NCBI RefSeq assembly: GCF_900177615.1
Contig: NZ_FXAP01000004.1
Span: 186,001 to 250,000 of the forward strand
Reading direction: 5' to 3'
DNA: 64,000 nucleotides
From: Plantibacter flavus
GTDB taxonomy: Bacteria; Actinomycetota; Actinomycetes; Actinomycetales; Microbacteriaceae
The notes under the pieces: generated by a model
The model's database searches: none
Told to the model about the DNA's origin: nothing
Seen by the model: only the letters and a program-made list of their open reading frames with translations
Made by a program: the position numbers and the translations under genes
Part shown: piece by piece, positions 1 through 64,000 of the stretch
How the letters are laid out: the number at the start of each line of letters is the position of its first letter
Numbering within the stretch: the stretch's first letter is position 1

Positions 1-469
1 CCTTGTCGACCGCGAAGTCGAGGCTGTCGGCGACGAGGCTGTAGCCGGAACCACCCGGGCCGCCGGGGTTCATGAAGAGCGAGCCGATCGGCTTGCCGTT
101 CGTCGCCTGGTGACGCACGAGCGCCAGGGAGAGTTCGCCGTCCGAGGGGTTGTCCCAGTCGATGGGCGCCTTCGCGGTGGCGCACTCGAAGCCGTCGGCA
201 CAGCCGCTGGTCTTCCAGTCGAGCTTCTGCTCGTAGAAGGGCTTCAGCTCGGCATCGACGTCGCTCGTCGCCGGCGAGGAGGACGACGACGTCGGCTCGG
301 CGGCCTTCGGCGGCAGGAAGGCCGTCACGCACCCGCTCAGGGTGAGCGCCGCGACCGCGAGACCGGCCACCAGGGCGACCCGCGCCGCACGGCGCGCACC
401 GGGACCCCTGCGACGGGGTGCACCGGTCGATCCCGTCGAGTCCGACGGCTGCTGCCTGGGCGAAGTCAC
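1..469 (-). CDS. Lipoprotein alpha/beta hydrolase, tripeptidyl aminopeptidase-like (3' end outside window)
   Basis: Only the N-terminal ~156 residues are in the window; the gene runs off the left edge. I place the start at a GTG 9 bp after the holB stop, with an AGGGAG ribosome site just upstream. The N-terminus is Arg-rich, followed by a hydrophobic segment ending in the lipobox LTLSGC (about residues 40-45), so the protein should be a membrane-anchored lipoprotein facing outward. After a Ser-rich spacer comes FECATAKAPIDWDNP and then MNPGGPGGSG, the oxyanion-hole region typical of actinobacterial exported hydrolases of the SlpD/SlpE/tripeptidyl-aminopeptidase family. The catalytic Ser, Asp and His lie outside the window. 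Substrate is inferred (peptides). Close spacing suggests cotranscription with holB. Confidence 0.85.
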   Translation of the reverse strand, partial: MTSPRQQPSDSTGSTGAPRRRGPGARRAARVALVAGLAVAALTLSGCVTAFLPPKAAEPTSSSSSPATSDVDAELKPFYEQKLDWKTSGCADGFECATAKAPIDWDNPSDGELSLALVRHQATNGKPIGSLFMNPGGPGGSGYSLVADSLDFAVDK

Positions 470-478
470 AGAGGCTCC

Positions 479-1612
479 CTACCGGACCGCCGACACGAGC
501 ATGGCCTCCAAGGCCAGCGCCGGGGCGACGTTCCCTTCGATTCGTGTGCGGGCGACGGAGATCGCCTCCAAGGTTTCGATCGTAACCGCAGGCGTCGTCC
601 GGCGAGCGGCTTCCTCGAGTTCCGGACGCAATTCACGGTTGATGATCGTGGCGTCGTGCCCCAGCTGCAGGAGCACGATGTCGCGGTACAGCGAGAGCAG
701 GTCGACCATGATCCGGTCGAGACCATCGCGCAGGCTGCGGGTGGCGCGCCGCTTCTGGTCCTCCTCCATCGCCCGCACCTGCGAGCGGAGGGCCGGCGGG
801 ACCGACTGACCGGGCTCGACGCCGAGTGAGCGCAGGGTGCTCTCCCGCTCGGCCTCGTCGCGGAGCGAGGTGTACGCCTTCGCGTCGTCGCCCGCCAACT
901 CCAGAAGGCGACCCGCGGTGACGACCGCCTGGCCGGCGCTCCGGATGTCTAGCACTGCACGGAGCGTGGACTCACGGCGCTGCCGTGCGCCGGGGTCGGT
1001 CGCGAGGCGGTGGGCCATGCCGACGTGGCTCTGCGCTTCGCGGGCGGCACGCTCGGCGAGGTCGGGCGCCACACCGTCGCGTCGTTCCAGCAGCTCGGCG
1101 ACATCGTCGATGGTGGGGACACCGAGGCGGACCGAGCGGACGCGCGACCGGATGGTGGGCAACAGGTCGGCCTCGCTCGGTGCGCACAGCACCCAGATCG
1201 TGCTGCTCGGCGGTTCCTCGAGCGACTTCAGCAGGAGGTTGGAGGTGCGCTCGGTCATGCGGTCGGCGTCCTCGACGACCATGACGCGGAAGCGACCGAC
1301 GGACGGCGCGCGGTAGGCGTTCCGGACGAGGTCGCGGACCTCGTCGATCGTGATGATCACGCGATCGGTGCTCAGGGCGGAGAGGTCCGGGTGGGTGCGC
1401 GCCTCCACCTGACGACGGGTGACGTCGTCGCCCCCGGGCTCACGACTGAGCAGCGCGGCGGCGAACGCGTAGGCGAGGGTCGACCGGCCGGAACCGGGCG
1501 GCCCGGTGATGAGCCAGGCGTGAGTGAGGCCCTTGGGCGTGACCGGGTCCGACGCCGACTGGAGGAGCTCGATCGCGTCGCGTTGACCCGTCAAGTCGGT
1601 CCAGGAAGCCAT
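479..1612 (-). CDS. holB: DNA polymerase III subunit delta'
   Basis: Clamp-loader subunit delta', 377 aa. It starts MASWTDLTGQRDAIELL, the usual opening of the family, and has the P-loop-like GPPGSGRST near residue 38. A Sensor-type segment reads VVEDADRMTERTSNLLLKSLEEPP, and TIRSRVRSVRL corresponds to the SRC-type arginine-finger motif of clamp-loader AAA+ proteins (here SRV). The C-terminal half matches the helical collar region. The gene follows tmk on the same strand but is separated from it by 542 bp of repeats, and it lies 9 bp upstream of the lipoprotein hydrolase gene. The association topA-tmk-holB is conserved in actinobacteria. Length and motifs are complete. Confidence 0.93.
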   Translation of the reverse strand: MASWTDLTGQRDAIELLQSASDPVTPKGLTHAWLITGPPGSGRSTLAYAFAAALLSREPGGDDVTRRQVEARTHPDLSALSTDRVIITIDEVRDLVRNAYRAPSVGRFRVMVVEDADRMTERTSNLLLKSLEEPPSSTIWVLCAPSEADLLPTIRSRVRSVRLGVPTIDDVAELLERRDGVAPDLAERAAREAQSHVGMAHRLATDPGARQRRESTLRAVLDIRSAGQAVVTAGRLLELAGDDAKAYTSLRDEAERESTLRSLGVEPGQSVPPALRSQVRAMEEDQKRRATRSLRDGLDRIMVDLLSLYRDIVLLQLGHDATIINRELRPELEEAARRTTPAVTIETLEAISVARTRIEGNVAPALALEAMLVSAVR

Positions 1613-1661
1613 ACCTCCAGGATACCGGGCGGCACCGACCTGAGCCGGCGGGGTGCGCGTC

Positions 1662-1835
1662 GGTCACCGAGCCGACCCACGGTCACCGAGCCGACCCACG
1701 GTCACCGAGCCGACCCACGGTCACTGAACCGACCCACGGTCACTGAACCGACCCACGGTCACTGAGCCGACCCACGGTCACTGAGCTGACCCACGGTCAC
1801 TGAGCTGACCCACGGTCACTGAGCTTGTCGAAGTG
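1662..1835. repeat. Tandem array of eight 19-bp units ending in a full interspersed repeat
   Basis: Eight direct copies of a 19-bp unit, ggtcacYgarcYgacccac, run head to tail from 1662 to 1813. They show a gradient of variants: ccgagccg, then ctgaaccg, ctgagccg and ctgagctg. The array ends at 1814 in one complete copy of the interspersed palindrome half, ggtcactgagcttgtcgaag. The unit therefore looks like an expansion of the first ~11 bp of that repeat. The array lies just upstream of holB. Confidence 0.85.
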
Positions 1836-1851
1836 CCGACCACACATGCGC

Positions 1852-2150
1852 GCCCTTCGACAGGCTCAGGGACCGGAAGGGTGTGGGCTCAGGGACCGGA
1901 ACGGAGTGCGCCCTTCGACAGGCTCAAGGACCGGAAGGGTGTGGGCTCAGGGACCGGAACGGAGTGCGCCCTTCGACAGGCTCAGGGACCGGAAAGGTGT
2001 GTGCTCAGGGACCGGAACGGTGTGCGCCCTTCGACAGGCTCAGGGACCGGAAAGGTGTGTGCTCAGGGACCGGAAGGGTGTGCGCTCAGGGACCGGAAGG
2101 GTGTGGGCTCAGGGACCGGAGGGATGTGGACTCAGGGATCGGAACGGTTG
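1852..2150. repeat. Interspersed-repeat array downstream of tmk
   Basis: Repeated copies of cccttcgacaggctcaggg plus truncated copies containing only ctcagggaccgga, separated by short spacers such as agggtgtggg and acggagtgcg. Four copies carry the full core and at least six carry only the right half. The array begins about 5 bp beyond the tmk stop codon and fills the gap to the 19-bp array. Long overlapping open frames here arise from the repeat periodicity and low stop-codon frequency; I see no gene. Confidence 0.85.
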
Positions 2151-2154
2151 GCGC

Positions 2155-2790
2155 TCAGAGGAGCGGCGCGATGCGGGCCTGGATGTCGGCGGCGAGTTGC
2201 TCGGGCGGGAGCGCGGCGTCGACGACGAGGAACCGCTCGGGTTCTGCGGCCGCGAGGGCGAGGAACGACTCCCGCACCCGGGTGTGGAAGTCCTGCGCCT
2301 CGGCCTCGAGCCGGTCGAAGCGCTTGTTGGCGTTGTCGAGACGACCGCGGGCGACGGCGACGTCCAGGTCGAGCAGGACGGTCACGTCGGGCAGGAGGTC
2401 CTCGGCGGCCCAGAGCGAGATGTCGCGGATCTGCTGCGCGTCGAGCACGCGTCCGCTGCCCTGATAGGCGACCGACGAGTCGAGGTACCGGTCCTGCAGG
2501 ACGACCTCGCCCCTCGCGAGAGCCGGGCGCACCACGGTGGCGATGTGGTGAGCACGGTCCGCCGCGTAGAGCAGGGCTTCGGCTCGCGGGCTGATGTCGC
2601 CCCGGTGATGCAGCACGATCTCGCGGATCTCGACACCGAGCTCACTGCCGCCCGGCTCACGGGTCCGGACGACCGTCCGTCCCTGCTGCTCGAACCAGTC
2701 GCTCAGGAGTCGCGCTTGCGTCGACTTCCCGACGCCGTCACCGCCCTCGAGGGTGATGAACAGGCCCCGAGGGCGTCCTCCCCCGCTCAC
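2155..2790 (-). CDS. tmk: Thymidylate kinase
   Basis: Phosphorylates dTMP to dTDP for DNA synthesis. The 211 aa match the usual size. The P-loop is GGDGVGKST (residues 16-24), the dTMP-binding DR(Y) segment is DRYLDSSVAYQGSGR, and REPGGSELG follows the P-loop as in other TMKs. The start is a GTG that overlaps the topA stop by 3 bases (GTGA), so the two genes are translationally coupled. A repeat array begins just after the stop codon. Confidence 0.95.
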   Translation of the reverse strand: MSGGGRPRGLFITLEGGDGVGKSTQARLLSDWFEQQGRTVVRTREPGGSELGVEIREIVLHHRGDISPRAEALLYAADRAHHIATVVRPALARGEVVLQDRYLDSSVAYQGSGRVLDAQQIRDISLWAAEDLLPDVTVLLDLDVAVARGRLDNANKRFDRLEAEAQDFHTRVRESFLALAAAEPERFLVVDAALPPEQLAADIQARIAPLL

Positions 2791-5684
2791 GTGACGGCGT
2801 CGGCCTTCGCCGCAGCCGCCTTGTTCGCGGCGCGGGTCGCGGCAGCCTTCTTCGCAGCTTCCGAACGGGCGGTCGACGTGGCCGTCGCGGACTTCGTGGC
2901 CGCCGTCTTGGCGGTCCCCGTCTTCGCGGCGGCGGTCTTCTTGGCCGGAGCCTTCTTCGCGGGTGCCTTCTTCGCGGGAGCCTTGCGACCGGCCTTCGGC
3001 TTCGCCGGGCCCTTCGCGCGCTTGTCCGCCAGGAGCTGGACCGCTCGCTCGAAGTCGACGTCGTCGACCTCCTCGCCACGAGGGATCGTCGCGTTGGTCA
3101 CGCCGTCCGTCACGTAGGCGCCGAAGCGGCCGTCCTTGATCTTGATCGGCTTCCCGCTCTCGGGGTCGGCCTCGAACTCCTTGAGGGCGCTCGACGCCTT
3201 CCGTGCTCCGTACTTGGGCTGCGCGAACAGCTCCACGGCACCGGCGAGGTCGACCGCGAAGATGTCGTCCTCGGAGGTGAGCGACCGGGTGTCGGTGCCC
3301 TTCTTCAGGTACGGACCGTAGCGACCGTTCTGCGCGAGGATCTCCTCACCCGACTCGGGGTCGGCGCCGACGACCCGCGGCAGGTCGAGGAGCTTGAGCG
3401 CGGTCTCGAGGTCGATGGTCGCGAGGTCCATCGACTTGAAGAGCGACGCGGTGCGGGGTTTCTCGGCTGCCGCCTTCTTCTTGGCGGGGGCCTTCTTCTT
3501 GGCACCCGCTGCCGGCTCGGTCACCTCGCCGGTCGCCGTGTCGACGGAGAGCTCCGCCTCGGGCTCCGGGTCGACCTCGGTGATGTACGGGCCGAAGCGT
3601 CCGTCCTTCGCGACGATCTCCTTGCCGGTCGCCGGGTTCACGCCGATGACGCGATCGCCGACGACGGGTGCGTCGATGAGCTCGTGCGCCTTCGCGGGCG
3701 TCAGTTCGTCGGGCGCGAGGTCCTCAGGCAGGTTGACCCGACGCGGCGTCGGGGCTTCCTCTCCTTCGGCCGGCGGCGGACCGTCGGGCGTGACCTCGAG
3801 GTACGGGCCGTACTTGCCGATGCGGAGCGTGACCCCGTCGTCGATGACGATCGAGTTGATGCGGCGGGCGTCGATGTCGCCGAGGTTGTCGATGACCTGA
3901 CGCAGGCCGCGACCCGAATCGTCGCCGAAGTAGAAGCCCTTGAGCCAGTCGACGCGGTCGACCGAGCCGCCGGCGATCCGGTCGAGGTCGTTCTCCATCT
4001 CAGCGGTGAAGTCGTACTCGACGAGTTCCTCGAAGTACTCCTCCAGGAGACGGACGACGCTGAACGCCACCCAGCTGGGGATGAGCGCCTGGCCGCGCTG
4101 CGTCACGTAGCCGCGGTCGATGATCGTGGAGATGATCGATGCGAACGTGGACGGTCGGCCGATGCCGAGCTCCTCGAGCCGCTTCACGAGGCTGGCCTCG
4201 GTGTAGCGCGGGGGCGGCGAGGTCTCGTGCCCCTTCGCCTCCGGGTCCTCGATGCCGAGCTGCTGGCCTTCGGTGAGGGGCGGCAACTTCGCCTCGGACG
4301 CGTCGTCCTGAGAGTTGCGGTCCTCGTCCTGGCCCTCTTCGTAGGCGGCGAGGAAGCCGCGGAAGGTGATGACGGTGCCGGACGCGGTGAACTCGGCACG
4401 GCCCACGTCGGTCTTCGACTCGAGCGTGATCGTCGCGGTGGAGCCCTTCGCGTCGGCCATCTGGCTTGCGACGGTGCGCTTCCAGATGAGGTCGTACAGC
4501 TTGAAGTCGTTCCCGCGGAGGGTCGATGCGAGCGAGGACGGCGTGCGGAACGTGTCGCCCGAGGGACGGATCGCCTCGTGCGCCTCCTGCGCGTTCTTGC
4601 TCTTGCCGCTGTAGAGGAGCGGCTTGTCGGGCACCGTCTCGGCACCGTAGAGGGCAGCAGCCTGCTTCCGAGCCGCGTCGATCGCCTGCTTGCTCAGCGA
4701 CGGCGAGTCGGTACGCATGTACGTGATGTAGCCGTTCTCGTACAGCGACTGCGCGACACTCATCGTCTGGCGAGCGGAGAACCGGAGCTTGCGACCGGCC
4801 TCCTGCTGGAGTGTGGAGGTCGTGAACGGTGCCGCCGGCCGGCGGGAGTACGGCTTGGACTCGACGGAGAGGACGGTCGCCTTCGACTGCTCGAGTGCTG
4901 CGGCGAGCGCCGTGGCACGCTGCTCGTCGAGCGGGACGGCACTGCCCTTGAGCTGGCCGAGGTCGTCGAAGTCGCGGCCGGTGGCGACGCGGTCGCCGTC
5001 GAGCCGGACCAGACGCGCGGTGAAGGGTGCTCCGGTGGCGTCGGCTTCGGGGAGGAAGCGGGCGATGACGTCCCAGTAGGAGGCGGCGCGGAAGGCGAGA
5101 CGCTCGCGCTCCCGGTCGACGACGAGTCGGGTGGCGGCGGACTGCACGCGCCCGGCGCTCAGCCCGGGGCCGACCTTGCGCCAGAGCACCGGCGAGATCT
5201 CGTACCCGTAGAGGCGGTCGAGGATCCGGCGGGTCTCCTGGGCGTCGACGAGGTCGGTGTCGAGGGGCCGCGTCTTGTCCTTCGCAGCGAGGATGGCGTC
5301 CTTGGTGATCTCGTGGAAGACCATGCGGCTGACGGGGACCTTGGGCTGCAGGACCTGCAGGAGGTGCCACGCGATGGCTTCGCCTTCGCGGTCCTCATCA
5401 GTCGCGAGGAGGAGCTCGTCGGCGTTCTTGAGTGCGCGCTTGAGGTCCGCGACGGTCTTCTTCTTCGCGTCGGAGACGACGTAGTACGGCTCGAAGCCGT
5501 TGTCGACGTCGACCGAGAACTTGCCGAGCGAGCCCTTCTTGAGCTCGGCGGGAAGGTTCTTCGGCTCGATGAGGTCGCGGATGTGACCGACCGAGGACAG
5601 CACCTCGTAGTCGTCACCGAGATATCCGGCGATCGACTTCATCTTGGTCGGTGACTCTACGATCACGAGTTTCTTGCCTGCCAC
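2787..5684 (-). CDS. topA: DNA topoisomerase I
   Basis: Type IA topoisomerase that relaxes negative supercoils; 965 aa. I choose the GTG at 5684 (VAGKKLVIVESPTKMK) because a GGAAGGAG site lies directly upstream and the Toprim domain starts there; the open frame extends 55 codons further but that stretch is unlike the family. Toprim acidic residues lie in ATDEDREGEAIAWH, and the active-site tyrosine is Y322 in GYITYMRTDSPS. The C-terminus holds several TopA C-terminal repeats (each with a GRFGPYI/V-type motif) and ends in a long Lys/Ala-rich tail with repeated APAKK, as seen in actinobacterial TopA. It overlaps tmk by a GTGA. Confidence 0.96.
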   Translation of the reverse strand: MAGKKLVIVESPTKMKSIAGYLGDDYEVLSSVGHIRDLIEPKNLPAELKKGSLGKFSVDVDNGFEPYYVVSDAKKKTVADLKRALKNADELLLATDEDREGEAIAWHLLQVLQPKVPVSRMVFHEITKDAILAAKDKTRPLDTDLVDAQETRRILDRLYGYEISPVLWRKVGPGLSAGRVQSAATRLVVDRERERLAFRAASYWDVIARFLPEADATGAPFTARLVRLDGDRVATGRDFDDLGQLKGSAVPLDEQRATALAAALEQSKATVLSVESKPYSRRPAAPFTTSTLQQEAGRKLRFSARQTMSVAQSLYENGYITYMRTDSPSLSKQAIDAARKQAAALYGAETVPDKPLLYSGKSKNAQEAHEAIRPSGDTFRTPSSLASTLRGNDFKLYDLIWKRTVASQMADAKGSTATITLESKTDVGRAEFTASGTVITFRGFLAAYEEGQDEDRNSQDDASEAKLPPLTEGQQLGIEDPEAKGHETSPPPRYTEASLVKRLEELGIGRPSTFASIISTIIDRGYVTQRGQALIPSWVAFSVVRLLEEYFEELVEYDFTAEMENDLDRIAGGSVDRVDWLKGFYFGDDSGRGLRQVIDNLGDIDARRINSIVIDDGVTLRIGKYGPYLEVTPDGPPPAEGEEAPTPRRVNLPEDLAPDELTPAKAHELIDAPVVGDRVIGVNPATGKEIVAKDGRFGPYITEVDPEPEAELSVDTATGEVTEPAAGAKKKAPAKKKAAAEKPRTASLFKSMDLATIDLETALKLLDLPRVVGADPESGEEILAQNGRYGPYLKKGTDTRSLTSEDDIFAVDLAGAVELFAQPKYGARKASSALKEFEADPESGKPIKIKDGRFGAYVTDGVTNATIPRGEEVDDVDFERAVQLLADKRAKGPAKPKAGRKAPAKKAPAKKAPAKKTAAAKTGTAKTAATKSATATSTARSEAAKKAAATRAANKAAAAKADAVT

Positions 5685-5794
5685 GAGGCTCCTTCCATCA
5701 GGCACACCATACACACGTGCACAGCAGGCTTGTCCAATCGTGGGGCGGCCACGCGCGTGTCCATCCCCTTGCGTTCTCCGGCGTTCGGAGCAGA

Positions 5795-6049
5795 ATGTCT
5801 GCCATGAGTACCCAGACGAGTTACACCGTGAAGTTGACCGACGGTCCACTGGAGGGCAAGACGATCAGCGCCCGACTCAGCGACCACGGATCACCGACGC
5901 CCACCGTCGACGTGCCGAGCGGCACCGCCGGCAAGGTCTACCGGTACGCCCGCACGACCGGCGAGGAGTACGACGACTCCGGCGCCCCGAGCGCCGTCGA
6001 CTACCGCTTCCTGGAGGCGGTCTTCACGACCGACTCCGGTCAAGGCTGA
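5795..6049 (+). CDS. Small conserved hypothetical protein
   Basis: Encodes 84 aa from the ATG at 5795 (GGAG 4 bp upstream), or 81 aa from the ATG at 5804. The product is acidic, soluble and without signal peptide or membrane segment; recognisable stretches are TSYTVKLTDGPLEGKTI and GKVYRYARTTGEEY. I do not recognise the family. It lies divergent from topA and convergent with the tad cluster, 19 bp from the end of the last tad gene. Codon use is like its neighbours, and the repeated beta-strand-like pattern suggests a small beta fold, which is only an impression. Confidence 0.7.
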   Translation: MSAMSTQTSYTVKLTDGPLEGKTISARLSDHGSPTPTVDVPSGTAGKVYRYARTTGEEYDDSGAPSAVDYRFLEAVFTTDSGQG

Positions 6050-6068
6050 CCGATCGCACCGCTACCTC

Positions 6069-6491
6069 TTAATAGGTGGCGGCCACGGGCACCCCGACGA
6101 CTGCGCCGGAGGCCTCCGGCGGAGGTCCGGCTCTCGCGGCGACCGTGATGGCGCCGAAGGCCGTGTCGACAGTGGCGTCGACGAGGACGGTGACGCCCTC
6201 CACACTGCAGGTGCCGAGCGACGCGGCATTGCGCGCCGCGACCATGCGAGCAGTTTCGCAGGCGAAGCCTGGGAGACGGCCGGACGCGGTGTCGGCTGCC
6301 GCCAACGCGGCTGCGTCGGCTGCATTCGCGGCTCGCTGATGAGCGGCGAACAGCGTCACCACGGGCAGGGTCGCCAGGAGGACGGTGACCAGCGCGCCGA
6401 GGACGCCTGCCGCGAGAACCGACCCGGCTCCGGTCTCCTCCTGGATCCCGTTCTTCGCGCGGAGGACCAGGCAGCGCCACTTCACGCTCAT
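6069..6491 (-). CDS. TadE-like secretion-neighbourhood protein (Rv3654c type)
   Basis: 140 aa with one hydrophobic segment near residues 25-48 (GAGSVLAAGVLGALVTVLLA), followed by the hallmark NAADAAALAAADTASGR. This matches the TadE-like proteins that end the actinobacterial tad pilus cluster (Rv3654c in Mycobacterium). The likely role is as a minor pseudopilin or pilus-associated protein exposed outside the membrane. Two cysteines (FACETA and GTCSVEG) could form an extracellular disulfide. The start overlaps the preceding gene by ATGA, indicating coupled translation. It is the last gene of the tad operon. Confidence 0.85.
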   Translation of the reverse strand: MSVKWRCLVLRAKNGIQEETGAGSVLAAGVLGALVTVLLATLPVVTLFAAHQRAANAADAAALAAADTASGRLPGFACETARMVAARNAASLGTCSVEGVTVLVDATVDTAFGAITVAARAGPPPEASGAVVGVPVAATY

Positions 6492-6841
6492 CGGCCGTCA
6501 CGCATGGCGCACGAGGATGCCGACACCGGGACGACGCCGGCCAGGCCGGATCCGCCGTCAGCGTCGACCCGCACGCACACGAGGTCGCCCTCCACGACGC
6601 TCGTCATGGTGGCCCCCGGGAGGACGCGGGCGACCCGACCCGCCGCGGTCCCGGCGTCGTCGCCTCGCCCCAGGCTCCGGGCGGCGTCCGCCGCCGCGTC
6701 GGTCGCGCGGAGCTGGGTCAGCCCGACCTGTACCGCGGAGAGCCCCATCGCCAGCACGAGGACGACGGCCGGGACGACCACCGCGAACTCCGCGGTCACC
6801 GCGCCGTCCTCCGAACGGCAGGTCGGTACCTTCAGCCGCAC
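6488..6841 (-). CDS. TadE-family pilus assembly protein
   Basis: 117 aa from a GTG start located 3 bp after the upstream gene's stop. The N-terminus carries EDGAVTAEFAVVVPAVVLVL, the prepilin-like TadE signature (a G/A-x-x-x-E-F motif before a ~20-residue hydrophobic helix); Glu is five residues after Gly-type processing, as in pseudopilins. The remainder is a small extracellular domain with two cysteines. It acts in assembling Flp/Tad pili. It is part of a three-gene minus-strand run with the DUF4244 pilin-like gene. Confidence 0.88.
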   Translation of the reverse strand: MRLKVPTCRSEDGAVTAEFAVVVPAVVLVLAMGLSAVQVGLTQLRATDAAADAARSLGRGDDAGTAAGRVARVLPGATMTSVVEGDLVCVRVDADGGSGLAGVVPVSASSCAMRDGR

Positions 6842-6844
6842 GGC

Positions 6845-7057
6845 TCAACCGTTCGCCGTCAGGGCTCGTCGGATGAGGTCGGTGAGGATGCCCCGCACCT
6901 CGTCTCCGCGGAGGATGGCGACGAGGAGCCCGGCGAAGCCGACGGCCGCCATCGTGGCCACCGCGTACTCCGCCGTGGCGGACCCCCGTTCGTCCTGCAG
7001 GACGCGCCGCGCCTCGCGCGTGACACGCTGCTCGACTCGACGACCGATCGTGATCAT
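6845..7057 (-). CDS. Flp pilin-like DUF4244 protein
   Basis: 70 aa. I place the start at the ATG at 7057 (MITIGRRVEQ) because GGAAGGA lies 5 bp upstream; an ATG 18 bp earlier lacks one. The key motif is DERGSATAEYAVATMAAVGFAG: a short basic leader, then G-S-A-T-A-E-Y, the Flp-type processing site, and a hydrophobic helix. Proteins of this kind are the probable major pilin of actinobacterial Tad pili. It heads the three-gene run with two TadE-like genes and would be exported and polymerised by the TadA/TadB-C machinery encoded at 8190-10285. Confidence 0.85.
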   Translation of the reverse strand: MITIGRRVEQRVTREARRVLQDERGSATAEYAVATMAAVGFAGLLVAILRGDEVRGILTDLIRRALTANG

Positions 7058-7209
7058 GATGTTCCTTCCCCGCACCGGAGTGCTGCGCTCGTGGCACGAA
7101 CACCTCCATGTTCGGCGATCCCCTCCGGCTGCCGGCCGTCGGCAGTGAAGATGACGACGGGTCGAGCCCGCACGCCGGCTGTGGAGCGGGCTCGTCTTGC
7201 GATCACTCG

Positions 7210-7230
7210 CTATTCATGCTTGAGTAATAG
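7210..7230. promoter_or_regulatory. Candidate PadR operator/promoter
   Basis: The inverted repeat CTATT-N11-AATAG ends 2 bp before the padR ATG. No ribosome site is visible before that ATG, so the message may be leaderless and the repeat would cover the transcription start. PadR repressors commonly bind short palindromes at their own promoters; the assignment is inferred from position. Confidence 0.35.
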
Positions 7231-7232
7231 TC

Positions 7233-7583
7233 ATGGATGAACAGTTGGCGGCTCGCGACTCGCAACTCCTCCGGGGCGTGTTGCCGATGCTCATCCTGTC
7301 CACCGTGCACCGCGGCGAGACCTACGGGTACGAGCTCGTCGAGCGGCTCCGAGCCCTCGGTCTCGCCGATCTGGCGACCGGCGTCGTGTATCCGGTCCTC
7401 AGCCGATTCGAACGCGACGGACTGGTGACCGCGCGTCGGGTCGCCTCATCGGGCGGCCCAGCACGGAAGTACTACACGATCACCGAACGAGGAGACGCGG
7501 CGAGGCTCGACGCCATCGCCCGCTGGAGGGCGATGACCGACATCGCCGAACGAGGAATCGACCCTGAAGGAGCATCAGCATGA
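7233..7583 (+). CDS. PadR-family transcriptional regulator
   Basis: 116 aa winged-helix regulator. Typical PadR landmarks are LRGVLPMLILSTVHRGETYGYEL (helix 1-2), LATGVVYPVLSRFERDGLV (recognition helix and wing) and GGPARKYYTITERG. The gene overlaps the next gene by ATGA. The pairing of a PadR repressor with a HAAS-type membrane protein is common in Gram-positives and usually controls its own expression. No phenolic-acid genes are nearby. The pair is oriented opposite to the tad genes on either side, so it looks inserted into the cluster. Confidence 0.9.
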   Translation: MDEQLAARDSQLLRGVLPMLILSTVHRGETYGYELVERLRALGLADLATGVVYPVLSRFERDGLVTARRVASSGGPARKYYTITERGDAARLDAIARWRAMTDIAERGIDPEGASA

Positions 7584-8143
7584 TCGATCAGAAGCGCCCC
7601 ACAGCGGACGACCTGCTCGCCGAGCGCGCTGCACGCGGGCTGAGTTTCGCGGACCGCTGGCGACGCGACTCGTACCTGCAGCGCCTCGACTGGCACCTCG
7701 AAGCCGTGGTCACGGGGCGGGAGCGCCGCTCGATCATCCGATCGCTCCGCGACGAACTCTCGGTCGATCGGCGACCGATGACGATCGCGCTGGCCGACCT
7801 CGGCTCACCACGTGCCCTGGCCGCCCGCTACGCCGACGACCCGGCCAGGTTGCGACCGACCTGGTCGATCGGGGTCGTCTGGGGCGGCGTCGCCATCCTC
7901 GCTTACTGGTTCTCGTTCGCCCTGTTCACCCTCGGGATGCTCGCGGTGGTCGAGCAGTCGACGCTCGATGAAGCACACGCACGGTTCTTCTTCGTCGACG
8001 TGCTCGCCTTCGCGAACGCGGACGGCATCGGTGTCGGCTGGTCAGGTGACGTCGCGTGGATCCTCGTGCCGATCGTGATCATCACCGTCGCCGTGCTCAT
8101 CGGCGCACGCTGCTGGCGCGCACTGCCACGCTCCCGCGACTGA
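7580..8143 (+). CDS. HAAS-type membrane protein paired with PadR
   Basis: 187 aa. The first ~95 residues are helical and soluble and resemble the HAAS/DUF1700 domain (YLQRLDWHLEAVVTGRERRSIIRSLRDEL, then ALADLGSPRALAARY). Two hydrophobic segments follow (about residues 97-125 and 153-178), so the N-terminal domain is probably cytoplasmic and membrane-tethered. It overlaps padR by 4 bp. Proteins of this class are thought to act with PadR regulators in membrane-stress or transport responses; the specific role here is unknown. Confidence 0.75.
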   Translation: MIDQKRPTADDLLAERAARGLSFADRWRRDSYLQRLDWHLEAVVTGRERRSIIRSLRDELSVDRRPMTIALADLGSPRALAARYADDPARLRPTWSIGVVWGGVAILAYWFSFALFTLGMLAVVEQSTLDEAHARFFFVDVLAFANADGIGVGWSGDVAWILVPIVIITVAVLIGARCWRALPRSRD

Positions 8144-8189
8144 AGCAGTCCCGCGATCGGAGCACGGCGGGTCGGCGGCGTCCGGGGCG

Positions 8190-9251
8190 TCAGAAGCCGA
8201 GCGTCGTGGACGTGACGACACTGAGGAGGAGCGGAGCCACACCGACGAGGAGGAAGGCCGGCAGGATGCAGACCCCGAGCGGGATCATGAGGCGGGTCGC
8301 GAGGATCGCGGCAGCCCGCTCGCCGTCGGACCGCGCCTGGTCACGCTGCTGCTCCGCTTCACTGCGCAGCAGCTCGCCGGCGGGGATGCCCGCCCTGGCC
8401 GACAGAGCGAGGACGCCCGTGATCGTGGCACCGTCGTAGGGGACGGCGAACCGCTCGCACGCCTCCTCGACGATCGATCGGGCCGTCGGCGCCGCTCCCC
8501 CACCCGCCATCGCCACCGCGACCAGGTCGAGCGACAACCCCGGTGCGGGGTCGCGCCTGGCCGCCCGTGCGCTGAGTGCCGAACTCCAGCGCGCACCGAC
8601 GATGAGGAACGCCACGCCGGCCGCGAGACAGCAGAGCCCAGGAGGTGTCGCGAAGAGCGTCCGCAGCGTGTCGAAACCGAGGGCCATCCCGAGGAGGACG
8701 GCGACGAGCGGCAACCAGAGCACCAGCCTCGCCGTCGCGGACGGTCCGGCGAGCGCCGTGCCGACGTCGCGACCGATGCGGTCCAACTCGCGCAGTGACC
8801 CGGCGAGGTCGCGCAGACAGACGCCGAGTGGCGCGCCGGTGATCGCAGCGACCTGCCAAGCGGCGGCCAGGCCCGCCCAGGCCGTCCGGGCGCCCGCACC
8901 GGTCTCCTGATCAGCGATGACGGCGATCGCCGCCGGCAGGTCGCCGCCATGCGCTGCAGCATCGGCCACCGCGGACAGCACCGCCGCGTCGGACCGATGA
9001 TCGCTCGTCGGGCCGGCTTCGTCGTCCGGTTCATCCGTCGCGAGGCCGTCGGGCACCGCTGCTGATGGTGTCCGCGCATCGGCGTCCGCTTCCAGGGCCA
9101 GATGCCTCCAGGCGCTGCCGGGCGCGACGCCGGCACCCAGCAGCACGGCCAGGCGACGGGTGGTGCGCGCCACACGAGCGGGACCGTCATCGTCCGGCGG
9201 GGCCGCGCCGGGAAGCACCGCGAGCACCCGCCGCAGGACGCGTGACGACAT
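8190..9251 (-). CDS. Tad pilus inner-membrane platform, type II secretion F-domain protein
   Basis: 353 aa, starting at an ATG that shares one base with the tadA stop (TGATG). Two F-domain-like helical segments are visible: one around GAGVAPGSAWRHLAL to LRELDRIGRDVGTALAG, and a second from LSLDLVAVAMAGGGAAP to GIPAGELLRSEAEQ. They are separated by two hydrophobic helices, and a C-terminal hydrophobic segment (LMIPLGVCILPAFLLVGVAP) ends the protein. Many actinobacteria encode TadB and TadC separately; here both halves seem to be in one protein, which is an inference from length and duplicated architecture. It forms the platform on which TadA acts. Confidence 0.85.
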   Translation of the reverse strand: MSSRVLRRVLAVLPGAAPPDDDGPARVARTTRRLAVLLGAGVAPGSAWRHLALEADADARTPSAAVPDGLATDEPDDEAGPTSDHRSDAAVLSAVADAAAHGGDLPAAIAVIADQETGAGARTAWAGLAAAWQVAAITGAPLGVCLRDLAGSLRELDRIGRDVGTALAGPSATARLVLWLPLVAVLLGMALGFDTLRTLFATPPGLCCLAAGVAFLIVGARWSSALSARAARRDPAPGLSLDLVAVAMAGGGAAPTARSIVEEACERFAVPYDGATITGVLALSARAGIPAGELLRSEAEQQRDQARSDGERAAAILATRLMIPLGVCILPAFLLVGVAPLLLSVVTSTTLGF

Positions 9252-10285
9252 CACGGCAACTCCTCGACGGAGAGGCGGTCGTGTTCGTCGATCAGGAGAC
9301 GGCCGACGGCGACCACCTGCCGGCCGACAGGAAGTCGCGCCAGATGCACGATGAGTCCGATCGCGCTCGTCGCCTGACGCGCGACGGCCTCCTGACTCAT
9401 TCCGGCGAGCGCACCGAGCGCCTCCAAGCGGGCGGGCACGTCGGTCACGGAGTTCGCATGGAGGGTGCCGGCACCACCGTCGTGCCCGGTGTTGAGCGCC
9501 GACAGCAGCTCGCGCACTTCGGGCCCCCGGCACTCGCCGAGCACGAGCCGGTCGGGGCGCATGCGGAGGGCCTCGCGGAGGAGGCGTTCGAGGTCGATGC
9601 CGCCGGCACCCTCCAGGTTGGCCTGGCGCGACTGGAGTGCGACGACATGCGGGTGGAGGATCCGCAGCTCGGCGACGTCCTCGATCACGACGAGCCGCTC
9701 GGCGGGTGAGGCGAGACCGAGCAGGGCGCCGAGCAGCGTCGTCTTCCCGGAGCCACCCGCGCCCGTGATGAGGATGTTCGTCCGGGCGGCGACGGCGTCG
9801 CGCAGCAGCTCGGCGACCGTCGCCGGGAACATCCCGGCGGCCTGGAGCGCATCGAACCCCAGCGCTTCGTCCCGCGGTACCCGGATGGACAGGAGCGTCC
9901 CTCGCGTCGACACCGGCGGGAGGACCACGTGGACCCGCACGCCGTCCTGCAGACGCACATCGACGCACGGGGTCGCCTCGTCGACGTGCCGCCCGCCCCT
10001 CGCCACCAGGCGCACCGCGAGCGCGCGGATGGTCGCCTCATCGGAGCGCCACCCCGCCTCACGGACGAGCCCGGCACCGTGGTCGAGCCAGAGGCCGGAC
10101 GAACCGTTGACGAAGAGGTCGGTGACCCCCGGATCGGCGAGGTAGGGAGCAAGAGCCCCGAAGTCGGCGAGCGCCGTGACTCCGCGCGACTCGCCCGCAC
10201 GCGCGGGTTCGGTGTCGGCCTCCGCTCCCGGCGGATCAGGAGGGGTGGCCTCGGGCGGGACGGAGACGACGAAGCGATCGGACAT
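9251..10285 (-). CDS. tadA: Tad/secretion ATPase TadA
   Basis: 344 aa, starting at ATG 10285 (MSDRFVVSVPPEA). It is a hexameric ATPase that powers Tad pilus assembly. Walker A is GAGGSGKTT, the Asp box is VVIEDVAEL, and Walker B lies in RPDRLVLGECRGPEV; TLHANSVTDVPARLEAL is the His box. The N-terminal Pro-rich region is short. The frame stays open 21 codons upstream but without family resemblance. It is the first tad gene here, and no TadZ/Ssd-type gene is present before it; a LacI gene occupies that place. It is coupled to the F-domain gene by the overlapping TGATG. Confidence 0.92.
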   Translation of the reverse strand: MSDRFVVSVPPEATPPDPPGAEADTEPARAGESRGVTALADFGALAPYLADPGVTDLFVNGSSGLWLDHGAGLVREAGWRSDEATIRALAVRLVARGGRHVDEATPCVDVRLQDGVRVHVVLPPVSTRGTLLSIRVPRDEALGFDALQAAGMFPATVAELLRDAVAARTNILITGAGGSGKTTLLGALLGLASPAERLVVIEDVAELRILHPHVVALQSRQANLEGAGGIDLERLLREALRMRPDRLVLGECRGPEVRELLSALNTGHDGGAGTLHANSVTDVPARLEALGALAGMSQEAVARQATSAIGLIVHLARLPVGRQVVAVGRLLIDEHDRLSVEELP

Positions 10286-10396
10286 GCGCCGAGCGTAGAA
10301 GGGCCGGGTCGAGCCCCGAGGTGCGGGGCCCGGATCCCACGATCTCACGCAGAGGGCCCCGGTTGTGGAGCGGTGTCAGGCGGACGTCGACCCGCC

Positions 10397-11476
10397 TCAG
10401 CGGCCGATCGTCGAGGCGCGGATGACGAGGTCCGCGCCGATCACCGGGGCGGGTGCCACCGTCCGGCCCTCGATCCGAGCGAGCAGCTGCTCCGCACCAG
10501 CGCGACCGAGCGCCTCGCCGGGCAACCGCACACTCGTCAACGGCGGGTCGCTCACCACCGACGACGCCAGATCGTCGAACCCGACCACCGCGAGCTCACC
10601 CGGCACCGGCATGCCCATCGCCCGCGCCGACTGCAGCACCCCGTACGCGTGTGTGTCGGTCGCGCAGACCAGCGCGGTCACCCCGGCGTCGCGCCACCGC
10701 GGCCAGCTGTCGACGAACGCCGCGGCCGCCGCTTCGAGGTCGATGATGCTCTCCGCTCGATCGTCCGCGTGCACCCGCATCCCGCGCACGGCGGCCTCAC
10801 GCTCGAGCAGCAGTCGACGCAGGAGGAACGTGTCCGTCGCCGTCCGCCCACCGAGGTACCCGAGCTGCCGGTGACCGAGGACGTGGAGGTGGTCGAGGAG
10901 TGCCCGGACACCGCCGAGGAGGTCGAAGTCGACGGAGACGGCGCGTCGGTCGGCGGCGACGGCACCGGACGAGGCCTCCGCCGTCGTCGTCGGGAGGCGG
11001 GGTGCGTCGAGCAACACGAGCGCGGTGTCGAGCCGGAGCTCATCGAGGAAGGCCTCGCTCGGCGCGTCGACCACGACCCCGGCCGGTCGGAGGGCCGCGA
11101 GTCGGCCGAGCGCCGCCGCCGTGGGCACGTCGCCCTCCCCGGTCACCGACACGAGCAGCTGGTACGCGTCGCCGAGGCCGGCCCTGAGCCCCCGGATCAC
11201 CGCACCGAAGTAGGGGTTCGACGCATCCGGTGTCACGAAGACGACCAGGTTGCTCGACCCGCTCGCGAGCGCCCGCGCGGCGTGGTCGGCGACGTAGCCG
11301 AGCTCGGCGATCGCCTGGCGCACCCGTTCGGCGTTCTGTGCCGAGACATGCCCTGCATCCTTGCCGTTGGCGACGAGCGACACGGTCGCGACCGACGTCC
11401 CGGCTCGCTCCGCCACCATCGCCGCGGTGACGCGACGGGCGGCGCATGGCTGGGGATCGTTCGGTTCGAGGGGCAC
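10397..11476 (-). CDS. LacI-family repressor of the nucleoside operon
   Basis: 359 aa from the GTG at 11476, which leaves about 16 residues before the helix-turn-helix VTAAMVAERAGTSVATVSLVANG. The hinge is ELGYVADHAARALASG, and the periplasmic-binding-like sugar domain follows (ASNPYFGAVIRGL ... VVGFDDLASSVVSDPPLTSV). It lies divergent from the nucleoside hydrolase-MFS-ribokinase operon and almost certainly represses it through the two AAGCGCTT palindromes in the shared 150-bp region. The effector is probably ribose or a ribonucleoside. The sequence beyond the start stays open far upstream but is not protein-like. Confidence 0.92.
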   Translation of the reverse strand: MPLEPNDPQPCAARRVTAAMVAERAGTSVATVSLVANGKDAGHVSAQNAERVRQAIAELGYVADHAARALASGSSNLVVFVTPDASNPYFGAVIRGLRAGLGDAYQLLVSVTGEGDVPTAAALGRLAALRPAGVVVDAPSEAFLDELRLDTALVLLDAPRLPTTTAEASSGAVAADRRAVSVDFDLLGGVRALLDHLHVLGHRQLGYLGGRTATDTFLLRRLLLEREAAVRGMRVHADDRAESIIDLEAAAAAFVDSWPRWRDAGVTALVCATDTHAYGVLQSARAMGMPVPGELAVVGFDDLASSVVSDPPLTSVRLPGEALGRAGAEQLLARIEGRTVAPAPVIGADLVIRASTIGR

Positions 11477-11535
11477 TCGTCGATCGTATCGGGGCCGCGG
11501 AACCCTGGGCCGAATGACCCGGTTTGGCGAACCTA

Positions 11536-11577
11536 AAGCGCTTGACATAGGCTGCTCCCGGCGGACCTGAAGCGCTT
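11536..11577 (+). promoter_or_regulatory. Paired LacI operators and -35 box of the nucleoside operon
   Basis: Two perfect palindromes AAGCGCTT at 11536-11543 and 11570-11577 lie 34 bp apart centre to centre (about three helical turns). The first overlaps a consensus TTGACA (11542-11547). They sit 50-90 bp upstream of the nucleoside hydrolase start and 60-100 bp from the divergent lacI start. A central CG flanked by A/T arms is the LacI-family operator pattern, so binding here would block the promoter directly. Confidence 0.7.
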
Positions 11578-11626
11578 TACGTGCCGTGTCGCCCGCTTCC
11601 CCAGCACCCCAACGATGTGGAGAACC

Positions 11627-12574
11627 ATGCCCCGCAAGATCATCCTCGACTGCGACCCAGGCCACGACGACGCGATCGCGATCCTCCTGGCACACGGCAA
11701 CCCCGAGATCGAGCTGCTCGCCGTCACGACCGTCGTCGGCAACCAGACGCTCCCGAAGGTCACCCGGAACGCCCTCGCCGTCGCCCGCATCGCCGGGATC
11801 ACCGACGTGCCGTTCGCCGCCGGTGCCGACCGCCCGCTCGTGCGCCCGCTCGAGAACGCGCCGGACATCCACGGCGAATCGGGTATGGACGGCCCCGTCC
11901 TCCCCGAACCGGCGATCGCCCTCGACGACCGGCACGCCATCGACCTCATCATCGACCTCGTCATGTCGCACGAACCGGGCGAGATCACCCTCGTCCCGAC
12001 CGGCGGCCTGACGAACATCGCCCTCGCGGCCCGCAAGGAGCCGCGCATCGTGGAGCGCGTCAAGGAGGTCGTCCTCATGGGCGGCGGTTACCACGTCGGC
12101 AACTGGTCGGCGGTGGCCGAGTTCAACATCAAGATCGACCCCGAGGCCGCGCACATCGTCTTCAACGAGAGCTGGCCCGTCGTCATGGTCGGCCTCGACC
12201 TCACCCACCAGGCCCTCGCCACCCCGGAGGTCGTCGAGCGGATCGCCGCGATCGGCACCGGCCCGGCACGCTTCGTCGAGGAGCTGCTCGAGTTCTTCGG
12301 CACCACCTACAAGGACGCGCAGGGCTTCGACAGCCCGCCCGTGCACGACCCGTGCGCGGTCGCCTACGTGATCGACCCGACGATCGTGCGGACCGTCAAG
12401 GTGCCGATCGACATCGAACTCACGGGCACGCTCACCCTCGGCATGACGGTCGCCGACTTCCGCAGCCCGGCTCCGGACGACTGCAGCACCTGGGCCGCGA
12501 CCGAACTCGACCACGCACGCTTCTGGGGCCTCGTCACCGACGCCCTCGAGAACATCGGGGAGATCGAGCTGTGA
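11627..12574 (+). CDS. Nucleoside hydrolase (IUNH family)
   Basis: 315 aa from ATG 11627 (MPRKIILDCDPGHDDA), preceded by GGAG 4-5 bp upstream. It hydrolyses the N-glycosidic bond of nucleosides, giving base plus ribose. The N-terminal DCDPGHDDA supplies the calcium-binding aspartates, MGGGYHVGNWSAVAEFNIKID is the family's substrate/metal segment, and VHDPCAVAY carries the C-terminal metal-binding Asp. Together with the MFS transporter (GTGA overlap) and ribokinase it forms a ribonucleoside uptake-and-cleavage operon. Base specificity cannot be read from the sequence. Confidence 0.94.
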   Translation: MPRKIILDCDPGHDDAIAILLAHGNPEIELLAVTTVVGNQTLPKVTRNALAVARIAGITDVPFAAGADRPLVRPLENAPDIHGESGMDGPVLPEPAIALDDRHAIDLIIDLVMSHEPGEITLVPTGGLTNIALAARKEPRIVERVKEVVLMGGGYHVGNWSAVAEFNIKIDPEAAHIVFNESWPVVMVGLDLTHQALATPEVVERIAAIGTGPARFVEELLEFFGTTYKDAQGFDSPPVHDPCAVAYVIDPTIVRTVKVPIDIELTGTLTLGMTVADFRSPAPDDCSTWAATELDHARFWGLVTDALENIGEIEL

Positions 12575-14007
12575 GCGACCTCCTGAACTCCACGAAGCCC
12601 GCCGTCCGCATCGGCGCCCTCATGACGGCGTTGCTCGCCGCGTGCATCGCGTTCCAGTTGAACGCCAGCATGCTGAGCCCCGCGCTCGTCAGCATGGCGC
12701 GCGAACTGCAGACCGACGACGCCACCATCGGCCTGTCGCAGACCATGTTCTTCACCACGGCGGCGCTGTTCTCCGTTTTCCTCCCCCGCCTCAGCGACAT
12801 CGTCGGCCGGAAGCGTGTCCTGACCGGGATGCTCGTCGTCATGCTCGTCGGCACCGTCGTCGCGGCCCTCGCCGTGAACGTCGAGATGTTGTTCGTCGGC
12901 CGCATCATCCAGGGCGTGTCCGGGCCGGTCGTGCCCATCACCCTGCTCATGCTGCGCGCCGAGGTCACCGACCCGAAGCGGTACGGCGCCATGATGGGGC
13001 TCATCACCGCGGTCAACGGCGGCATCGCCGGGATCGACGCCCTCGCCGGCGGCTGGCTCGTCACGAACCACGGCTTCCGGTCCGTCTTCTGGACCATGGC
13101 CGTCGTCGCAGCCGTCGCGATCGTCTTCGTCGTCCTGTGGGCCGCGAACTCGCAGCCCTCGAAGGGCACGAGGATGGACTGGTGGGGCGTGCTCCCGCTC
13201 GTCGTGTCGATCGCCGCACTGCTCACCGCGTTCAACGAGGCCGGCAAGCTCGCGGCGGCGAACTGGTTGCTCGTCGGTGGGTTCATCGTGGTCGCCCTCG
13301 TCGCCTTCGGGATCTTCTGGACCGTGGAGAACCGGGTCGCCGAACCGCTGGTCGCCACGAGACACCTCCGCCAGCGCAGCACCTGGGCGCTCCTGCTCAC
13401 GACGCTGCTCACCATGACCGGGGTCTTCGCCGTCGCCAACGGCCTCGTCACCTCGATCGCCCAGAACGTCGACGCAGGCTTCAGCATGGAGGCCGACCTC
13501 GCCTCCCTCGCGTTCCTGACGCCGTACGCCCTCGTCGGCTGGCTCGTCGGCCCGTTCGCCGGTCGTCTCGCGCCCACGCTCGGCTACCTGAACGTGCTCC
13601 GCATCGGCCTCATCGGCAGCATCGTCTCGATCGTCATCATGGCGCTCGTCGGCGTGCACTCGCTCCCCGTCCTCATCGCGACGACCGTCCTCATCGGTGC
13701 GACCTACGCGGGCATCGGCAACATCATGCTCAACGGGCTGGGCATCGTCCTGTCGCCGAAGGAGAACCCGGGCTTCCTGCCCGGACTGAACGCGGGCGCC
13801 TTCAACCTGGGTGCCGGCCTCAGCTTCGTCGTCCTCCCCGCCGTCCAGATCGCCGTCGCGCCCGCCGGAGGGACGTCGACGGCCGGGTACACGAGTGCCA
13901 TGCTGGTCGGCGCGGGCATCACCGCGGTCGCCCTGCTGGTGTCGTTCCTCATCCCGAAGCCCGCGGGCGCCGAGGTCCGTCCGGCCGAGACCGCCTCGGC
14001 AGCCTAG
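12571..14007 (+). CDS. MFS transporter, probable nucleoside permease
   Basis: 478 aa from a GTG that overlaps the hydrolase stop (GTGA). It has the 14-helix DHA2-like pattern: first helix IGALMTALLAACIAFQLNAS, motif A-like SDIVGRKRVLTGM, and GRIIQGVSGPVVPITLLM for helix 4-5, ending in a short Ala/Glu-rich tail. Family members are proton-driven; the substrate is inferred from the neighbours (nucleoside hydrolase, ribokinase) to be ribonucleosides or ribose. The 4-bp coupling and common promoter support this. Confidence 0.88.
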   Translation: MSDLLNSTKPAVRIGALMTALLAACIAFQLNASMLSPALVSMARELQTDDATIGLSQTMFFTTAALFSVFLPRLSDIVGRKRVLTGMLVVMLVGTVVAALAVNVEMLFVGRIIQGVSGPVVPITLLMLRAEVTDPKRYGAMMGLITAVNGGIAGIDALAGGWLVTNHGFRSVFWTMAVVAAVAIVFVVLWAANSQPSKGTRMDWWGVLPLVVSIAALLTAFNEAGKLAAANWLLVGGFIVVALVAFGIFWTVENRVAEPLVATRHLRQRSTWALLLTTLLTMTGVFAVANGLVTSIAQNVDAGFSMEADLASLAFLTPYALVGWLVGPFAGRLAPTLGYLNVLRIGLIGSIVSIVIMALVGVHSLPVLIATTVLIGATYAGIGNIMLNGLGIVLSPKENPGFLPGLNAGAFNLGAGLSFVVLPAVQIAVAPAGGTSTAGYTSAMLVGAGITAVALLVSFLIPKPAGAEVRPAETASAA

Positions 14008-14017
14008 GAAGGTCACC

Positions 14018-14941
14018 ATGCAGAGTCCACGCATCGTCGTCGTCGGGTCCTTGAACGCGGACCTCGTCGTCCGCACAGCACGCTTCCCGCAGCCCGGGGA
14101 GACGCTCACGGGATCCGAACTCGCCGTCATCCCGGGCGGCAAGGGCGCCAACCAGGCGGTCGCCGCGGGCAGACTCGGCGGCGACGTCACCATGGTCGGC
14201 GCGGTCGGCGACGACGCGCACGGGTCCCTCCTGCGCGAGTCGCTCTCGAGCTCCGGTGTCGACGTCACCCGGATCGCCCGACGTGACGACGTCGCGACGG
14301 GCACCGCTGTCATCACCGTCGACGACGCCGGGGAGAACACGATCATCGTGTCGCCCGGGGCGAACGGCACCCTCACGCCGGATCGGATCGGCGAGGCGTG
14401 GACAGCGCTCGACGGTGCCGGCGTCGTCTGCCTGTGCCTCGAGGTGCCCATCGACACCGTGCTCGAGACGGCCCGGCGGGGCGCTGCGGCCGGGGCGCTC
14501 GTGCTCCTCAACCTCTCCCCCTACGGGCCGGTGCCGGAGGAACTCCTGCAGGCGACCGGCGTCCTCCTCGTGAACGAGCACGAGGCGGCCGACCTCGCAA
14601 GGGTCGACCCGGAGGAGGCCGGGTGGGAGGCGACCGCCACGGCGCTGCGCAGCCACGGCATCCGCCGAGCCGTCGTCACGACCGGGGCCGCCGGCAGTGT
14701 CGTGATCGACGGCGAGGCCGACCCGACGTCGGTTCCGTCACCGACGGTGGACGCCGTCGACACCACCGGCTGCGGCGACGCGTTCATGGGTGCCCTCGCG
14801 CTGCGACTCGCTGCCGGCGACGAACTCGTCGACGCGGCTCGATTCGCCTCGACCGTCGGCAGCTACGCGGCGACCGGGGCCGGCGCCCAGGCGTCGTACC
14901 CCGATCAGGAGCAGCTCGCGGCGTTCCTCGAGCAGCGATGA
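14018..14941 (+). CDS. rbsK: Ribokinase
   Basis: 307 aa from ATG 14018, 10 bp after the MFS stop with AGGAAGG upstream. PfkB-family kinase that phosphorylates ribose to ribose 5-phosphate, here the ribose freed by the nucleoside hydrolase. Signatures are GSLNADLVVRTARFPQPGET, the glycine pair region IPGGKGANQAVAAGRLGG, and DTTGCGDAFMGALALRL with the catalytic Asp (GCGDAF). The C-terminal SYAATGAGAQASYP is the usual ribokinase monovalent-cation/ATP region. It is the last gene of the operon, followed 6 bp later by a strong hairpin. Confidence 0.93.
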   Translation: MQSPRIVVVGSLNADLVVRTARFPQPGETLTGSELAVIPGGKGANQAVAAGRLGGDVTMVGAVGDDAHGSLLRESLSSSGVDVTRIARRDDVATGTAVITVDDAGENTIIVSPGANGTLTPDRIGEAWTALDGAGVVCLCLEVPIDTVLETARRGAAAGALVLLNLSPYGPVPEELLQATGVLLVNEHEAADLARVDPEEAGWEATATALRSHGIRRAVVTTGAAGSVVIDGEADPTSVPSPTVDAVDTTGCGDAFMGALALRLAAGDELVDAARFASTVGSYAATGAGAQASYPDQEQLAAFLEQR

Positions 14942-14947
14942 GACACG

Positions 14948-14975
14948 GGGTCCCGCGTGAACCGACGCGGGACCC
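14948..14975. terminator. Terminator between rbsK and the SatD-pair
   Basis: Perfect 11-bp stem GGGTCCCGCGT/ACGCGGGACCC with a 6-nt loop. It lies 6 bp after the ribokinase stop and 9 bp before the stop of the convergent membrane-protein gene, so it can serve both strands. Confidence 0.85.
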
Positions 14976-14984
14976 TGCGGGGCC

Positions 14985-15782
14985 TCACCCGGCCGCGATC
15001 ACCCAGAGGTAGAGCACCGCAGCAGCAGCGATCGCCCAGCTCGTGAAGCTGCCGACGAGGAACTCCTCCGCTTTCCCACCGACACCGCGATCCTCGGAGA
15101 TCTCCGGGAAGCGCACGATGCCCTTGGCCGCGACGAGGGCGGCGATCACCATGCCGGTGCCGCTCAGCGCGAGGACGACGATGAAGACCCGTTCGAGCGG
15201 GCCGATGAGTCGGCCACCGAGCAGCTGCGTCGTCGGACGCCGCGGCGTGGCGCCCTGCTCGACGCTCCCCCACTCGCGACCGCGGATCCTGACCGTCCAG
15301 GCGGAGGCGGGCTTCGCGGCCGGTTGCGGCTCATCGTCCTCACGCGCGCGGCGCAGCGACGCCCGCACGATGAGGTTGCTGCTCCGCGTGAGGAAGACAA
15401 GGATCGACCCGGCTGCGACGGCGAGAGCCAGGGGCACCTCCTGCAGCACGCCGAGGTCGAAGCCCGCGTAGACCCGTGCGGCGGGGCTGTCGGCCGTCCC
15501 GCCCGCCCCGAACACGAGCGTGGACGCGACGACGAGGAGACCGAGCAGGAGCACGGGCCAGAGTCCGCGTGGTCGTGAGGTGTCCGAGGACGGCATGGCC
15601 ACGATCCATCCGAGGGCGACGATGGCTGTCAGTGTCGGCCACCACCAGTCGAGCCCGAGGCCCAGCACGGCGAACAGCCAGACGACCAGCAGCCCGATCG
15701 CCGGCGACCAGCGCGGGCCCCGGATCAGTCCACGACAGATGTCGGCGACCCCGATCATGAGCAACAGGACGGCCGTGATCAT
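14985..15782 (-). CDS. Unknown multi-pass membrane protein, SatD partner
   Basis: 265 aa from the ATG at 15782 that overlaps the satD stop by ATGA. About six hydrophobic segments are visible (MITAVLLLMIGVADI; IGLLVVWLFAVLGLGL; LTAIVALGWIVA; LWPVLLLGLLVVASTLVFG; VFIVVLALSGTGMVIAALVA; SWAIAAAAVLYLWVIAAG), with a charged cytoplasmic stretch (RRAREDDEPQ) in the middle. I do not recognise the family. The tight coupling to a SatD-type DNA-binding protein suggests they act together. It converges with ribokinase. Confidence 0.75.
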   Translation of the reverse strand: MITAVLLLMIGVADICRGLIRGPRWSPAIGLLVVWLFAVLGLGLDWWWPTLTAIVALGWIVAMPSSDTSRPRGLWPVLLLGLLVVASTLVFGAGGTADSPAARVYAGFDLGVLQEVPLALAVAAGSILVFLTRSSNLIVRASLRRAREDDEPQPAAKPASAWTVRIRGREWGSVEQGATPRRPTTQLLGGRLIGPLERVFIVVLALSGTGMVIAALVAAKGIVRFPEISEDRGVGGKAEEFLVGSFTSWAIAAAAVLYLWVIAAG

Positions 15783-16423
15783 CGAGTCGGCGCTCCGGCG
15801 AGCAGGTCGAGGGCCGAGACGAGCGCGGCGCCGCCCGATCGTTGTAGGTTCTGCGACACCGCGGACTGGGAGATACCGACCTCGAGGGCCATCGACTCCT
15901 GCGAGCGGCCGAGGAGCGCACCCGCGGCGAGCTGTCGCTGCCGGGGGTTCCGCATCTGATCGATCGTGTGGTCGCGCAGGGTGAGGAGTGCGTTCACGAT
16001 GGCGTCTCCGTCCTGGGGCGATTCGCCCTCGAACCACGATCGCAGGTACGGCTGACGTTTGTCCTCCCGCCGATGCGCCTCGTCGATGGCGGCTCGGGCC
16101 CGCCACCAGGCGGAACCGTCCTGGATGATGGCGTCCTGCCCGGCATCGATGTCCGTGACCTCGCCCCAGCCGAGGCCGAACCGGCAGTCGACCCCGGCGG
16201 GGAACAGGAGTCGCGCGAGGGTGGTGGCACGCAGCGCGGTCGCGACGTCCGCGTACACGACCTGGAACTCGTCGCCGACCGTCGGACGCAGCGGCTGCTC
16301 GGCGGGCCACGTGGCCTCCACCTGGAGGAAGACGTCCTGGATCGTGCGTTGAGCGCGGGTGCGATCGTCGAGACGGCGGGAACCGACGATGTCGACGACG
16401 ACGGCCAGGAGGAGATCGGTCAT
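15779..16423 (-). CDS. SatD-family protein
   Basis: 214 aa. It begins MTDLLLAVVVDIVGSRRLDDR and has PTVGDEFQVVYADVATAL, the hallmark of SatD proteins, followed by FGLGWGEVTDIDAGQDAIIQDGSAWW and a C-terminal helix-turn-helix (SQESMALEVGISQSAVSQNL). SatD proteins were named from a streptococcal acid-tolerance operon, and their biochemical role is not settled. The N-terminal fold resembles nucleotide-cyclase-like domains in my reading of D-I-V-G-S and G-D-E-F, but that is an inference. The gene precedes the unknown membrane gene with a 4-bp overlap, and an inverted repeat lies just upstream. Confidence 0.85.
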   Translation of the reverse strand: MTDLLLAVVVDIVGSRRLDDRTRAQRTIQDVFLQVEATWPAEQPLRPTVGDEFQVVYADVATALRATTLARLLFPAGVDCRFGLGWGEVTDIDAGQDAIIQDGSAWWRARAAIDEAHRREDKRQPYLRSWFEGESPQDGDAIVNALLTLRDHTIDQMRNPRQRQLAAGALLGRSQESMALEVGISQSAVSQNLQRSGGAALVSALDLLAGAPTR

Positions 16424-16441
16424 CTCAGAAGCATAGAGCTG

Positions 16442-16458
16442 ATAGTGGCAGAACTATA
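16442..16458 (-). promoter_or_regulatory. Candidate satD promoter/operator
   Basis: The inverted repeat ATAGT-N6-ACTAT (16442-16457) lies about 20 bp upstream of the satD start and overlaps a -10-like TATAGT on the minus strand. This is the only A+T-rich patch in the area. Because SatD carries a helix-turn-helix, autoregulation through this repeat is plausible but unproven. Confidence 0.35.
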
Positions 16459-16504
16459 AGCAATATTCGAATACTGTCCGGCCGCCACCTGCAGCCGGCA
16501 CCGG

Positions 16505-16590
16505 AGACAGAAGAAGGCGGCACCCATTGGGGGGAATGGGTGCCGCCTCTACAGTGCCGGATTGGGGGGAATCGCTGGCACTGCATGCAC
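16505..16590 (-). ncRNA. 6C small RNA
   Basis: Read on the minus strand, two consecutive hairpins each present a loop of exactly six cytosines. The first (16583-16552) has stem CAGTGCC/GGCACTG with inner GATT/AATC around CCCCCC at 16569-16564. The second (16547-16516) has a perfect 13-bp stem GGCGGCACCCATT/AATGGGTGCCGCC around CCCCCC at 16534-16529 and is followed by T-rich TTCTTCTGTC, so it doubles as terminator. This is the defining pattern of the actinobacterial 6C RNA. In Mycobacterium the homologue (B11) also lies between the tad genes and acs. Transcript ends are approximate. Targets in mycobacteria are mRNAs paired through the C-rich loops; none is assigned here. Confidence 0.9.
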
Positions 16591-16834
16591 GAATGTGTAT
16601 TCGGCCGGGTCCAAGTGTACGCCAGTGGACGGGGAACACAAGCACTCAGACGACCCCAGATCGAGTGGTTTCCCTACCATGCCCAGATCATTCACAGAAT
16701 GGGCCCACGAATTTGTTCGGATGAGTGACAAACCCGCAACCGAGAACGCGCTACGCTCGTGCATGGCACGGACTCGACCCGCCTCGGCAGCTCGAGTCAG
16801 GAACGCGGATTCGCAAGGGAGCGAGACACACACG

Positions 16835-18826
<1,992 letters not shown>

Positions 18827-18840
18827 CGAGTCGCTACAAG

Positions 18841-18883
18841 CACGAGAGCCGGACGGAATCGCTGATTCCATCCGGCTCTCGTG
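18841..18883. terminator. Long hairpin after acs (left copy of a pair)
   Basis: 20-bp arms CACGAGAGCCGGACGGAATC and GATTCCATCCGGCTCTCGTG with one mismatch and a 3-nt loop, 14 bp after the acs stop. No T-tract follows. Its arms and the adjoining gcatgtggcg recur almost identically at 19811-19867, beyond the next gene. Confidence 0.8.
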
Positions 18884-18982
18884 CATGTGGCGACCGCCTC
18901 CCAGGCACGCATCACGACCTGGCCATCCACATCCGGTCCGCTCCCACCGGCGGTCACACCCCGCCTGCATCAAGCTGCCGGC

Positions 18983-19810
18983 ATGGACCTCATCGGATGG
19001 CTGGATCGACACGACGGCATCGCTGAACGCCGGGAGGCGATCGAGCTCGGCGCGACACGAACGCAGATCGACTCCGCTCTCAGAGCCGGCACCCTCCGAC
19101 TCATTCGTCGCCGATGGCTCGCGACGGCCACCGCGCCGACCGCTCTGACCACGGCGGCAGCGCGGGGAGGGAAGCTGACGTGCCTCAGCGCGGCTCGCGC
19201 GCTGGGACTCTGGGTAATCGACGACGGGCTCGTCCACGTGAGCGTCAGGGCGAGTTCATCGGAACCCTCACCTCCCGAGGTGAAGCTCCACTGGATGCGC
19301 ACGCCGCCAGGCGCGAGTAGCCGTCGACTGGTCGAGCCCGTCGAGACGACCCTCATCCACTTGGCGACCTGTCAACCATTCGAATCCGCGCTGACGACGG
19401 CCGAGTCCGCGATTCGCATGGGACTCATCGACCGTGACCACCTCGTGCGGTTGGAGACTCGTTCGACGCGCTTCCGCGCCGTCGTCGCGGAATGCACTGG
19501 CTTGGCGGACTCGGGCATCGAGACGATCCCCAGAATCCGACTCGAGCGGATCGGATTGCGCATGGAGCAACAGGCCGTCGTCGACGGCCACCGCGTCGAC
19601 GGTCTCATCGGCCGTCGCCTCGTTCTGCAGTTCGATGGGCATACCCCGCACCAGCAACCGCAGCAGCGGAGTCGGGACCTGCGCCAGGATCGGCGATTGG
19701 TGTTGCTCGGCTACACCGTGCTGCGTTTCAGCTATCAGCAGGTGATGCATGAGTGGGAGCGGGTGGAGCAATCCGTGGTGGCTGCCGTCGCTCAAGGGCG
19801 GCATCGCTGA
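18983..19810 (+). CDS. DUF559 / AbiEi-like protein
   Basis: 275 aa from ATG 18983 (MDLIGWLDRHDGIAERREA). The N-terminal ~90 residues look like a winged helix (ELGATRTQIDSALRAGTLRLIRRRWLA) as in AbiEi-type antitoxin-like proteins. The C-terminus has VDGHRVDGLIGRRLVLQFDG, then SRDLRQDRRLVLLGYTVLRFSY, the DUF559/Vsr-like nuclease pattern; the residue normally Glu (LVLEFDG) is Gln here, so catalysis is uncertain. Such genes are common orphans in Microbacteriaceae. No toxin partner is adjacent. It is framed by two near-identical long hairpins, which may mark it as a mobile or transferred unit. Confidence 0.8.
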   Translation: MDLIGWLDRHDGIAERREAIELGATRTQIDSALRAGTLRLIRRRWLATATAPTALTTAAARGGKLTCLSAARALGLWVIDDGLVHVSVRASSSEPSPPEVKLHWMRTPPGASSRRLVEPVETTLIHLATCQPFESALTTAESAIRMGLIDRDHLVRLETRSTRFRAVVAECTGLADSGIETIPRIRLERIGLRMEQQAVVDGHRVDGLIGRRLVLQFDGHTPHQQPQQRSRDLRQDRRLVLLGYTVLRFSYQQVMHEWERVEQSVVAAVAQGRHR

Positions 19811-19859
19811 ATGCACGAGAGCCGGACGGAATCAGTCGTTCCGTCCGGCTCTCGTGCAT
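19811..19859. terminator. Long hairpin after the DUF559 gene (right copy of a pair)
   Basis: Perfect 21-bp arms (19811-19831 and 19839-19859) around a 7-nt loop TCAGTCG. The hairpin begins right after the stop codon and lies between convergent genes, 16 bp before the ridA stop, so it can end both transcripts. It is nearly identical to the hairpin at 18841-18883. Confidence 0.85.
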
Positions 19860-19875
19860 GTGGCGCGGCGAGGCG

Positions 19876-20346
19876 CTACGCGAACTCGACGATGAGCTCC
19901 ACCTCGACGGGCGAGTCGAGCGGGAGCACGGCGACGCCGACGGCGGACCGGGCGTGCACGCCGAGGTCGCCGAAGATCTCGCCGAGGACCTCTGACGCAC
20001 CGTTGATGACGCCGGGCTGGCCGGTGAACGCCGGGTCGGAGGCGACGAAACCGACGACCTTCACGACGCGGGTGACGCGGTCGAGCGAACCGATCTGGCT
20101 CTCCACCGCGGCCAGCGCATTGAGGGCGCACGTCCGGGCGTACGCCTTCGCGTCGGCGGGCGAGACGAGTCCGTCGCCCTCACCGACCTTGCCGGTGGCG
20201 GGGAGCTTGCCGTCGGTCATGGGCAGCTGGCCCGAGGTGAAGACGTGCTCGCCGGAGACCACCGCGGGGATGTAGGCGGCGACGGGCGGGACGACGGTGG
20301 GCAGGGTGATACCGAGCTCGGCGAGTCGGTCGGCGATCTGGGACAT
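19876..20346 (-). CDS. RidA-family protein
   Basis: 156 aa from ATG 20346 (MSQIADRLAELGITLP) with GGAGGAAC upstream. RidA proteins deaminate reactive enamines and imines formed by PLP enzymes. Typical features are HVFTSGQLPMTDGKLPATG, the ARTCALNALAAVES segment, and the C-terminal SAVGVAVLPLDSPVEVELIVEFA. The usual catalytic Arg of the RidA (YjgF) subfamily lies in a KARTLRVTRVVKV-type context; here DRVTRVVKVVGFV is present, so I call the broader family. It precedes the short DUF4177-like gene on the minus strand (23 bp downstream of it) and probably shares its transcript. Confidence 0.9.
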   Translation of the reverse strand: MSQIADRLAELGITLPTVVPPVAAYIPAVVSGEHVFTSGQLPMTDGKLPATGKVGEGDGLVSPADAKAYARTCALNALAAVESQIGSLDRVTRVVKVVGFVASDPAFTGQPGVINGASEVLGEIFGDLGVHARSAVGVAVLPLDSPVEVELIVEFA

Positions 20347-20369
20347 GGGGGTTCCTCCGGGACGTCGGG

Positions 20370-20525
20370 TCAGTCGGCGATGGGGCGCTTGAGGTAGGCG
20401 ACGAGCCCACCCTCCGGACCGGTGACGACCTGGACGAGCTCCCAACCCTCCCCGCCCCAGTTGTTCAGGATGGCAGCCGTGTTGTGGATCATCAACGGCG
20501 TGGTGAGGTACTCCCAGCGGGTCAT
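20370..20525 (-). CDS. Small DUF4177-like protein
   Basis: 51 aa: MTRWEYLTTPLMI, then WGGEGWELVQVVTGP. The W-E-Y and G-W-E-L-V motifs are those of DUF4177 proteins, which are tiny beta-strand proteins of unknown role. An AGGAGAG site precedes the ATG. It lies 23 bp upstream of ridA on the same strand; the pair recurs in actinobacteria upstream of a penicillin-binding protein gene, as here (divergent, 108 bp). Confidence 0.8.
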   Translation of the reverse strand: MTRWEYLTTPLMIHNTAAILNNWGGEGWELVQVVTGPEGGLVAYLKRPIAD

Positions 20526-20633
20526 GTCTCTCCTCGATCGGGCGCTCCGCACGGAGAGGCGGAGGCGCAGGGGATGTTCATGGCGAGCCCCAAGTGAAGC
20601 TCGCTCACAGTTTCCCCGCTTACCTTCGATCCT

Positions 20634-22985
20634 ATGCCTGAACCACGTACCCCCGCGAAGACGGTCGCACAGAGCGTCCTCGGCTTCGTCGGCTTGAGCG
20701 TCGCCGCCGGTGTGCTCGCCACCGCCGCGGTCACCCCTGCCATCGCGATGACCGGTCTCGCCACCTCCACGGGCATCTCCGTCTTCGACGGCCTCCCCGA
20801 CTACCTCCAGCTCGACTCGCTCGCCCAGAAGTCGAGCATCTACGCCAAGGACTCCGCCGGCAACCCGGTGCTGCTCGCGTCCTTCTACGACCAGAACCGG
20901 ATCGAGGACAGCTGGGACCAGATCTCCCAGTTCGCCAAGGACGCCGCGGTCTCGGCCGAGGACCCCCGCTTCTTCGAGCACGGTGGCATCGATCTCGCGG
21001 GCACTGTCCGCGCGGTCGTCAACAACGCCGCCGGTGGGTCGACGCAGGGTGGCTCCTCCATCACGCAGCAGTACGTGAAGAACGTCCTGGTGCAGAAGGC
21101 GGAGGCCATCCCCGACAAGGCGGAGAGCGATGCGGCCTACGAGGAGGCGACCGCGACGACCCCTGAGCGCAAGCTCAAGGAGATGCGACTCGCGATCGGT
21201 CTCGAGAAGACCTACGGCAAGGAGGACATCCTCCGCGGGTACCTCAACATCTCCGGCTTCGGCGGACGCGTCTACGGGATCGAGGCCGCGTCCAACTACT
21301 ACTTCAACACCACTGCGGCGAACCTCACGCTGGAGCAGGCAGCGACGCTGCTCGCGATCGTCAACAACCCCGAGAACCTGAGGATCGACAAGCCCGACAG
21401 CGCCGACAACGGCGCGGCGAACGGCTACGCCCTGACGAAGACGCGACGGGACTACGTCCTCGACCAGATGCTCAAGGAGCAGAAGATCTCACAGGAGCAG
21501 CACGATGCCGCGGTGGCGATCCCGATCACCCCGACGATCGTGCCTCCCATCACCGGCTGTTCCGCGGCCGGGTCCTCCGCCTACTTCTGTGACTACGTGA
21601 CGAACGTGCTCCAGAACAACGAGATCTTCGGCGCCACTCAGGACGAACGGTGGACGAACTTCAAGCGCGGCGGCTACAGCGTCTTCACGACCCTCGACCT
21701 CGATCTGCAGAACGCATCGCAGGCCGCGATCGACGAGTACGTGCCGAAGACGACCACTGAACTCGACCTCGGTGCCGTCTCGGTGAGCGTGCAGCCAGGC
21801 AGCGGGCGGATCCTCGCCATGGCCCAGAACAAGGACTACTCGCAGGATCCCGACGTGCTCGCGACGGGCTCGAACTACAGCGCGATCAACTACAACACCG
21901 ATCAGGCGTACGGCGGCTCTGCTGGCTTCCAACCCGGGTCGACGTACAAGATCTTCACCCTGACGGACTGGCTGAAGTCGGGCAAGGGCGTGAACGAGTC
22001 GATCAACGCCAACCGGAGATCCGACTGGGGCACCTTCACCAACAGTTGCGTCCCGGGTGGGACGGAGCAGGCGGAGGCCGGGTGGAGTCCGCGGAACGAC
22101 GAGGGCGAATCGGGGTCCTACACCGTGAGACGCGCGACGCAGCAGTCGATCAACACCGCGTTCATCGCGATGGCGCAGGAGCTGGACCTCTGCGACATCA
22201 GCAAGACCGCTGAGTCGATGGGCGTGCACCGTGCCGACGGCGCTCCACTGAACAACTCCCCCGCCACCGTGCTCGGCACGAACGAGGTCGCTCCGCTGAG
22301 CATGGCGACCGCCTTCGCGACGCTCGCCGCCGGTGGCAAGACGTGCGACCCGATCGCGATCGACTCGATCACGAAGCCCGACGGTTCCACCGCCGAGGTC
22401 CCCTCCGCCAATTGCCGCCAGTCGGTCGACGCGAAGGTGGCGGCCGCAGCCGACGACGTCCTCCAGGGTGTCGTGTCGAGCGGCACCGCGTCCGCCTCAG
22501 GCGCCCGCACCGACGGCGTCGGTGAGCTGATCGGCAAGACCGGGACCACGGACAACGCCGAGGCGACCTGGATGAGCGGTGCGAGCACGACGGTCGCGAC
22601 GGTCGTCGGCACCTTCAACGTCAGCGGACACGTCAACCTCCGCGACACCTACATCGACGGCACCCAGGTCGCGTCCATGCGGCACTACATCTGGCCCCAG
22701 ATCATGTCGGCCGCGCTCGCCAAGTACCCGGGCGGCGACTTCCCCGCGGCCGACCGGGCGACCTTGCAGGGCGACGGCTCGGGGACCAGCGAGGAAGACT
22801 CGACGCCTGCGCCGACACCCACCACCGACCCGACGCAGGCCCCGAGCGAAGCGCCGACACCGGCACCGGGCGACAGCGGGGACACCGATGGGACCGGAGA
22901 GGACGGCGGGCCCGCAGCCCCGGGGAACGTCCCGGGGAACGGCGGCGGAGCCGGGAACGGGAACGGGAACGGCTCGCCCGGATGA
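20634..22985 (+). CDS. Class A penicillin-binding protein (bifunctional), Gly-rich tail
   Basis: 783 aa. Polymerises and crosslinks peptidoglycan. An N-terminal hydrophobic anchor (about 14-40) is followed by a GT51 glycosyltransferase domain with catalytic Glu109 in SAEDPRFFEHGG and the GGSSITQQYVKN motif. The transpeptidase domain has S436-T-Y-K, SIN in QQSINTAFI, and K635-T-G. It ends in about 60 residues rich in Pro, Thr, Gly and Asn rather than PASTA domains. The start has no ribosome site but a -10-like TACCTT 7 bp upstream, so the message may be leaderless. A paralogue follows 121 bp downstream. It is divergent from the DUF4177/ridA pair. Confidence 0.93.
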   Translation: MPEPRTPAKTVAQSVLGFVGLSVAAGVLATAAVTPAIAMTGLATSTGISVFDGLPDYLQLDSLAQKSSIYAKDSAGNPVLLASFYDQNRIEDSWDQISQFAKDAAVSAEDPRFFEHGGIDLAGTVRAVVNNAAGGSTQGGSSITQQYVKNVLVQKAEAIPDKAESDAAYEEATATTPERKLKEMRLAIGLEKTYGKEDILRGYLNISGFGGRVYGIEAASNYYFNTTAANLTLEQAATLLAIVNNPENLRIDKPDSADNGAANGYALTKTRRDYVLDQMLKEQKISQEQHDAAVAIPITPTIVPPITGCSAAGSSAYFCDYVTNVLQNNEIFGATQDERWTNFKRGGYSVFTTLDLDLQNASQAAIDEYVPKTTTELDLGAVSVSVQPGSGRILAMAQNKDYSQDPDVLATGSNYSAINYNTDQAYGGSAGFQPGSTYKIFTLTDWLKSGKGVNESINANRRSDWGTFTNSCVPGGTEQAEAGWSPRNDEGESGSYTVRRATQQSINTAFIAMAQELDLCDISKTAESMGVHRADGAPLNNSPATVLGTNEVAPLSMATAFATLAAGGKTCDPIAIDSITKPDGSTAEVPSANCRQSVDAKVAAAADDVLQGVVSSGTASASGARTDGVGELIGKTGTTDNAEATWMSGASTTVATVVGTFNVSGHVNLRDTYIDGTQVASMRHYIWPQIMSAALAKYPGGDFPAADRATLQGDGSGTSEEDSTPAPTPTTDPTQAPSEAPTPAPGDSGDTDGTGEDGGPAAPGNVPGNGGGAGNGNGNGSPG

Positions 22986-23106
22986 TCCGATGCAGCTGCC
23001 GGTCGCGTGCCGAGCGGTAGCCGCATCAGCTCGCCCGGCGGCAACGATCGGGTTTCAACGCGGTGCTGAGCGGGCCTTTTTCAGGATTGTCGCTTAGCAT
23101 CGATCC

Positions 23107-25659
23107 ATGCCTCAACAACATCGCACGGCCACCGGTGTGCTCGGCGGCTTCCTCGGCTTCCTCGGCCTGAGTGTCGCCGCGGGCGTCCTCGTCACCGCCA
23201 CGGTCACCCCGGCGCTCGCCGTAACGGGGATCGCGACCAACAGCACGATCAACGTGTTCGATGGTCTGCCCGACTACCTGGCCCTCGACGAGCTGGCGCA
23301 GAAGTCCAACATCTACGCGACCGACAGTGCCGGTACGCCGCAGCTGCTCGCGTCGTTCTACACGCAGAACCGCATCGAGGTCGGCTGGGACCAGATCAAC
23401 CAGTTCGTGAAGGACGCGGCCGTCTCGGCCGAGGATCCGCGTTTCTACGAGCACGGCGGCGTCGACCTCACGGGTACGATCCGTGCGGCCGCGATCAGCC
23501 TGTCCGGCAACGACCTCCAGGGTGGTTCGTCGATCACGCAGCAGTACGTGAAGAACGTGCTCGTGCAGAAGGCCGAGGCGATCACCGACAAGGAGAAGAT
23601 GGAGGCCGCGTACGACGAGGCCACCAAGACCACTCCGGAGCGCAAGCTCAAGGAGATGCGTATGGCGATCGGCCTCGAGAAGCGCTATGGCAAGCAGGAC
23701 ATCCTGCGGGGGTATCTGAACATCGCCGGCTTCGGTGGTCGTACCTACGGCATCGAAGCCGCAGCGAACTACTACTTCGCCACGAACGCGGCGAACCTCA
23801 ACCTGGAGCAGGCAGCGACGCTGATGGCGATCGTGAACAACCCGGAGACGCTGCGCCTCGACCGCCCCGAGAGCGAGACCAACGGCGCGGCCAACGGCTA
23901 CGCCCTCACGAAGGACCGCCGCGATTACGTCCTCAAGCAGATGATCAAGGAGGGCAAGATCACGCAGGAGCAGTTCGACGTGGCGATCGCCACCGTGATC
24001 ACGCCCACGATCACGCCGGCGAGCACCGGCTGCCAGACGGCCGTGAACATCAGCCCCGGCTCCGGATTCTTCTGCGACTACGTCACCCGCGTGTTCCAGA
24101 ACAACCCGATCTTCGGCGAGACCGAGGACGAGCGGTGGGCAGCGTTCAACCGCGGCGGCTACAGCGTGTTCACCACGCTCGACCTCGACCTCCAGTGGGC
24201 CGCACAGAGCGCGCTCGACGCGTACATCCCGCACGCGAGCGACCAGCTCGACATCGGCGCGGTCGCCGTCACGGTCCAGCCGAAGACCGGGCGGATCCTC
24301 GCGATGGCGCAGAACAAGGACTACACGAACGATCCGGAGATCGCGGCGACCGGAGCGAACTTCAGCGGCGTCAACTACAACACCGACTACGACTACGGCG
24401 GATCGAGCGGCTTCCAGCCCGGCTCCACGTACAAGACCTTCACCCTGGCAGAGTGGCTCAAAGAGGGCCACGGCCTGAACGAGGGCGTCGACGGACGCAA
24501 GCGATCGCCGTGGGGTACGTTCAAGGACTCCTGCGCCGACGGCGGCACGGTCTACGCCGGCTCCGATTGGAACCCCGGTAACGACGAGGGCGGCAACGGC
24601 GGCTACTACACGGCGCTGCAGTCCACGAAGGCCTCCATCAACACCGGCTTCATCGCCATGTCCAAGCAGCTCGACCTCTGCGGCATCCGCAAGACGGCCG
24701 AGTCGATGGGCGTGCACCGCGCCGACGGCGGGCCGCTCCTGCAGTCCCCTGCCACCGTGCTCGGCACGAACGAGGTGGCTCCGCTCAGCATGGCGACGGC
24801 CTTCGCGACCTTCGCATCCGGCGGCGTGACCTGCGACCCGATCGCGATCGACCGCGTGGTGAAGCCCGACGGCACGGAGATCCCCGTTCCGGCGGCGAAC
24901 TGCCGCCAGGGCCTCGAGCCCAACGTCGCGGCGACCGCGAACGTCGCCCTCCAGGCGACCTTCAACGGCGGTACGACGAGCGCATCGCGCATCGGTGACG
25001 GCATCCCGCTCATCGGCAAGACCGGAACGACCGACAACAACGAGGCCACCTGGATGAGCGGTGCGAGCACCTCCGCGGCTACCGTCGTCGGGGTCTTCAA
25101 CGCCACCGGCCACGTCAACCTCCGACGCACCTACTTCGATGCCGGGCAGGTCGCGGTCCTCCGTCACTCGATCTGGCCGCGCATCATGGAGGTCGCCAAC
25201 GGCAAGTACGGCGGCACAGCGTTCGGCGACCCGGATCCATCCCTCATCAACGGCCAGTCCGTGCAGGTGCCGGACGTCGCCGGGAAGTCCATCGAGGAGG
25301 CACAGAAGATCCTCGAGGATGCCGGCTTCGGCTTCGCGAACGGCGGCGCCGCCGACTCCGCCCTCCCCGTGGGTCAGGCGGCCAGCACCAACCCTGCCGG
25401 CACCGTCCCGAAGGGCTCGATCATCACCGTCTACACGAGCAACGGCCTGGTCGGCGTCGTCCCCGATGTGAGTGCTGCCGCCAGCTTCGACGATGCGAAG
25501 GCGGCCATCCAGGGTGCCGGGTTCTCGAACGTGGGTCAGAAGTGCGTCGCGGACCCTGCGGCCACGGGCACGAAGGTGACCGGCGTGGATCCACCAGCCG
25601 GATCCCAGGCGAAGAAGGACGCGAAGATCACGGTGTCGATCACGAAGGACAAGTGTTGA
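23107..25659 (+). CDS. Class A penicillin-binding protein with PASTA domains
   Basis: 850 aa, close paralogue of the preceding PBP (same DGLPDYL...LDxLAQKS opening and same motifs: Glu109 in SAEDPRFYEHGG, S440-T-Y-K, SIN, K638-T-G). It differs in its C-terminus: two PASTA repeats (about residues 718-850, VQVPDVAGKSIEEAQKILEDA and VGVVPDVSAAASFDDAKAAI), which in other PBPs sense or bind muropeptides or the nascent wall. A TAGCAT -10-like box ends 6 bp before the ATG and there is no ribosome site, so it may be leaderless and transcribed separately. A 17-bp perfect hairpin lies 14 bp after the stop. Confidence 0.93.
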   Translation: MPQQHRTATGVLGGFLGFLGLSVAAGVLVTATVTPALAVTGIATNSTINVFDGLPDYLALDELAQKSNIYATDSAGTPQLLASFYTQNRIEVGWDQINQFVKDAAVSAEDPRFYEHGGVDLTGTIRAAAISLSGNDLQGGSSITQQYVKNVLVQKAEAITDKEKMEAAYDEATKTTPERKLKEMRMAIGLEKRYGKQDILRGYLNIAGFGGRTYGIEAAANYYFATNAANLNLEQAATLMAIVNNPETLRLDRPESETNGAANGYALTKDRRDYVLKQMIKEGKITQEQFDVAIATVITPTITPASTGCQTAVNISPGSGFFCDYVTRVFQNNPIFGETEDERWAAFNRGGYSVFTTLDLDLQWAAQSALDAYIPHASDQLDIGAVAVTVQPKTGRILAMAQNKDYTNDPEIAATGANFSGVNYNTDYDYGGSSGFQPGSTYKTFTLAEWLKEGHGLNEGVDGRKRSPWGTFKDSCADGGTVYAGSDWNPGNDEGGNGGYYTALQSTKASINTGFIAMSKQLDLCGIRKTAESMGVHRADGGPLLQSPATVLGTNEVAPLSMATAFATFASGGVTCDPIAIDRVVKPDGTEIPVPAANCRQGLEPNVAATANVALQATFNGGTTSASRIGDGIPLIGKTGTTDNNEATWMSGASTSAATVVGVFNATGHVNLRRTYFDAGQVAVLRHSIWPRIMEVANGKYGGTAFGDPDPSLINGQSVQVPDVAGKSIEEAQKILEDAGFGFANGGAADSALPVGQAASTNPAGTVPKGSIITVYTSNGLVGVVPDVSAAASFDDAKAAIQGAGFSNVGQKCVADPAATGTKVTGVDPPAGSQAKKDAKITVSITKDKC

Positions 25660-25673
25660 CGCTCTGACGCGAT

Positions 25674-25712
25674 GACGAAGGGCCCGGTCGGATGTCGACC
25701 GGGCCCTTCGTC
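25674..25712 (+). terminator. Terminator of the PASTA-PBP gene
   Basis: Perfect 17-bp stem GACGAAGGGCCCGGTCG (25674-25690) and its complement (25696-25712) with a 5-nt loop, beginning 14 bp after the stop codon. It separates the PBP from the metallophosphoesterase. Confidence 0.9.
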
Positions 25713-25808
25713 GTACCCTCGGACGCGCTCCGGGCGTCTTCGGAGGGGCCAGCGGGTACGCTCGTGGGACGGTCGGAACCACTCGGCGACCGAAGGAGGA
25801 GACGATCG

Positions 25809-26783
25809 ATGGCGGCACCCATGAGCACCGGCGGCAGACTCGGAACGGCAGCGGCCGTCGTGGCAGGCCTCGGGGCCCTCACCTTCGGGTACGCGTCGGT
25901 GATCGAGCGCAACGCCTTCACGCTGCGCAGGGTGACCGCTCCGGTCCTCCCGCCCGACGCCGAGCCGATCACCGTCCTGCACCTCTCCGACCTCCACATG
26001 GCGCCCTGGCAGCGTCGCAAGCAGGCCTGGCTGCGGTCACTGGCCGATCTCCGGCCGGACGTCGTGATCAACACGGGCGACAACCTGGGGCATGAGCAGG
26101 GCATCGACGGGATCCGGGCTGCGCTCTCGGTGTTCGCGGGAGTTCCCGGGGCGTTCGTGCACGGCTCGAACGACTACTACGGCCCGACCGCGAAGAACCC
26201 GTTCAAGTACTTCACGCAGACCTCCTCGAAGCACGTCTCCCCGACGACGCTCGACACGGGTGCGCTCGAGCGGTTCTTCATGGACGAACTCGGCTGGATC
26301 GACCTCAACAACGCGGTCGGTGAGATCTCGGTCGGTGGAACACGCCTCGACCTGTTCGGCGTCGACGACCCGCACAAGCACTTCGACCGCCTGGACACGC
26401 TCACGGCACTCATCGACGAACGACTGGACGCCGAGACGTTGGAGACCGACGATCCGTCGCTGGCGCACACCGTGACGGTGGGCGTGATGCACGCTCCGTA
26501 TCGGCGGGTGCTCGACGCGTTCGTGACGCAGGGTGCGCAGTTCATCTTCGCGGGGCACACCCACGGTGGTCAGGTCTGCGTGCCCGGCTACGGGGCACTC
26601 GTGACGAACTGCGACATCCCTCGCAAGCAGGTGAAGGGGCTCAGTGTCTGGCGCCATGCCCTCCGCTCGGCGTACCTGAACGTGTCGGCCGGTGTCGGGA
26701 CGTCCATCTACGCGCCCGTGCGCTTCGCCTGCCGGCCGGAAGCATCGCTCGTGACGCTCCTCCCCCGTCGCACGGTGGTCTGA
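25809..26783 (+). CDS. Membrane-anchored metallophosphoesterase
   Basis: 324 aa from the ATG at 25809, preceded by GAAGGAGGAG. An N-terminal hydrophobic helix (AAAVVAGLGALTFGYASV) anchors it. The calcineurin-like metal ligands are HLSDLHM, NTGDN, GSNDYY (usual GNHD replaced by GSND) and GHTHGGQ. The fold is the YkuE/YaeI-like group acting at the membrane, possibly on lipid or polyphosphate substrates. In many actinobacteria this gene follows a class A PBP, as here. The frame stays open for 39 codons upstream but through the terminator, so the ATG is preferred. Confidence 0.9.
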   Translation: MAAPMSTGGRLGTAAAVVAGLGALTFGYASVIERNAFTLRRVTAPVLPPDAEPITVLHLSDLHMAPWQRRKQAWLRSLADLRPDVVINTGDNLGHEQGIDGIRAALSVFAGVPGAFVHGSNDYYGPTAKNPFKYFTQTSSKHVSPTTLDTGALERFFMDELGWIDLNNAVGEISVGGTRLDLFGVDDPHKHFDRLDTLTALIDERLDAETLETDDPSLAHTVTVGVMHAPYRRVLDAFVTQGAQFIFAGHTHGGQVCVPGYGALVTNCDIPRKQVKGLSVWRHALRSAYLNVSAGVGTSIYAPVRFACRPEASLVTLLPRRTVV

Positions 26784-26796
26784 CCGGGCCCGACTG

Positions 26797-27283
26797 CCCT
26801 TCGACAGGCTCAGGGACCGGGACCCCGGTGGGTGCCTGCCCTTCGACAGGCTCGGGGACCGGGACCCCGGTGGGTGCTGCCCTTCGACAGGCTCAGGGAC
26901 CGGGACCCCGGTGGGTGCTGCCCTTCGACAGGCTCAGGGACCGGGACCCCCGGCCCGAGCACCCTCCCCCGGTCACTGAGCGCCCTCCGCCGGTCACTGA
27001 GCTTGTCGAAGTGCTGCCCTTCGACAGGCTCAGGGACCGGGATCGCCGGCCTGAGCGCCCTCCGCCGGTCACTGAGCTTGTCGAAGTGCTGCCCTTCGAC
27101 AGGCTCAGGGACCGGGACCCCGGTGGGTGCTGCCCTTCGACAGGCTCAGGGACCGGGATCGCCGGTGGGTGCTGCCTTCAACAGGCTCAGGGACCGGGAT
27201 CGCCGGTGGGTGCTGCCCTTCAACAGGCTCAGGGACCGGGATCGCCGGTGGGTGCTGCCCTTCGACAGGCTCAGGGACCGGGG
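26797..27283. repeat. Interspersed-repeat array between metallophosphoesterase and tRNA-Pro
   Basis: About ten direct copies of cccttcgacaggctcaggg with spacers ggaccccggtgggtgctg or gatcgccggtgggtgctg, about 41-43 bp apart, plus two inverted copies (ggtcactgagcttgtcgaag at about 26992 and 27065). It starts 14 bp after the metallophosphoesterase stop and ends near the tRNA terminator. Two copies have ttcaacaggctc instead of ttcgac. I see no gene in this stretch. Confidence 0.9.
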
Positions 27284-27300
27284 GCCCCGGAGAAACAGAG

Positions 27301-27336
27301 AAGCCCGGCCAGACGATTTCTCGTCTGACCGGGCTT
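27301..27336 (-). terminator. Terminator of tRNA-Pro
   Basis: On the minus strand a 16-bp stem (one G-U pair) AAGCCCGGTCAGACGA/TCGTCTGGCCGGGCTT with loop GAAA is followed by TCTCTGTTTCT. It starts 6 bp after the tRNA 3' end. Confidence 0.88.
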
Positions 27337-27342
27337 GTACTG

Positions 27343-27416
<74 letters not shown>

Positions 27417-27539
27417 ATGGCCCGAAGGCCTTGTCTAGGATAGCCGATTTTTCAGCGGCTGTTCGCCACTTCGTGGAATCGGTGGATCCCGGACCGGATC
27501 AGCCGGACGCCGCCATCGCCGCCCGGCCGATCCGTCTTC

Positions 27540-28079
27540 TCACGCCTGCTGGCGGCGACGCACGACCACGGTGCCGAGCGCGGCAGCACCGACGGCGAGG
27601 AGCCCGCCGGCGACCCACGGGAGGGCGGTTCCGGCGAATCCGGTGTCGGCGAGCGCGTTGCCCCCGGCAGACGGGTCGGAGGCCGATGCGGCGGCCGCAG
27701 CGGCGTCCGCCGGGTCCAGGACGGTGAAGTCGGACGAGTCGGTCACGGTGCCCTGGGTCGCGGTCAGCGTGTAGGTGCCTGCGGGGTCCGCAGCCGTGTC
27801 GATGGAGACCTGGATGTCGCCTGCCGCGTCGGCGACGGTCGACAGCGTGCGAGCGGAGACACCGGCCGCGGAGGAGTCGATGGTGATCGACACCGTCTGG
27901 TTCGCGACCCAGAAGTCCGAACACGAGTACGAGACCGCCGCGCCGCGCGCGACGCTCGCCGGCGTGATCGAGTTGCAGCTGCCAGGACCGTAGCTGTCGC
28001 CCTCTAGCGCGTTGGCTGCGGTGGGCAGCGCGACGACGGCGAGGAGGACGAGTGCGGCGGCGGAGAGAGTTCGTTTCAT
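27540..28079 (-). CDS. Secreted surface protein with LAXTG-like sorting signal (copy 1)
   Basis: 179 aa. A signal peptide (MKRTLSAAALVLLAVVALPTAANA) is followed by a ~100-residue extracellular domain starting SYGPGSCNSITP, an Ala/Asp-rich spacer, then LADTGF, the hydrophobic helix ALPWVAGGLLAVGAAAL and RRRQQA. This is the layout of a sortase substrate with an LAXTG motif, which suits high-GC actinobacteria. It is a paralogue of the next gene upstream; both share the signal peptide start, YGPxxC, an ATQG(x)T(T)D/E motif and ALPWxxGGLLxVGA. Function unknown; wall-attached. No sortase is in the window. Confidence 0.85.
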   Translation of the reverse strand: MKRTLSAAALVLLAVVALPTAANALEGDSYGPGSCNSITPASVARGAAVSYSCSDFWVANQTVSITIDSSAAGVSARTLSTVADAAGDIQVSIDTAADPAGTYTLTATQGTVTDSSDFTVLDPADAAAAAASASDPSAGGNALADTGFAGTALPWVAGGLLAVGAAALGTVVVRRRQQA

Positions 28080-28187
28080 GTGCGGGCCCCTAGGTGTGCG
28101 GATGGCGCATGCGCTGCGTGATGCGACATGCGGACAGGGCCTGGAGCCGAGCGCTGTTCACTCGTGGCCTCCATGGCCGTCATCATG

Positions 28188-28262
28188 CTAGGGCAGCCGT
28201 CATCTCGCCAGGGCTGGAAAACCGCGGAATTCCGCGGATGTGACCACCTTTGGGGGTACGCC
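28188..28262 (-). pseudogene. Remnant of the DUF4012 gene 3' end
   Basis: On the minus strand this stretch resembles the last ~80 bp of the DUF4012 gene plus its downstream flank (29050-29136). Both contain cgtacccccaaa, then ggtcaca, further matching blocks, and TAGCATGA at the far end. Translated, VPPKVVTSAEFRGFP parallels VPPNLVTTPGITGK...FP. It lies at the same place relative to surface-protein copy 1 as the real gene end does to copy 2. I read it as a fragment carried along in a duplication. Confidence 0.55.
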
Positions 28263-28338
28263 CTGTCCGTCTGACGCCAAGCCGGGCGAAGACGCCGCCA
28301 AGCCGAAGCCCAGGAGGGCGAGGGGCCCTTCCGTCAGG

Positions 28339-28372
28339 CCGTGGTCCGAGCGGAGGACCGCTCGGACCACGG
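28339..28372 (-). terminator. Terminator after surface protein copy 2
   Basis: Perfect 15-bp stem CCGTGGTCCGAGCGG/CCGCTCGGACCACGG with loop AGGA, beginning 16 bp after the stop codon at 28388. Confidence 0.85.
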
Positions 28373-28387
28373 ACTCCGACCGACGGA

Positions 28388-28933
28388 TCAGGCCGTCTTT
28401 CGGCGACGGATCGCCATCGCGCCGATGACGCCGGCACCGACGACGAGGAGTCCTCCACCGATCCACGGCAGGGCTCCACCGTCGAAGCCGGTCGAGGCGA
28501 ACTCGCGCTCCGAGACCTGGAAGGAGGCGCTCTCGGTGGTCGCGCCCTGGGCTGCGGTCACCATGCAGGTGCCGGAGGCGGTCTTGCTGGTCTCGATCGT
28601 CACCGCGAACGCCCGGGCGGCGTCGGCGCTGAACGTGCCGGACGTCGGCACGGCGCTCTGCTCGGCGGCCTGCTCGGTCGCGCCGGCGGTGTTCGGCTTC
28701 GCAGCGGGAATGCTGCAGCCGGGTCCGGCGACGGTGACCGTCACCGGAGTGCCGGGGTCGAAGGTGCCGTCGCAGCGGAAGACGGTCGACTCCCCCTGGG
28801 TCACCGACACCGGTGTGAGGGTCGCACAGCCGGCAGGGCCGTAGGTGGACGAGTCGGTCGCTGCACTCGCGGCGGTCGGGGCCGCGAAGACTGCCAGGAG
28901 GCAGAGCGATGCTAGGGCAAGGGTGCGCTTCAT
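28388..28933 (-). CDS. Secreted surface protein with sorting signal (copy 2)
   Basis: 181 aa, paralogue of the downstream gene. Signal peptide MKRTLALASLCLLAVFAAPTAASA, then STYGPAGCATLTPVSV, an extracellular domain with four cysteines, FASTGFDGG in the position of an LAXTG motif (here F-A-S-T-G), a hydrophobic helix LPWIGGGLLVVGAGVIG and RRRKTA. It is probably wall- or membrane-attached. Its promoter region lies just behind the DUF4012 stop, with TAGCATGA (29050s) conserved in the downstream copy. Function unknown. Confidence 0.85.
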   Translation of the reverse strand: MKRTLALASLCLLAVFAAPTAASAATDSSTYGPAGCATLTPVSVTQGESTVFRCDGTFDPGTPVTVTVAGPGCSIPAAKPNTAGATEQAAEQSAVPTSGTFSADAARAFAVTIETSKTASGTCMVTAAQGATTESASFQVSEREFASTGFDGGALPWIGGGLLVVGAGVIGAMAIRRRKTA

Positions 28934-29056
28934 GTTGATATCCCCAAGGAACGTCGAATACCCCCTGCGTCCGCCGATTTCGGGTGGGCGTCCGCGCGAG
29001 GTTCCCCAGGGTCACGAATTCGGGTGCGTGGCTTCCTGAGGTGTTGTCATGCTATG

Positions 29057-30856
29057 TCAGGAGCCGCACCGGGGGAAGGCTGAAATGGTCGTTTTGCCCG
29101 TGATTCCGGGGGTTGTGACCAGGTTTGGGGGTACGTCGGAGGCCTTCGGGGCGAGCACCGTGAAGACGAGTTCCGTTGTCGCCCCCGGAGTGAGGGTCAC
29201 ATCGGTCTGGGCGTAGAGACGACCGTTCGGGTCGGTCACGGCCTTGACCGGCAGGTCCTCGCCGTCGCTCGCTCCGAGCAGGGCTGCGCCCAGCGGACCG
29301 TGGATCACGACGCGCGTCGCGATGTCTCCCGCGGGGGTGCCGAAACGCCCGCCTGCGGTCACGTAGTCCGGCAGGGAGGTCGCGGCGTCCGCCGGCGCAG
29401 TGGACGTCAGGGTGACGGCGACGACGTATTCGGCGCCCTGTTTCGTGCACCGGGCGTCGCGGATGTCGACCTTCGTCTCCAGGTAGTAGTCCATCTTCGC
29501 GCGGGTCAGGTCCTCGAGGTAGACCCCGGTGTACACGGCCGCATCGTCGGTCGCCGGCGGGATCCCGGCGAGGCTCGTCTGGGCGATCAACGCCTGTTCG
29601 GCGGGGACCGCACTCCACACGTGGAGCCGGTTCTCCGCGCCGGACTCGGACAGGGCCTGGACGAGGGCGCCGGGGTCGGGCGAGCGGGAGATCATGCCTT
29701 CGAACACCGCACCCGAGACCGCGGCGAAGAACGCGTCCTGGACGAGCCGGTCGGGGAACCGGGCGTAGACGTCGCTCAGCAGCGTCTTCGCGGCGTTGTC
29801 GGCGGTGAGCTCGGTGCCGTCCGGGAGGGCGACGGGTCCGGTCGCCTCCAGCAGGTGGGCGAGGACGTAGGGGTCGACGGCGACAACGGTGTCGATGGGC
29901 ACGCCGAACACCTGGGTCCCCATGGCTGCGGCGAGCTCGCCGGTGCGGCTGAAGTCGACCGTGAGGTTGGTGTCCTGGATGTACCGGCCGAGGTTGTCGG
30001 TGTAGACGTTCTGCTCGAACGGGGTGAGCGGCAGCACGGGGGCGGGGAAGCCGGAGAAGTCGTCGCTCCCCCGGGTGCCGGCGAAGGTGATGGCGCCGTT
30101 CTCCGCATGGATGAGGGCCACCGCCCCGGCGATGCCGCCGCTCGAGCGCAGCTCCGCGTTGTTCTGGATCATCACCATGATGTTCCGGGGCCCGGCCCCA
30201 CCCGCCATGTCCGGCAGGAGCGCCGTGGCCCGCGCCGCGGTGTCGAGCATCGTGGAGGCACCGGTGATCGTCCGGGTGAGTTTTTCGACGGCGTCGGCGA
30301 CCACCGGCAGCGCTCCGTCCGTGCCGATCGTGTCCACGCGCCCGGCGATGATGTCAGCCGCTGCAGCCGCCTCGGCCACTGTCGGCGCGACGGCGCGGAG
30401 CGGCTCCGTCGCGATCGATCCGTCCCCGGGGAGCAGGGACGACAGGTTGACCTGATCGGCGATCTCGACGACCTTCGGCACGACGTCGACCGCGACGTCG
30501 TCGGTCGCAGCGGCGGCCTGTCGCACCGCGGAGAAGTTCACGCCGATGAACGGGACCGCCTCGGCCGCCCGCCAGACGGGATCGCTCGTCAGGGACACCG
30601 CCTCGCCGGTGTGCGTCGTGAGTGCGCGCTGCGTGGCCTCGGTGCCGCTCGCGTCGCCCTTCAGCACGGCCGACTGGAGCGACTTCGCCTCCGACTGGGC
30701 GGCTTCGAGCGCGTTCTTCGCCAGGGACGCCCGGACGCCGAGCCAGGCTCCGAGCGCCAGGACGACGAGGAGGACCGCGAGTGCGACCCACCACAGACGC
30801 GAACGCCGACGGCCGGGCAGGCGGATGCCGGCGGTCGCCGGGCGTGGGTCAGCCAA
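29057..30856 (-). CDS. DUF4012 membrane-anchored protein
   Basis: 599 aa from a TTG at 30856 (LADPRPATAGIRLPGRRRSR) that has GAAGGAG 5 bp upstream; the in-frame extension lacks a site. A short basic N-terminus and one transmembrane helix (about 20-45, LWWVALAVLLVVLALGAWLG) are followed by a large extracellular domain. DUF4012 motifs include MIQNNAELRSSGGIAGA and DFSRTGELAAAMG. The family is found beside exopolysaccharide and wall-glycan genes in actinobacteria; its biochemical role is unknown. Here the neighbours are VanZ and UDP-glucose dehydrogenase, consistent with surface-polymer functions. The tail of this gene seems to have been duplicated at 28188-28262. Confidence 0.88.
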   Translation of the reverse strand: MADPRPATAGIRLPGRRRSRLWWVALAVLLVVLALGAWLGVRASLAKNALEAAQSEAKSLQSAVLKGDASGTEATQRALTTHTGEAVSLTSDPVWRAAEAVPFIGVNFSAVRQAAAATDDVAVDVVPKVVEIADQVNLSSLLPGDGSIATEPLRAVAPTVAEAAAAADIIAGRVDTIGTDGALPVVADAVEKLTRTITGASTMLDTAARATALLPDMAGGAGPRNIMVMIQNNAELRSSGGIAGAVALIHAENGAITFAGTRGSDDFSGFPAPVLPLTPFEQNVYTDNLGRYIQDTNLTVDFSRTGELAAAMGTQVFGVPIDTVVAVDPYVLAHLLEATGPVALPDGTELTADNAAKTLLSDVYARFPDRLVQDAFFAAVSGAVFEGMISRSPDPGALVQALSESGAENRLHVWSAVPAEQALIAQTSLAGIPPATDDAAVYTGVYLEDLTRAKMDYYLETKVDIRDARCTKQGAEYVVAVTLTSTAPADAATSLPDYVTAGGRFGTPAGDIATRVVIHGPLGAALLGASDGEDLPVKAVTDPNGRLYAQTDVTLTPGATTELVFTVLAPKASDVPPNLVTTPGITGKTTISAFPRCGS

Positions 30857-31035
30857 GAGTGCTCCTTCTTCGGGTAGGCACAGCCTAACCGCCGGATGAT
30901 GGCCTCCGAGGGTCGGTGCACGCCCCCTTTCAGGGGTGGACGGCGCACGCGACAACCGGGCTCACGGCCGCTCATGGCCTACGATTGCGGGGTGCCGTCA
31001 GCACGCTCGTCGACCGATTTGGAGCCGCTCCGCAG

Positions 31036-31473
31036 ATGACCCGGACGCCGCGCATCGTGATCGGGATCCTGCTGCTGCTCTGCCTGTGCGTCATGCTCGG
31101 CATCGCATTCTGGCCGACGCCCGTCGACGCCGACGGCCGGACGACGCTGCTCGCGATCCTCGACCGGTTGCAGGCCGCGGGCGCCCCGGCCTGGTTCGAC
31201 TACCGCTTCGTCGAATCGGCCGCGAACGTCGTGCTGTTCATCCCGCTCGGCGCCCTGCTCGCCCTGGAGCTGCCGCTGCGCCTCTGGTGGATCGCACCAT
31301 TGACAACGACCCTGTTCTCGGTCGCGATCGAACTCGGACAGACCCTGCTCCCCGAGCGCGTCGCGACGATCGCCGACGTCTACGCCAATGCGACCGGAGG
31401 GCTGCTCGGCGCGACGATCGTGCTCGTCGTCCGGCTACTCGTCACCGGTCACGGACGACCGAGACCGACGTAA
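31036..31473 (+). CDS. VanZ-family membrane protein
   Basis: 145 aa from ATG 31036 (MTRTPRIVIGILLLLCLCVM). Four hydrophobic helices and the VanZ landmarks VESAANVVLFIPLGALLALEL, FSVAIELGQTLLPERVATIADVYANATGGLLGA are present. VanZ proteins confer low-level teicoplanin resistance in the prototype operon, but most homologues are of unknown function in the envelope. It is divergent from the DUF4012 gene and its last 25 bp overlap the 3' end of the convergent ugd gene. Confidence 0.9.
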   Translation: MTRTPRIVIGILLLLCLCVMLGIAFWPTPVDADGRTTLLAILDRLQAAGAPAWFDYRFVESAANVVLFIPLGALLALELPLRLWWIAPLTTTLFSVAIELGQTLLPERVATIADVYANATGGLLGATIVLVVRLLVTGHGRPRPT

Positions 31474-32759
31474 CGCCACCCGGCGCCCCGCCAGGCGTCC
31501 ACGTCGAGGCAGTTGCGTCCGTCCACGATCGTCTTGCCCGCGGTCAACTCGGCGACGGCCGAGGGGTCCAGGGCGCGGAACGCCTTCCACTCGGTCACGA
31601 CGACGACGATGTCCGCGTCCGCCAGGGCCTGCTCGGCCGAGTCCGCGAACGTCAGTTGCGGGTGGAGTCGACGAGCGTTGGGGACCGCTTCCGGGTCGAA
31701 GGCGAGCACCACGGCGCCGAGGCCGTTGAGGCCGACGGCGACGTCGAGGGCCGGCGAATCGCGGACGTCGTCGCTGTCGGGCTTGAAGGCGAGCCCGAGC
31801 ACCGCGACCCGCTTCTGGTAGGCGCTCCCGCCGAGCTCCTCGACGACGAGGTCGATGACGCGCTGGCGGCGACGCAGGTTGATCGCGTCGACCTCCTTGA
31901 GGAAGGCCACCGACTCCCCTCGACCGAGCTCCTCGGCGCGAGCGGTGAAGGCGCGGATGTCCTTCGGCAGGCAGCCGCCGCCGAACCCGACACCGGCGTT
32001 CAGGAAGCGGCGACCGATCCGGGCGTCGTAGCCGATCGCGTCGGCGAGCTCCGTGACGTCGGCGTCGGTGACCTCGGCGATCTCCGCCATCGCGTTGATG
32101 AAGGAGATCTTCGTGGCGAGGAACGCGTTCGCGGCGACCTTCACGAGCTCCGCGGTCGAGTACCCCGTGGCGACGAGCGGTGTGCCGGTCGAGTGTGCCT
32201 GGGCGTAGACCTCGTCGAAGGCGGCTCGCGCGACGGCGGCGTCCTCGGGCGTCGGCGGCAGCCCGTACACGAGTCGGTCGGGCGCGATGGTGTCCTGCAC
32301 GGCGAAGCCCTCCCGCAGGAACTCGGGGTTCCAAGCGAGCACAGCGCCGGTCGGGGCGACGAGTTCCGCGAGCCGTGCCGCGGTGCCGACGGGTACGGTC
32401 GACTTGCCGACGACGACGTCGCCTGCCGACAGGTGCGGCAGGAGTGCCGTCACCGCCGCGTCCACGTAGCGCAGGTCGGCCGCGTTGGAGCCGGCCTTCT
32501 GCGGCGTGCCGACCGCGACGAAGTGCATGGTCGCCCCGGCCGCATCGGCCATGTCGGTGCTGAACCGCAGGCGGCCCGACTCGACGCCGGCCAGCAACAG
32601 CTCCGGCAGGCCGGGCTCGAAGATCGGTGAGCGTCCAGCGGAGAGTGCCTCGATCTTGGCCGGGTCGACGTCGATACCGACGACCTCGTGCCCGATCGAT
32701 GCCATGGCGGCCGCGTGCACGGCCCCGAGGTAGCCGCAGCCGATGACGGAGAGCTTCAT
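31449..32759 (-). CDS. ugd: UDP-glucose 6-dehydrogenase
   Basis: 436 aa. Oxidises UDP-glucose to UDP-glucuronate with NAD+, a precursor for capsule or wall glycans. The N-terminal Rossmann motif is VIGCGYLGAVHAAAMAS, and FEPGLPELL, GKSTVPVGT and NPEFLREG are classic family motifs. The catalytic cysteine is C263 in GFGGGCLPKD. It overlaps tdk by ATGA, so the two are coupled. It ends inside the 3' end of the convergent vanZ-like gene (25 bp overlap). Confidence 0.95.
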   Translation of the reverse strand: MKLSVIGCGYLGAVHAAAMASIGHEVVGIDVDPAKIEALSAGRSPIFEPGLPELLLAGVESGRLRFSTDMADAAGATMHFVAVGTPQKAGSNAADLRYVDAAVTALLPHLSAGDVVVGKSTVPVGTAARLAELVAPTGAVLAWNPEFLREGFAVQDTIAPDRLVYGLPPTPEDAAVARAAFDEVYAQAHSTGTPLVATGYSTAELVKVAANAFLATKISFINAMAEIAEVTDADVTELADAIGYDARIGRRFLNAGVGFGGGCLPKDIRAFTARAEELGRGESVAFLKEVDAINLRRRQRVIDLVVEELGGSAYQKRVAVLGLAFKPDSDDVRDSPALDVAVGLNGLGAVVLAFDPEAVPNARRLHPQLTFADSAEQALADADIVVVVTEWKAFRALDPSAVAELTAGKTIVDGRNCLDVDAWRGAGWRYVGLGRP

Positions 32760-33403
32760 GCGTGTGATCCTTCACTGGTGGGACGTACGGTGGGCGTGCT
32801 GGACAGGCGTCCGCCGGACTCCTGCAGGTAGCAGACGCCGCAGAGCGATTCATAGGTGACGGTGGTGCCGTCGATGGCGACCTGGTCGCCGTCGAACACG
32901 AAGGTGTCGCCGAACCGGCGGCCATTGAAGATCGCCTTTCGACCACAGCGACAGATCGTCTTGAGCTCCTCGAGGCTGTGGGCCACCTCGAGGAGGCGGC
33001 GGCTCCCGGGGAACGCGACGGTCTGGAAATCGGTCCGGATGCCGTAGGCGAGGACCGGGATGCCCTCGAGCAGCGCGATGCGCAGCAGGTCGTCGACCTG
33101 TTCCCCGTGGAGGAACTGAGCTTCGTCGACGAGCAGGCAGCTGACGTCCTCGCCGGTCTCCTGCACGACCCGGCGACGGTGCTCAGCGAAGACCCGGACG
33201 GCGTCGTCGTCAGGACCGAGCAGGAAGTCGGCGTCGCGGGTCACGCCGAGGCGACTGACGATGGCGGCGTCGCCCTTCGTGTCGAGCGAGGGCTTGGCGA
33301 GGAGGACGCGGTGGCCGCGCTCCTCGTAGTTGAACGCCGCCTGGAGCAAAGCGGTGCTCTTGCCGGAGTTCATCGCCCCGTATCGGAAGTACAGTTTCGC
33401 CAC
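32756..33403 (-). CDS. tdk: Thymidine kinase
   Basis: 215 aa, type II (cytosolic TK1-like) thymidine kinase that salvages thymidine to dTMP. P-loop GAMNSGKST (residues 9-17), Walker B-like LLVDEAQFL with the catalytic Glu, and the lasso/zinc cysteines in ICRCGRKAIF and LCGVCYLQ. The C-terminus is slightly longer than usual (ends TSEGSHA). It is first in a two-gene run with ugd (4-bp overlap). The pairing has no obvious metabolic reason beyond shared transcription. Confidence 0.95.
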   Translation of the reverse strand: MAKLYFRYGAMNSGKSTALLQAAFNYEERGHRVLLAKPSLDTKGDAAIVSRLGVTRDADFLLGPDDDAVRVFAEHRRRVVQETGEDVSCLLVDEAQFLHGEQVDDLLRIALLEGIPVLAYGIRTDFQTVAFPGSRRLLEVAHSLEELKTICRCGRKAIFNGRRFGDTFVFDGDQVAIDGTTVTYESLCGVCYLQESGGRLSSTPTVRPTSEGSHA

Positions 33404-33475
33404 CAGGCAAGCTTAGGGTTCCCGAGCTACACCTGTGGCATCCGACGACAGACCGGGCGAAGGCCCGTGCGGCGG

Positions 33476-34942
33476 CTACAGCGAGATGTCGAGGGCTTCG
33501 GCGGTGCTCTCGAGGACCTTCGCTGCCGTTGCGGGGACGTCGTTCAGCGTCGAGCCGTAGGTCGGGATCATCTCGCGGAGCCTCGGCTCCCACGCGGTCA
33601 TCCGGTCGGGGAAGCACTTGCGCAGGACGTCGAGCATGATCGGCACGGCCGTCGACGCGCCGGGGGAAGCACCCAGCAGTCCCGCGATCGTGCCGTCCGC
33701 ACCCGTGATGACCTCGGTACCGAACTGCAGGACGCCGCCCTTGTCCTTGTCCTTCTTCATGACCTGGGCGCGCTGCCCGGCCTCGATGAGGTACCAGTCC
33801 TCGTCCTTCGCCGTCGGCAGGAATTCGCGGAGGCTGTCCATCTTCTGCTTGCGGGACTGCAGGAGCTGCCCGACGAGGTACGTGATGAGACTCGGGTTGT
33901 CCTTCGCGACCGCCAGCATCGGGAGGAGGTTGTGCGGGCGCACCTGGGTGACGAGGTCGAGCATCGATCCGCGCTTGAGGAACTTCGGGCTGAACGTCGC
34001 GTACGGGCCGAAGAGGAGGCTCGCCTGGCCGTCGACGACGCGGGTGTCGAGGTGCGGGACGGACATCGGCGGGGCCCCCACCGAGGCCTGGCTGTAGACC
34101 TTGGCCTGGTGCTTCGAGACCACCGCGGGGTTGTCGGTGCGGAGGAACTGCCCGCCGATGGGGAAGACGCCGTAGCCCTTGATCTCGGGGATGCCGGACT
34201 TCTGCAACAGCTTGAGCGCCCATCCGCCGGCGCCGACGAAGACGAAGCGGGCGTTGATCTCCATCGGTGAACGACCGAGGGTCTGGCGGCCACGAATGCG
34301 CCACGTGCCGTCCTTCAATCGCTTGAGCGACCGGACCTCGTGGTTGGTGCGGACGTGCGTGTTCGGCGCTGCACCGAAGAGCTTGTGCGTGAGTGAACCG
34401 AAGTCGACGTCGGTGCCCGCGGTGATCCGGGTGGCCGCGATGCGCTCACCGACGGCGCGACGGTTGATGAGGAGCGGAGCCCACTCGGCGATGACGGCCG
34501 GGTCCTCCGAGAACTCGATGCCGGCGAAGAGCGGCTGATCCTTGAGCGCCTCGTAGCGCTTCCGGAGGTATTCGACGTCCTTGTCGCCGCGCACGAACGT
34601 CATGTGCGGGGTCGGGTTGATGAAGGTGTCGGGTGCCCCGAGCAGGCCCTCCTCGACGAGGTGCGACCAGAACTGACGGCTGAGCTGGAACTGCTCGTTG
34701 ATGCCGATGGCCTTCGCCGGGTCGACCTGGCCGTGGGCGTCCTGCGGCATGTAGTTGAGCTCGCACAGCGCGGCATGGCCCGTCCCGGCGTTGTTCCAGG
34801 GGTTGGAGCTCTCGAGCGCGACGTCGCTCAGGCGCTCGTACACCTCGACCTTCCAGTCAGGCTGCACCTGGTGGATGAGGGCGGCGAGCGTGGCGCTCAT
34901 GATGCCACCACCAATGAGGGCTACGTCGATGGTTTCGGTCAC
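33476..34942 (-). CDS. mqo: Malate:quinone oxidoreductase
   Basis: 488 aa. Membrane-associated FAD enzyme that oxidises malate to oxaloacetate and passes electrons to quinone, replacing or assisting malate dehydrogenase in the TCA cycle. The N-terminal FAD motif is VALIGGGIMSATLAALIHQ; NPWNNAGTGHAALCELNY, FVFVGAGGWALKLLQKSGIPE and GASPGASTAVPIML are typical MQO motifs. It starts with GTG. It stands alone, with short intergenic gaps and the divergence/convergence of neighbours giving no operon. Confidence 0.95.
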   Translation of the reverse strand: MTETIDVALIGGGIMSATLAALIHQVQPDWKVEVYERLSDVALESSNPWNNAGTGHAALCELNYMPQDAHGQVDPAKAIGINEQFQLSRQFWSHLVEEGLLGAPDTFINPTPHMTFVRGDKDVEYLRKRYEALKDQPLFAGIEFSEDPAVIAEWAPLLINRRAVGERIAATRITAGTDVDFGSLTHKLFGAAPNTHVRTNHEVRSLKRLKDGTWRIRGRQTLGRSPMEINARFVFVGAGGWALKLLQKSGIPEIKGYGVFPIGGQFLRTDNPAVVSKHQAKVYSQASVGAPPMSVPHLDTRVVDGQASLLFGPYATFSPKFLKRGSMLDLVTQVRPHNLLPMLAVAKDNPSLITYLVGQLLQSRKQKMDSLREFLPTAKDEDWYLIEAGQRAQVMKKDKDKGGVLQFGTEVITGADGTIAGLLGASPGASTAVPIMLDVLRKCFPDRMTAWEPRLREMIPTYGSTLNDVPATAAKVLESTAEALDISL

Positions 34943-35057
34943 CAGAGCAGTCTAGTCGCGGCGAGGCCCGAGCTCTCCACCCGCGTGCTGTCGCTGATCG
35001 CGTGCGACGAGATCGCTCGATGTCGAGACACTTCGGCCCGACTGGGTGGACGTGGGC

Positions 35058-35789
35058 TCAGCGTCCGGGGAGTGCGGGGGTGAGGGCGTCGAGCTCCTCG
35101 AGCATGCGCTGCGCGAGGTGTGCATACCCGGCGTCGCTCGGGTGGAGGCCGTCGGCGGAGATCCACGTCGCCGGGTCCTCGTCCAGCCAGTGCGACGCAC
35201 CGGAGATGTAGTCGGCCCCGATGGTGTCGGCGGCGTCGTGCACCCATCCGATGATCTGTTCGACGGAGGCAGGTCGCTCGGCGGTGTACCACCAGGGCTC
35301 CACCACGATGATTCGGGTGCCGGGCAGACCGTCGCGCAACCGCTGGAACTCCGGCAGGATCGCCTCCTGGATCGCCTGCTCGTTGCCGGTCCACTCGAAG
35401 TTGTCGTTGATGCCGAGCGCGACGATGAGGACCTCGGGGTGCTGCGCGATGACGTCGGCCGTGACGTCACCGACCTTGTCGCGCTTGCGGACGAAGCCGA
35501 GACCCGGGTAGCCGGCGTTGTACTCCGTCCAGCCCTCGGCCTGCGCGACGAGCGACGACCAGCGGGCGGCGGGCGACGACGCTGCCGAGCCCTTCGTGTA
35601 CGAGTCGCCGTAGAACGCGACGAGTGGTCCGACGGCGACCTCGGAGCCGGAGGTGTCGGCGCGGGCGACCGTCGTCTGCTGGACGTCGGCACGCAGACCA
35701 CTCACGGTGATCACCGCGGTGACGGCGATGGCCGCCGCGATGAACGCGGCCAACCACCGTCGGCGCAGGCGTGGTCGCTGGCGGGCCAT
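35058..35789 (-). CDS. Exported SGNH/GDSL hydrolase
   Basis: 243 aa from ATG 35789 (MARQRPRLRRRWLAAFI). The N-terminus is an uncleaved signal-anchor or signal peptide. SGNH blocks are FYGDSYTKGSA (nucleophile Ser in GDS), AGYPGLGF (Gly), ALGINDNFEW (Asn) and SADGLHPSDAGYAHLA (Asp/His). Esterase or lipase activity on acylated surface glycans is likely but unspecified. It follows asd on the same strand (34 bp) and may be expressed with it. Confidence 0.88.
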   Translation of the reverse strand: MARQRPRLRRRWLAAFIAAAIAVTAVITVSGLRADVQQTTVARADTSGSEVAVGPLVAFYGDSYTKGSAASSPAARWSSLVAQAEGWTEYNAGYPGLGFVRKRDKVGDVTADVIAQHPEVLIVALGINDNFEWTGNEQAIQEAILPEFQRLRDGLPGTRIIVVEPWWYTAERPASVEQIIGWVHDAADTIGADYISGASHWLDEDPATWISADGLHPSDAGYAHLAQRMLEELDALTPALPGR

Positions 35790-35823
35790 GTCGTCGTCCC
35801 CGATCGGGTGGAGGGAGGGCCGG

Positions 35824-38291
<2,468 letters not shown>

Positions 38292-38503
38292 CGGATCTCC
38301 TGGGGAAGTCGGTGCGGGCACGAGCGGCCCAGCGATCATCCTACCCATCCGGGCATTCCGCGCCGTTCATGTGACGAAGGGCACCCTCACCCGCTCCGGG
38401 GCAGGAAATCCGCCCCGCAGCAGGACGCTTCGGCCCGTCCGGTCCTGCTGTCGGGCCGATCTCCTGCGGTGGGGAGACGGGTGGGCCTCGGTAGGGTTGG
38501 CCT

Positions 38504-39256
38504 ATGCAGCAGGAAGACGCGCGGGTGCTCGCGACGGTGCGACGCCTCTGGCAGGGACTCGCCTCGCCGACCGCACGGTTCTCCGCCGGCCGCGTCGCCG
38601 TCGTCGTGAACGCCGGCTCCATGGCGTGCCCGCCCGGATGGATCGGCGTCGTCGAGATCGACGGCAGCGCCCTCGCGATCGTGCCCGACGACGACACCGC
38701 CAGGCGACTCGCCATCGAGGACGAGTCACCGAGGAGCGTCGGGACGGTCGAGTTCCTCCGCTCGCGCGTGCAGGTGGCCGATGTCCTCGGGCCGGCGACG
38801 CTCGACTACCTGCTACCCGGGCGGTTCCGACCGGCCGAGGAGATCGACGTGGTGGCGAGCAAGGCGAGCGACCCCGCCATCGAGTCGTTGCTGTCGAAGG
38901 TCGGCGACGACGAGGCCTCGGAGAGCGGGATCTTCGGCATCACCTCGCCGCTGTTCTCGGTGCGCGAGCACGGTCGGGTCCTCGCCGTCGCCGGCTACCG
39001 GTCGTGGCCGTTGGGCGTCGCGCACGTGACGGCGTTGACCGCCCCCGAGGCTCGCGGGACCGGTCTCGCGACCCGACTCGCGTCGACCGCGGTCGAGCAC
39101 GCCCTCGCGGCTGGGCTCCTCCCCCAGTGGCGTGCCGCCGACACGAACCCCGGCTCTCGCGCCGTCGCCCGCAAGCTCGGCTTCTCCGCGATCGGACGAC
39201 AACTGTCGGCCCGCCCGGTGGTCGCCGAGTGGCCGGCGCCCTCCGCCGACGCCTGA
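38504..39256 (+). CDS. GNAT-family N-acetyltransferase
   Basis: 250 aa. The C-terminal half is a GNAT fold: VAGYRSWPLGVAHVTALTAPEARGTGLATRLASTAVEHAL contains the acetyl-CoA Q/RxxGxG/A-type motif (RGTGLA), then NPGSRAVARKLGFSAIGRQL. The N-terminal ~120 residues are less recognisable. The substrate is unknown. It is the only plus-strand gene between lysC (divergent) and recR (convergent). Confidence 0.85.
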   Translation: MQQEDARVLATVRRLWQGLASPTARFSAGRVAVVVNAGSMACPPGWIGVVEIDGSALAIVPDDDTARRLAIEDESPRSVGTVEFLRSRVQVADVLGPATLDYLLPGRFRPAEEIDVVASKASDPAIESLLSKVGDDEASESGIFGITSPLFSVREHGRVLAVAGYRSWPLGVAHVTALTAPEARGTGLATRLASTAVEHALAAGLLPQWRAADTNPGSRAVARKLGFSAIGRQLSARPVVAEWPAPSADA

Positions 39257-39387
39257 GGCGCGCCCGGCTGCCCCGACTCAGGATTCCGGCGGCACGGCGG
39301 AACCCACCAGCCCCGACACACCGGCCGACTCCTGAGAGAGGACCGATGGCGAAAAAGGGGCGGAGGGGGGGCGAGGCGGCGGCGGGG

Positions 39388-39987
39388 TCAGCCGCTGACG
39401 ACGGTGCGACCCTCGAAGGCACGACCGAGGGTGACCTCGTCGGCGTACTCGAGGTCGCCGCCGACGGGGAGACCGGAGGCGAGGCGCGTGATGCGGATCC
39501 CCATCGGGAGGAGCAGCCGGCTGAGGTAGGTGGCGGTCGCCTCCCCCTCGAGGTTCGGGTCGGTCGCGATGATGACCTCGGTGACGGTGCCGTCGGCGAG
39601 GCGTTGCATGAGGCGCCGGATGTTCAGGTCGTCGGGACCGACGCCGTCGATCGGGCTGATGGCGCCGCCGAGTACGTGGTAGAAGCCGCGGAACTCACGT
39701 GTCCGCTCGATGGCGACGACGTCCTTGGGCTCCTCGACGACGCAGATGAGGGCCGGGTTGCGACGCGGGTCGCGGCACACGCTGCAGAGGTTCTGCTCGG
39801 AGATGTTGCCGCAGATCTCGCAGAACTTGACCTTCTCGCGGACGACGGTGAGCAGCTCGGCGAGCTTCGACACGTCGAACGACTCCGTCTGGAGGATGTG
39901 GAACGCGATGCGCTGCGCCGACTTCGGACCGATACCGGGCAGCCGCCCGAACTCGTCGATCAGATCTTGGACGATTCCCTCGTACAT
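39388..39987 (-). CDS. recR: Recombination protein RecR
   Basis: 199 aa. Works with RecF/RecO in loading RecA at gaps. Helix-hairpin-helix [19 protein letters not shown], zinc ligands C56, C59, C68 and C71 in CEICGN...CSVC, and a Toprim domain ([32 protein letters not shown]). It starts 3 bp after the dnaX stop and forms the conserved dnaX-recR pair. Confidence 0.97.
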
Positions 39988-39990
39988 GGC

Positions 39991-42801
39991 CTACCGCCCT
40001 CCGGAGCGCGGCTCGTGCGGCTGCTCCTCGATGAATGTGGCGCCGAGGAGCTCGCGGACGACGCTCTCGCCGTACCGGTTGTCGCCCGCGGGGTGGGTCG
40101 TCGGCACCGGGGGCGCCTGGCGCATCCGGACCGGGGGCTGCGGGCGCTGCTCGGCGACCGGTGCGGAAGCCGATGCGGCCTGCGGAGAGCCGGCGGGAGC
40201 TGCGGATGGCGCGACGGCCGCAGGTGATGGAGCAGGGGCCGACGACTCGAACGGGTCGGGGTAGGGCGGCTCGTCGTCCGGCGGCGGTGCGTCGTCGTCG
40301 GACGGGATCGAGACGACGTCCCACGTGACGGTGCGCGAGCCGAGCGCGTCGCCGTTGGACGGGCCTCGGGCTGGTGCTTGCTGGCGCGGCGGGGTCGACG
40401 GCTGCCGCTGCGTGGACGAGGTGGCCGGCGTCTCGGGGGCTCCGGATCCGGCGGGTCGCCCGGGCTGCCCTTCGACAGGCTCAGGGACCGGAGACGGCCG
40501 GGTCGTCGAAGCAGGCTCGGGCGCGGACGTGGGCCCTTCGACAGGCTCAGGGACCGGAGACGGCCGGGTCGACGAAGCAGGCTCGGGTGCGGACTCGGGC
40601 CCTTCGACAGGCTCAGGGACCGAGGACGGCCGGGTCGACGAAGCAGGCTCGGGCGCGGACGTGGGCCCTTCGACAGGCTCAGGGACCGAGGACGGCCGGG
40701 TCGACGAAGCAGGCTCGGGTGCGGACGCGGGCCCTTCGACAGGCTCAGGGACCGGGGGTTGCCCTTCGACCGGCTCAGAGACCGGAGACGGCTCGGGTTC
40801 ATCGGCCGGCGGCGCGACCGTCGCCCACGAGGAGGCGGAGACGGAGGTCTGCTGCTCCGCCGGGGCGGTGACCGACGATGCGGGTGCCGACGGCGCGACG
40901 CCGGCCGGAGCAGCGGACGCGGGTTCGCCACCGGCTGGCGCGACGGTGGGCCACGACGACCGGGATCCCGACCCGCCGGCGCCGGCGGACGACGACGGGG
41001 CAGCGGGGGCTGGGACGGTCTGCGGCAGGCTCGGGGTCGACCAGGCGGACGACTCCGACGACGGAGCGCCGGTGGCGGGCGCATCGGTCCGTGGTGCCGG
41101 CGGCTCGTCGGCACCGGCCACCTTGGCGAGGTACTTCACCCGCACGCCGAGGACGTCGAGGACCGCCGTACGCAGGACCTCAGCGACACCGGTGCCGGGG
41201 GCGTGCCGTGCCTTGAAGTCGTTGAGATCGCTGTTGTTCGCGAACACGAGCGTGAGGACGTCGTCGTCCGAGTACCCGCCGACCTGGGTGTTGACGACGA
41301 TCATCCAGGCCTTGCGGTCGGACTTCTCGACCCGCGCCACGATCTCGGGCCAGGCGTCGCGGATGTGCTGCAGGGTGACCGGGCCGACCCGAGGGGCGGC
41401 GGGGGTGGGTGCCGCGGTGTGCGCCTGATCCGACTCCTGCGCCGGTCGACGGTCGGGGGCCGCGGACTGGCCCGAAGCAGCGGAGGCGGCGGAGGCGGCG
41501 GACGCAGCGGCCGGGGCGGGAGCCGGGGTGGAGCTCGCCGCCGAGCTCGCGGGGACCGCGCCGGCAGGGGCCGGAGCGCGGTCGGCGACCACGGGCTGCG
41601 CCGAGACCGCTGTCTGGCCGCCCTCGGCTGCAGCTCCTTCGACGCCGATGCGACGTTCGAGCCGCTCCACCCGAGCGAGCGCACCACGAGCGGAGTCGTC
41701 GGCTGCGGGCACGAGGATGCGCGCCATCATGAGCTCGAGGTGGAGCCGGGGCGACGTCGCGCCCGTCATCTGGGTGAGCGCCTCGTTCACGACGTCGGCC
41801 GTGCGCGACAGCTCGGCGATGCCGAACGCCCGCGCCTGGGCGAGCATCTTGTCGAGTTCGTCCTGCGGGAGGCCGCGGAGGACCGCTGCAGCGTTCTCGC
41901 CCGTGGCGGCCACGACGATGAGGTCGCGGAGTCGCTCGAGCAGGTCGTCGACGAAGCGGCGTGGGTCTTGGCCGGTCTGGATGACGCGGTCGACGGTGCT
42001 GAAGGCGGCACCGGAGTCGCGGGCGGCCAGGGCGTCGACCACTTCGTCGAGCAGGGCCGTGTGGGTGTAGCCGAGCAGGGCGACCGCGCGCTCGTAGTCG
42101 ACGGAGTCACCCTCGGACCCGGCCATCAGCTGGTCGAGCAGGGACAGCGTGTCGCGAGCGGAACCGCCACCGGCCCGGACGACGAGCGGCAGCACGCCGG
42201 CCTCGACACCCACGTGCTCGCTCTCGCACAGCTGCTGGACGTAGTCGAGCATCTGCGCCGGCGGGATGAGCCGGAAGGGGTAGTGGTGGGTGCGGGAGCG
42301 GATCGTGCCGATCACCTTGTCGGGCTCGGTCGTCGCGAAGATGAACTTCACGTGCTCCGGCGGCTCCTCGACGATCTTCAGCAGGGCGTTGAACCCCTGC
42401 GGGGTGACCATGTGCGCCTCGTCGAGGATGAAGATCTTGTAGCGGTCGCGCGCGGGCGCGAAGATCGCGCGCTCGCGGAGGTCGCGGGCGTCGTCGACAC
42501 CGTTGTGGCTGGCTGCGTCGATCTCGACGACGTCGAGCGAGCCGGAGCCGTCGCGGGAGAGGTCGACACAGCTCGCGCAGACGCCGCACGGGGTGTCGGT
42601 GGGGCCCTCGGCGCAGTTGAGGCAACGGGCGAGGATGCGCGCGGACGTCGTCTTGCCGCAACCACGTGGACCACTGAACAGGTACGCGTGGTTGACACGG
42701 TTGGTGCGCAGGGCCGTCATGAGGGGATCGGTCACCTGCGCCTGACCGATCAAGTCGGCGAACGTCTCGGGCCGATACCGGCGATACAGAGCTGTGACCA
42801 C
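39991..42801 (-). CDS. dnaX: DNA polymerase III subunit gamma/tau
   Basis: 936 aa. Clamp-loader motor subunit. Walker A GPRGCGKT (44-51), zinc-type cysteines C63, C72, C75 and C78, Walker B DEAH in ILDEAHM, SRC motif replaced by TIRSRTHHYPFRL (SRT). AAA+ and collar domains end near residue 375; then come long Ala/Pro-rich linkers, a globular segment (about 480-560), and further linkers to the C-terminus. Residues ~673-778 are a linker made of 22-residue repeats (VPEPVEG plus APEPAS) that translate the interspersed DNA repeat of this genome. The tail ends in VRELLGATFIEEQPHE. It is followed by recR. Confidence 0.96.
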   Translation of the reverse strand: MVTALYRRYRPETFADLIGQAQVTDPLMTALRTNRVNHAYLFSGPRGCGKTTSARILARCLNCAEGPTDTPCGVCASCVDLSRDGSGSLDVVEIDAASHNGVDDARDLRERAIFAPARDRYKIFILDEAHMVTPQGFNALLKIVEEPPEHVKFIFATTEPDKVIGTIRSRTHHYPFRLIPPAQMLDYVQQLCESEHVGVEAGVLPLVVRAGGGSARDTLSLLDQLMAGSEGDSVDYERAVALLGYTHTALLDEVVDALAARDSGAAFSTVDRVIQTGQDPRRFVDDLLERLRDLIVVAATGENAAAVLRGLPQDELDKMLAQARAFGIAELSRTADVVNEALTQMTGATSPRLHLELMMARILVPAADDSARGALARVERLERRIGVEGAAAEGGQTAVSAQPVVADRAPAPAGAVPASSAASSTPAPAPAAASAASAASAASGQSAAPDRRPAQESDQAHTAAPTPAAPRVGPVTLQHIRDAWPEIVARVEKSDRKAWMIVVNTQVGGYSDDDVLTLVFANNSDLNDFKARHAPGTGVAEVLRTAVLDVLGVRVKYLAKVAGADEPPAPRTDAPATGAPSSESSAWSTPSLPQTVPAPAAPSSSAGAGGSGSRSSWPTVAPAGGEPASAAPAGVAPSAPASSVTAPAEQQTSVSASSWATVAPPADEPEPSPVSEPVEGQPPVPEPVEGPASAPEPASSTRPSSVPEPVEGPTSAPEPASSTRPSSVPEPVEGPESAPEPASSTRPSPVPEPVEGPTSAPEPASTTRPSPVPEPVEGQPGRPAGSGAPETPATSSTQRQPSTPPRQQAPARGPSNGDALGSRTVTWDVVSIPSDDDAPPPDDEPPYPDPFESSAPAPSPAAVAPSAAPAGSPQAASASAPVAEQRPQPPVRMRQAPPVPTTHPAGDNRYGESVVRELLGATFIEEQPHEPRSGGR
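40468..40785. repeat. Interspersed repeat expanded inside dnaX, 66-bp period
   Basis: Six copies of cccttcgacaggctcaggg start at 40468, 40534, 40600, 40666, 40732 and 40762 (the last with a cggctcagag variant). Five are spaced by exactly 66 bp (22 codons). They lie within the minus-strand dnaX frame, where each core reads VPEPVEG, and no stop or frameshift is introduced. Confidence 0.92.
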
Positions 42802-42858
42802 CCACCAATGGTAGCCGTCGCCCCCGACATCGGAGTCGGGGATCGGACTCCCCCGTCC

Positions 42859-42915
42859 GTTCGCCCATTCCCGGGCGAACGATCGTTCCCTCGCCCGGGA
42901 ATGGGCGAGGGAACG
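42859..42915. terminator. Compound palindrome between the GH43 fusion and dnaX
   Basis: Two adjacent hairpins: GTTCGCCC/GGGCGAAC (42859-42880) and CGTTCCCTCGCCC/GGGCGAGGGAACG (42884-42915, perfect 13 bp, 6-nt loop). The two halves are also complementary to each other over 18 bp (42861-42878 with 42891-42908), so alternative folds exist. It lies 20 bp after the fusion gene stop and before dnaX, and would end the fusion transcript. A related element is at 62949-63002. Confidence 0.75.
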
Positions 42916-42935
42916 TCCGCTTCAGGCGGAAGCCG

Positions 42936-45900
42936 TCAGCGTCGGACGATCATGATCCAGGAGAGCTGCACGTCCGTGCCACCGCCCGAACCGACCGGAT
43001 CGAGGGTGATCGACAGACGGCCGTCCGCATCCGGCTGCACGGACGACAGCGTCGCCACGGTCGGGGTGCCGGTGATCGGCTGTGCGCTGAGCAGTGTCGC
43101 CCCGTTCGCCCCGATGTCCGCGCGCCGGTTGTTCGCCCACTGCGACCACGGATCGTACAGACCGACGTACACGTCGTAGCTCCCCGCGTCGAGCGAGTCG
43201 AACGCGTACTCCAGCGTGCGGTCGGTCGCGGAACTCGCGACGTAGCGGAGCGACTCCGAGAACGGCCCGTCGGTCGTGCCCGTCTCCGCGCCGACGACGC
43301 CCCAGTTCGCGCCGGTGGCCGCGTCGGCCCCGAGCGTCCGGTCGAACGTGGAGTTGAGCAGGGTGCCGTCGGCCTCCGCCACCGAGCGGATCGCGTCGTA
43401 CTCGGGCGACGCCGTTCCCCCGGCGTCGACGAGGTAGACGAGGTCCTTCGGGACGACCGTCACCTGGCGGGTCACCGGGCGGGACACGCCCTCGACCGTG
43501 CCGGTCAGCGAGACCGGGCCGGGGACGGCGAGCGCCGCGGTGTCCCACGTGATCGACCGGGTGGTCGTGGCGCCGCCCTCCGTGACCTGCGCCTCGGTCG
43601 GCAGGGTGCTCGCATCGCCGAGCCGGACGGTCGCCGGCACGTCGACGTCGACCGCGACCTTGCCCTTCCCCTCGAGGTCCGCGAGCGTCCACTCGTCGTA
43701 CCACTTCAGGGACAGGGATCCGTCGTCGCCGAACTCGAGCGGGAGCCAGACGGCCGGCGCGTTGCGGAGGTCGGACGGCGTCCAGCGGTCGCCCATGTAG
43801 ATGAACTCACCGGCGGCCGCGTCGATGGGGATCACGGACGTGCTCTGGCTGCCGTGGGTCGTCGACGCACCGGAGCCGCTCACCGGGTTGCCGTGGTCGG
43901 TCCACTCCCCCAGCATCGAGTCGGTGGTGGCGTACTTGGCCGGGTTGGGGTTCCAGCCCGTCGCGCCCGAGGTGATCAGGTAGTAGGTGCCGTCGTAGAC
44001 GAACACGGCCGGAGCTTCCCGCTGTCCACCGATGTAGGTGCGGGTGAAGTCCTCGCCCTTCACGGCGCGGTCGACGGGTGCCGACAGGAACATGAAGTTC
44101 GACGACAGCTTGGAGATGAAGAGGGTCAGGTTCTCCTCGCTCGCGTAGATGATGTAGCCGGTGCCGTCGACGTCGGTGAAGAGGTTCATGTCGCGCGCCA
44201 TACCGGGGCTGTCGGGCTGGTAGTTCGGCTCGCCCTCCGGTGCGACGTTCAGGCGGTAGCTGTCCACGTAGCGGAACGGGCCGGTCGGCGAGTCGGAGAC
44301 CGCGACCCCGGCGGTCGCCTTCGCGTACTGCGCGTCGGAAGTCGCACTCGGCCCGTCGGTGTGGATCCACATGACCCACTGCTCGGTTGCGGCGTTGTAC
44401 ATGACCTTCGGCCGCTCGAGGATCGCCGCGGGGACGGCCGGATCGCTCGGGACCGTCAGGAGGTCGCGGACGACCGCCGCGCGTTGCCGGGCCGTGTAGT
44501 CGGCGTACAGCTCGGCTGCGGCCGGATCGGTCGTGAGCTGGTCGGCGGTCGACAGGGCCTGCAGCGCGAGGCCTTCGTCGGTCCAGTTGTACAGGTCGCG
44601 CGAGGAGTACACGTGCACCCCGCGGCTGCTCGCGTAGCCGTTCCACCGGTCTTCGCCGTACCAGTAGTAGATCGGCTGGCCGTCGGCGGCCGTCGACGGC
44701 ACGACCTGCCCGCCGTGTGCCTGGATCGGGTTGCCCTGGTCGTCCACCCAGGCCTGGCCCGGGCGGAACGAGTCGTAGGTGACGATCGGCCGGAGTGCGG
44801 TGAGTGCGGCCCCGAGCGCGTCGTAGGCCGCGGTGAGTGCCGCGGTGTCGGTCGACCCAGCGTCCACGAGCGCCTGGGCGTCGGCGATCGCCGCGTCGAG
44901 GACGGCGAGCGAATCGGCGACGTAGCCCGCACGCTGACCCTCGTCGAGGGTGACGGCCCGGATCTTCGCCGCGAGCACCTCGGTGGAGGCCGTGTGCGGC
45001 GCTCGGATGACGATGTAGTTCACCGCTGGGTCGGTGTAGGTGTTGGTTCGACCCGCCGGGCTGTGGACCTCGAGGTCGAGGGTGCCGTCGTCGACGCTCA
45101 CCGTGAGCTGCTGTTCGAGGAGCGCACCGGCCGGCGCGGTGACCTGGGCGAGCGTCTCGCCCTCGGCCCGGAGGTCGAGCGGTCGTGCCGCCCAGCCGCT
45201 CGGCAGGTTGAACCCGAGGGTGACCTCGTAGTCGCCGGCCGGGAGGTCGAAGGCGTAGTCGACCGACCGCGTCGGGAGGGAGCTGCCCGCGGGCGGTGCG
45301 TCGTAGCGGAGGGAGGCGGTCTTCTCGGTCCCGGAGGAGCTGTTGGGCGTCGGGTTGCTGTTCGCGTCGGCGACGAATCCCCAGGACGCGCCGGTGGCGG
45401 CGTCGACCCCGTAGGACTGGTCGGTGCGTGACTGGTACAGCCCGATGTGGTCGCCGGCGGAGACCGCGTCGGTCACCGTGCTGCCGGCGTTCGCGAAGTA
45501 GAGGACGAAGTCGTTGGCGACGAGCTCGTCGACCGTCGGGCTCGGGTAGCTCGGTGCGGCCTCGGCACGCGGTGCGTCCGCCGTGACGAGGGCGCCGGAG
45601 AGACCGAGGGCGAGGACCACCGCGCCCGCGACGCCACTGCGTCCGACACCGGCGCTGGAGGACGCGTCTTCGGCGGAGCTCGAGGCGGCGACCCGACGAC
45701 GGCGGAGGATGAGCAGTGCACCCGCGAGCAGGAGCACCGCAGCGACGATCACCGCGGCGGTGATCGAGACACCCGACACGGCGAGCCCACCGGCACCGCC
45801 TGCGTTCGTGCCCGAGCCCGGCTGACCGACCCCTGGGTTCGCCCCTGGCTCGCCGCCCGGCCCGGTTCCGGGATCGGTGCCACCGGGCAGGGAGTCGACG

Positions 45901-46919
45901 GTGTTGCCCGGGCCGCCGTTCGTGCCATCGGCGACAGGGACTGCACCGGCCGCGGCGACGGCACCCGTCTCGCCGAGCGCGACGCCGGCCGCGAGCAGAC
46001 CGTCGGGCAGTGCCGCACGGGCGTCGGCAGCGCCCCAGACGGTGACCGATCCGTCGGCGGCGATCGCCCCGGACAGGTACGGACCCGCGAAGACACGGAC
46101 GACGTCGACCCCGTCGAGGGACGCCGGCACCTCGGTCTGGCCGGAGCCGTCCGCACCCCAGGCGAGGACGGTGCCGTCGTCGGCGAGGGCGAGCGCGTGG
46201 TCGGTGCCGGCGGCGAGCTGCACGACGTCCTCGTCGGCGAGCGCCGCCGGGAGCTCGAGCTGCCCGGCGTCGCTCCGGCCCCAGGGGACGACGTCACCGT
46301 CGTCGGTGAGGGCGACGGTGAAGCCGGAGCCGATGGCGACGTCGGTCACGCGTGCACCGTCGAGCGCGGTCGGGAGGTCGTTCTGTCCGAATGCGTCGTC
46401 ACCCCAGAGCGCCAGCGTGCCGTCGGCGCGGACGGCGGCCGAGTTCGGTCCGCCGGCGGCGATGCGGAGGACCCGGTCGAGCCCTGCCGGGACCGTGGCC
46501 TGGCCGTCGGCGTCGCGGCCCCAGGCGGTGACGGTGCCGTCGGCGGCGAGCGCGAGCGAGTGGTTCGTGCCGGCCGCCACCTGGGTGATCGTCCCGGTGA
46601 GGCTCGGGACGGTCGCCTGGCCGAAACCGTCGGCGCCCCACGCGAGCACGGTGCCGTCCGCGCCGAGCGCGACGGCGTGGCCAAGACCGGCGGCGACACC
46701 GGTGACCGGGATGCCGACGAGCTCCGCGGGAGCCGCCGGGTCGCCCCAGCTGAGCAGGGTCGCCGTGGGCGCCTCGGCAGCGGTCGCGCTCCCGGCCGTC
46801 AGGGCGGTGGTGCCGACGATGGCGACCGTCAGGAGGCCGGCGGCGAGACCGCCCCGCCGCAGGACGGCGGCACCTCCATCCGGTGTCGATCGGTCGGGTC
46901 GTCTCGTCGCTCGTCGCAT
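42936..46919 (-). CDS. RCC1-repeat / GH43 two-in-one exported protein
   Basis: 1327 aa from ATG 46919, which has AAAGGA 8 bp upstream; the GTG six codons earlier is less likely. In order: signal peptide; RCC1-like beta-propeller repeats (about 54-329, with AWGADGxGQ and AAGTNHSLALAADGT); a Gly/Pro linker (332-378); a transmembrane helix and RRRR (382-409); a second hydrophobic segment with a signal-peptidase site (430-454, ending PRAEA-APS); a malectin-like domain; a FIVAR-like helical module (~640-710); a GH43 five-blade domain (~718-1077, with AHGGQVV, ERPKVMYN and GGQREAPAVF); an Ig-like Big_4 domain; and a C-terminal malectin-like domain. GH43 enzymes of this look act on galactans. No stop or plausible start separates the halves. 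It lies downstream of GH35 and is probably part of the galactan locus. Confidence 0.85.
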   Translation of the reverse strand: MRRATRRPDRSTPDGGAAVLRRGGLAAGLLTVAIVGTTALTAGSATAAEAPTATLLSWGDPAAPAELVGIPVTGVAAGLGHAVALGADGTVLAWGADGFGQATVPSLTGTITQVAAGTNHSLALAADGTVTAWGRDADGQATVPAGLDRVLRIAAGGPNSAAVRADGTLALWGDDAFGQNDLPTALDGARVTDVAIGSGFTVALTDDGDVVPWGRSDAGQLELPAALADEDVVQLAAGTDHALALADDGTVLAWGADGSGQTEVPASLDGVDVVRVFAGPYLSGAIAADGSVTVWGAADARAALPDGLLAAGVALGETGAVAAAGAVPVADGTNGGPGNTVDSLPGGTDPGTGPGGEPGANPGVGQPGSGTNAGGAGGLAVSGVSITAAVIVAAVLLLAGALLILRRRRVAASSSAEDASSSAGVGRSGVAGAVVLALGLSGALVTADAPRAEAAPSYPSPTVDELVANDFVLYFANAGSTVTDAVSAGDHIGLYQSRTDQSYGVDAATGASWGFVADANSNPTPNSSSGTEKTASLRYDAPPAGSSLPTRSVDYAFDLPAGDYEVTLGFNLPSGWAARPLDLRAEGETLAQVTAPAGALLEQQLTVSVDDGTLDLEVHSPAGRTNTYTDPAVNYIVIRAPHTASTEVLAAKIRAVTLDEGQRAGYVADSLAVLDAAIADAQALVDAGSTDTAALTAAYDALGAALTALRPIVTYDSFRPGQAWVDDQGNPIQAHGGQVVPSTAADGQPIYYWYGEDRWNGYASSRGVHVYSSRDLYNWTDEGLALQALSTADQLTTDPAAAELYADYTARQRAAVVRDLLTVPSDPAVPAAILERPKVMYNAATEQWVMWIHTDGPSATSDAQYAKATAGVAVSDSPTGPFRYVDSYRLNVAPEGEPNYQPDSPGMARDMNLFTDVDGTGYIIYASEENLTLFISKLSSNFMFLSAPVDRAVKGEDFTRTYIGGQREAPAVFVYDGTYYLITSGATGWNPNPAKYATTDSMLGEWTDHGNPVSGSGASTTHGSQSTSVIPIDAAAGEFIYMGDRWTPSDLRNAPAVWLPLEFGDDGSLSLKWYDEWTLADLEGKGKVAVDVDVPATVRLGDASTLPTEAQVTEGGATTTRSITWDTAALAVPGPVSLTGTVEGVSRPVTRQVTVVPKDLVYLVDAGGTASPEYDAIRSVAEADGTLLNSTFDRTLGADAATGANWGVVGAETGTTDGPFSESLRYVASSATDRTLEYAFDSLDAGSYDVYVGLYDPWSQWANNRRADIGANGATLLSAQPITGTPTVATLSSVQPDADGRLSITLDPVGSGGGTDVQLSWIMIVRR

Positions 46920-46950
46920 GCTGCGGCGTCCTTTCACGTCATCGTGGGGT

Positions 46951-47255
46951 GCTGCGTTTGGATCGGTCCCTGAGCCTGTCGAAGGGCGGGGAGAGGTTTT
47001 GGGCCCTTCGACAAGCTCAGGGACCGGGTGGGGTCAGGGACCGGGGTTGAGGTGCTGCGTTTGGATCGGTCCCTGAGCCTGTCGAAGGGCGGGGAGAGGA
47101 TTGGTGGCCCTTCGACAAGCTCAGGGACCGGGTGGGGTCAGGGACCGGGGTTGAGGTGCTGCGTTTGGATCGGTCCCTGAGCCTGTCGAAGGGCGGGGAG
47201 AGGATTGGTGGCCCTTCGACGAGCTCAGGGACCGGGTGGGGTCAGGGACCGGGGC
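46951..47255. repeat. Three tandem ~103-bp units carrying long hairpins
   Basis: Three copies starting at 46951, 47053 and 47158. Each holds an inverted pair (ctgagcctgtcgaaggg, then cccttcgacaagctcaggg) able to form a ~23-bp stem around a ~15-nt loop, plus a short ggtcagggaccggg. The array begins about 10 bp after the GH35 stop and runs to 30 bp before the fusion gene. The 328-bp gap has nothing else visible apart from the fusion gene's ribosome site. Confidence 0.9.
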
Positions 47256-47265
47256 GGGTTGGCGG

Positions 47266-49023
47266 CTAGAACTCGGTCGGGCCGAGCGAGGGGCGGGCGA
47301 GGAAGGACAGGGCAGGCGTCGTGAGCGCGTGGAACTCGAACACCGTGAAGCGGTTCTCCCCGGCACGGAGCTGGCCGCCGGGGACGTACAGCGTGTGCTG
47401 CGGCCCCCGCGACCAGTAGCGGCCGAGCAGGAAGCCGTTCACCCAGACGAGCCCCTTGCCCCAGGCCGCGGTGTCGAGGAACAGGTCGGTGGGCGCGTCG
47501 AGTGTGACGGTGGCGGTGAGGAGGACCGGCCCGGCACCGCTGATCGGCGCGTCAGCCGTGCGCGTGGCTGCGGCGTCCACGACGGCGTCGAGGCGGTCGA
47601 GGGCCACGGGGGCGATGCCCCACGACGTGAGTTCCACGCCGTCGAGCGACACGGGCCCGATGATCCCCTTCGGCTCCCCCAGGCGCTTGCCGTAGTTGAC
47701 GCGGCCCTGGTTCTCGAGGAGGAGTTCGAGCGTCTCGCCCGCCGGGATGACGATGGACCGCTCCTTGAACTCGCGGGTGAGTGCACCGACCGGCACGCCG
47801 TCGACGGAGACGACCACGCGGTCGCGCACCTCGGCGAACCGGAGCACCCCGCCGCGTCCGCCGATCGACGCCCGGTAGCGCGCCAGACCGCTGAACGCTC
47901 CGAGTTCGTCCATCGTGGGGATCCGGTCGAAGGCCCGGAGCGGCGCGATCTCGTCGGCCACGTCCGCGAACGGGACCTCCTGCTCGAAGGACGCGGTGAA
48001 CGCCGGGGCGTCCGTCGCAGCGGGCGGGATCTCCGTCGGCACCTCGGCGTACTTCGCGATCACGTCGCGGAAGGCGAAGAACTTCTCCGTCGGGTGGCCC
48101 GCCTCGTCGAGGGGCGCGTCGTAGTCGTAGGAGGTGACGTGCGAGCGGTACTGCCCCTTGTCGTTCGCGCCGCCGGTGAACCCGAAGTTCGTGCCGCCGT
48201 GGAACATGTAGATGTTCACGGACGCACCGGCCGCGAGGAGCGCGTCGAGGTCCGCCGCCGTCTCCGCGATGGGCGTCGTGTGGTGGTGCTCGCCCCAGTG
48301 GTCGAACCAGCCGTCCCAGAACTCCGAGCACATGAGCGGCCCGGTCGGCTGGTGTTCACGCAGGGTCGCGAGGCGTTCGAGCGAGCGGCTGCCGAAGGAG
48401 CCGGTCTTGTGGAGATCGGGGATGCTGCCGTCCTCGAGCATCTGGGCCGTGGGCTGGTCGACGGTCGTCAGCGGCACCGTGATGCCGAGCTCGCGGGTCC
48501 ACGCCGTCAGCGTGCGGAGGTAGTCGTGGTCGTCGCCGTAGGCGCCGTACTCGTTCTCGACCTGCACGAGGATGACGGGACCACCGCGGTCGATCTGCAG
48601 CGGGGCGACGATCGGCAGTAGCGCCTCGAAGTATTCGCGGACGGCGGCCAGGTAGCGAGGCTCGCTGCGACGGAGGCCGAGCTCGGGGTCGTGCAGCAGC
48701 CAGCCGGGCAGGCCGCCGTTGTCCCACTCGGCGCAGATGTAGGGGCCGGGACGCACGATCGCGTACATGCCGGCGTCGGCCACGAGTCCGAGGAAGCGTT
48801 CGAGGTCGTTCACGCCCGTGGTGTCGAACACGCCGCGCTCGGGGCTGTGCTGGTTCCACGCGACGTAGGTCTCGATGGTGTTGAGGCCCATGAGCTTCGC
48901 CTTCGCGATGCGGTCCGCCCACTGCTCGGGGTGTACCCGGAAGTAGTGGAGGGCTCCGGAGAGGATCCGGAACGGCTGACCGTCGAGCAGGAAGTCGTCG
49001 TCGCCGATGGAGAAGGTGGGCAT
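47266..49023 (-). CDS. Beta-galactosidase, GH35
   Basis: 585 aa without a signal peptide, so cytoplasmic. It hydrolyses terminal beta-galactosides. Family motifs: GALHYFRVHPEQWADRI, GPYICAEWDNGGLPGWL, acid/base Glu158 in QVENEYGAYG and nucleophile Glu234 in MCSEFWDGWFDHWG. Start at ATG 49023 with GGAG 7 bp upstream. It is downstream of the sugar ABC genes but separated by a hairpin (49058-49111), so it may be expressed at a lower level or from its own promoter. It presumably cleaves imported galacto-oligosaccharides. Confidence 0.94.
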   Translation of the reverse strand: MPTFSIGDDDFLLDGQPFRILSGALHYFRVHPEQWADRIAKAKLMGLNTIETYVAWNQHSPERGVFDTTGVNDLERFLGLVADAGMYAIVRPGPYICAEWDNGGLPGWLLHDPELGLRRSEPRYLAAVREYFEALLPIVAPLQIDRGGPVILVQVENEYGAYGDDHDYLRTLTAWTRELGITVPLTTVDQPTAQMLEDGSIPDLHKTGSFGSRSLERLATLREHQPTGPLMCSEFWDGWFDHWGEHHHTTPIAETAADLDALLAAGASVNIYMFHGGTNFGFTGGANDKGQYRSHVTSYDYDAPLDEAGHPTEKFFAFRDVIAKYAEVPTEIPPAATDAPAFTASFEQEVPFADVADEIAPLRAFDRIPTMDELGAFSGLARYRASIGGRGGVLRFAEVRDRVVVSVDGVPVGALTREFKERSIVIPAGETLELLLENQGRVNYGKRLGEPKGIIGPVSLDGVELTSWGIAPVALDRLDAVVDAAATRTADAPISGAGPVLLTATVTLDAPTDLFLDTAAWGKGLVWVNGFLLGRYWSRGPQHTLYVPGGQLRAGENRFTVFEFHALTTPALSFLARPSLGPTEF

Positions 49024-49057
49024 GCTGGGGCTCCGTGATGAAGGGGTGCGGATGGAG

Positions 49058-49111
49058 CGACCACGGCCGGCCGGAGCGGATCCCGGAGGACCCTCCGACC
49101 GGCCGCGGTCG
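49058..49111 (-). terminator. Hairpin between the binding-protein gene and GH35
   Basis: 19-bp arms (49058-49076 and 49093-49111, two mismatches) with a 16-nt loop, 30 bp after the substrate-binding protein stop. Likely a terminator or attenuator in the galactan operon. Confidence 0.65.
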
Positions 49112-49140
49112 ATGGTGCTGGTGCTACAGGTGCCGTTCGA

Positions 49141-50493
49141 CTACTTCTCGGTGACCGTGAAGCCCTGCGTGTTGCCGTACTCGACGAGCTGCTTCTGCCA
49201 GTCGGCGAGGCCGTCGTTCAGGTCGGCCTTGTTCGCGTAGGACTGCCCGACGGTGTCGGCGAAGATGCTGTTCGCGTAGACCTGGTAGGGCAGGTACTGC
49301 CAACCGGTCGACACGTCCTTCGCGCCCTGCACGAGGACCTCGTTGATCTTCTGTCCACCGAAGTACTCCGGCGCCGCGGAGAGGAATTCGTCGGAGTTCA
49401 GGTCGGCGGTCGTCGCCGGGAAGCCGCCGTTGTCGAGGAAGACCTTGACGCTGTCCTCGTCGTTGTTCAGCCACTTGAGGAAGCCCGCGGCGAGCGCCGG
49501 GTTCTTGCTCTGCTTCAGCACGACCTGGCCACCGCCACCGTTCTCGGCGTTGGCGGGCTTGCCGTCGTAGGTCGGGATCGGGGCGACGCGCCACTGGCCG
49601 GAGGCCTCGGCGACGGACGACTCGAGCACACCGGGCATCCAGGCGCCCGTGATGAGCGTCGCGATGCTGCCGTTGCCGAGCGACTTGTACCAGTCGTCGC
49701 TCCAGCCGGGAACGCTGGAGAGCAGGTCGCCCTCGACGAGCTGGTTCCAGGTGTCGGCCCACTTCTTGGAGCCCTCGTCGGCGAGGTTGACGCTCACCTT
49801 GGTGCCGTCGGCGGTGAACGGACGTCCACCGGCCTGCCAGATCATGCTGGTCGCGAAGCCGGAGTCACCGGAGTCGTTGGTGATGTACTTCGACGGGTCA
49901 GCCGTGTGCAGCTGTGCGGCTGCCGCGATGTACTCGTCCCAGGTGGTCGGCACGGCGATGCCGTACTGGTCGAACACCGTCTTGTTGTAGAACATGGCCA
50001 TGGGGCCGGAGTCCTGCGGGAGGGCGTAGAGGCCGTCGCCGATGTTGACGGAGCTCCACGGGCCGGGGCTGTAGTCGTCCTTCAGGTCGCCGAAGCCGTA
50101 GGCGTTGAGGTCGACGAGGGAGTCGCTGAGCGCGAACTGCGGGATGGCGTAGTACTCGACCTGCGCGACGTCGGGGGCACCCTTACCGGCCTTGATCGCG
50201 TTCTGCAGCTTCGTGTACTCGGTGGTGTTGGTGCCGGCGTTGACGAGGTTGACCTTGACCTTGGGGTAGGCCTTCTCGAACGCGGCGACCTGCGCCTCGG
50301 CGGAGGGCGTCCAGGACCAGTAGGTGATCTCGCCACCGGCTTCGAGGGCGGACTCGATGTCCTTCGCGTCGCCCGAGGCGGTGCTGCCGCCGCCGGACGA
50401 GCAGGCGACGAGCGAGGCTCCGATCATCGCGGACGCGACGGCCGCCGTGGCCGCGCGGCGCAGAACCGTGCGAGACGGTGAGATGCGCTTCAT
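49141..50493 (-). CDS. Sugar ABC transporter substrate-binding lipoprotein
   Basis: 450 aa. Signal peptide with lipobox SLVACSSGGG, then an extracellular solute-binding domain of family 1 (AFEKAYPKVKVNLVN, YALPQDSGPMAMFYNKTVFDQYGI, GSIATLITGAWMPGVL). It would capture galacto-oligosaccharides and deliver them to the two permeases encoded upstream. AAAGGAA lies before the ATG. No ATPase gene is present; families like this use a shared MsiK-type ATPase. Confidence 0.93.
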   Translation of the reverse strand: MKRISPSRTVLRRAATAAVASAMIGASLVACSSGGGSTASGDAKDIESALEAGGEITYWSWTPSAEAQVAAFEKAYPKVKVNLVNAGTNTTEYTKLQNAIKAGKGAPDVAQVEYYAIPQFALSDSLVDLNAYGFGDLKDDYSPGPWSSVNIGDGLYALPQDSGPMAMFYNKTVFDQYGIAVPTTWDEYIAAAAQLHTADPSKYITNDSGDSGFATSMIWQAGGRPFTADGTKVSVNLADEGSKKWADTWNQLVEGDLLSSVPGWSDDWYKSLGNGSIATLITGAWMPGVLESSVAEASGQWRVAPIPTYDGKPANAENGGGGQVVLKQSKNPALAAGFLKWLNNDEDSVKVFLDNGGFPATTADLNSDEFLSAAPEYFGGQKINEVLVQGAKDVSTGWQYLPYQVYANSIFADTVGQSYANKADLNDGLADWQKQLVEYGNTQGFTVTEK

Positions 50494-50536
50494 GGGTGTT
50501 TCCTTTCACTGCGTTGGGAGGAGGAGGTGATGCCCC

Positions 50537-50665
50537 GGTCCCTGAGCCTGTCGAAGGGCGGAGGTGGTGCCCTTCGACAAGCTCAGGGACCGGTTGGTGA
50601 TGCGGTGGTGCGGGTTGGGAACGGGTGTTGGCGCGGGTGGCCCTTCGACAAGCTCAGGAACCGAG
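50537..50665. repeat. Interspersed-repeat hairpin between permease and binding-protein genes
   Basis: An inverted pair (50537-50559 and 50569-50591, 9-nt loop, one G-U) with core ctgagcctgtcgaaggg, followed by a single copy cccttcgacaagctcagg near 50641. It lies between two genes of the same operon, 14 bp after the permease stop, and could act as a processing or attenuation site that separates permease from binding-protein expression. Confidence 0.85.
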
Positions 50666-50678
50666 ACCGCAGGAAGGA

Positions 50679-51629
50679 TCAGCCCTTGACGCTGCCGGCG
50701 CTGAGGCCCGACTGCCAGAAGCGCTGCAGGAAGAGGAACGCGATGACGATCGGGACGATGGTCAGGAGCGATCCGGTGATCACGAGGTTGAAGATCGGTT
50801 GGGCAGCGACACCGGTGGCCTGGGCGCTCCACTGGCTGAGGCCGACGGTGAGCGGATACCAGGTGGGCTCCGACAGCATGATGAGCGGCAGGAAGTAGTT
50901 GTTCCACGTCGCGACGATCGCGAAGAGGAGCACCGTGACGATGCCGGGGCCGAGGAGTCGCAGCGAGATCGTGAAGAAGGTGCGGAACTCCCCCGCGCCG
51001 TCCATGCGGGCGGCCTCGAGCAGTTCGGTCGGGACCGCGTCCACCGCGTACGTCCAGATGAGGTACAGACCGAACGGGCTGACGAGCGAGGGCAGGATGA
51101 CCGCCCACGGCGTGTTCGTGAGGCCGAGCTGGCTGAACATCAGGAAGGTCGGGACGGCGAGCGCCGTGCCCGGCACCGCGATGGAGCCGAGGATGATCGC
51201 GAAGACGGCGCGCTTGCCCGGGAACCGGAACTTGGCGAGGCCGTAGCCGCCGATCGTGGCGAGCAGCGTCGCCCCACCGGCACCGACCACCACGTAGAGC
51301 AGCGTGTTGCCGAACCAGCCGACGAACTGCCCGTCGCGGTAGGTGAGCGTGTCGACGATGTTCTGCCAGAGGTTGAACCCGCCGTCGCCGAACCAGAGAC
51401 CGAAGGACGAGAAGAGGTCGGGCTGGGACTTCGTCGCGTTGATGACGAGCCACAGGATCGGGACGACCGAGTAGATGAGGAAGACGGCCATGACGATCGT
51501 GAGGACGATCGAGCGCTTCCGGCGCGGGTCGTGGCGCTTCCTGGTGGGCCGGTCGAAGGCGCGCGGGTTGCGGGCGGTCCGGGTCGACACGGTCTGCGGG
51601 CGGACGGTCGGGTTCGAGACGGTGGCCAT
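50679..51629 (-). CDS. Sugar ABC transporter permease (second, MalG-like)
   Basis: 316 aa. Six transmembrane helices; the cytoplasmic EAA loop is ELLEAARMDGAGEFRTFFTISLRLLGPG, the site that contacts the ATPase. N-terminus is basic (RPTRKRHDPRRKRS). It starts by sharing one base with the stop of the first permease (TGATG). MalG-type position and length. Confidence 0.94.
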   Translation of the reverse strand: MATVSNPTVRPQTVSTRTARNPRAFDRPTRKRHDPRRKRSIVLTIVMAVFLIYSVVPILWLVINATKSQPDLFSSFGLWFGDGGFNLWQNIVDTLTYRDGQFVGWFGNTLLYVVVGAGGATLLATIGGYGLAKFRFPGKRAVFAIILGSIAVPGTALAVPTFLMFSQLGLTNTPWAVILPSLVSPFGLYLIWTYAVDAVPTELLEAARMDGAGEFRTFFTISLRLLGPGIVTVLLFAIVATWNNYFLPLIMLSEPTWYPLTVGLSQWSAQATGVAAQPIFNLVITGSLLTIVPIVIAFLFLQRFWQSGLSAGSVKG

Positions 51630-52552
51630 CAGCTGTTCTCCTGTCGGGAGCCGCGCACCTGCACGACGTAGGCGATGACGGCGGTGATGACGCCCATGAT
51701 GATCGCGACCGTCGCCGCGAGGTTGAACTGCTGACCGGCGAAGGACAGGTTGTAGGCGTACATGTTCGGGGTGAAGTTGCTCGTGATCACGTTGGGCGCG
51801 AGGTTCTTCAGCAGGTTCGGCTCGTTGAAGAGCTGGAACGACCCGATGACGGAGAAGATCGTCGCGATGACGAGGGCTCCGCGGAGGGCGGGGATCTTGA
51901 TGCTGAAGACGGTGCGGAACTGTCCGGCCCCGTCGATCTCGGCCGCCTCGTAGATCTCACCGGGTACGACACGGAGGGCGGCGTAGAAGATGAGCATGTT
52001 GTAGCCCATGAACTCCCACGTCACGATGTTGCCGATGGACGCGAGGACGGCCTGGGAGCTGAACGGCTCGAGGATCTGGGCGCCGACGAGGTCGTTGAAG
52101 CTGCCGGCGAGACCGAACTGGTCGCCGTAGATGAAGCCCCAGATGAGTGCCGCGACGACGCCCGGGACGGCGTACGGCAGGAAGAGCGCGATGCGGAAGA
52201 AGGCGGCGCCGTGGAGCCGGGCACTGTCGAGCGCGAGCGCCGCGGTGAGGGACAGGGCGAGCATGATCGGCACCTGCACGACGAAGAACAGGGCGACGCG
52301 GCCGAACGGCTCCCAGAACTTCGGGTCCTGGAGCACCTGGGCGTAGTTGTCGAGGCCGACGAAGGCGTTGCCGCCGATGAGCTTCTCCTGGAAGAAGCTG
52401 AGGTACAGCGCGTAGACGAGCGGCGCGATGATCATCAGCGCGAAGACGATCATGAAGGGGGCGATGAACGCCCAGCCCTTCCAATCCCGGCGGTCGCGTC
52501 GGTGGACACGGACCGCTGGTGGCCGGCCGGTGCGAGCGGTCGTGGTGGTCAT
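51629..52552 (-). CDS. Sugar ABC transporter permease (first, MalF-like)
   Basis: 307 aa. Six helices beginning GWAFIAPFMIVFALMIIAPLVYALYLSF; EAA loop EIYEAAEIDGAGQFRTVFSIKIPALRG. It is the first gene of the importer operon, 151 bp from the divergent lacI, with two operators in between. TCCTTGC... gives an AAGGAAG ribosome site upstream. Confidence 0.94.
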   Translation of the reverse strand: MTTTTARTGRPPAVRVHRRDRRDWKGWAFIAPFMIVFALMIIAPLVYALYLSFFQEKLIGGNAFVGLDNYAQVLQDPKFWEPFGRVALFFVVQVPIMLALSLTAALALDSARLHGAAFFRIALFLPYAVPGVVAALIWGFIYGDQFGLAGSFNDLVGAQILEPFSSQAVLASIGNIVTWEFMGYNMLIFYAALRVVPGEIYEAAEIDGAGQFRTVFSIKIPALRGALVIATIFSVIGSFQLFNEPNLLKNLAPNVITSNFTPNMYAYNLSFAGQQFNLAATVAIIMGVITAVIAYVVQVRGSRQENS

Positions 52553-52624
52553 GGGCAGCTTCCTTGCTGGGATTCGGGCGGAACCGTCGTGCGGTGGAGC
52601 CGTGCGGGGGAGGGAACACGTTGG

Positions 52625-52673
52625 ATGTTTACGTCAACATCTGTTCGGTACCATAGCATGTTCACGTCAACAT
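52625..52673. promoter_or_regulatory. Two LacI operators between importer and lacI
   Basis: ATGTTTACGTCAACAT (52625-52640) and ATGTTCACGTCAACAT (52658-52673), 33 bp apart centre to centre, lie in the divergent promoter region. The same palindrome occurs twice upstream of the GH30 gene. Central ACGT with TGTT/AACA arms is a LacI-family pattern. Confidence 0.8.
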
Positions 52674-52702
52674 GCAAGGATGGATGCGACGATAGGGAGA
52701 CC

Positions 52703-53743
52703 ATGACGGACACCACCCGGAGAGCGCCTGGCCGCGCCAGGCGAGCACCGTCGATGGCGGACGTCGCAGCGCACGCCGGCGTCTCGTCCCAGACCGTCTC
52801 CCGCGTCGCGAACGGGCTGACCAACGTGGACGACGGCACCCGCGACCGCGTGCTCGAGGCCATGACCGAGCTCGGCTACCGCCCGAACAAGGCCGCGCGG
52901 GCGCTGCGATCAGGGCGCACGCGCAGCATCGGGATCACGATGTTCACGCTCTCCTCCTACGGCAACATGCGCACGCTCGACGCGATCACGGTCCAGGCGG
53001 CACGGGCCGGGTATTCGGTCACGGTCGTCCCCGTCGAGTACCCGACGCAACGCGACGTCGCGGTCGCGCTCGACAGCCTCCGCGAGCAGGACGTCGACGG
53101 CCTGATCATCGTCATCGAGTCGCACATCGTCGACGGCGCCGACGTCGAACTCCCCTCCGGCCTGCCGGTCGTCGTCATCGACTCCGCGGCACGCACCGAC
53201 TACCCGGTCGTCGACAACGACCAGGCACAGGGCGCGGCACTCGCCACCCAGCACCTCCTCGACCTCGGACACCAGGGCGTCTGGCACATCGCCGGCCCCC
53301 GTACCTCCTACTCGGCGGCTCGTCGTGAGCAGAGCTGGGCCGACACCCTGCGGGAGGCCGGCATCACCCCGCCGCCCGCGTTCCGTGGCGACTGGTCGAC
53401 GACCTCGGGGTACGAGATCGGCCTCGAGATCGCCGAGCGCCCGGAGATCACGGCCGTGTTCGCGTCGAACGACCAGATGGCGCTCGGGCTCCTGCGCGCC
53501 CTGCACGAGCGTGGGCGTGCCGTGCCGCAGTCGATCAGCGTCGTCGGTTTCGACGACACCCCGGAGTCGGACTCGTTCTGGCCGCCACTCACGACGGTGC
53601 ACCAGGACTTCGACGAGATCGGCCGCCGGGCGATCACCACGCTCCTCCGCGAGATCGAGGAGGGCCCGCAGCTCTCCACCGAGCCCCTCACGCCGACGTC
53701 CCTCGTCGTCCGCGCGAGCACGGCTCCCCCGCCCGCGCGCTGA
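52703..53743 (+). CDS. LacI-family regulator of the galactan locus
   Basis: 346 aa from ATG 52703 with AGGGAGA upstream. HTH SMADVAAHAGVSSQTVSRVANG, hinge ELGYRPNKAARALRSG, effector domain ending SVVGFDDTPESDSFWPPLTTV. It lies divergent from the importer operon and upstream of the GH30 gene; four operators of one type in these two regions define its regulon. The effector is probably a galacto-oligosaccharide or galactose, which is an inference from gene content. It is followed by interspersed repeats. Confidence 0.93.
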   Translation: MTDTTRRAPGRARRAPSMADVAAHAGVSSQTVSRVANGLTNVDDGTRDRVLEAMTELGYRPNKAARALRSGRTRSIGITMFTLSSYGNMRTLDAITVQAARAGYSVTVVPVEYPTQRDVAVALDSLREQDVDGLIIVIESHIVDGADVELPSGLPVVVIDSAARTDYPVVDNDQAQGAALATQHLLDLGHQGVWHIAGPRTSYSAARREQSWADTLREAGITPPPAFRGDWSTTSGYEIGLEIAERPEITAVFASNDQMALGLLRALHERGRAVPQSISVVGFDDTPESDSFWPPLTTVHQDFDEIGRRAITTLLREIEEGPQLSTEPLTPTSLVVRASTAPPPAR

Positions 53744-53764
53744 GGTGAGGGAGACACTCCACGC

Positions 53765-53882
53765 GGTCATTGAGCCTGTCGAAATGCCCACGGCGACACC
53801 TCGATCAGCTCGGCGAACGAAGCCCCGGTCATTGAGCCTGTCGAAATGCACACCTCCGCACTTCGACAGGCTCAGTGACCGG
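53765..53882. repeat. Interspersed repeats after lacI
   Basis: Two direct copies of ggtcattgagcctgtcgaaa (53765 and 53827) and one inverted copy (cacttcgacaggctcagtga, ending 53879). The second and third form a ~23-bp stem-loop. It starts 22 bp after the lacI stop and probably ends its transcript. Confidence 0.85.
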
Positions 53883-53958
53883 AACGGACCGGAACGGGGA
53901 CCTCAGCGGCCGGCCATCGCTTGACACCCGAGCGAGGGGTCGCCCATACTCGTCGGAA

Positions 53959-54009
53959 ATGTTGACGTGAACACGGTGGTTCGACGCCGCCGAATGTTCA
54001 CGTGAACAT
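53959..54009 (+). promoter_or_regulatory. Two LacI operators upstream of the GH30 gene
   Basis: ATGTTGACGTGAACAC (53959-53974) and the perfect palindrome ATGTTCACGTGAACAT (53994-54009), 35 bp apart, end 36 bp before the GH30 ATG. They match the operators at 52625-52673 and place GH30 in the same regulon. Confidence 0.8.
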
Positions 54010-54044
54010 CCCCTGCACCACGGCCTCCAACGAAGGAACCACCG

Positions 54045-57000
54045 ATGACACTGCCGTCACCAGTCCGCCGACGAACGATCGGAGCGACCGTCGCCGTCGC
54101 CCTCGGCATCGCCGCGATCGCGCCAGCACTCGCCACCGTGGACGCCGCACCCGCGGCCGCCGCGGAGAGCACTACCCTCACCATCACCCCCAACCCGGCC
54201 TACCAGAACGAGGCGTTCGAAGGCTGGGGCACGAGCCTCGTCTGGTTCGCCAACGCCACGGGCGACTACCCGGCGGACGTCCGCCAGGACCTCTTCGACA
54301 AGGTGTTCGGTGAGGACGGCCTCAATCTCAACATCGCCCGCTACAACATCGGTGGCGGCAACGCGAGCGACGTCCCGCCCTACCTGCGGGCCGGCGGCGC
54401 GGTCGACGGCTGGTGGAACCCGGACCTCGCCGCGAGCGACGCCGACGGCCCCATCACCTCCGACTACGTCGACCGCGACCGCTACGCCGCCGCCTGGGAC
54501 GCCGACGACCCGGCCTCCTACGACTTCGACGCCGACGAGACCCAGCGCTGGTGGCTCACAGCACTCAAGGACAAGATCACCAAGTGGGAGGCGTTCAGCA
54601 ACTCCCCGCCCTACTTCATGACCGAGAGCGGCTATGCGTCGGGCAACTTCAACGCCGCCGACGAGCAGCTGAAGCCCGAGAGTGTCGACGACTTCGTCGC
54701 GTACCTCACCACCGTCGTCGACCACCTCGAGGCCGACACGGGCATCGACTTCGACACCATCGACCCCTTCAACGAGCCGAACACCAACTACTGGGGCACC
54801 CAGATCGACGAGGCCACCGGTTGGCCGAAGGGCGGACGCCAGGAGGGCGCGCACATCGGCCCGGCCATGCAGGACACCGTCATCAAGGCCCTCGCCGAGC
54901 GCCTCGCCGCCGAGGGCACCTCGACCGAGGCCGTCATCGCGGCCATGGACGAGACGAACCCCGGCATCTTCGCGACGAACTGGAACGGCTGGTCACAGAC
55001 CGCCAAGGACCTCGTCACGCAGCTCAACGTCCACAGCTACGGCCAGGGCGGCAGCGTCGTCGCACGCGACATCGCGAAGACCGCCGGCAAGCCGCTGTGG
55101 ATGAGCGAGGTCGAGGGCAACTGGGACTCCAGCGGCAAGCACAACCTCACGAACATCGACAACGGCATCGGCATGGCGACGCACCTCATCGACGACCTCC
55201 GCAACCTGGAGCCGACCGCGTGGGTGCTCTGGCAGCCCGTCGAGGACCTCTACAACATGGAGAAGGTCGAGAAGCTCAACTGGGGCAGCGTCCTCATCGA
55301 CTTCGACTGCAACGCCGAGGGTGACTCGGAGCGACGCATCGCAGACGGTGACGCCGACCCGAGCTGCTCGGTGAAGACGAACGCGAAGTACAACACGCTC
55401 CGCAACTTCACCCACTACGTGCAACCCGGTGACCACCTCATCCCGTCCACCGACGCGCAGACCACCACGGCACTCCGTGCCGACGGCACGGGCGCGACCC
55501 TCGTGCACGCCAACCCGTCGACCTCGGCTCGGACGATCACGATCGACCTGTCGAAGTTCGCCGACATCGCTCCCGGAGCGACGGTCACGCCGGTCGTGAC
55601 GACGGAGTCCCCCGCGGACGACGTCACCGCCAATGCACTCGTGCAGGGCGACGCCGTGTCGATCGACCCGGTGACCAAGCAGGCGACGCTCACCGTCCCG
55701 GCGAAGTCGGTCACCACCTTCCTCGTCGACGGTGCGACCGGTGTCGCAGCCGACGCGGCGCCGTTCCAGGACGGACACGCCTACCAGCTCGTCGGCAGGC
55801 AGAGCGCGAAGGCGTTCACCGCCGCAGCCTCGACGGGGTCCGTACCGGCCGGCACGATCACCCCGCGCGCTTCCGACGCCACGACCGGTGCCGCACAGGT
55901 GTGGACCGCCGAGCTCCTCTCCGGAGGCGGCACGAACACCGACCGCTACGCCGTCCGCAGCTCGTCCGGAGCACTCCTCTCCGCGACCTCCGCCGGCACC
56001 TCGCTCGTCGCCGCGACGCGGGAACAAGCTGCGGCCGACCCATCGCTGCAGTGGATCCCGACGACGACCAACGGCTCCGAGTGGAGCCTCGTGAACGTCG
56101 GAACCAGCCAGGCCCTCGAGGTCGGCGGGCAGTCCACCGCCACGGGTGCCGCCGTCGGCGTCTACCAGTCGAACAACGGCGCGAACCAGACGTGGAGCTT
56201 CGTCGACACCGCCCTCACGGGAGTGCAGCCCGTCACCGTGCAGACCGTCGCCGGTGTTCCGGCGGCGCTGCCCGCGACCGTGGTGCCGCTGTACGGCGCG
56301 GTCCAGGGCGCTCCGGTGCCGGTCACCTGGGACACCTCGGCCGTGGACTGGAACACGCCGGGCACGATCGTCGTGAACGGCTCCGGCACCGACGGGTGGG
56401 GTGCGGCGTTCACCGCGCAGGCCGCCGTCGACATCGGCGGCTTCACGACCACCGAGCCGGTCTCTCTGACGGTCGCCGCAGGGTCCCCCGCGAGCGCCGT
56501 CATCGCTGCGGCGCCGACCACGGTCCCGGCGCAGATCGGTGCGAGCACCAACCGCTTCGACACGGCCGTCACGTGGGACTTCAGCACCCTCGACGACGCC
56601 GACCTCGCCGACACCGGTGTGGTGCAGGTGCGCGGCGCGGCTGCGTCGAACGACCCGACCGCGGCACCGGTCGACGCACTCCTGTCGATCATCGTCACGG
56701 CGCCCGGCGAGCGGAACATCGCACCGGACGCCACGACCGTCGCGAGCGCGACGTCCACCGAGTCCGGCTATCCCGCGAGCAACACGAAGAACGGTGTGCG
56801 GAACGACAAGGGTTGGTCGAACTGGCGCTCGTCGAACAAGCCCGCGAGCGACACCTTGAGCTATGAGCTCGGCGGTGAGCACACGATCGAGCACGTCACC
56901 TTCTACGCCTACAAGGACGGGAGCACCAACAGCTGGCCGAGTGCGCTGACCGTGCAGTTCCGCGACGCCGACGGCGCGTGGATCGATGCTCCGGGTGGGG

Positions 57001-57953
57001 CGGTCGCCGTGCCGGTCCCGAGCGATGGGACGGCTCCGATCGTCGACGTCGACCTCGGTGGCGTCACGACGAGTGCGGTCCGCGTCGTGATGACGGCGTA
57101 CGCGAACACCCACCTGGTCGTCTCGGAGGTCGAGATCTACGCGCTCGCACCGTCGGTCGCGACCGAGGCGAGTCTCGCCGCGCTGCGGGTGAACGGCACA
57201 CCGGTCGAGGGCTTCGACGCAGGCGTCCTCGAGTACGAGGTGCCGCTCGCCGGGTCCGCCGATCCGGTGGTCGACGCCATCCCGGCCGACCGCGACGCGA
57301 CGGTGACGATCGAGCCGCTTGACGCGGTACCGGCTGCCGCTGCTCGCGCTGCGGCTGATGCGAGCGACGGTGTCGTCATCACCGTGACGGCGGCCGACGG
57401 CGTGACCACGCAGTCGACGACCGTCACCTTCGCTCGGACGGCGGTCGCGACCGCGACGCTGTCGAGCGTGGCCCGCGAGGGCGTCCCGACGACCGCGGCG
57501 GTCGTCGTGGACCCCGAGGACGCGGCCGTGGTCTACGCCTGGCTGCTCGACGACGAGGTCGTGGACAGCGCCGACACGGCGACGTTCACGCCGCCCACCG
57601 GCAGTGCGGGTGCCGCGCTCGCGGTGCGGGTCACGGTCTCTGCCGATGGATTCGCGCCGGTCGAGACGACGTCCACGCCGGTGACGGTGCTCGCCGCCGC
57701 GGTGGACCCGGGGACCGATCCCGGCACCGACCCGGGGACGAACCCCGGCACCGGGCCCGGCACGGGCTCCGGTGGTGGCACGGTCGGTGGTGGTGACGGC
57801 ACGAGCTCGCCCTCGGGTGGTTCGGCCACCGGCACCGACTCGCTGTCGCGCACGGGTGTCGACGTGTCGAGCATCGGGCTCGTCGCGCTGCTCCTCGGCC
57901 TCGTCGGCTTCGCCTCGGTGCTGATCGCGCGTCGCCGTCGCTCCGCGGAGTAG
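54045..57953 (+). CDS. Endo-beta-1,6-galactanase-like GH30, wall-anchored multidomain
   Basis: 1302 aa. Signal peptide (cleaved near AAPAAAA-EST, ~40). GH30 catalytic domain about 45-560: FEGWGTSLVWFAN, NIARYNIGGGNASDVPPYLR, acid/base Glu244 in PFNEPNTNYW and nucleophile Glu355 in LWMSEVEGNW; this motif set is that of endo-beta-1,6-galactanases. Then a ricin-type lectin domain (~575-725), two Ig-like Big_4 domains, a discoidin-like F5/8 carbohydrate-binding domain (~885-1030), further beta-sandwich domains, an acidic TDPGTDPGT-type linker and a C-terminal LSRTG, hydrophobic helix and RRRR, a sortase-like signal. GAAGGA lies before the ATG. Two LacI operators precede it and a terminator follows. 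Confidence 0.9.
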   Translation: MTLPSPVRRRTIGATVAVALGIAAIAPALATVDAAPAAAAESTTLTITPNPAYQNEAFEGWGTSLVWFANATGDYPADVRQDLFDKVFGEDGLNLNIARYNIGGGNASDVPPYLRAGGAVDGWWNPDLAASDADGPITSDYVDRDRYAAAWDADDPASYDFDADETQRWWLTALKDKITKWEAFSNSPPYFMTESGYASGNFNAADEQLKPESVDDFVAYLTTVVDHLEADTGIDFDTIDPFNEPNTNYWGTQIDEATGWPKGGRQEGAHIGPAMQDTVIKALAERLAAEGTSTEAVIAAMDETNPGIFATNWNGWSQTAKDLVTQLNVHSYGQGGSVVARDIAKTAGKPLWMSEVEGNWDSSGKHNLTNIDNGIGMATHLIDDLRNLEPTAWVLWQPVEDLYNMEKVEKLNWGSVLIDFDCNAEGDSERRIADGDADPSCSVKTNAKYNTLRNFTHYVQPGDHLIPSTDAQTTTALRADGTGATLVHANPSTSARTITIDLSKFADIAPGATVTPVVTTESPADDVTANALVQGDAVSIDPVTKQATLTVPAKSVTTFLVDGATGVAADAAPFQDGHAYQLVGRQSAKAFTAAASTGSVPAGTITPRASDATTGAAQVWTAELLSGGGTNTDRYAVRSSSGALLSATSAGTSLVAATREQAAADPSLQWIPTTTNGSEWSLVNVGTSQALEVGGQSTATGAAVGVYQSNNGANQTWSFVDTALTGVQPVTVQTVAGVPAALPATVVPLYGAVQGAPVPVTWDTSAVDWNTPGTIVVNGSGTDGWGAAFTAQAAVDIGGFTTTEPVSLTVAAGSPASAVIAAAPTTVPAQIGASTNRFDTAVTWDFSTLDDADLADTGVVQVRGAAASNDPTAAPVDALLSIIVTAPGERNIAPDATTVASATSTESGYPASNTKNGVRNDKGWSNWRSSNKPASDTLSYELGGEHTIEHVTFYAYKDGSTNSWPSALTVQFRDADGAWIDAPGGAVAVPVPSDGTAPIVDVDLGGVTTSAVRVVMTAYANTHLVVSEVEIYALAPSVATEASLAALRVNGTPVEGFDAGVLEYEVPLAGSADPVVDAIPADRDATVTIEPLDAVPAAAARAAADASDGVVITVTAADGVTTQSTTVTFARTAVATATLSSVAREGVPTTAAVVVDPEDAAVVYAWLLDDEVVDSADTATFTPPTGSAGAALAVRVTVSADGFAPVETTSTPVTVLAAAVDPGTDPGTDPGTNPGTGPGTGSGGGTVGGGDGTSSPSGGSATGTDSLSRTGVDVSSIGLVALLLGLVGFASVLIARRRRSAE

Positions 57954-57964
57954 GTCGCTCCTGA

Positions 57965-58002
57965 CGAACCCCGTCACCCGTCGTCTGGGGTGGCGGGGTT
58001 CG
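57965..58002 (+). terminator. Terminator of the GH30 gene
   Basis: 15-bp stem (one G-U pair) CGAACCCCGTCACCC/GGGTGGCGGGGTTCG with an 8-nt loop, 11 bp after the stop codon. Confidence 0.88.
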
Positions 58003-58029
58003 TCGTGTGTCGGCAGGCGCGCGGTTCCC

Positions 58030-58502
58030 GGGGGCACTTCGACAAGCTCAGTGACCGGAGCCCTTCCCGCGGAGAGACCCGCTCCCTGAGCCTGTCGAAG
58101 GGCCCACGAGCAACCACACCCGACACGAAACGGCTCCCCGAAGACACCTCCACAAGCTCAGTGACCCGAACGGTACCCCGCTCCCTGAGCCTGTCGAAGG
58201 GCCCACGAGCACCCACACCCGACACGAAACGGCTCCCCGAAGACACCTCCACAAGCTCAGTGACCCGAACGGTACCCCGCTCCCTGAGCCTGTCGAAGGG
58301 CCCACGAGCAACCACACCCGACACGAAACGGCTCCCCGAAGACACCTCCACAAGCTCAGTGACCCGAACGGTACCCCGCTCCCTGAGCCTGTCGAAGGGC
58401 CCACGAGCACCCACACCCGACACGAAACGGATCCCCGAAGACACCTCCACAAGCTCAGTGACCAGAACGGTACCCCGCTCCCTGAGCCTGTCGAAGGGCC
58501 CA
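58030..58502. repeat. 99-bp tandem array of interspersed repeats
   Basis: Five copies beginning at 58081, 58180, 58279, 58378 and 58477, each gctccctgagcctgtcgaag followed by a spacer and an inverted half (cacaagctcagtgaccc). The period is exactly 99 bp; as this is a multiple of three, open frames run through both strands, but the translations are repeat shadows. A further inverted pair lies at 58034-58060. It sits between the convergent GH30 and ptsH genes, each of which has its own hairpin. Confidence 0.9.
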
Positions 58503-58506
58503 CGAG

Positions 58507-58546
58507 GAAGCCCCGCCGTCCGGGATGACTCGGGCGGCGGGGCTTC
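58507..58546 (-). terminator. Terminator of ptsH
   Basis: Perfect 12-bp stem GAAGCCCCGCCG/CGGCGGGGCTTC with a 16-nt loop, 13 bp beyond the ptsH stop on the minus strand. Confidence 0.85.
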
Positions 58547-58559
58547 GTGGGTCGGGTGA

Positions 58560-58829
58560 CTACTCGGCGTCGAGGTCCGTCTCGAGGAGACCGGCGAGCT
58601 CGGCGAGCGCCTCGTCGGCACCCTCGCCCTCGGCGCGGAGGGTCACGACGTCGCCGTTGGTGGCGCCGAGGCTCATGATCGTGAGGATGCTCGAGGCGTC
58701 GAGCGGGCCCGAGTCGCCCAGCTCGATCGTGACGGGCACCGGCTGGCGCTTGACCGTCTCGATGAAGAGCTTGGCGGGGCGGGCGTGCAGCCCGACGCGG
58801 CTGGCGATGGTGGCTTGGCGTTCGGCCAT
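58560..58829 (-). CDS. ptsH: Phosphocarrier protein HPr
   Basis: 89 aa from ATG 58829 with AGAAGGAG upstream. Carries phosphate from enzyme I to the PTS enzyme II. The active-site histidine is His15 in RVGLHARPAKLF; SSILTIMSLGATNGDVVTLRAEG is the second conserved region. It is the last gene of the fructose operon, 79 bp after the enzyme II gene. Enzyme I is not in the window. Confidence 0.95.
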   Translation of the reverse strand: MAERQATIASRVGLHARPAKLFIETVKRQPVPVTIELGDSGPLDASSILTIMSLGATNGDVVTLRAEGEGADEALAELAGLLETDLDAE

Positions 58830-58908
58830 GGTGATGCTCCTTCTGCGGTTCGGTTGGTGCCGGCCAGACCAGTGGATCAGGTCAGGCTGTGGATCGGACG
58901 GGTACGGA

Positions 58909-60951
58909 TCAGACGGTCGCGGGCTCGGTGGCGACCGCGGGGGCTGCCGAGTCGGCACCCTCCACCGGCCGACGACGGGCGAACCGCTTGAGCAGGACGA
59001 CGGCGACCGCGGTGATGACGGTGCCGATCGCGACCGACAGGACGAACATCCCGATGTTGCCGATGGCGAAGAACACGAAGATGCCACCGTGCGGTGCCTG
59101 CGAGGTGACGCCGGTCGCCATGATGAGCGCACCGGTGGCGGCACCACCGAGGATCGACGCCGGGATGACGCGGAACAGGTCGGCTGCGGCGAACGGGATC
59201 GCGCCCTCGCTGATGAACGCGGCACCGAGCAGCCAGGCCGCCTTGCCGTTCTCCCGCTCGACCGCGGTGAACGAACGACGGCTGAGGACGGTCGAGGCGA
59301 GTGCCATCGCGAGCGGCGGCACCATGCCGGCGGCCATCACGGCGGCCATGATCTGCCACGGTGCCTGGTTGGCGAGCGTTCCCGCACCGAGACCGGCGAC
59401 GGCGAACGAGTACGCGACCTTGTTGACGGGGCCACCGAGGTCGAAGGCCATCATCGTGCCGAGGATCACGCCGAGCAGGATCGCGGAGACACCGGTGAGG
59501 CCAGAGAGCCAGGAGTTGAGCCCGCCCATGAGCGCGGCGATCGGGCCGCCGAGGACGAGGATCATGAGGCCGGACGCGACGATCGAGCCGATCAGCGGGA
59601 TGATCACCACGGGCATCAGCCCACGCAGCCACCGCGGCACGTTCAGGCGGCCGAGGCCGTAGGCGACACCACCGGCGAGCAGACCACCGACGAGTCCGCC
59701 GAGGAAGCCGGCGCTCATGAGGAGGGCGACCGCACCGGCGACGAACCCGGGTGCGATGCCCGGTCGGTCGGCGATGGCGTAGGCGATGTAGCCGGCGAGG
59801 GCCGGGACGAGGAACGCCATCGAGGCGTTGCCGATGGAGAACGCGACCGCACCGAGGTAGGCGCCGAGTCCACCGGCCGGCAGGTTCACGAGGCTGTTCT
59901 CGACGATGATCTTGCCGGCGTTCTCGGTGATGTCGTAGCCACCGAGGAGGAAGCCGAGCGCGATGAGCAGACCGCCACCCGCGACGAACGGGATCATGTA
60001 GCTGACACCGGTGAGCAGCCAGCGCTTGATCGACTGACCGACGTTGGCGTCCTTCTTGTCCGACGTCGACGCGGAGGCGTCACCAGCCGCCGCGGCGACC
60101 CGCGGGGCGTTCGGGTTCGAGATCGCGGCGACCGCGTCGTTGATGAGCTGCTCCGGGGCGTCGATGCCGCGCTTCACGGGAGCCTTGATGACGGGCTTGC
60201 CGGCGAAGCGGGTGACGTCGCGGACGTCCACGTCGACGGCGAAGATGACCGCCTGCGCCTTCGCGACGACGTCGGCGGGCAGCGGGGTCGCACCGGAGGC
60301 GCCCTGCGTCTCGACGTGCAGCTCGACACCGAGGCGCTTCGCGGTGGCGGCGAGCGAGTCGGCCGCCATGTAGGTGTGCGCGATGCCCGTCGCGCAGGAG
60401 GTGACCGCGATGAGCACGGGCCGTGCGGCCTGGTCGCCGGCCTCGACGGGAGCCGTCGCGGCGCGCTCGGCTGCGGGAGCCGCTGCCGGCTTGGGTGCGT
60501 CGCTGAGCGCACCATCGACGAGGGCGACCACCGCGGCGGCGTCGGGCGCCTCACGCAGCGAGGTCACGAACTCGGGCTTGATGAGCGAGCGGGCGAGCTT
60601 CGACAGCAGGGCGAGGTGCGCCTGGTCGGCGCCGTCCGGAGCCGCGATGAAGAAGAGGAGGTCGGCCGGGCCGTCGTCGGAACCGAAGTCGACGAGCGGC
60701 GAGACACGGGCCATCGCGAGCGTCGGCTCGGTGACGGCGGCGGAACGGCAGTGCGGGATCGCGATGCCGCCGGGGATGCCGGTGTCGGTCTTGCTCTCCC
60801 GCGCCCAGGCGTCGGCGAACAGGGCCTCGGTGTCGGTGGCACGGCCGGCGCGGACGACGAGCTCGGCGAGCGCGCGGATGACACCCGCGCGATCGGTGCC
60901 GAGGTCGGCGTCGAGGGCGACGAGCCCTGGGGTGATGAGTGGGGTGGACAT
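58909..60951 (-). CDS. fruA: PTS fructose transporter subunit IIABC
   Basis: 680 aa from ATG 60951 (MSTPLITPGLVALDADLG) with AGGAG upstream. EIIA (1-150) has the phospho-His67 in IPHCRS; EIIB (175-275) has the phospho-Cys186 in AVTSCATGIAHTYMA; EIIC (about 310-660) has nine or ten helices with ISEGAIPFA. It imports and phosphorylates fructose to fructose 1-phosphate. Between it and fruK is a short repeat (61001-61068). Confidence 0.95.
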   Translation of the reverse strand: MSTPLITPGLVALDADLGTDRAGVIRALAELVVRAGRATDTEALFADAWARESKTDTGIPGGIAIPHCRSAAVTEPTLAMARVSPLVDFGSDDGPADLLFFIAAPDGADQAHLALLSKLARSLIKPEFVTSLREAPDAAAVVALVDGALSDAPKPAAAPAAERAATAPVEAGDQAARPVLIAVTSCATGIAHTYMAADSLAATAKRLGVELHVETQGASGATPLPADVVAKAQAVIFAVDVDVRDVTRFAGKPVIKAPVKRGIDAPEQLINDAVAAISNPNAPRVAAAAGDASASTSDKKDANVGQSIKRWLLTGVSYMIPFVAGGGLLIALGFLLGGYDITENAGKIIVENSLVNLPAGGLGAYLGAVAFSIGNASMAFLVPALAGYIAYAIADRPGIAPGFVAGAVALLMSAGFLGGLVGGLLAGGVAYGLGRLNVPRWLRGLMPVVIIPLIGSIVASGLMILVLGGPIAALMGGLNSWLSGLTGVSAILLGVILGTMMAFDLGGPVNKVAYSFAVAGLGAGTLANQAPWQIMAAVMAAGMVPPLAMALASTVLSRRSFTAVERENGKAAWLLGAAFISEGAIPFAAADLFRVIPASILGGAATGALIMATGVTSQAPHGGIFVFFAIGNIGMFVLSVAIGTVITAVAVVLLKRFARRRPVEGADSAAPAVATEPATV

Positions 60952-61000
60952 CTGGGTTCTCCTTCGAAACGGATGCTGGTGCTTCGGGTGGTCGGGGCGG

Positions 61001-61068
61001 CCCTTCGACAAGCTCAGGGACCGGGGTGGGCGGTCAGGGACCGGGGTGGGCGGTCAGGGACCGGGGCG
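61001..61068. repeat. Interspersed repeat after fruK
   Basis: One cccttcgacaagctcaggg followed by three tandem ggtcagggaccggggtgggc units, directly after the fruK stop and before the fruA start. It lies inside an operon, as in the galactan importer. Confidence 0.8.
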
Positions 61069-61069
61069 G

Positions 61070-62071
61070 TCAGGGGGCGGAGGGGATCCGCTGCGGGAGC
61101 TGGACGACGTCGATGGCGGCGGCGTCCGTCCCGCTGAGCGCCGGCACGTCGCTGCCCGGGAGTGCCGCGGCTGCGGCTCCGTGGGCGACGGCCTGCGCGA
61201 GGCGTGCTGCAGGTGCGAGACCTGCGGTTCGGGCGATCAGGTAGCCGGCGAGGGAGGAGTCCCCCGCGCCGACGGTGCTGCGCGCGACGATCTTCGGGGC
61301 CCGGGCCGACCAAGCCGTGTCACCCTCCACCAGCACGGCGCCACGGGAGCCGAGGGTGACGAGGACGGCGGCGACCGGACCGGGTCGGTCCGCGGTGCCG
61401 ATGAGCGTGGCGGCGACGGATGCGGCGAGCGCCGGGTCGGCCTCGATCTCGTCGCCGGATGCGGTGCCGGTGAGTTCGGCGAGTTCGGCACCGTTCGGCT
61501 TGATGAGGTCGACGCGTTCGCCGGTGGCGGCGAAGGCGGCGAGGAGGGCGGCGAGCGGCTCCCCCGAGCTGTCGACGGCGACGAGCGGGCGGGTGCCGTC
61601 GGTGAGGGCGCGAGCGGCCCGGACGATCCGTGCGTAGAAGTCGGCGGGGAGACCGGGTGGCAGCGAGCCGGCGATGACGAGCCACTCGGCATTCGCGGCG
61701 GTACGGGCGGTCGCGTCGACCAGCCGCGCAGCGTCGTCCTCGGTGAGGAGCGGACCCGGCTCGTTGATCTTGGTGGTGGTGCCGTCGGGCTCGGTCAGCG
61801 TGATGTTGCGACGCACGGGCTGCCCGGTCGGGACGGCGAGGACGTCGACGCCCTGCGCGCGGAGCGACTCGATCATCGGGTCGGTCGATTCGCCGGGGAG
61901 GACGGCGACGGTCGCCAGCTCGGCGGCGGCGATGGCCCGCGAGACGTTGACGCCCTTGCCGCCCGGCTGCTCCCGGCTGGCGAGGGCGCGGAGGACCTCG
62001 CCGCGCTCGACGATGCCCGGGAGCTCCACCGTGTGGTCGAGCGAGGGGTTGGCGGTCAGGGTGATGATCAT
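61070..62071 (-). CDS. fruK: 1-phosphofructokinase
   Basis: 333 aa. Converts fructose 1-phosphate to fructose 1,6-bisphosphate. PfkB family: MIITLTANPSLDHTVEL, GGKGVNVSRAIAAAEL and STVGAGDSSLAGYLIA with the catalytic Asp. It overlaps the DeoR regulator by ATGA. The order regulator-kinase-IIABC-HPr is the usual fructose operon. Confidence 0.95.
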   Translation of the reverse strand: MIITLTANPSLDHTVELPGIVERGEVLRALASREQPGGKGVNVSRAIAAAELATVAVLPGESTDPMIESLRAQGVDVLAVPTGQPVRRNITLTEPDGTTTKINEPGPLLTEDDAARLVDATARTAANAEWLVIAGSLPPGLPADFYARIVRAARALTDGTRPLVAVDSSGEPLAALLAAFAATGERVDLIKPNGAELAELTGTASGDEIEADPALAASVAATLIGTADRPGPVAAVLVTLGSRGAVLVEGDTAWSARAPKIVARSTVGAGDSSLAGYLIARTAGLAPAARLAQAVAHGAAAAALPGSDVPALSGTDAAAIDVVQLPQRIPSAP

Positions 62072-62856
62072 GCGACGACCACCTCGACACCCGCAGCCTC
62101 GAGGGCGTCCCCGAGCGTCGTCGGAACGACCTCGTCGGTGATGACGGTGTCGATCTCGTCGAGGGCGGCGAAGCGGATGAGCGCTTCCTCACCGAGCTTG
62201 GCGGCGTCGGCGAGGACGACGGCCCGGCGCGAACCGCGGACGATCGCCGACTTCACGGCACCCTCGAGCTCGTCGGGCGTGCTCAGGCCGAAGTCGGCGC
62301 TGACCCCGTTGGCGCCGACGAAGGCGATGTCGGGACGGAACCGGCCGAGCTCGTCGACGGTGGTGCTGCCGACCGCCGCGCTCGTGATGCCACGGACGCG
62401 GCCACCGAGGAGGTGCAGTTCGACGTGGTCGCAGTGGTGGAGCGTCGCGGCGATCGGGACCGAGTTGGTGATGACCGTGAGCGTCTGGCCGGCGGTGGCC
62501 GGGCGCCAGGTGACGAGGAGGTCCGCGAGGTGGGCCGTGGTCGTCCCGGCGTCGATGACGATCGAGCCGCTGAACGTGGCCGGGATCAGCCGGAGGGCCG
62601 CACGGGCGATCGTCGCTTTCGCGTCGCTCCGCTGGCCCTGGCGATCGGCGAGACTGGCTTCCGCGACGGAGGCACGTGCTGCTGAGACGGCACCGCCGTG
62701 GACGCGGCGCAGGACACCCGAGGTTTCGAGCTGGTCGAGGTCGCGGCGGATCGTCTCGGCGGTGACGCCCAGCTCACGGGAGACATCGGCGACGGAGACC
62801 CGTCCGCTTGTCTTCACCCGGCTGGTGATGTGCTCGTGCCGCTCCGTCGCGTACAT
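62068..62856 (-). CDS. DeoR-family regulator of the fructose operon
   Basis: 262 aa from ATG 62856 (MYATERHEHITSRVKTSGRV). Winged HTH ISxRV...VSVADVSRELGVTAETIRRDLDQLE; effector domain with IVIDAGTTTAHLADLL and ALIRFAALDEIDTVITDE. It is autocoupled with fruK (4-bp overlap) and presumably represses the operon until fructose 1-phosphate binds. Direct repeats upstream may be its operator. Confidence 0.93.
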   Translation of the reverse strand: MYATERHEHITSRVKTSGRVSVADVSRELGVTAETIRRDLDQLETSGVLRRVHGGAVSAARASVAEASLADRQGQRSDAKATIARAALRLIPATFSGSIVIDAGTTTAHLADLLVTWRPATAGQTLTVITNSVPIAATLHHCDHVELHLLGGRVRGITSAAVGSTTVDELGRFRPDIAFVGANGVSADFGLSTPDELEGAVKSAIVRGSRRAVVLADAAKLGEEALIRFAALDEIDTVITDEVVPTTLGDALEAAGVEVVVA

Positions 62857-62907
62857 GCGTCGTCCTTGACCTTCGTTTCCGGTGTTGCAGGCTTGCAGTG
62901 CGAAGAA

Positions 62908-62936
62908 AGTATCACACAAACACAGAGAAACACAGA
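62908..62936 (-). promoter_or_regulatory. Candidate fru operon promoter and DeoR operator
   Basis: An A+T-rich patch holds two direct AAACACAGA units (62918-62926 and 62928-62936, 10-bp period) and, next to them, GATACT on the minus strand as a -10 box (62913-62908). Direct repeats are usual for DeoR-family operators. It lies 52 bp upstream of the regulator start. Confidence 0.45.
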
Positions 62937-62948
62937 TCCAGGTGCGTT

Positions 62949-63002
62949 CATTCGCCCATCTTTGGGCGAGGGAGCGTTCCCTCGCCCAAAAATGGGCGAA
63001 TG
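62949..63002. terminator. Long palindrome between HTTM gene and fru operon
   Basis: 25-bp arms (62949-62973 and 62978-63002) with one mismatch and a 4-nt loop. Each arm is itself a small palindrome (TCGCCCATCTTTGGGCGA). It shares the TCGCCCA units with the element at 42859-42915. It sits about 110 bp downstream of the HTTM gene and just upstream of the fru promoter. Confidence 0.75.
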
Positions 63003-63113
63003 TAAGGGGACCTCAGGGCGCGAGGGACGGAACCGGCAAAGGGGTGGCGGTCGGCGCAACCGTGGCGCCGACCGCCGGTTCGTCTCGCACCCGAACGCGC
63101 GAGACGGCTGTGG

Positions 63114-64000
63114 TCACGACGGCGAACCCGCCGACGTCGTGACGGATCTCTCGGTCCTCTGGCGCTCCGGCCGCAGCTGGCGGAGCACTCCCCCGGCGTG
63201 CGCCGCCCACCGACCGACGGCGACCCAGCTGCGGTCGCGGACGAAGAGGAGGTCGAGGGCGATCATCGCGAGCGAGAACGGCCACAGCCCGAGGAAGAGG
63301 CCGATGCCGAGGTGCATCAGGATCGTGAAACCGAGCGCGAGAATCCGCGTCGGTCGCCACAGGATCAGCACCGGGAACAGCAGCTGCACCCAGACGGACA
63401 GGAACGTGGCGACCCAGACGAACGGACCGACCTGCCAGGCGAGGTCGCTCAGCGCGGGGAACGGCCGGAACACGTCGAGGACGAGCGAGTAGTAGAACGC
63501 CGTGCCCTCGCGCCACTCGGGACCCATGAGCTTGTAGATGCCGGAGTTCACGTAGACGAGCATGATCTGGTACGCGCAGAGGAGGACCGCCGTGTTGTTG
63601 GCGGCGTTCGCGAGCCACGCCGGGATCGCGAACCGACCGCGCAGGATCGGCCGCAGCGCTCGTCCCCGCCGCTTGGTGAGCCACGCGTCGACCGACCAGT
63701 GACGCGACAGGTCCGCGAACACCAGGAACAGCAGCGTGATGCGGATGATCGTGTCGCCGCCGTTGGTCAGCACCGTGCTGTTGGTCGCGAGCCCCACCCA
63801 GAACACGAGCAGGACTGGCGTGACGAACCGGGTCTGCCAGCCGACGAGGAACAGCAGCCCGAGCACGATGAGGACCCCGTAGGCGAGGTCGAAGACGAAG
63901 GCGCTGTCCTTCGTGAAGACGAGCTCGAACAGCGGGAACCAGGCGCGGCGGTTCGCCTCCGGATCGACCCACTTCGACGCGACGCCCCAGAGGTAGTGGC
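63114..64000 (-). CDS. HTTM-domain membrane protein (5' end outside window)
   Basis: At least 295 codons, open to the window edge; the visible N-terminal part reads HYLWGVASKWVDPEANRR. Multiple transmembrane segments, the pattern YQIMLVYVNSGIYKLMGPEWREGTAFYYSL and FPALSDLAWQVGPFVWVATF are typical of the HTTM (vitamin K-dependent carboxylase-like) family in actinobacteria. Function in bacteria is unresolved; no epoxidase or partner is visible. The C-terminus is basic and soluble. Confidence 0.85.
   Translation of the reverse strand, partial: HYLWGVASKWVDPEANRRAWFPLFELVFTKDSAFVFDLAYGVLIVLGLLFLVGWQTRFVTPVLLVFWVGLATNSTVLTNGGDTIIRITLLFLVFADLSRHWSVDAWLTKRRGRALRPILRGRFAIPAWLANAANNTAVLLCAYQIMLVYVNSGIYKLMGPEWREGTAFYYSLVLDVFRPFPALSDLAWQVGPFVWVATFLSVWVQLLFPVLILWRPTRILALGFTILMHLGIGLFLGLWPFSLAMIALDLLFVRDRSWVAVGRWAAHAGGVLRQLRPERQRTERSVTTSAGSPS

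Follow-up and report, generated by a model that had tools for sequence, protein, structure and literature searches.

Can one bacterial reading frame deliver two separate exported proteins, one held at the cell surface and the other set free? The question is raised by a gene in the 64,000-nucleotide stretch of DNA analysed here (the window) from Plantibacter flavus, a bacterium of soil and plants. An earlier note, made from the sequence alone, had proposed that an anchored propeller protein runs without interruption into a galactan-active GH43 enzyme that keeps a signal peptide of its own. To our knowledge, bacteria seldom make a single precursor that comprises two entire exported proteins of which the first brings its own anchor. 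In the open PMC literature (titles and abstract starts, with subscription papers mostly outside) we found neither this fusion nor any bacterial precursor made up of two exported proteins described.

The fused gene and its locus

The claimed fusion was borne out at exactly the position given, 42936..46919, as a true in-frame fusion on the minus strand. From the ATG at 46919-46917 to the stop at 42938-42936 the frame runs through 1327 aa with 0 internal stops, and by eye an AAAGGA lies 9 nt upstream of the ATG. A plus-strand reading of 42936-46919 was rejected as not a gene; the coding frame is that of the minus strand, on which all parts of the fused gene given below lie. In order, the predicted protein carries a signal peptide, an RCC1/BLIP-II-type propeller, a Gly/Pro linker, a sortase-like anchor, a bridge, a second signal-like segment and a GH43_24-type enzyme, and Pfam recognises RCC1 models, best matched at residues 70-221, and GH43, best matched at 862-1014. 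Exactly three hydrophobic segments exceed a KD17 threshold of 1.6, at residues 24-40 (1.88), 389-405 (3.12) and 429-445 (2.16), a three-segment call that is valid only for the window protein because the internal segment of Okibacterium and Leifsonia falls below 1.6. Segment 389-405 is followed by RRRR and segment 429-445 by TADAPRAEA/APS (slashes mark predicted cuts).

The N-terminal signal peptide (residues 1-48, 46776..46919; cut site placed by eye), which contains the first hydrophobic segment, leads into an RCC1/BLIP-II-like beta-propeller (residues 49-330, 45930..46775) with seven predicted blades, counted by hand from the AlphaFold strand list. The propeller resembles the BLIP-II/RCC1-like family both in sequence (Pfam RCC1_2, 3.3e-37; phmmer BLIP-II, 7e-31) and in the fold of an AlphaFold block with pLDDT 85-95 over 71-290 (best Foldseek match 1jtd_B, E 2.1e-23), but the fused protein adds a linker and a sorting-signal-like anchor. 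The linker is rich in Gly, Pro and Ala (residues 331-378, 45786..45929; pLDDT <50), and the anchor (45705..45785) consists of the pentapeptide LAVSG (379-383) and a transmembrane helix (384-405), with the four arginines directly behind it.

Excerpts of PMC5148588 define a sortase class E type sorting signal as LAXTG, a helix and positive charges. The anchor follows this layout, with a hydrophobic helix and then positively charged residues behind the pentapeptide. It occupies residues 379-409 of the 1327-residue chain, not the C-terminus. The pentapeptide reads LAVSG in three fused genes and LALSG in two, Ser replacing Thr so that LAXTG occurs in none of them, and LSSTG in an unfused relative. 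Because of this replacement and an NCBIfam LAXTG match at 366-409 that is weak (16.3 bits, far under the cut-off of 65), we do not class the fused protein as a LAXTG sortase-anchored member. The genome has three sortase genes (PF04203, above cut-off), and the anchor may work like a sortase signal.

The enzyme half (residues 455-1327, 42939..45557) comprises an N-terminal domain, a helical spacer, the GH43 catalytic domain, a weak Big_4-like match below the Pfam cut-off and a C-terminal beta domain; its AlphaFold model, from a 6-row alignment, was too poor for fold assignment (pLDDT 49.5). By phmmer, the catalytic domain (residues 716-1080, 43680..44774) matched 6eug (7.3e-71), 3vsf (5.2e-49), 7bys (1.1e-38) and 5flw ('exo-beta-1,3-galactanase', 9.4e-29). 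We take 6eug to be BT3683 and 3vsf to be Ct1,3Gal43A, and presume that both, like 5flw, belong to GH43 subfamily 24. In the 7bys alignment, E835, E968 and Q1025 fall on Glu102, Glu208 and Gln263 of Pc1,3Gal43A (chain number + 21). According to excerpts of PMC7939473, 7bys is Pc1,3Gal43A, a GH43 subfamily 24 enzyme in which Glu208 is the catalytic acid, Glu102 recognises the substrate and Gln263 replaces the usual Asp base. The galactan-active enzyme of the earlier note can, judging by sequence, be narrowed to a GH43_24-type exo-beta-1,3-galactanase. It has the catalytic domain and the E/E/Q residues in common with 7bys, 6eug and 3vsf, but differs from these in sitting behind a propeller and an anchor and in its other accessory domains.

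Upstream on the same strand lie a GH35 beta-galactosidase (47266..49023; Pfam 5.2e-117) and a sugar ABC importer (49141..52552; Pfam SBP_bac_1 and BPD_transp_1), with its binding protein at 49141-50493 and permeases at 50679-51629 and 51629-52552. On the plus strand are a LacI-family regulator (52706..53743; Pfam LacI 2.5e-16; start codon chosen by hand) and a GH30 enzyme with a signal peptide and an LSRTG-helix-RRRR anchor (54045..57953; Pfam Glyco_hydr_30_2 2.7e-17), which we infer to be of the beta-1,6-galactanase type. By its content, the locus appears to serve the use of type II galactan (type II arabinogalactan). Rfam gave 0 matches within 42000-54100. Of the 336 genes called in a 464-kb sample of this genome, 3 encode an anchor-like C-terminus, and each of these lies in the window.

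Relatives and probable origin of the fusion

The search for homologues that the earlier note had proposed found the same single ORF in five genomes of two genera (the window, G001/L003, G002/L004, L005 and L006), with neither a stop nor a frameshift at the junction, and the halves as separate genes in one more distant relative. The fused proteins share 97% identity inside the genus and 66% with the other genus, and one of them lies in a single-contig assembly (G001). Since two genera whose enzyme halves are 73% identical have the fusion in common, it is old unless it was transferred. The five fused GH43 domains form one clade with support 100/100 in a 17-row tree. No match to the fused gene was found in 4 of the 7 genomes of the genus, and a plasmid search returned 19 records with a partial match, 0 of the best 10 of these 19 covering 80%.

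The only unfused relative found with both halves is Scrofimicrobium; in the family, order and class searches, just a few candidates from each genome were scored. In Scrofimicrobium the halves are two genes that overlap at ATGA, the TGA of the RCC1 gene (7132-7134) overlapping the ATG of the GH43 gene (7131-7133), and each has its own signal peptide. The RCC1 protein ends in an LSSTG-helix-K/R tail, and the GH43 signal peptide ends, by eye, in a site of the usual AHA/D type. This arrangement is probably the pre-fusion state and suggests a route of origin: the fusion probably arose once, from an ATGA-overlapping pair, through loss of the stop/start overlap. The Scrofimicrobium GH43 sits on a long branch, and its sister placement is weak (82/74). 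In another genome (G146), a GH30 that lacks an anchor precedes a related enzyme in one fused chain, and no internal signal was seen there by eye. Judged by its relatives, the fusion is genuine and maintained by selection.

The junction and competing explanations

Between anchor and enzyme lies the presumed cytoplasmic bridge, which runs from RRRR to VGR (residues 406-427, 45639..45704) and measures 22 residues, close to the 20 or so that had been claimed. Behind it comes the internal signal-peptide-like segment (residues 428-454, 45558..45638; KD17 2.16), with a predicted cut after AEA454. In 3 of 3 Plantibacter pairs, the bridge has the highest pN among nine regions (0.065-0.087). The internal signal (residues 428-455) shows 0 nonsynonymous versus 6, 4 and 4 synonymous changes in the three pairs, counts that are small in this 28-codon segment. 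The Okibacterium-Leifsonia pair gives a pN of 0.124 in the bridge versus 0.033 in the internal signal, where 2 nonsynonymous changes lie. These substitution patterns indicate that the internal signal is under purifying selection, and the second signal peptide proposed in the earlier note thus stands as a signal-like segment that the three Plantibacter genomes have kept.

A positive n-region, a hydrophobic core and an AXA are present in both fused lineages, with AXA being common here and the Okibacterium core being weak (KD17 1.56). The AXA site is found in both despite a differing region before it (TADAPRAEA/APS and PPTAADA/AALAPS). The weakly hydrophobic segment of the Okibacterium lineage is closer in character to a signal peptide than to an anchor, and it resembles the free Scrofimicrobium signal peptide more than composition would explain (5 of 2000 shuffles reach the score); for the Plantibacter segment, the resemblance is no better than composition (315/2000). 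As a motif, AXA is neither specific nor sensitive: 67 of 346 helices in polytopic proteins have it behind them, and in the same search span it was found for just 6 of the 19 N-terminal segments that stand alone; a case for cleavage from the motif only was dropped on the former count. Among the 106 called proteins of at least 400 aa in the 464-kb sample, 31 internal hydrophobic segments have an AXA close behind, 24 of them in polytopic proteins and 7 in proteins with at most four segments. Within those 7, by eye, an anchor helix with arginines precedes only the segment of the fused protein. A scan for the entire layout (motif, helix, K/R, second segment and AXA, with at most five segments) over 549 stop-to-stop frames of at least 500 codons, taken from 1.22 Mb of collected and much overlapping loci, had no matches other than copies of the five fused genes.

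Other explanations of the frame fit these data less well. The separate genes of Scrofimicrobium speak for an error of sequencing or assembly, but such an error is refuted by the single frame on which five genomes agree, with bridges that differ in sequence and, between genera, in length; its probability is practically negligible. An accidental fusion whose second half is unexported and drifting would account for the fast-evolving bridge, yet the catalytic domain has a pN of 0.002-0.006 versus a pS of 0.10-0.11, the catalytic residues are retained, the internal signal is conserved and the fusion has the age discussed above, which makes decay extremely improbable. The fusion would also be merely apparent if the enzyme half came, additionally or mainly, from an internal start codon. 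A scan covering ATG, GTG and TTG found in-frame candidates between anchor and enzyme at GTG 434 in the window gene and GTG 411 in G001, but 0 in the other three fused genes and none that is conserved among the five; moreover, a start at GTG434, which lies within the hydrophobic core, would yield a signal that lacks its positive end. We regard such a start as very unlikely.

A different objection is that the second segment is never cut and serves as a signal anchor, so that propeller and enzyme remain on one membrane-held chain with both domains outside and the enzyme tethered with its binding module. The Plantibacter helix is hydrophobic enough for this, the AXA background weakens the predicted site, and permanent tethering would bring a clear benefit. 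The low hydrophobicity of the Okibacterium/Leifsonia segment, the AXA retained in both lineages and the usual type of site in the free Scrofimicrobium signal peptide speak against it, and we consider an uncleaved chain rather unlikely.

Proposed processing and known systems

The open, conserved frame, the order of domains and signals, and purifying selection on the second signal are established at the level of sequence. We consider it reasonably probable that this one frame encodes a two-protein precursor, giving an exported, anchored propeller and a galactanase released by signal peptidase. The first signal peptide would export the propeller, and the LAVSG-helix-RRRR anchor would halt translocation, such that the residues behind it stay cytoplasmic and the bridge remains inside the cell. 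Because the chain behind the anchor is expected to remain in the cell, export of the enzyme must depend on the second signal, which would restart translocation and bring the GH43_24-type exo-beta-1,3-galactanase outside. Signal peptidase I would cut after AEA454, leaving the anchored propeller behind, and release of the enzyme by this route is likely. The products would equal those of the separate, overlapping Scrofimicrobium genes, with the fusion forcing 1:1 synthesis of surface propeller and enzyme; our guess is that the propeller binds a substrate or a partner.

Given that the anchor resembles a sortase signal, two processing sites, instead of one, may exist. In this tentative and somewhat doubtful extension of the precursor model, sortase would cut LAVS/G and attach the propeller to the wall, signal peptidase I would cut AEA/APS and free the galactanase, and the short two-helix remnant would be discarded. 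If so, each round of translation would supply one partner fixed to the wall and one enzyme for release, at a constant 1:1 ratio. With the fused gene one could test cleanly whether a sorting signal and a signal peptide can both be processed in the interior of one chain, and the gene illustrates that an annotation resting on 'one ORF, one exported protein' can go wrong.

Parts of this arrangement are known elsewhere. The cytochrome b/c1 precursor FbcH of Bradyrhizobium gives rise to two proteins, and its internal signal peptide is cut by signal peptidase, but the two are subunits of a respiratory complex, the first half is an integral membrane protein, and there is neither a sorting signal nor a secreted enzyme. 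The engineered SEB-CWS-BlaZ hybrid of sortase studies is said to carry a cell-wall sorting signal in mid-chain with an enzyme behind it; reportedly, this laboratory construct has no internal signal peptide, hence the enzyme stays inside. In Staphylococcus aureus LtaS, excerpts of PMC10865820 state that SpsB cuts between A217 and S218 and thereby detaches the enzyme from its polytopic membrane domain. As described there, LtaS has a membrane domain, then a signal peptidase site and then an extracellular enzyme that is freed, which is what is predicted here for the fused protein. LtaS, however, is a single enzyme whose membrane part is polytopic; in the fused protein, a complete exported and anchored second protein stands in front of the predicted site.

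Layout and locus of the fused gene

The fused gene runs on the minus strand from 46919 to 42936 as one uninterrupted frame of 1327 codons, which confirmed the claim of the earlier note that a propeller and a GH43 enzyme share one open frame. Its product opens with a signal peptide (residues 1-48) and an RCC1-type propeller (49-330, from sequence matches and a model), followed by a Gly/Pro linker and the pentapeptide LAVSG (379-383); a strong helix then spans 389-405 and is trailed by RRRR. From RRRR a bridge extends to residue 427 and leads into a second hydrophobic segment (429-445), then TADAPRAEA and APSYPSP; the enzyme half with its GH43 domain lies C-terminal to this segment. Seven blades were counted from the strands of the predicted propeller (block pLDDT 85-95 over 71-290), whose top PDB fold match was BLIP-II.

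The catalytic domain aligned best with exo-beta-1,3-galactanases, and E835, E968 and Q1025 of the fused protein retain the E/E/Q set that PMC7939473 describes for Pc1,3Gal43A of GH43 subfamily 24, in agreement, at the sequence level, with the earlier assignment of a galactan-active GH43. The gene is accompanied in the window by a GH35 beta-galactosidase, a sugar ABC importer, a LacI regulator and an anchored GH30; by eye, frames resembling the GH35 and GH30 also lie upstream of the fused gene in Okibacterium fritillariae (L005). Judged by this gene content, the locus serves type II arabinogalactan use. That the propeller binds substrate or enzyme is our guess.

A 21-base palindrome-forming element resembling CCCTTCGACAAGCTCAGGGAC was present at 37 places in the window (1815-61021, at most 2 mismatches), versus none in 100 shuffles, with clusters at 26797-27278, 40468-40752, 46966-47232 and 58035-58498; near-perfect inverted copies and its 104-nt tandem repeat lie directly upstream of the fused gene. 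Five copies (40468-40752) fall within the DNA polymerase III gamma/tau gene (Pfam; 39991-42801, minus strand), where they are 66 bases apart, in frame, and encode repeated PEPVEG peptides in the protein tail.

Distribution and origin of the fusion

The homologue search proposed in the earlier note recovered the same single frame in two genera. Three of seven genomes of the window's genus carry it, including Plantibacter sp. VKM Ac-1784 (G002, L004), and four of the seven gave no match to the fused gene at 1e-10; in the second genus it was present in both genomes, O. fritillariae and Leifsonia sp. ALI-44-B (L006). A scan of public genome contigs matched 28 loci, of which 23 matched the propeller only, one (L023) matched part of the enzyme half, and four covered both halves, fused in three and separate in one. 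On this sequence evidence, the fusion in the window gene is real.

With the anchored propeller as query, five of 249 family genomes matched: four of these were fused genes (the Plantibacter genome G001 was not among the five), and the fifth, G030, had different RCC1 proteins, one with an LSVTG-type anchor at its end. At a threshold of 1e-20 the enzyme half matched in 15 of the 249 family genomes, and at 1e-60 in 8 of the 396 from the order; the Scrofimicrobium enzyme, searched at 1e-100 against 394 class genomes, matched in four. The genome sets overlap, with only few candidates scored in each genome. Apart from the fused genes, full-length matches to the enzyme half came only from G146 and G547 (249 family and 396 order genomes, few candidates per genome). 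In G146, GH30 (Pfam 2.5e-13) precedes the enzyme in one frame, with no internal signal seen by eye, and BLAST indicated the same layout in G547. These frames, from another genus of the family, join GH30 and a ricin-type domain to a related GH43 in 1684-1690 codons (G146, L054 6007-11061; G547, L066), a second way to join galactan enzymes. Four order relatives have GH43 as a separate, shorter gene (by BLAST, one sequence read), and G342 has a frame of 1514 codons.

The separate pair belongs to Scrofimicrobium canadense (L007), where a GH30-looking frame (by eye) is followed by a 411-residue RCC1 protein that carries a signal peptide of its own, a proline-rich linker and an LSSTG-helix-K/R tail. 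The RCC1 stop TGA (7132-7134) shares bases with the ATG (7131-7133) of the GH43 gene, whose product has a signal peptide of ordinary look. A slight change at such an overlap would join the two genes and leave the anchor and the second signal in position. In a 17-row tree the fused-gene enzymes formed one clade (100/100), adjoined weakly (82/74) by the Scrofimicrobium enzyme on a long branch. We infer this change at the overlap and a one-time origin; alternatively, gene transfer between the genera might account for the fusion in both.

Selection across the junction

With the propeller anchor in place, the chain beyond RRRR should sit inside, so that an extracellular galactanase must be exported again, and the second segment would therefore be needed. 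Nei-Gojobori counts over nine regions, for pairs among the three Plantibacter genes, gave no nonsynonymous changes in the internal signal (428-455) in any pair, against 6, 4 and 4 synonymous changes. The bridge (406-427), with some 46 nonsynonymous sites, had 4, 3 and 3 such changes, and in every pair its rate exceeded that of each of the other eight regions. Between Okibacterium and Leifsonia, pN was 0.124 in the bridge versus 0.033 (2 changes) in the internal signal. Between the Plantibacter and Okibacterium lineages the bridge also differs in length (22 residues versus about 64 columns). Together, these small yet concordant counts indicate that the second segment is needed, and they show at the sequence level that selection retains the second signal.

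Sorting and cleavage

The fused-gene anchor follows the order of pentapeptide, helix and positive charges by which PMC5148588 defines a sorting signal, although it is internal and has LAVSG or LALSG in place of LAXTG. Three sortase genes are present in the genome, three further exported proteins encoded in the window share this layout at their C-termini (LSRTG, LADTG, FASTG), and LANSG ends the anchored protein preceding the fused gene in both L005 and L006. Use of this anchor by a sortase is plausible, and processing by one is possible. Two adjacent long genes of the window (20634-22985 and 23107-25659) closely resemble each other in their N-terminal signal or anchor sequences and are possibly tandem duplicates.

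Whether the second segment is cut or stays in the membrane was judged on several features. In favour of a cut, an AXA motif stands directly before conserved enzyme sequence in both lineages, in a region that otherwise differs, and the Okibacterium-lineage segment is of low hydrophobicity (KD17 1.56) and resembles the free Scrofimicrobium signal peptide, with a score reached by 5 of 2000 shuffles. Yet AXA is frequent in this Ala-rich proteome, behind 67 of 346 helices and in 6 of 19 lone N-terminal segments, and the likeness of the Plantibacter segment to the free signal peptide was not above composition (315 of 2000 shuffles); this segment could instead be an anchor. The Okibacterium segment, moreover, falls short of the 1.6 threshold by which the one in the window protein was detected. 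On balance, we consider that signal peptidase probably cleaves the predicted site and releases the enzyme, and we count the interpretation in the earlier note as supported in part. A cut behind a bacterial membrane domain is described for LtaS in PMC10865820, where the signal peptidase SpsB cuts between A217 and S218.
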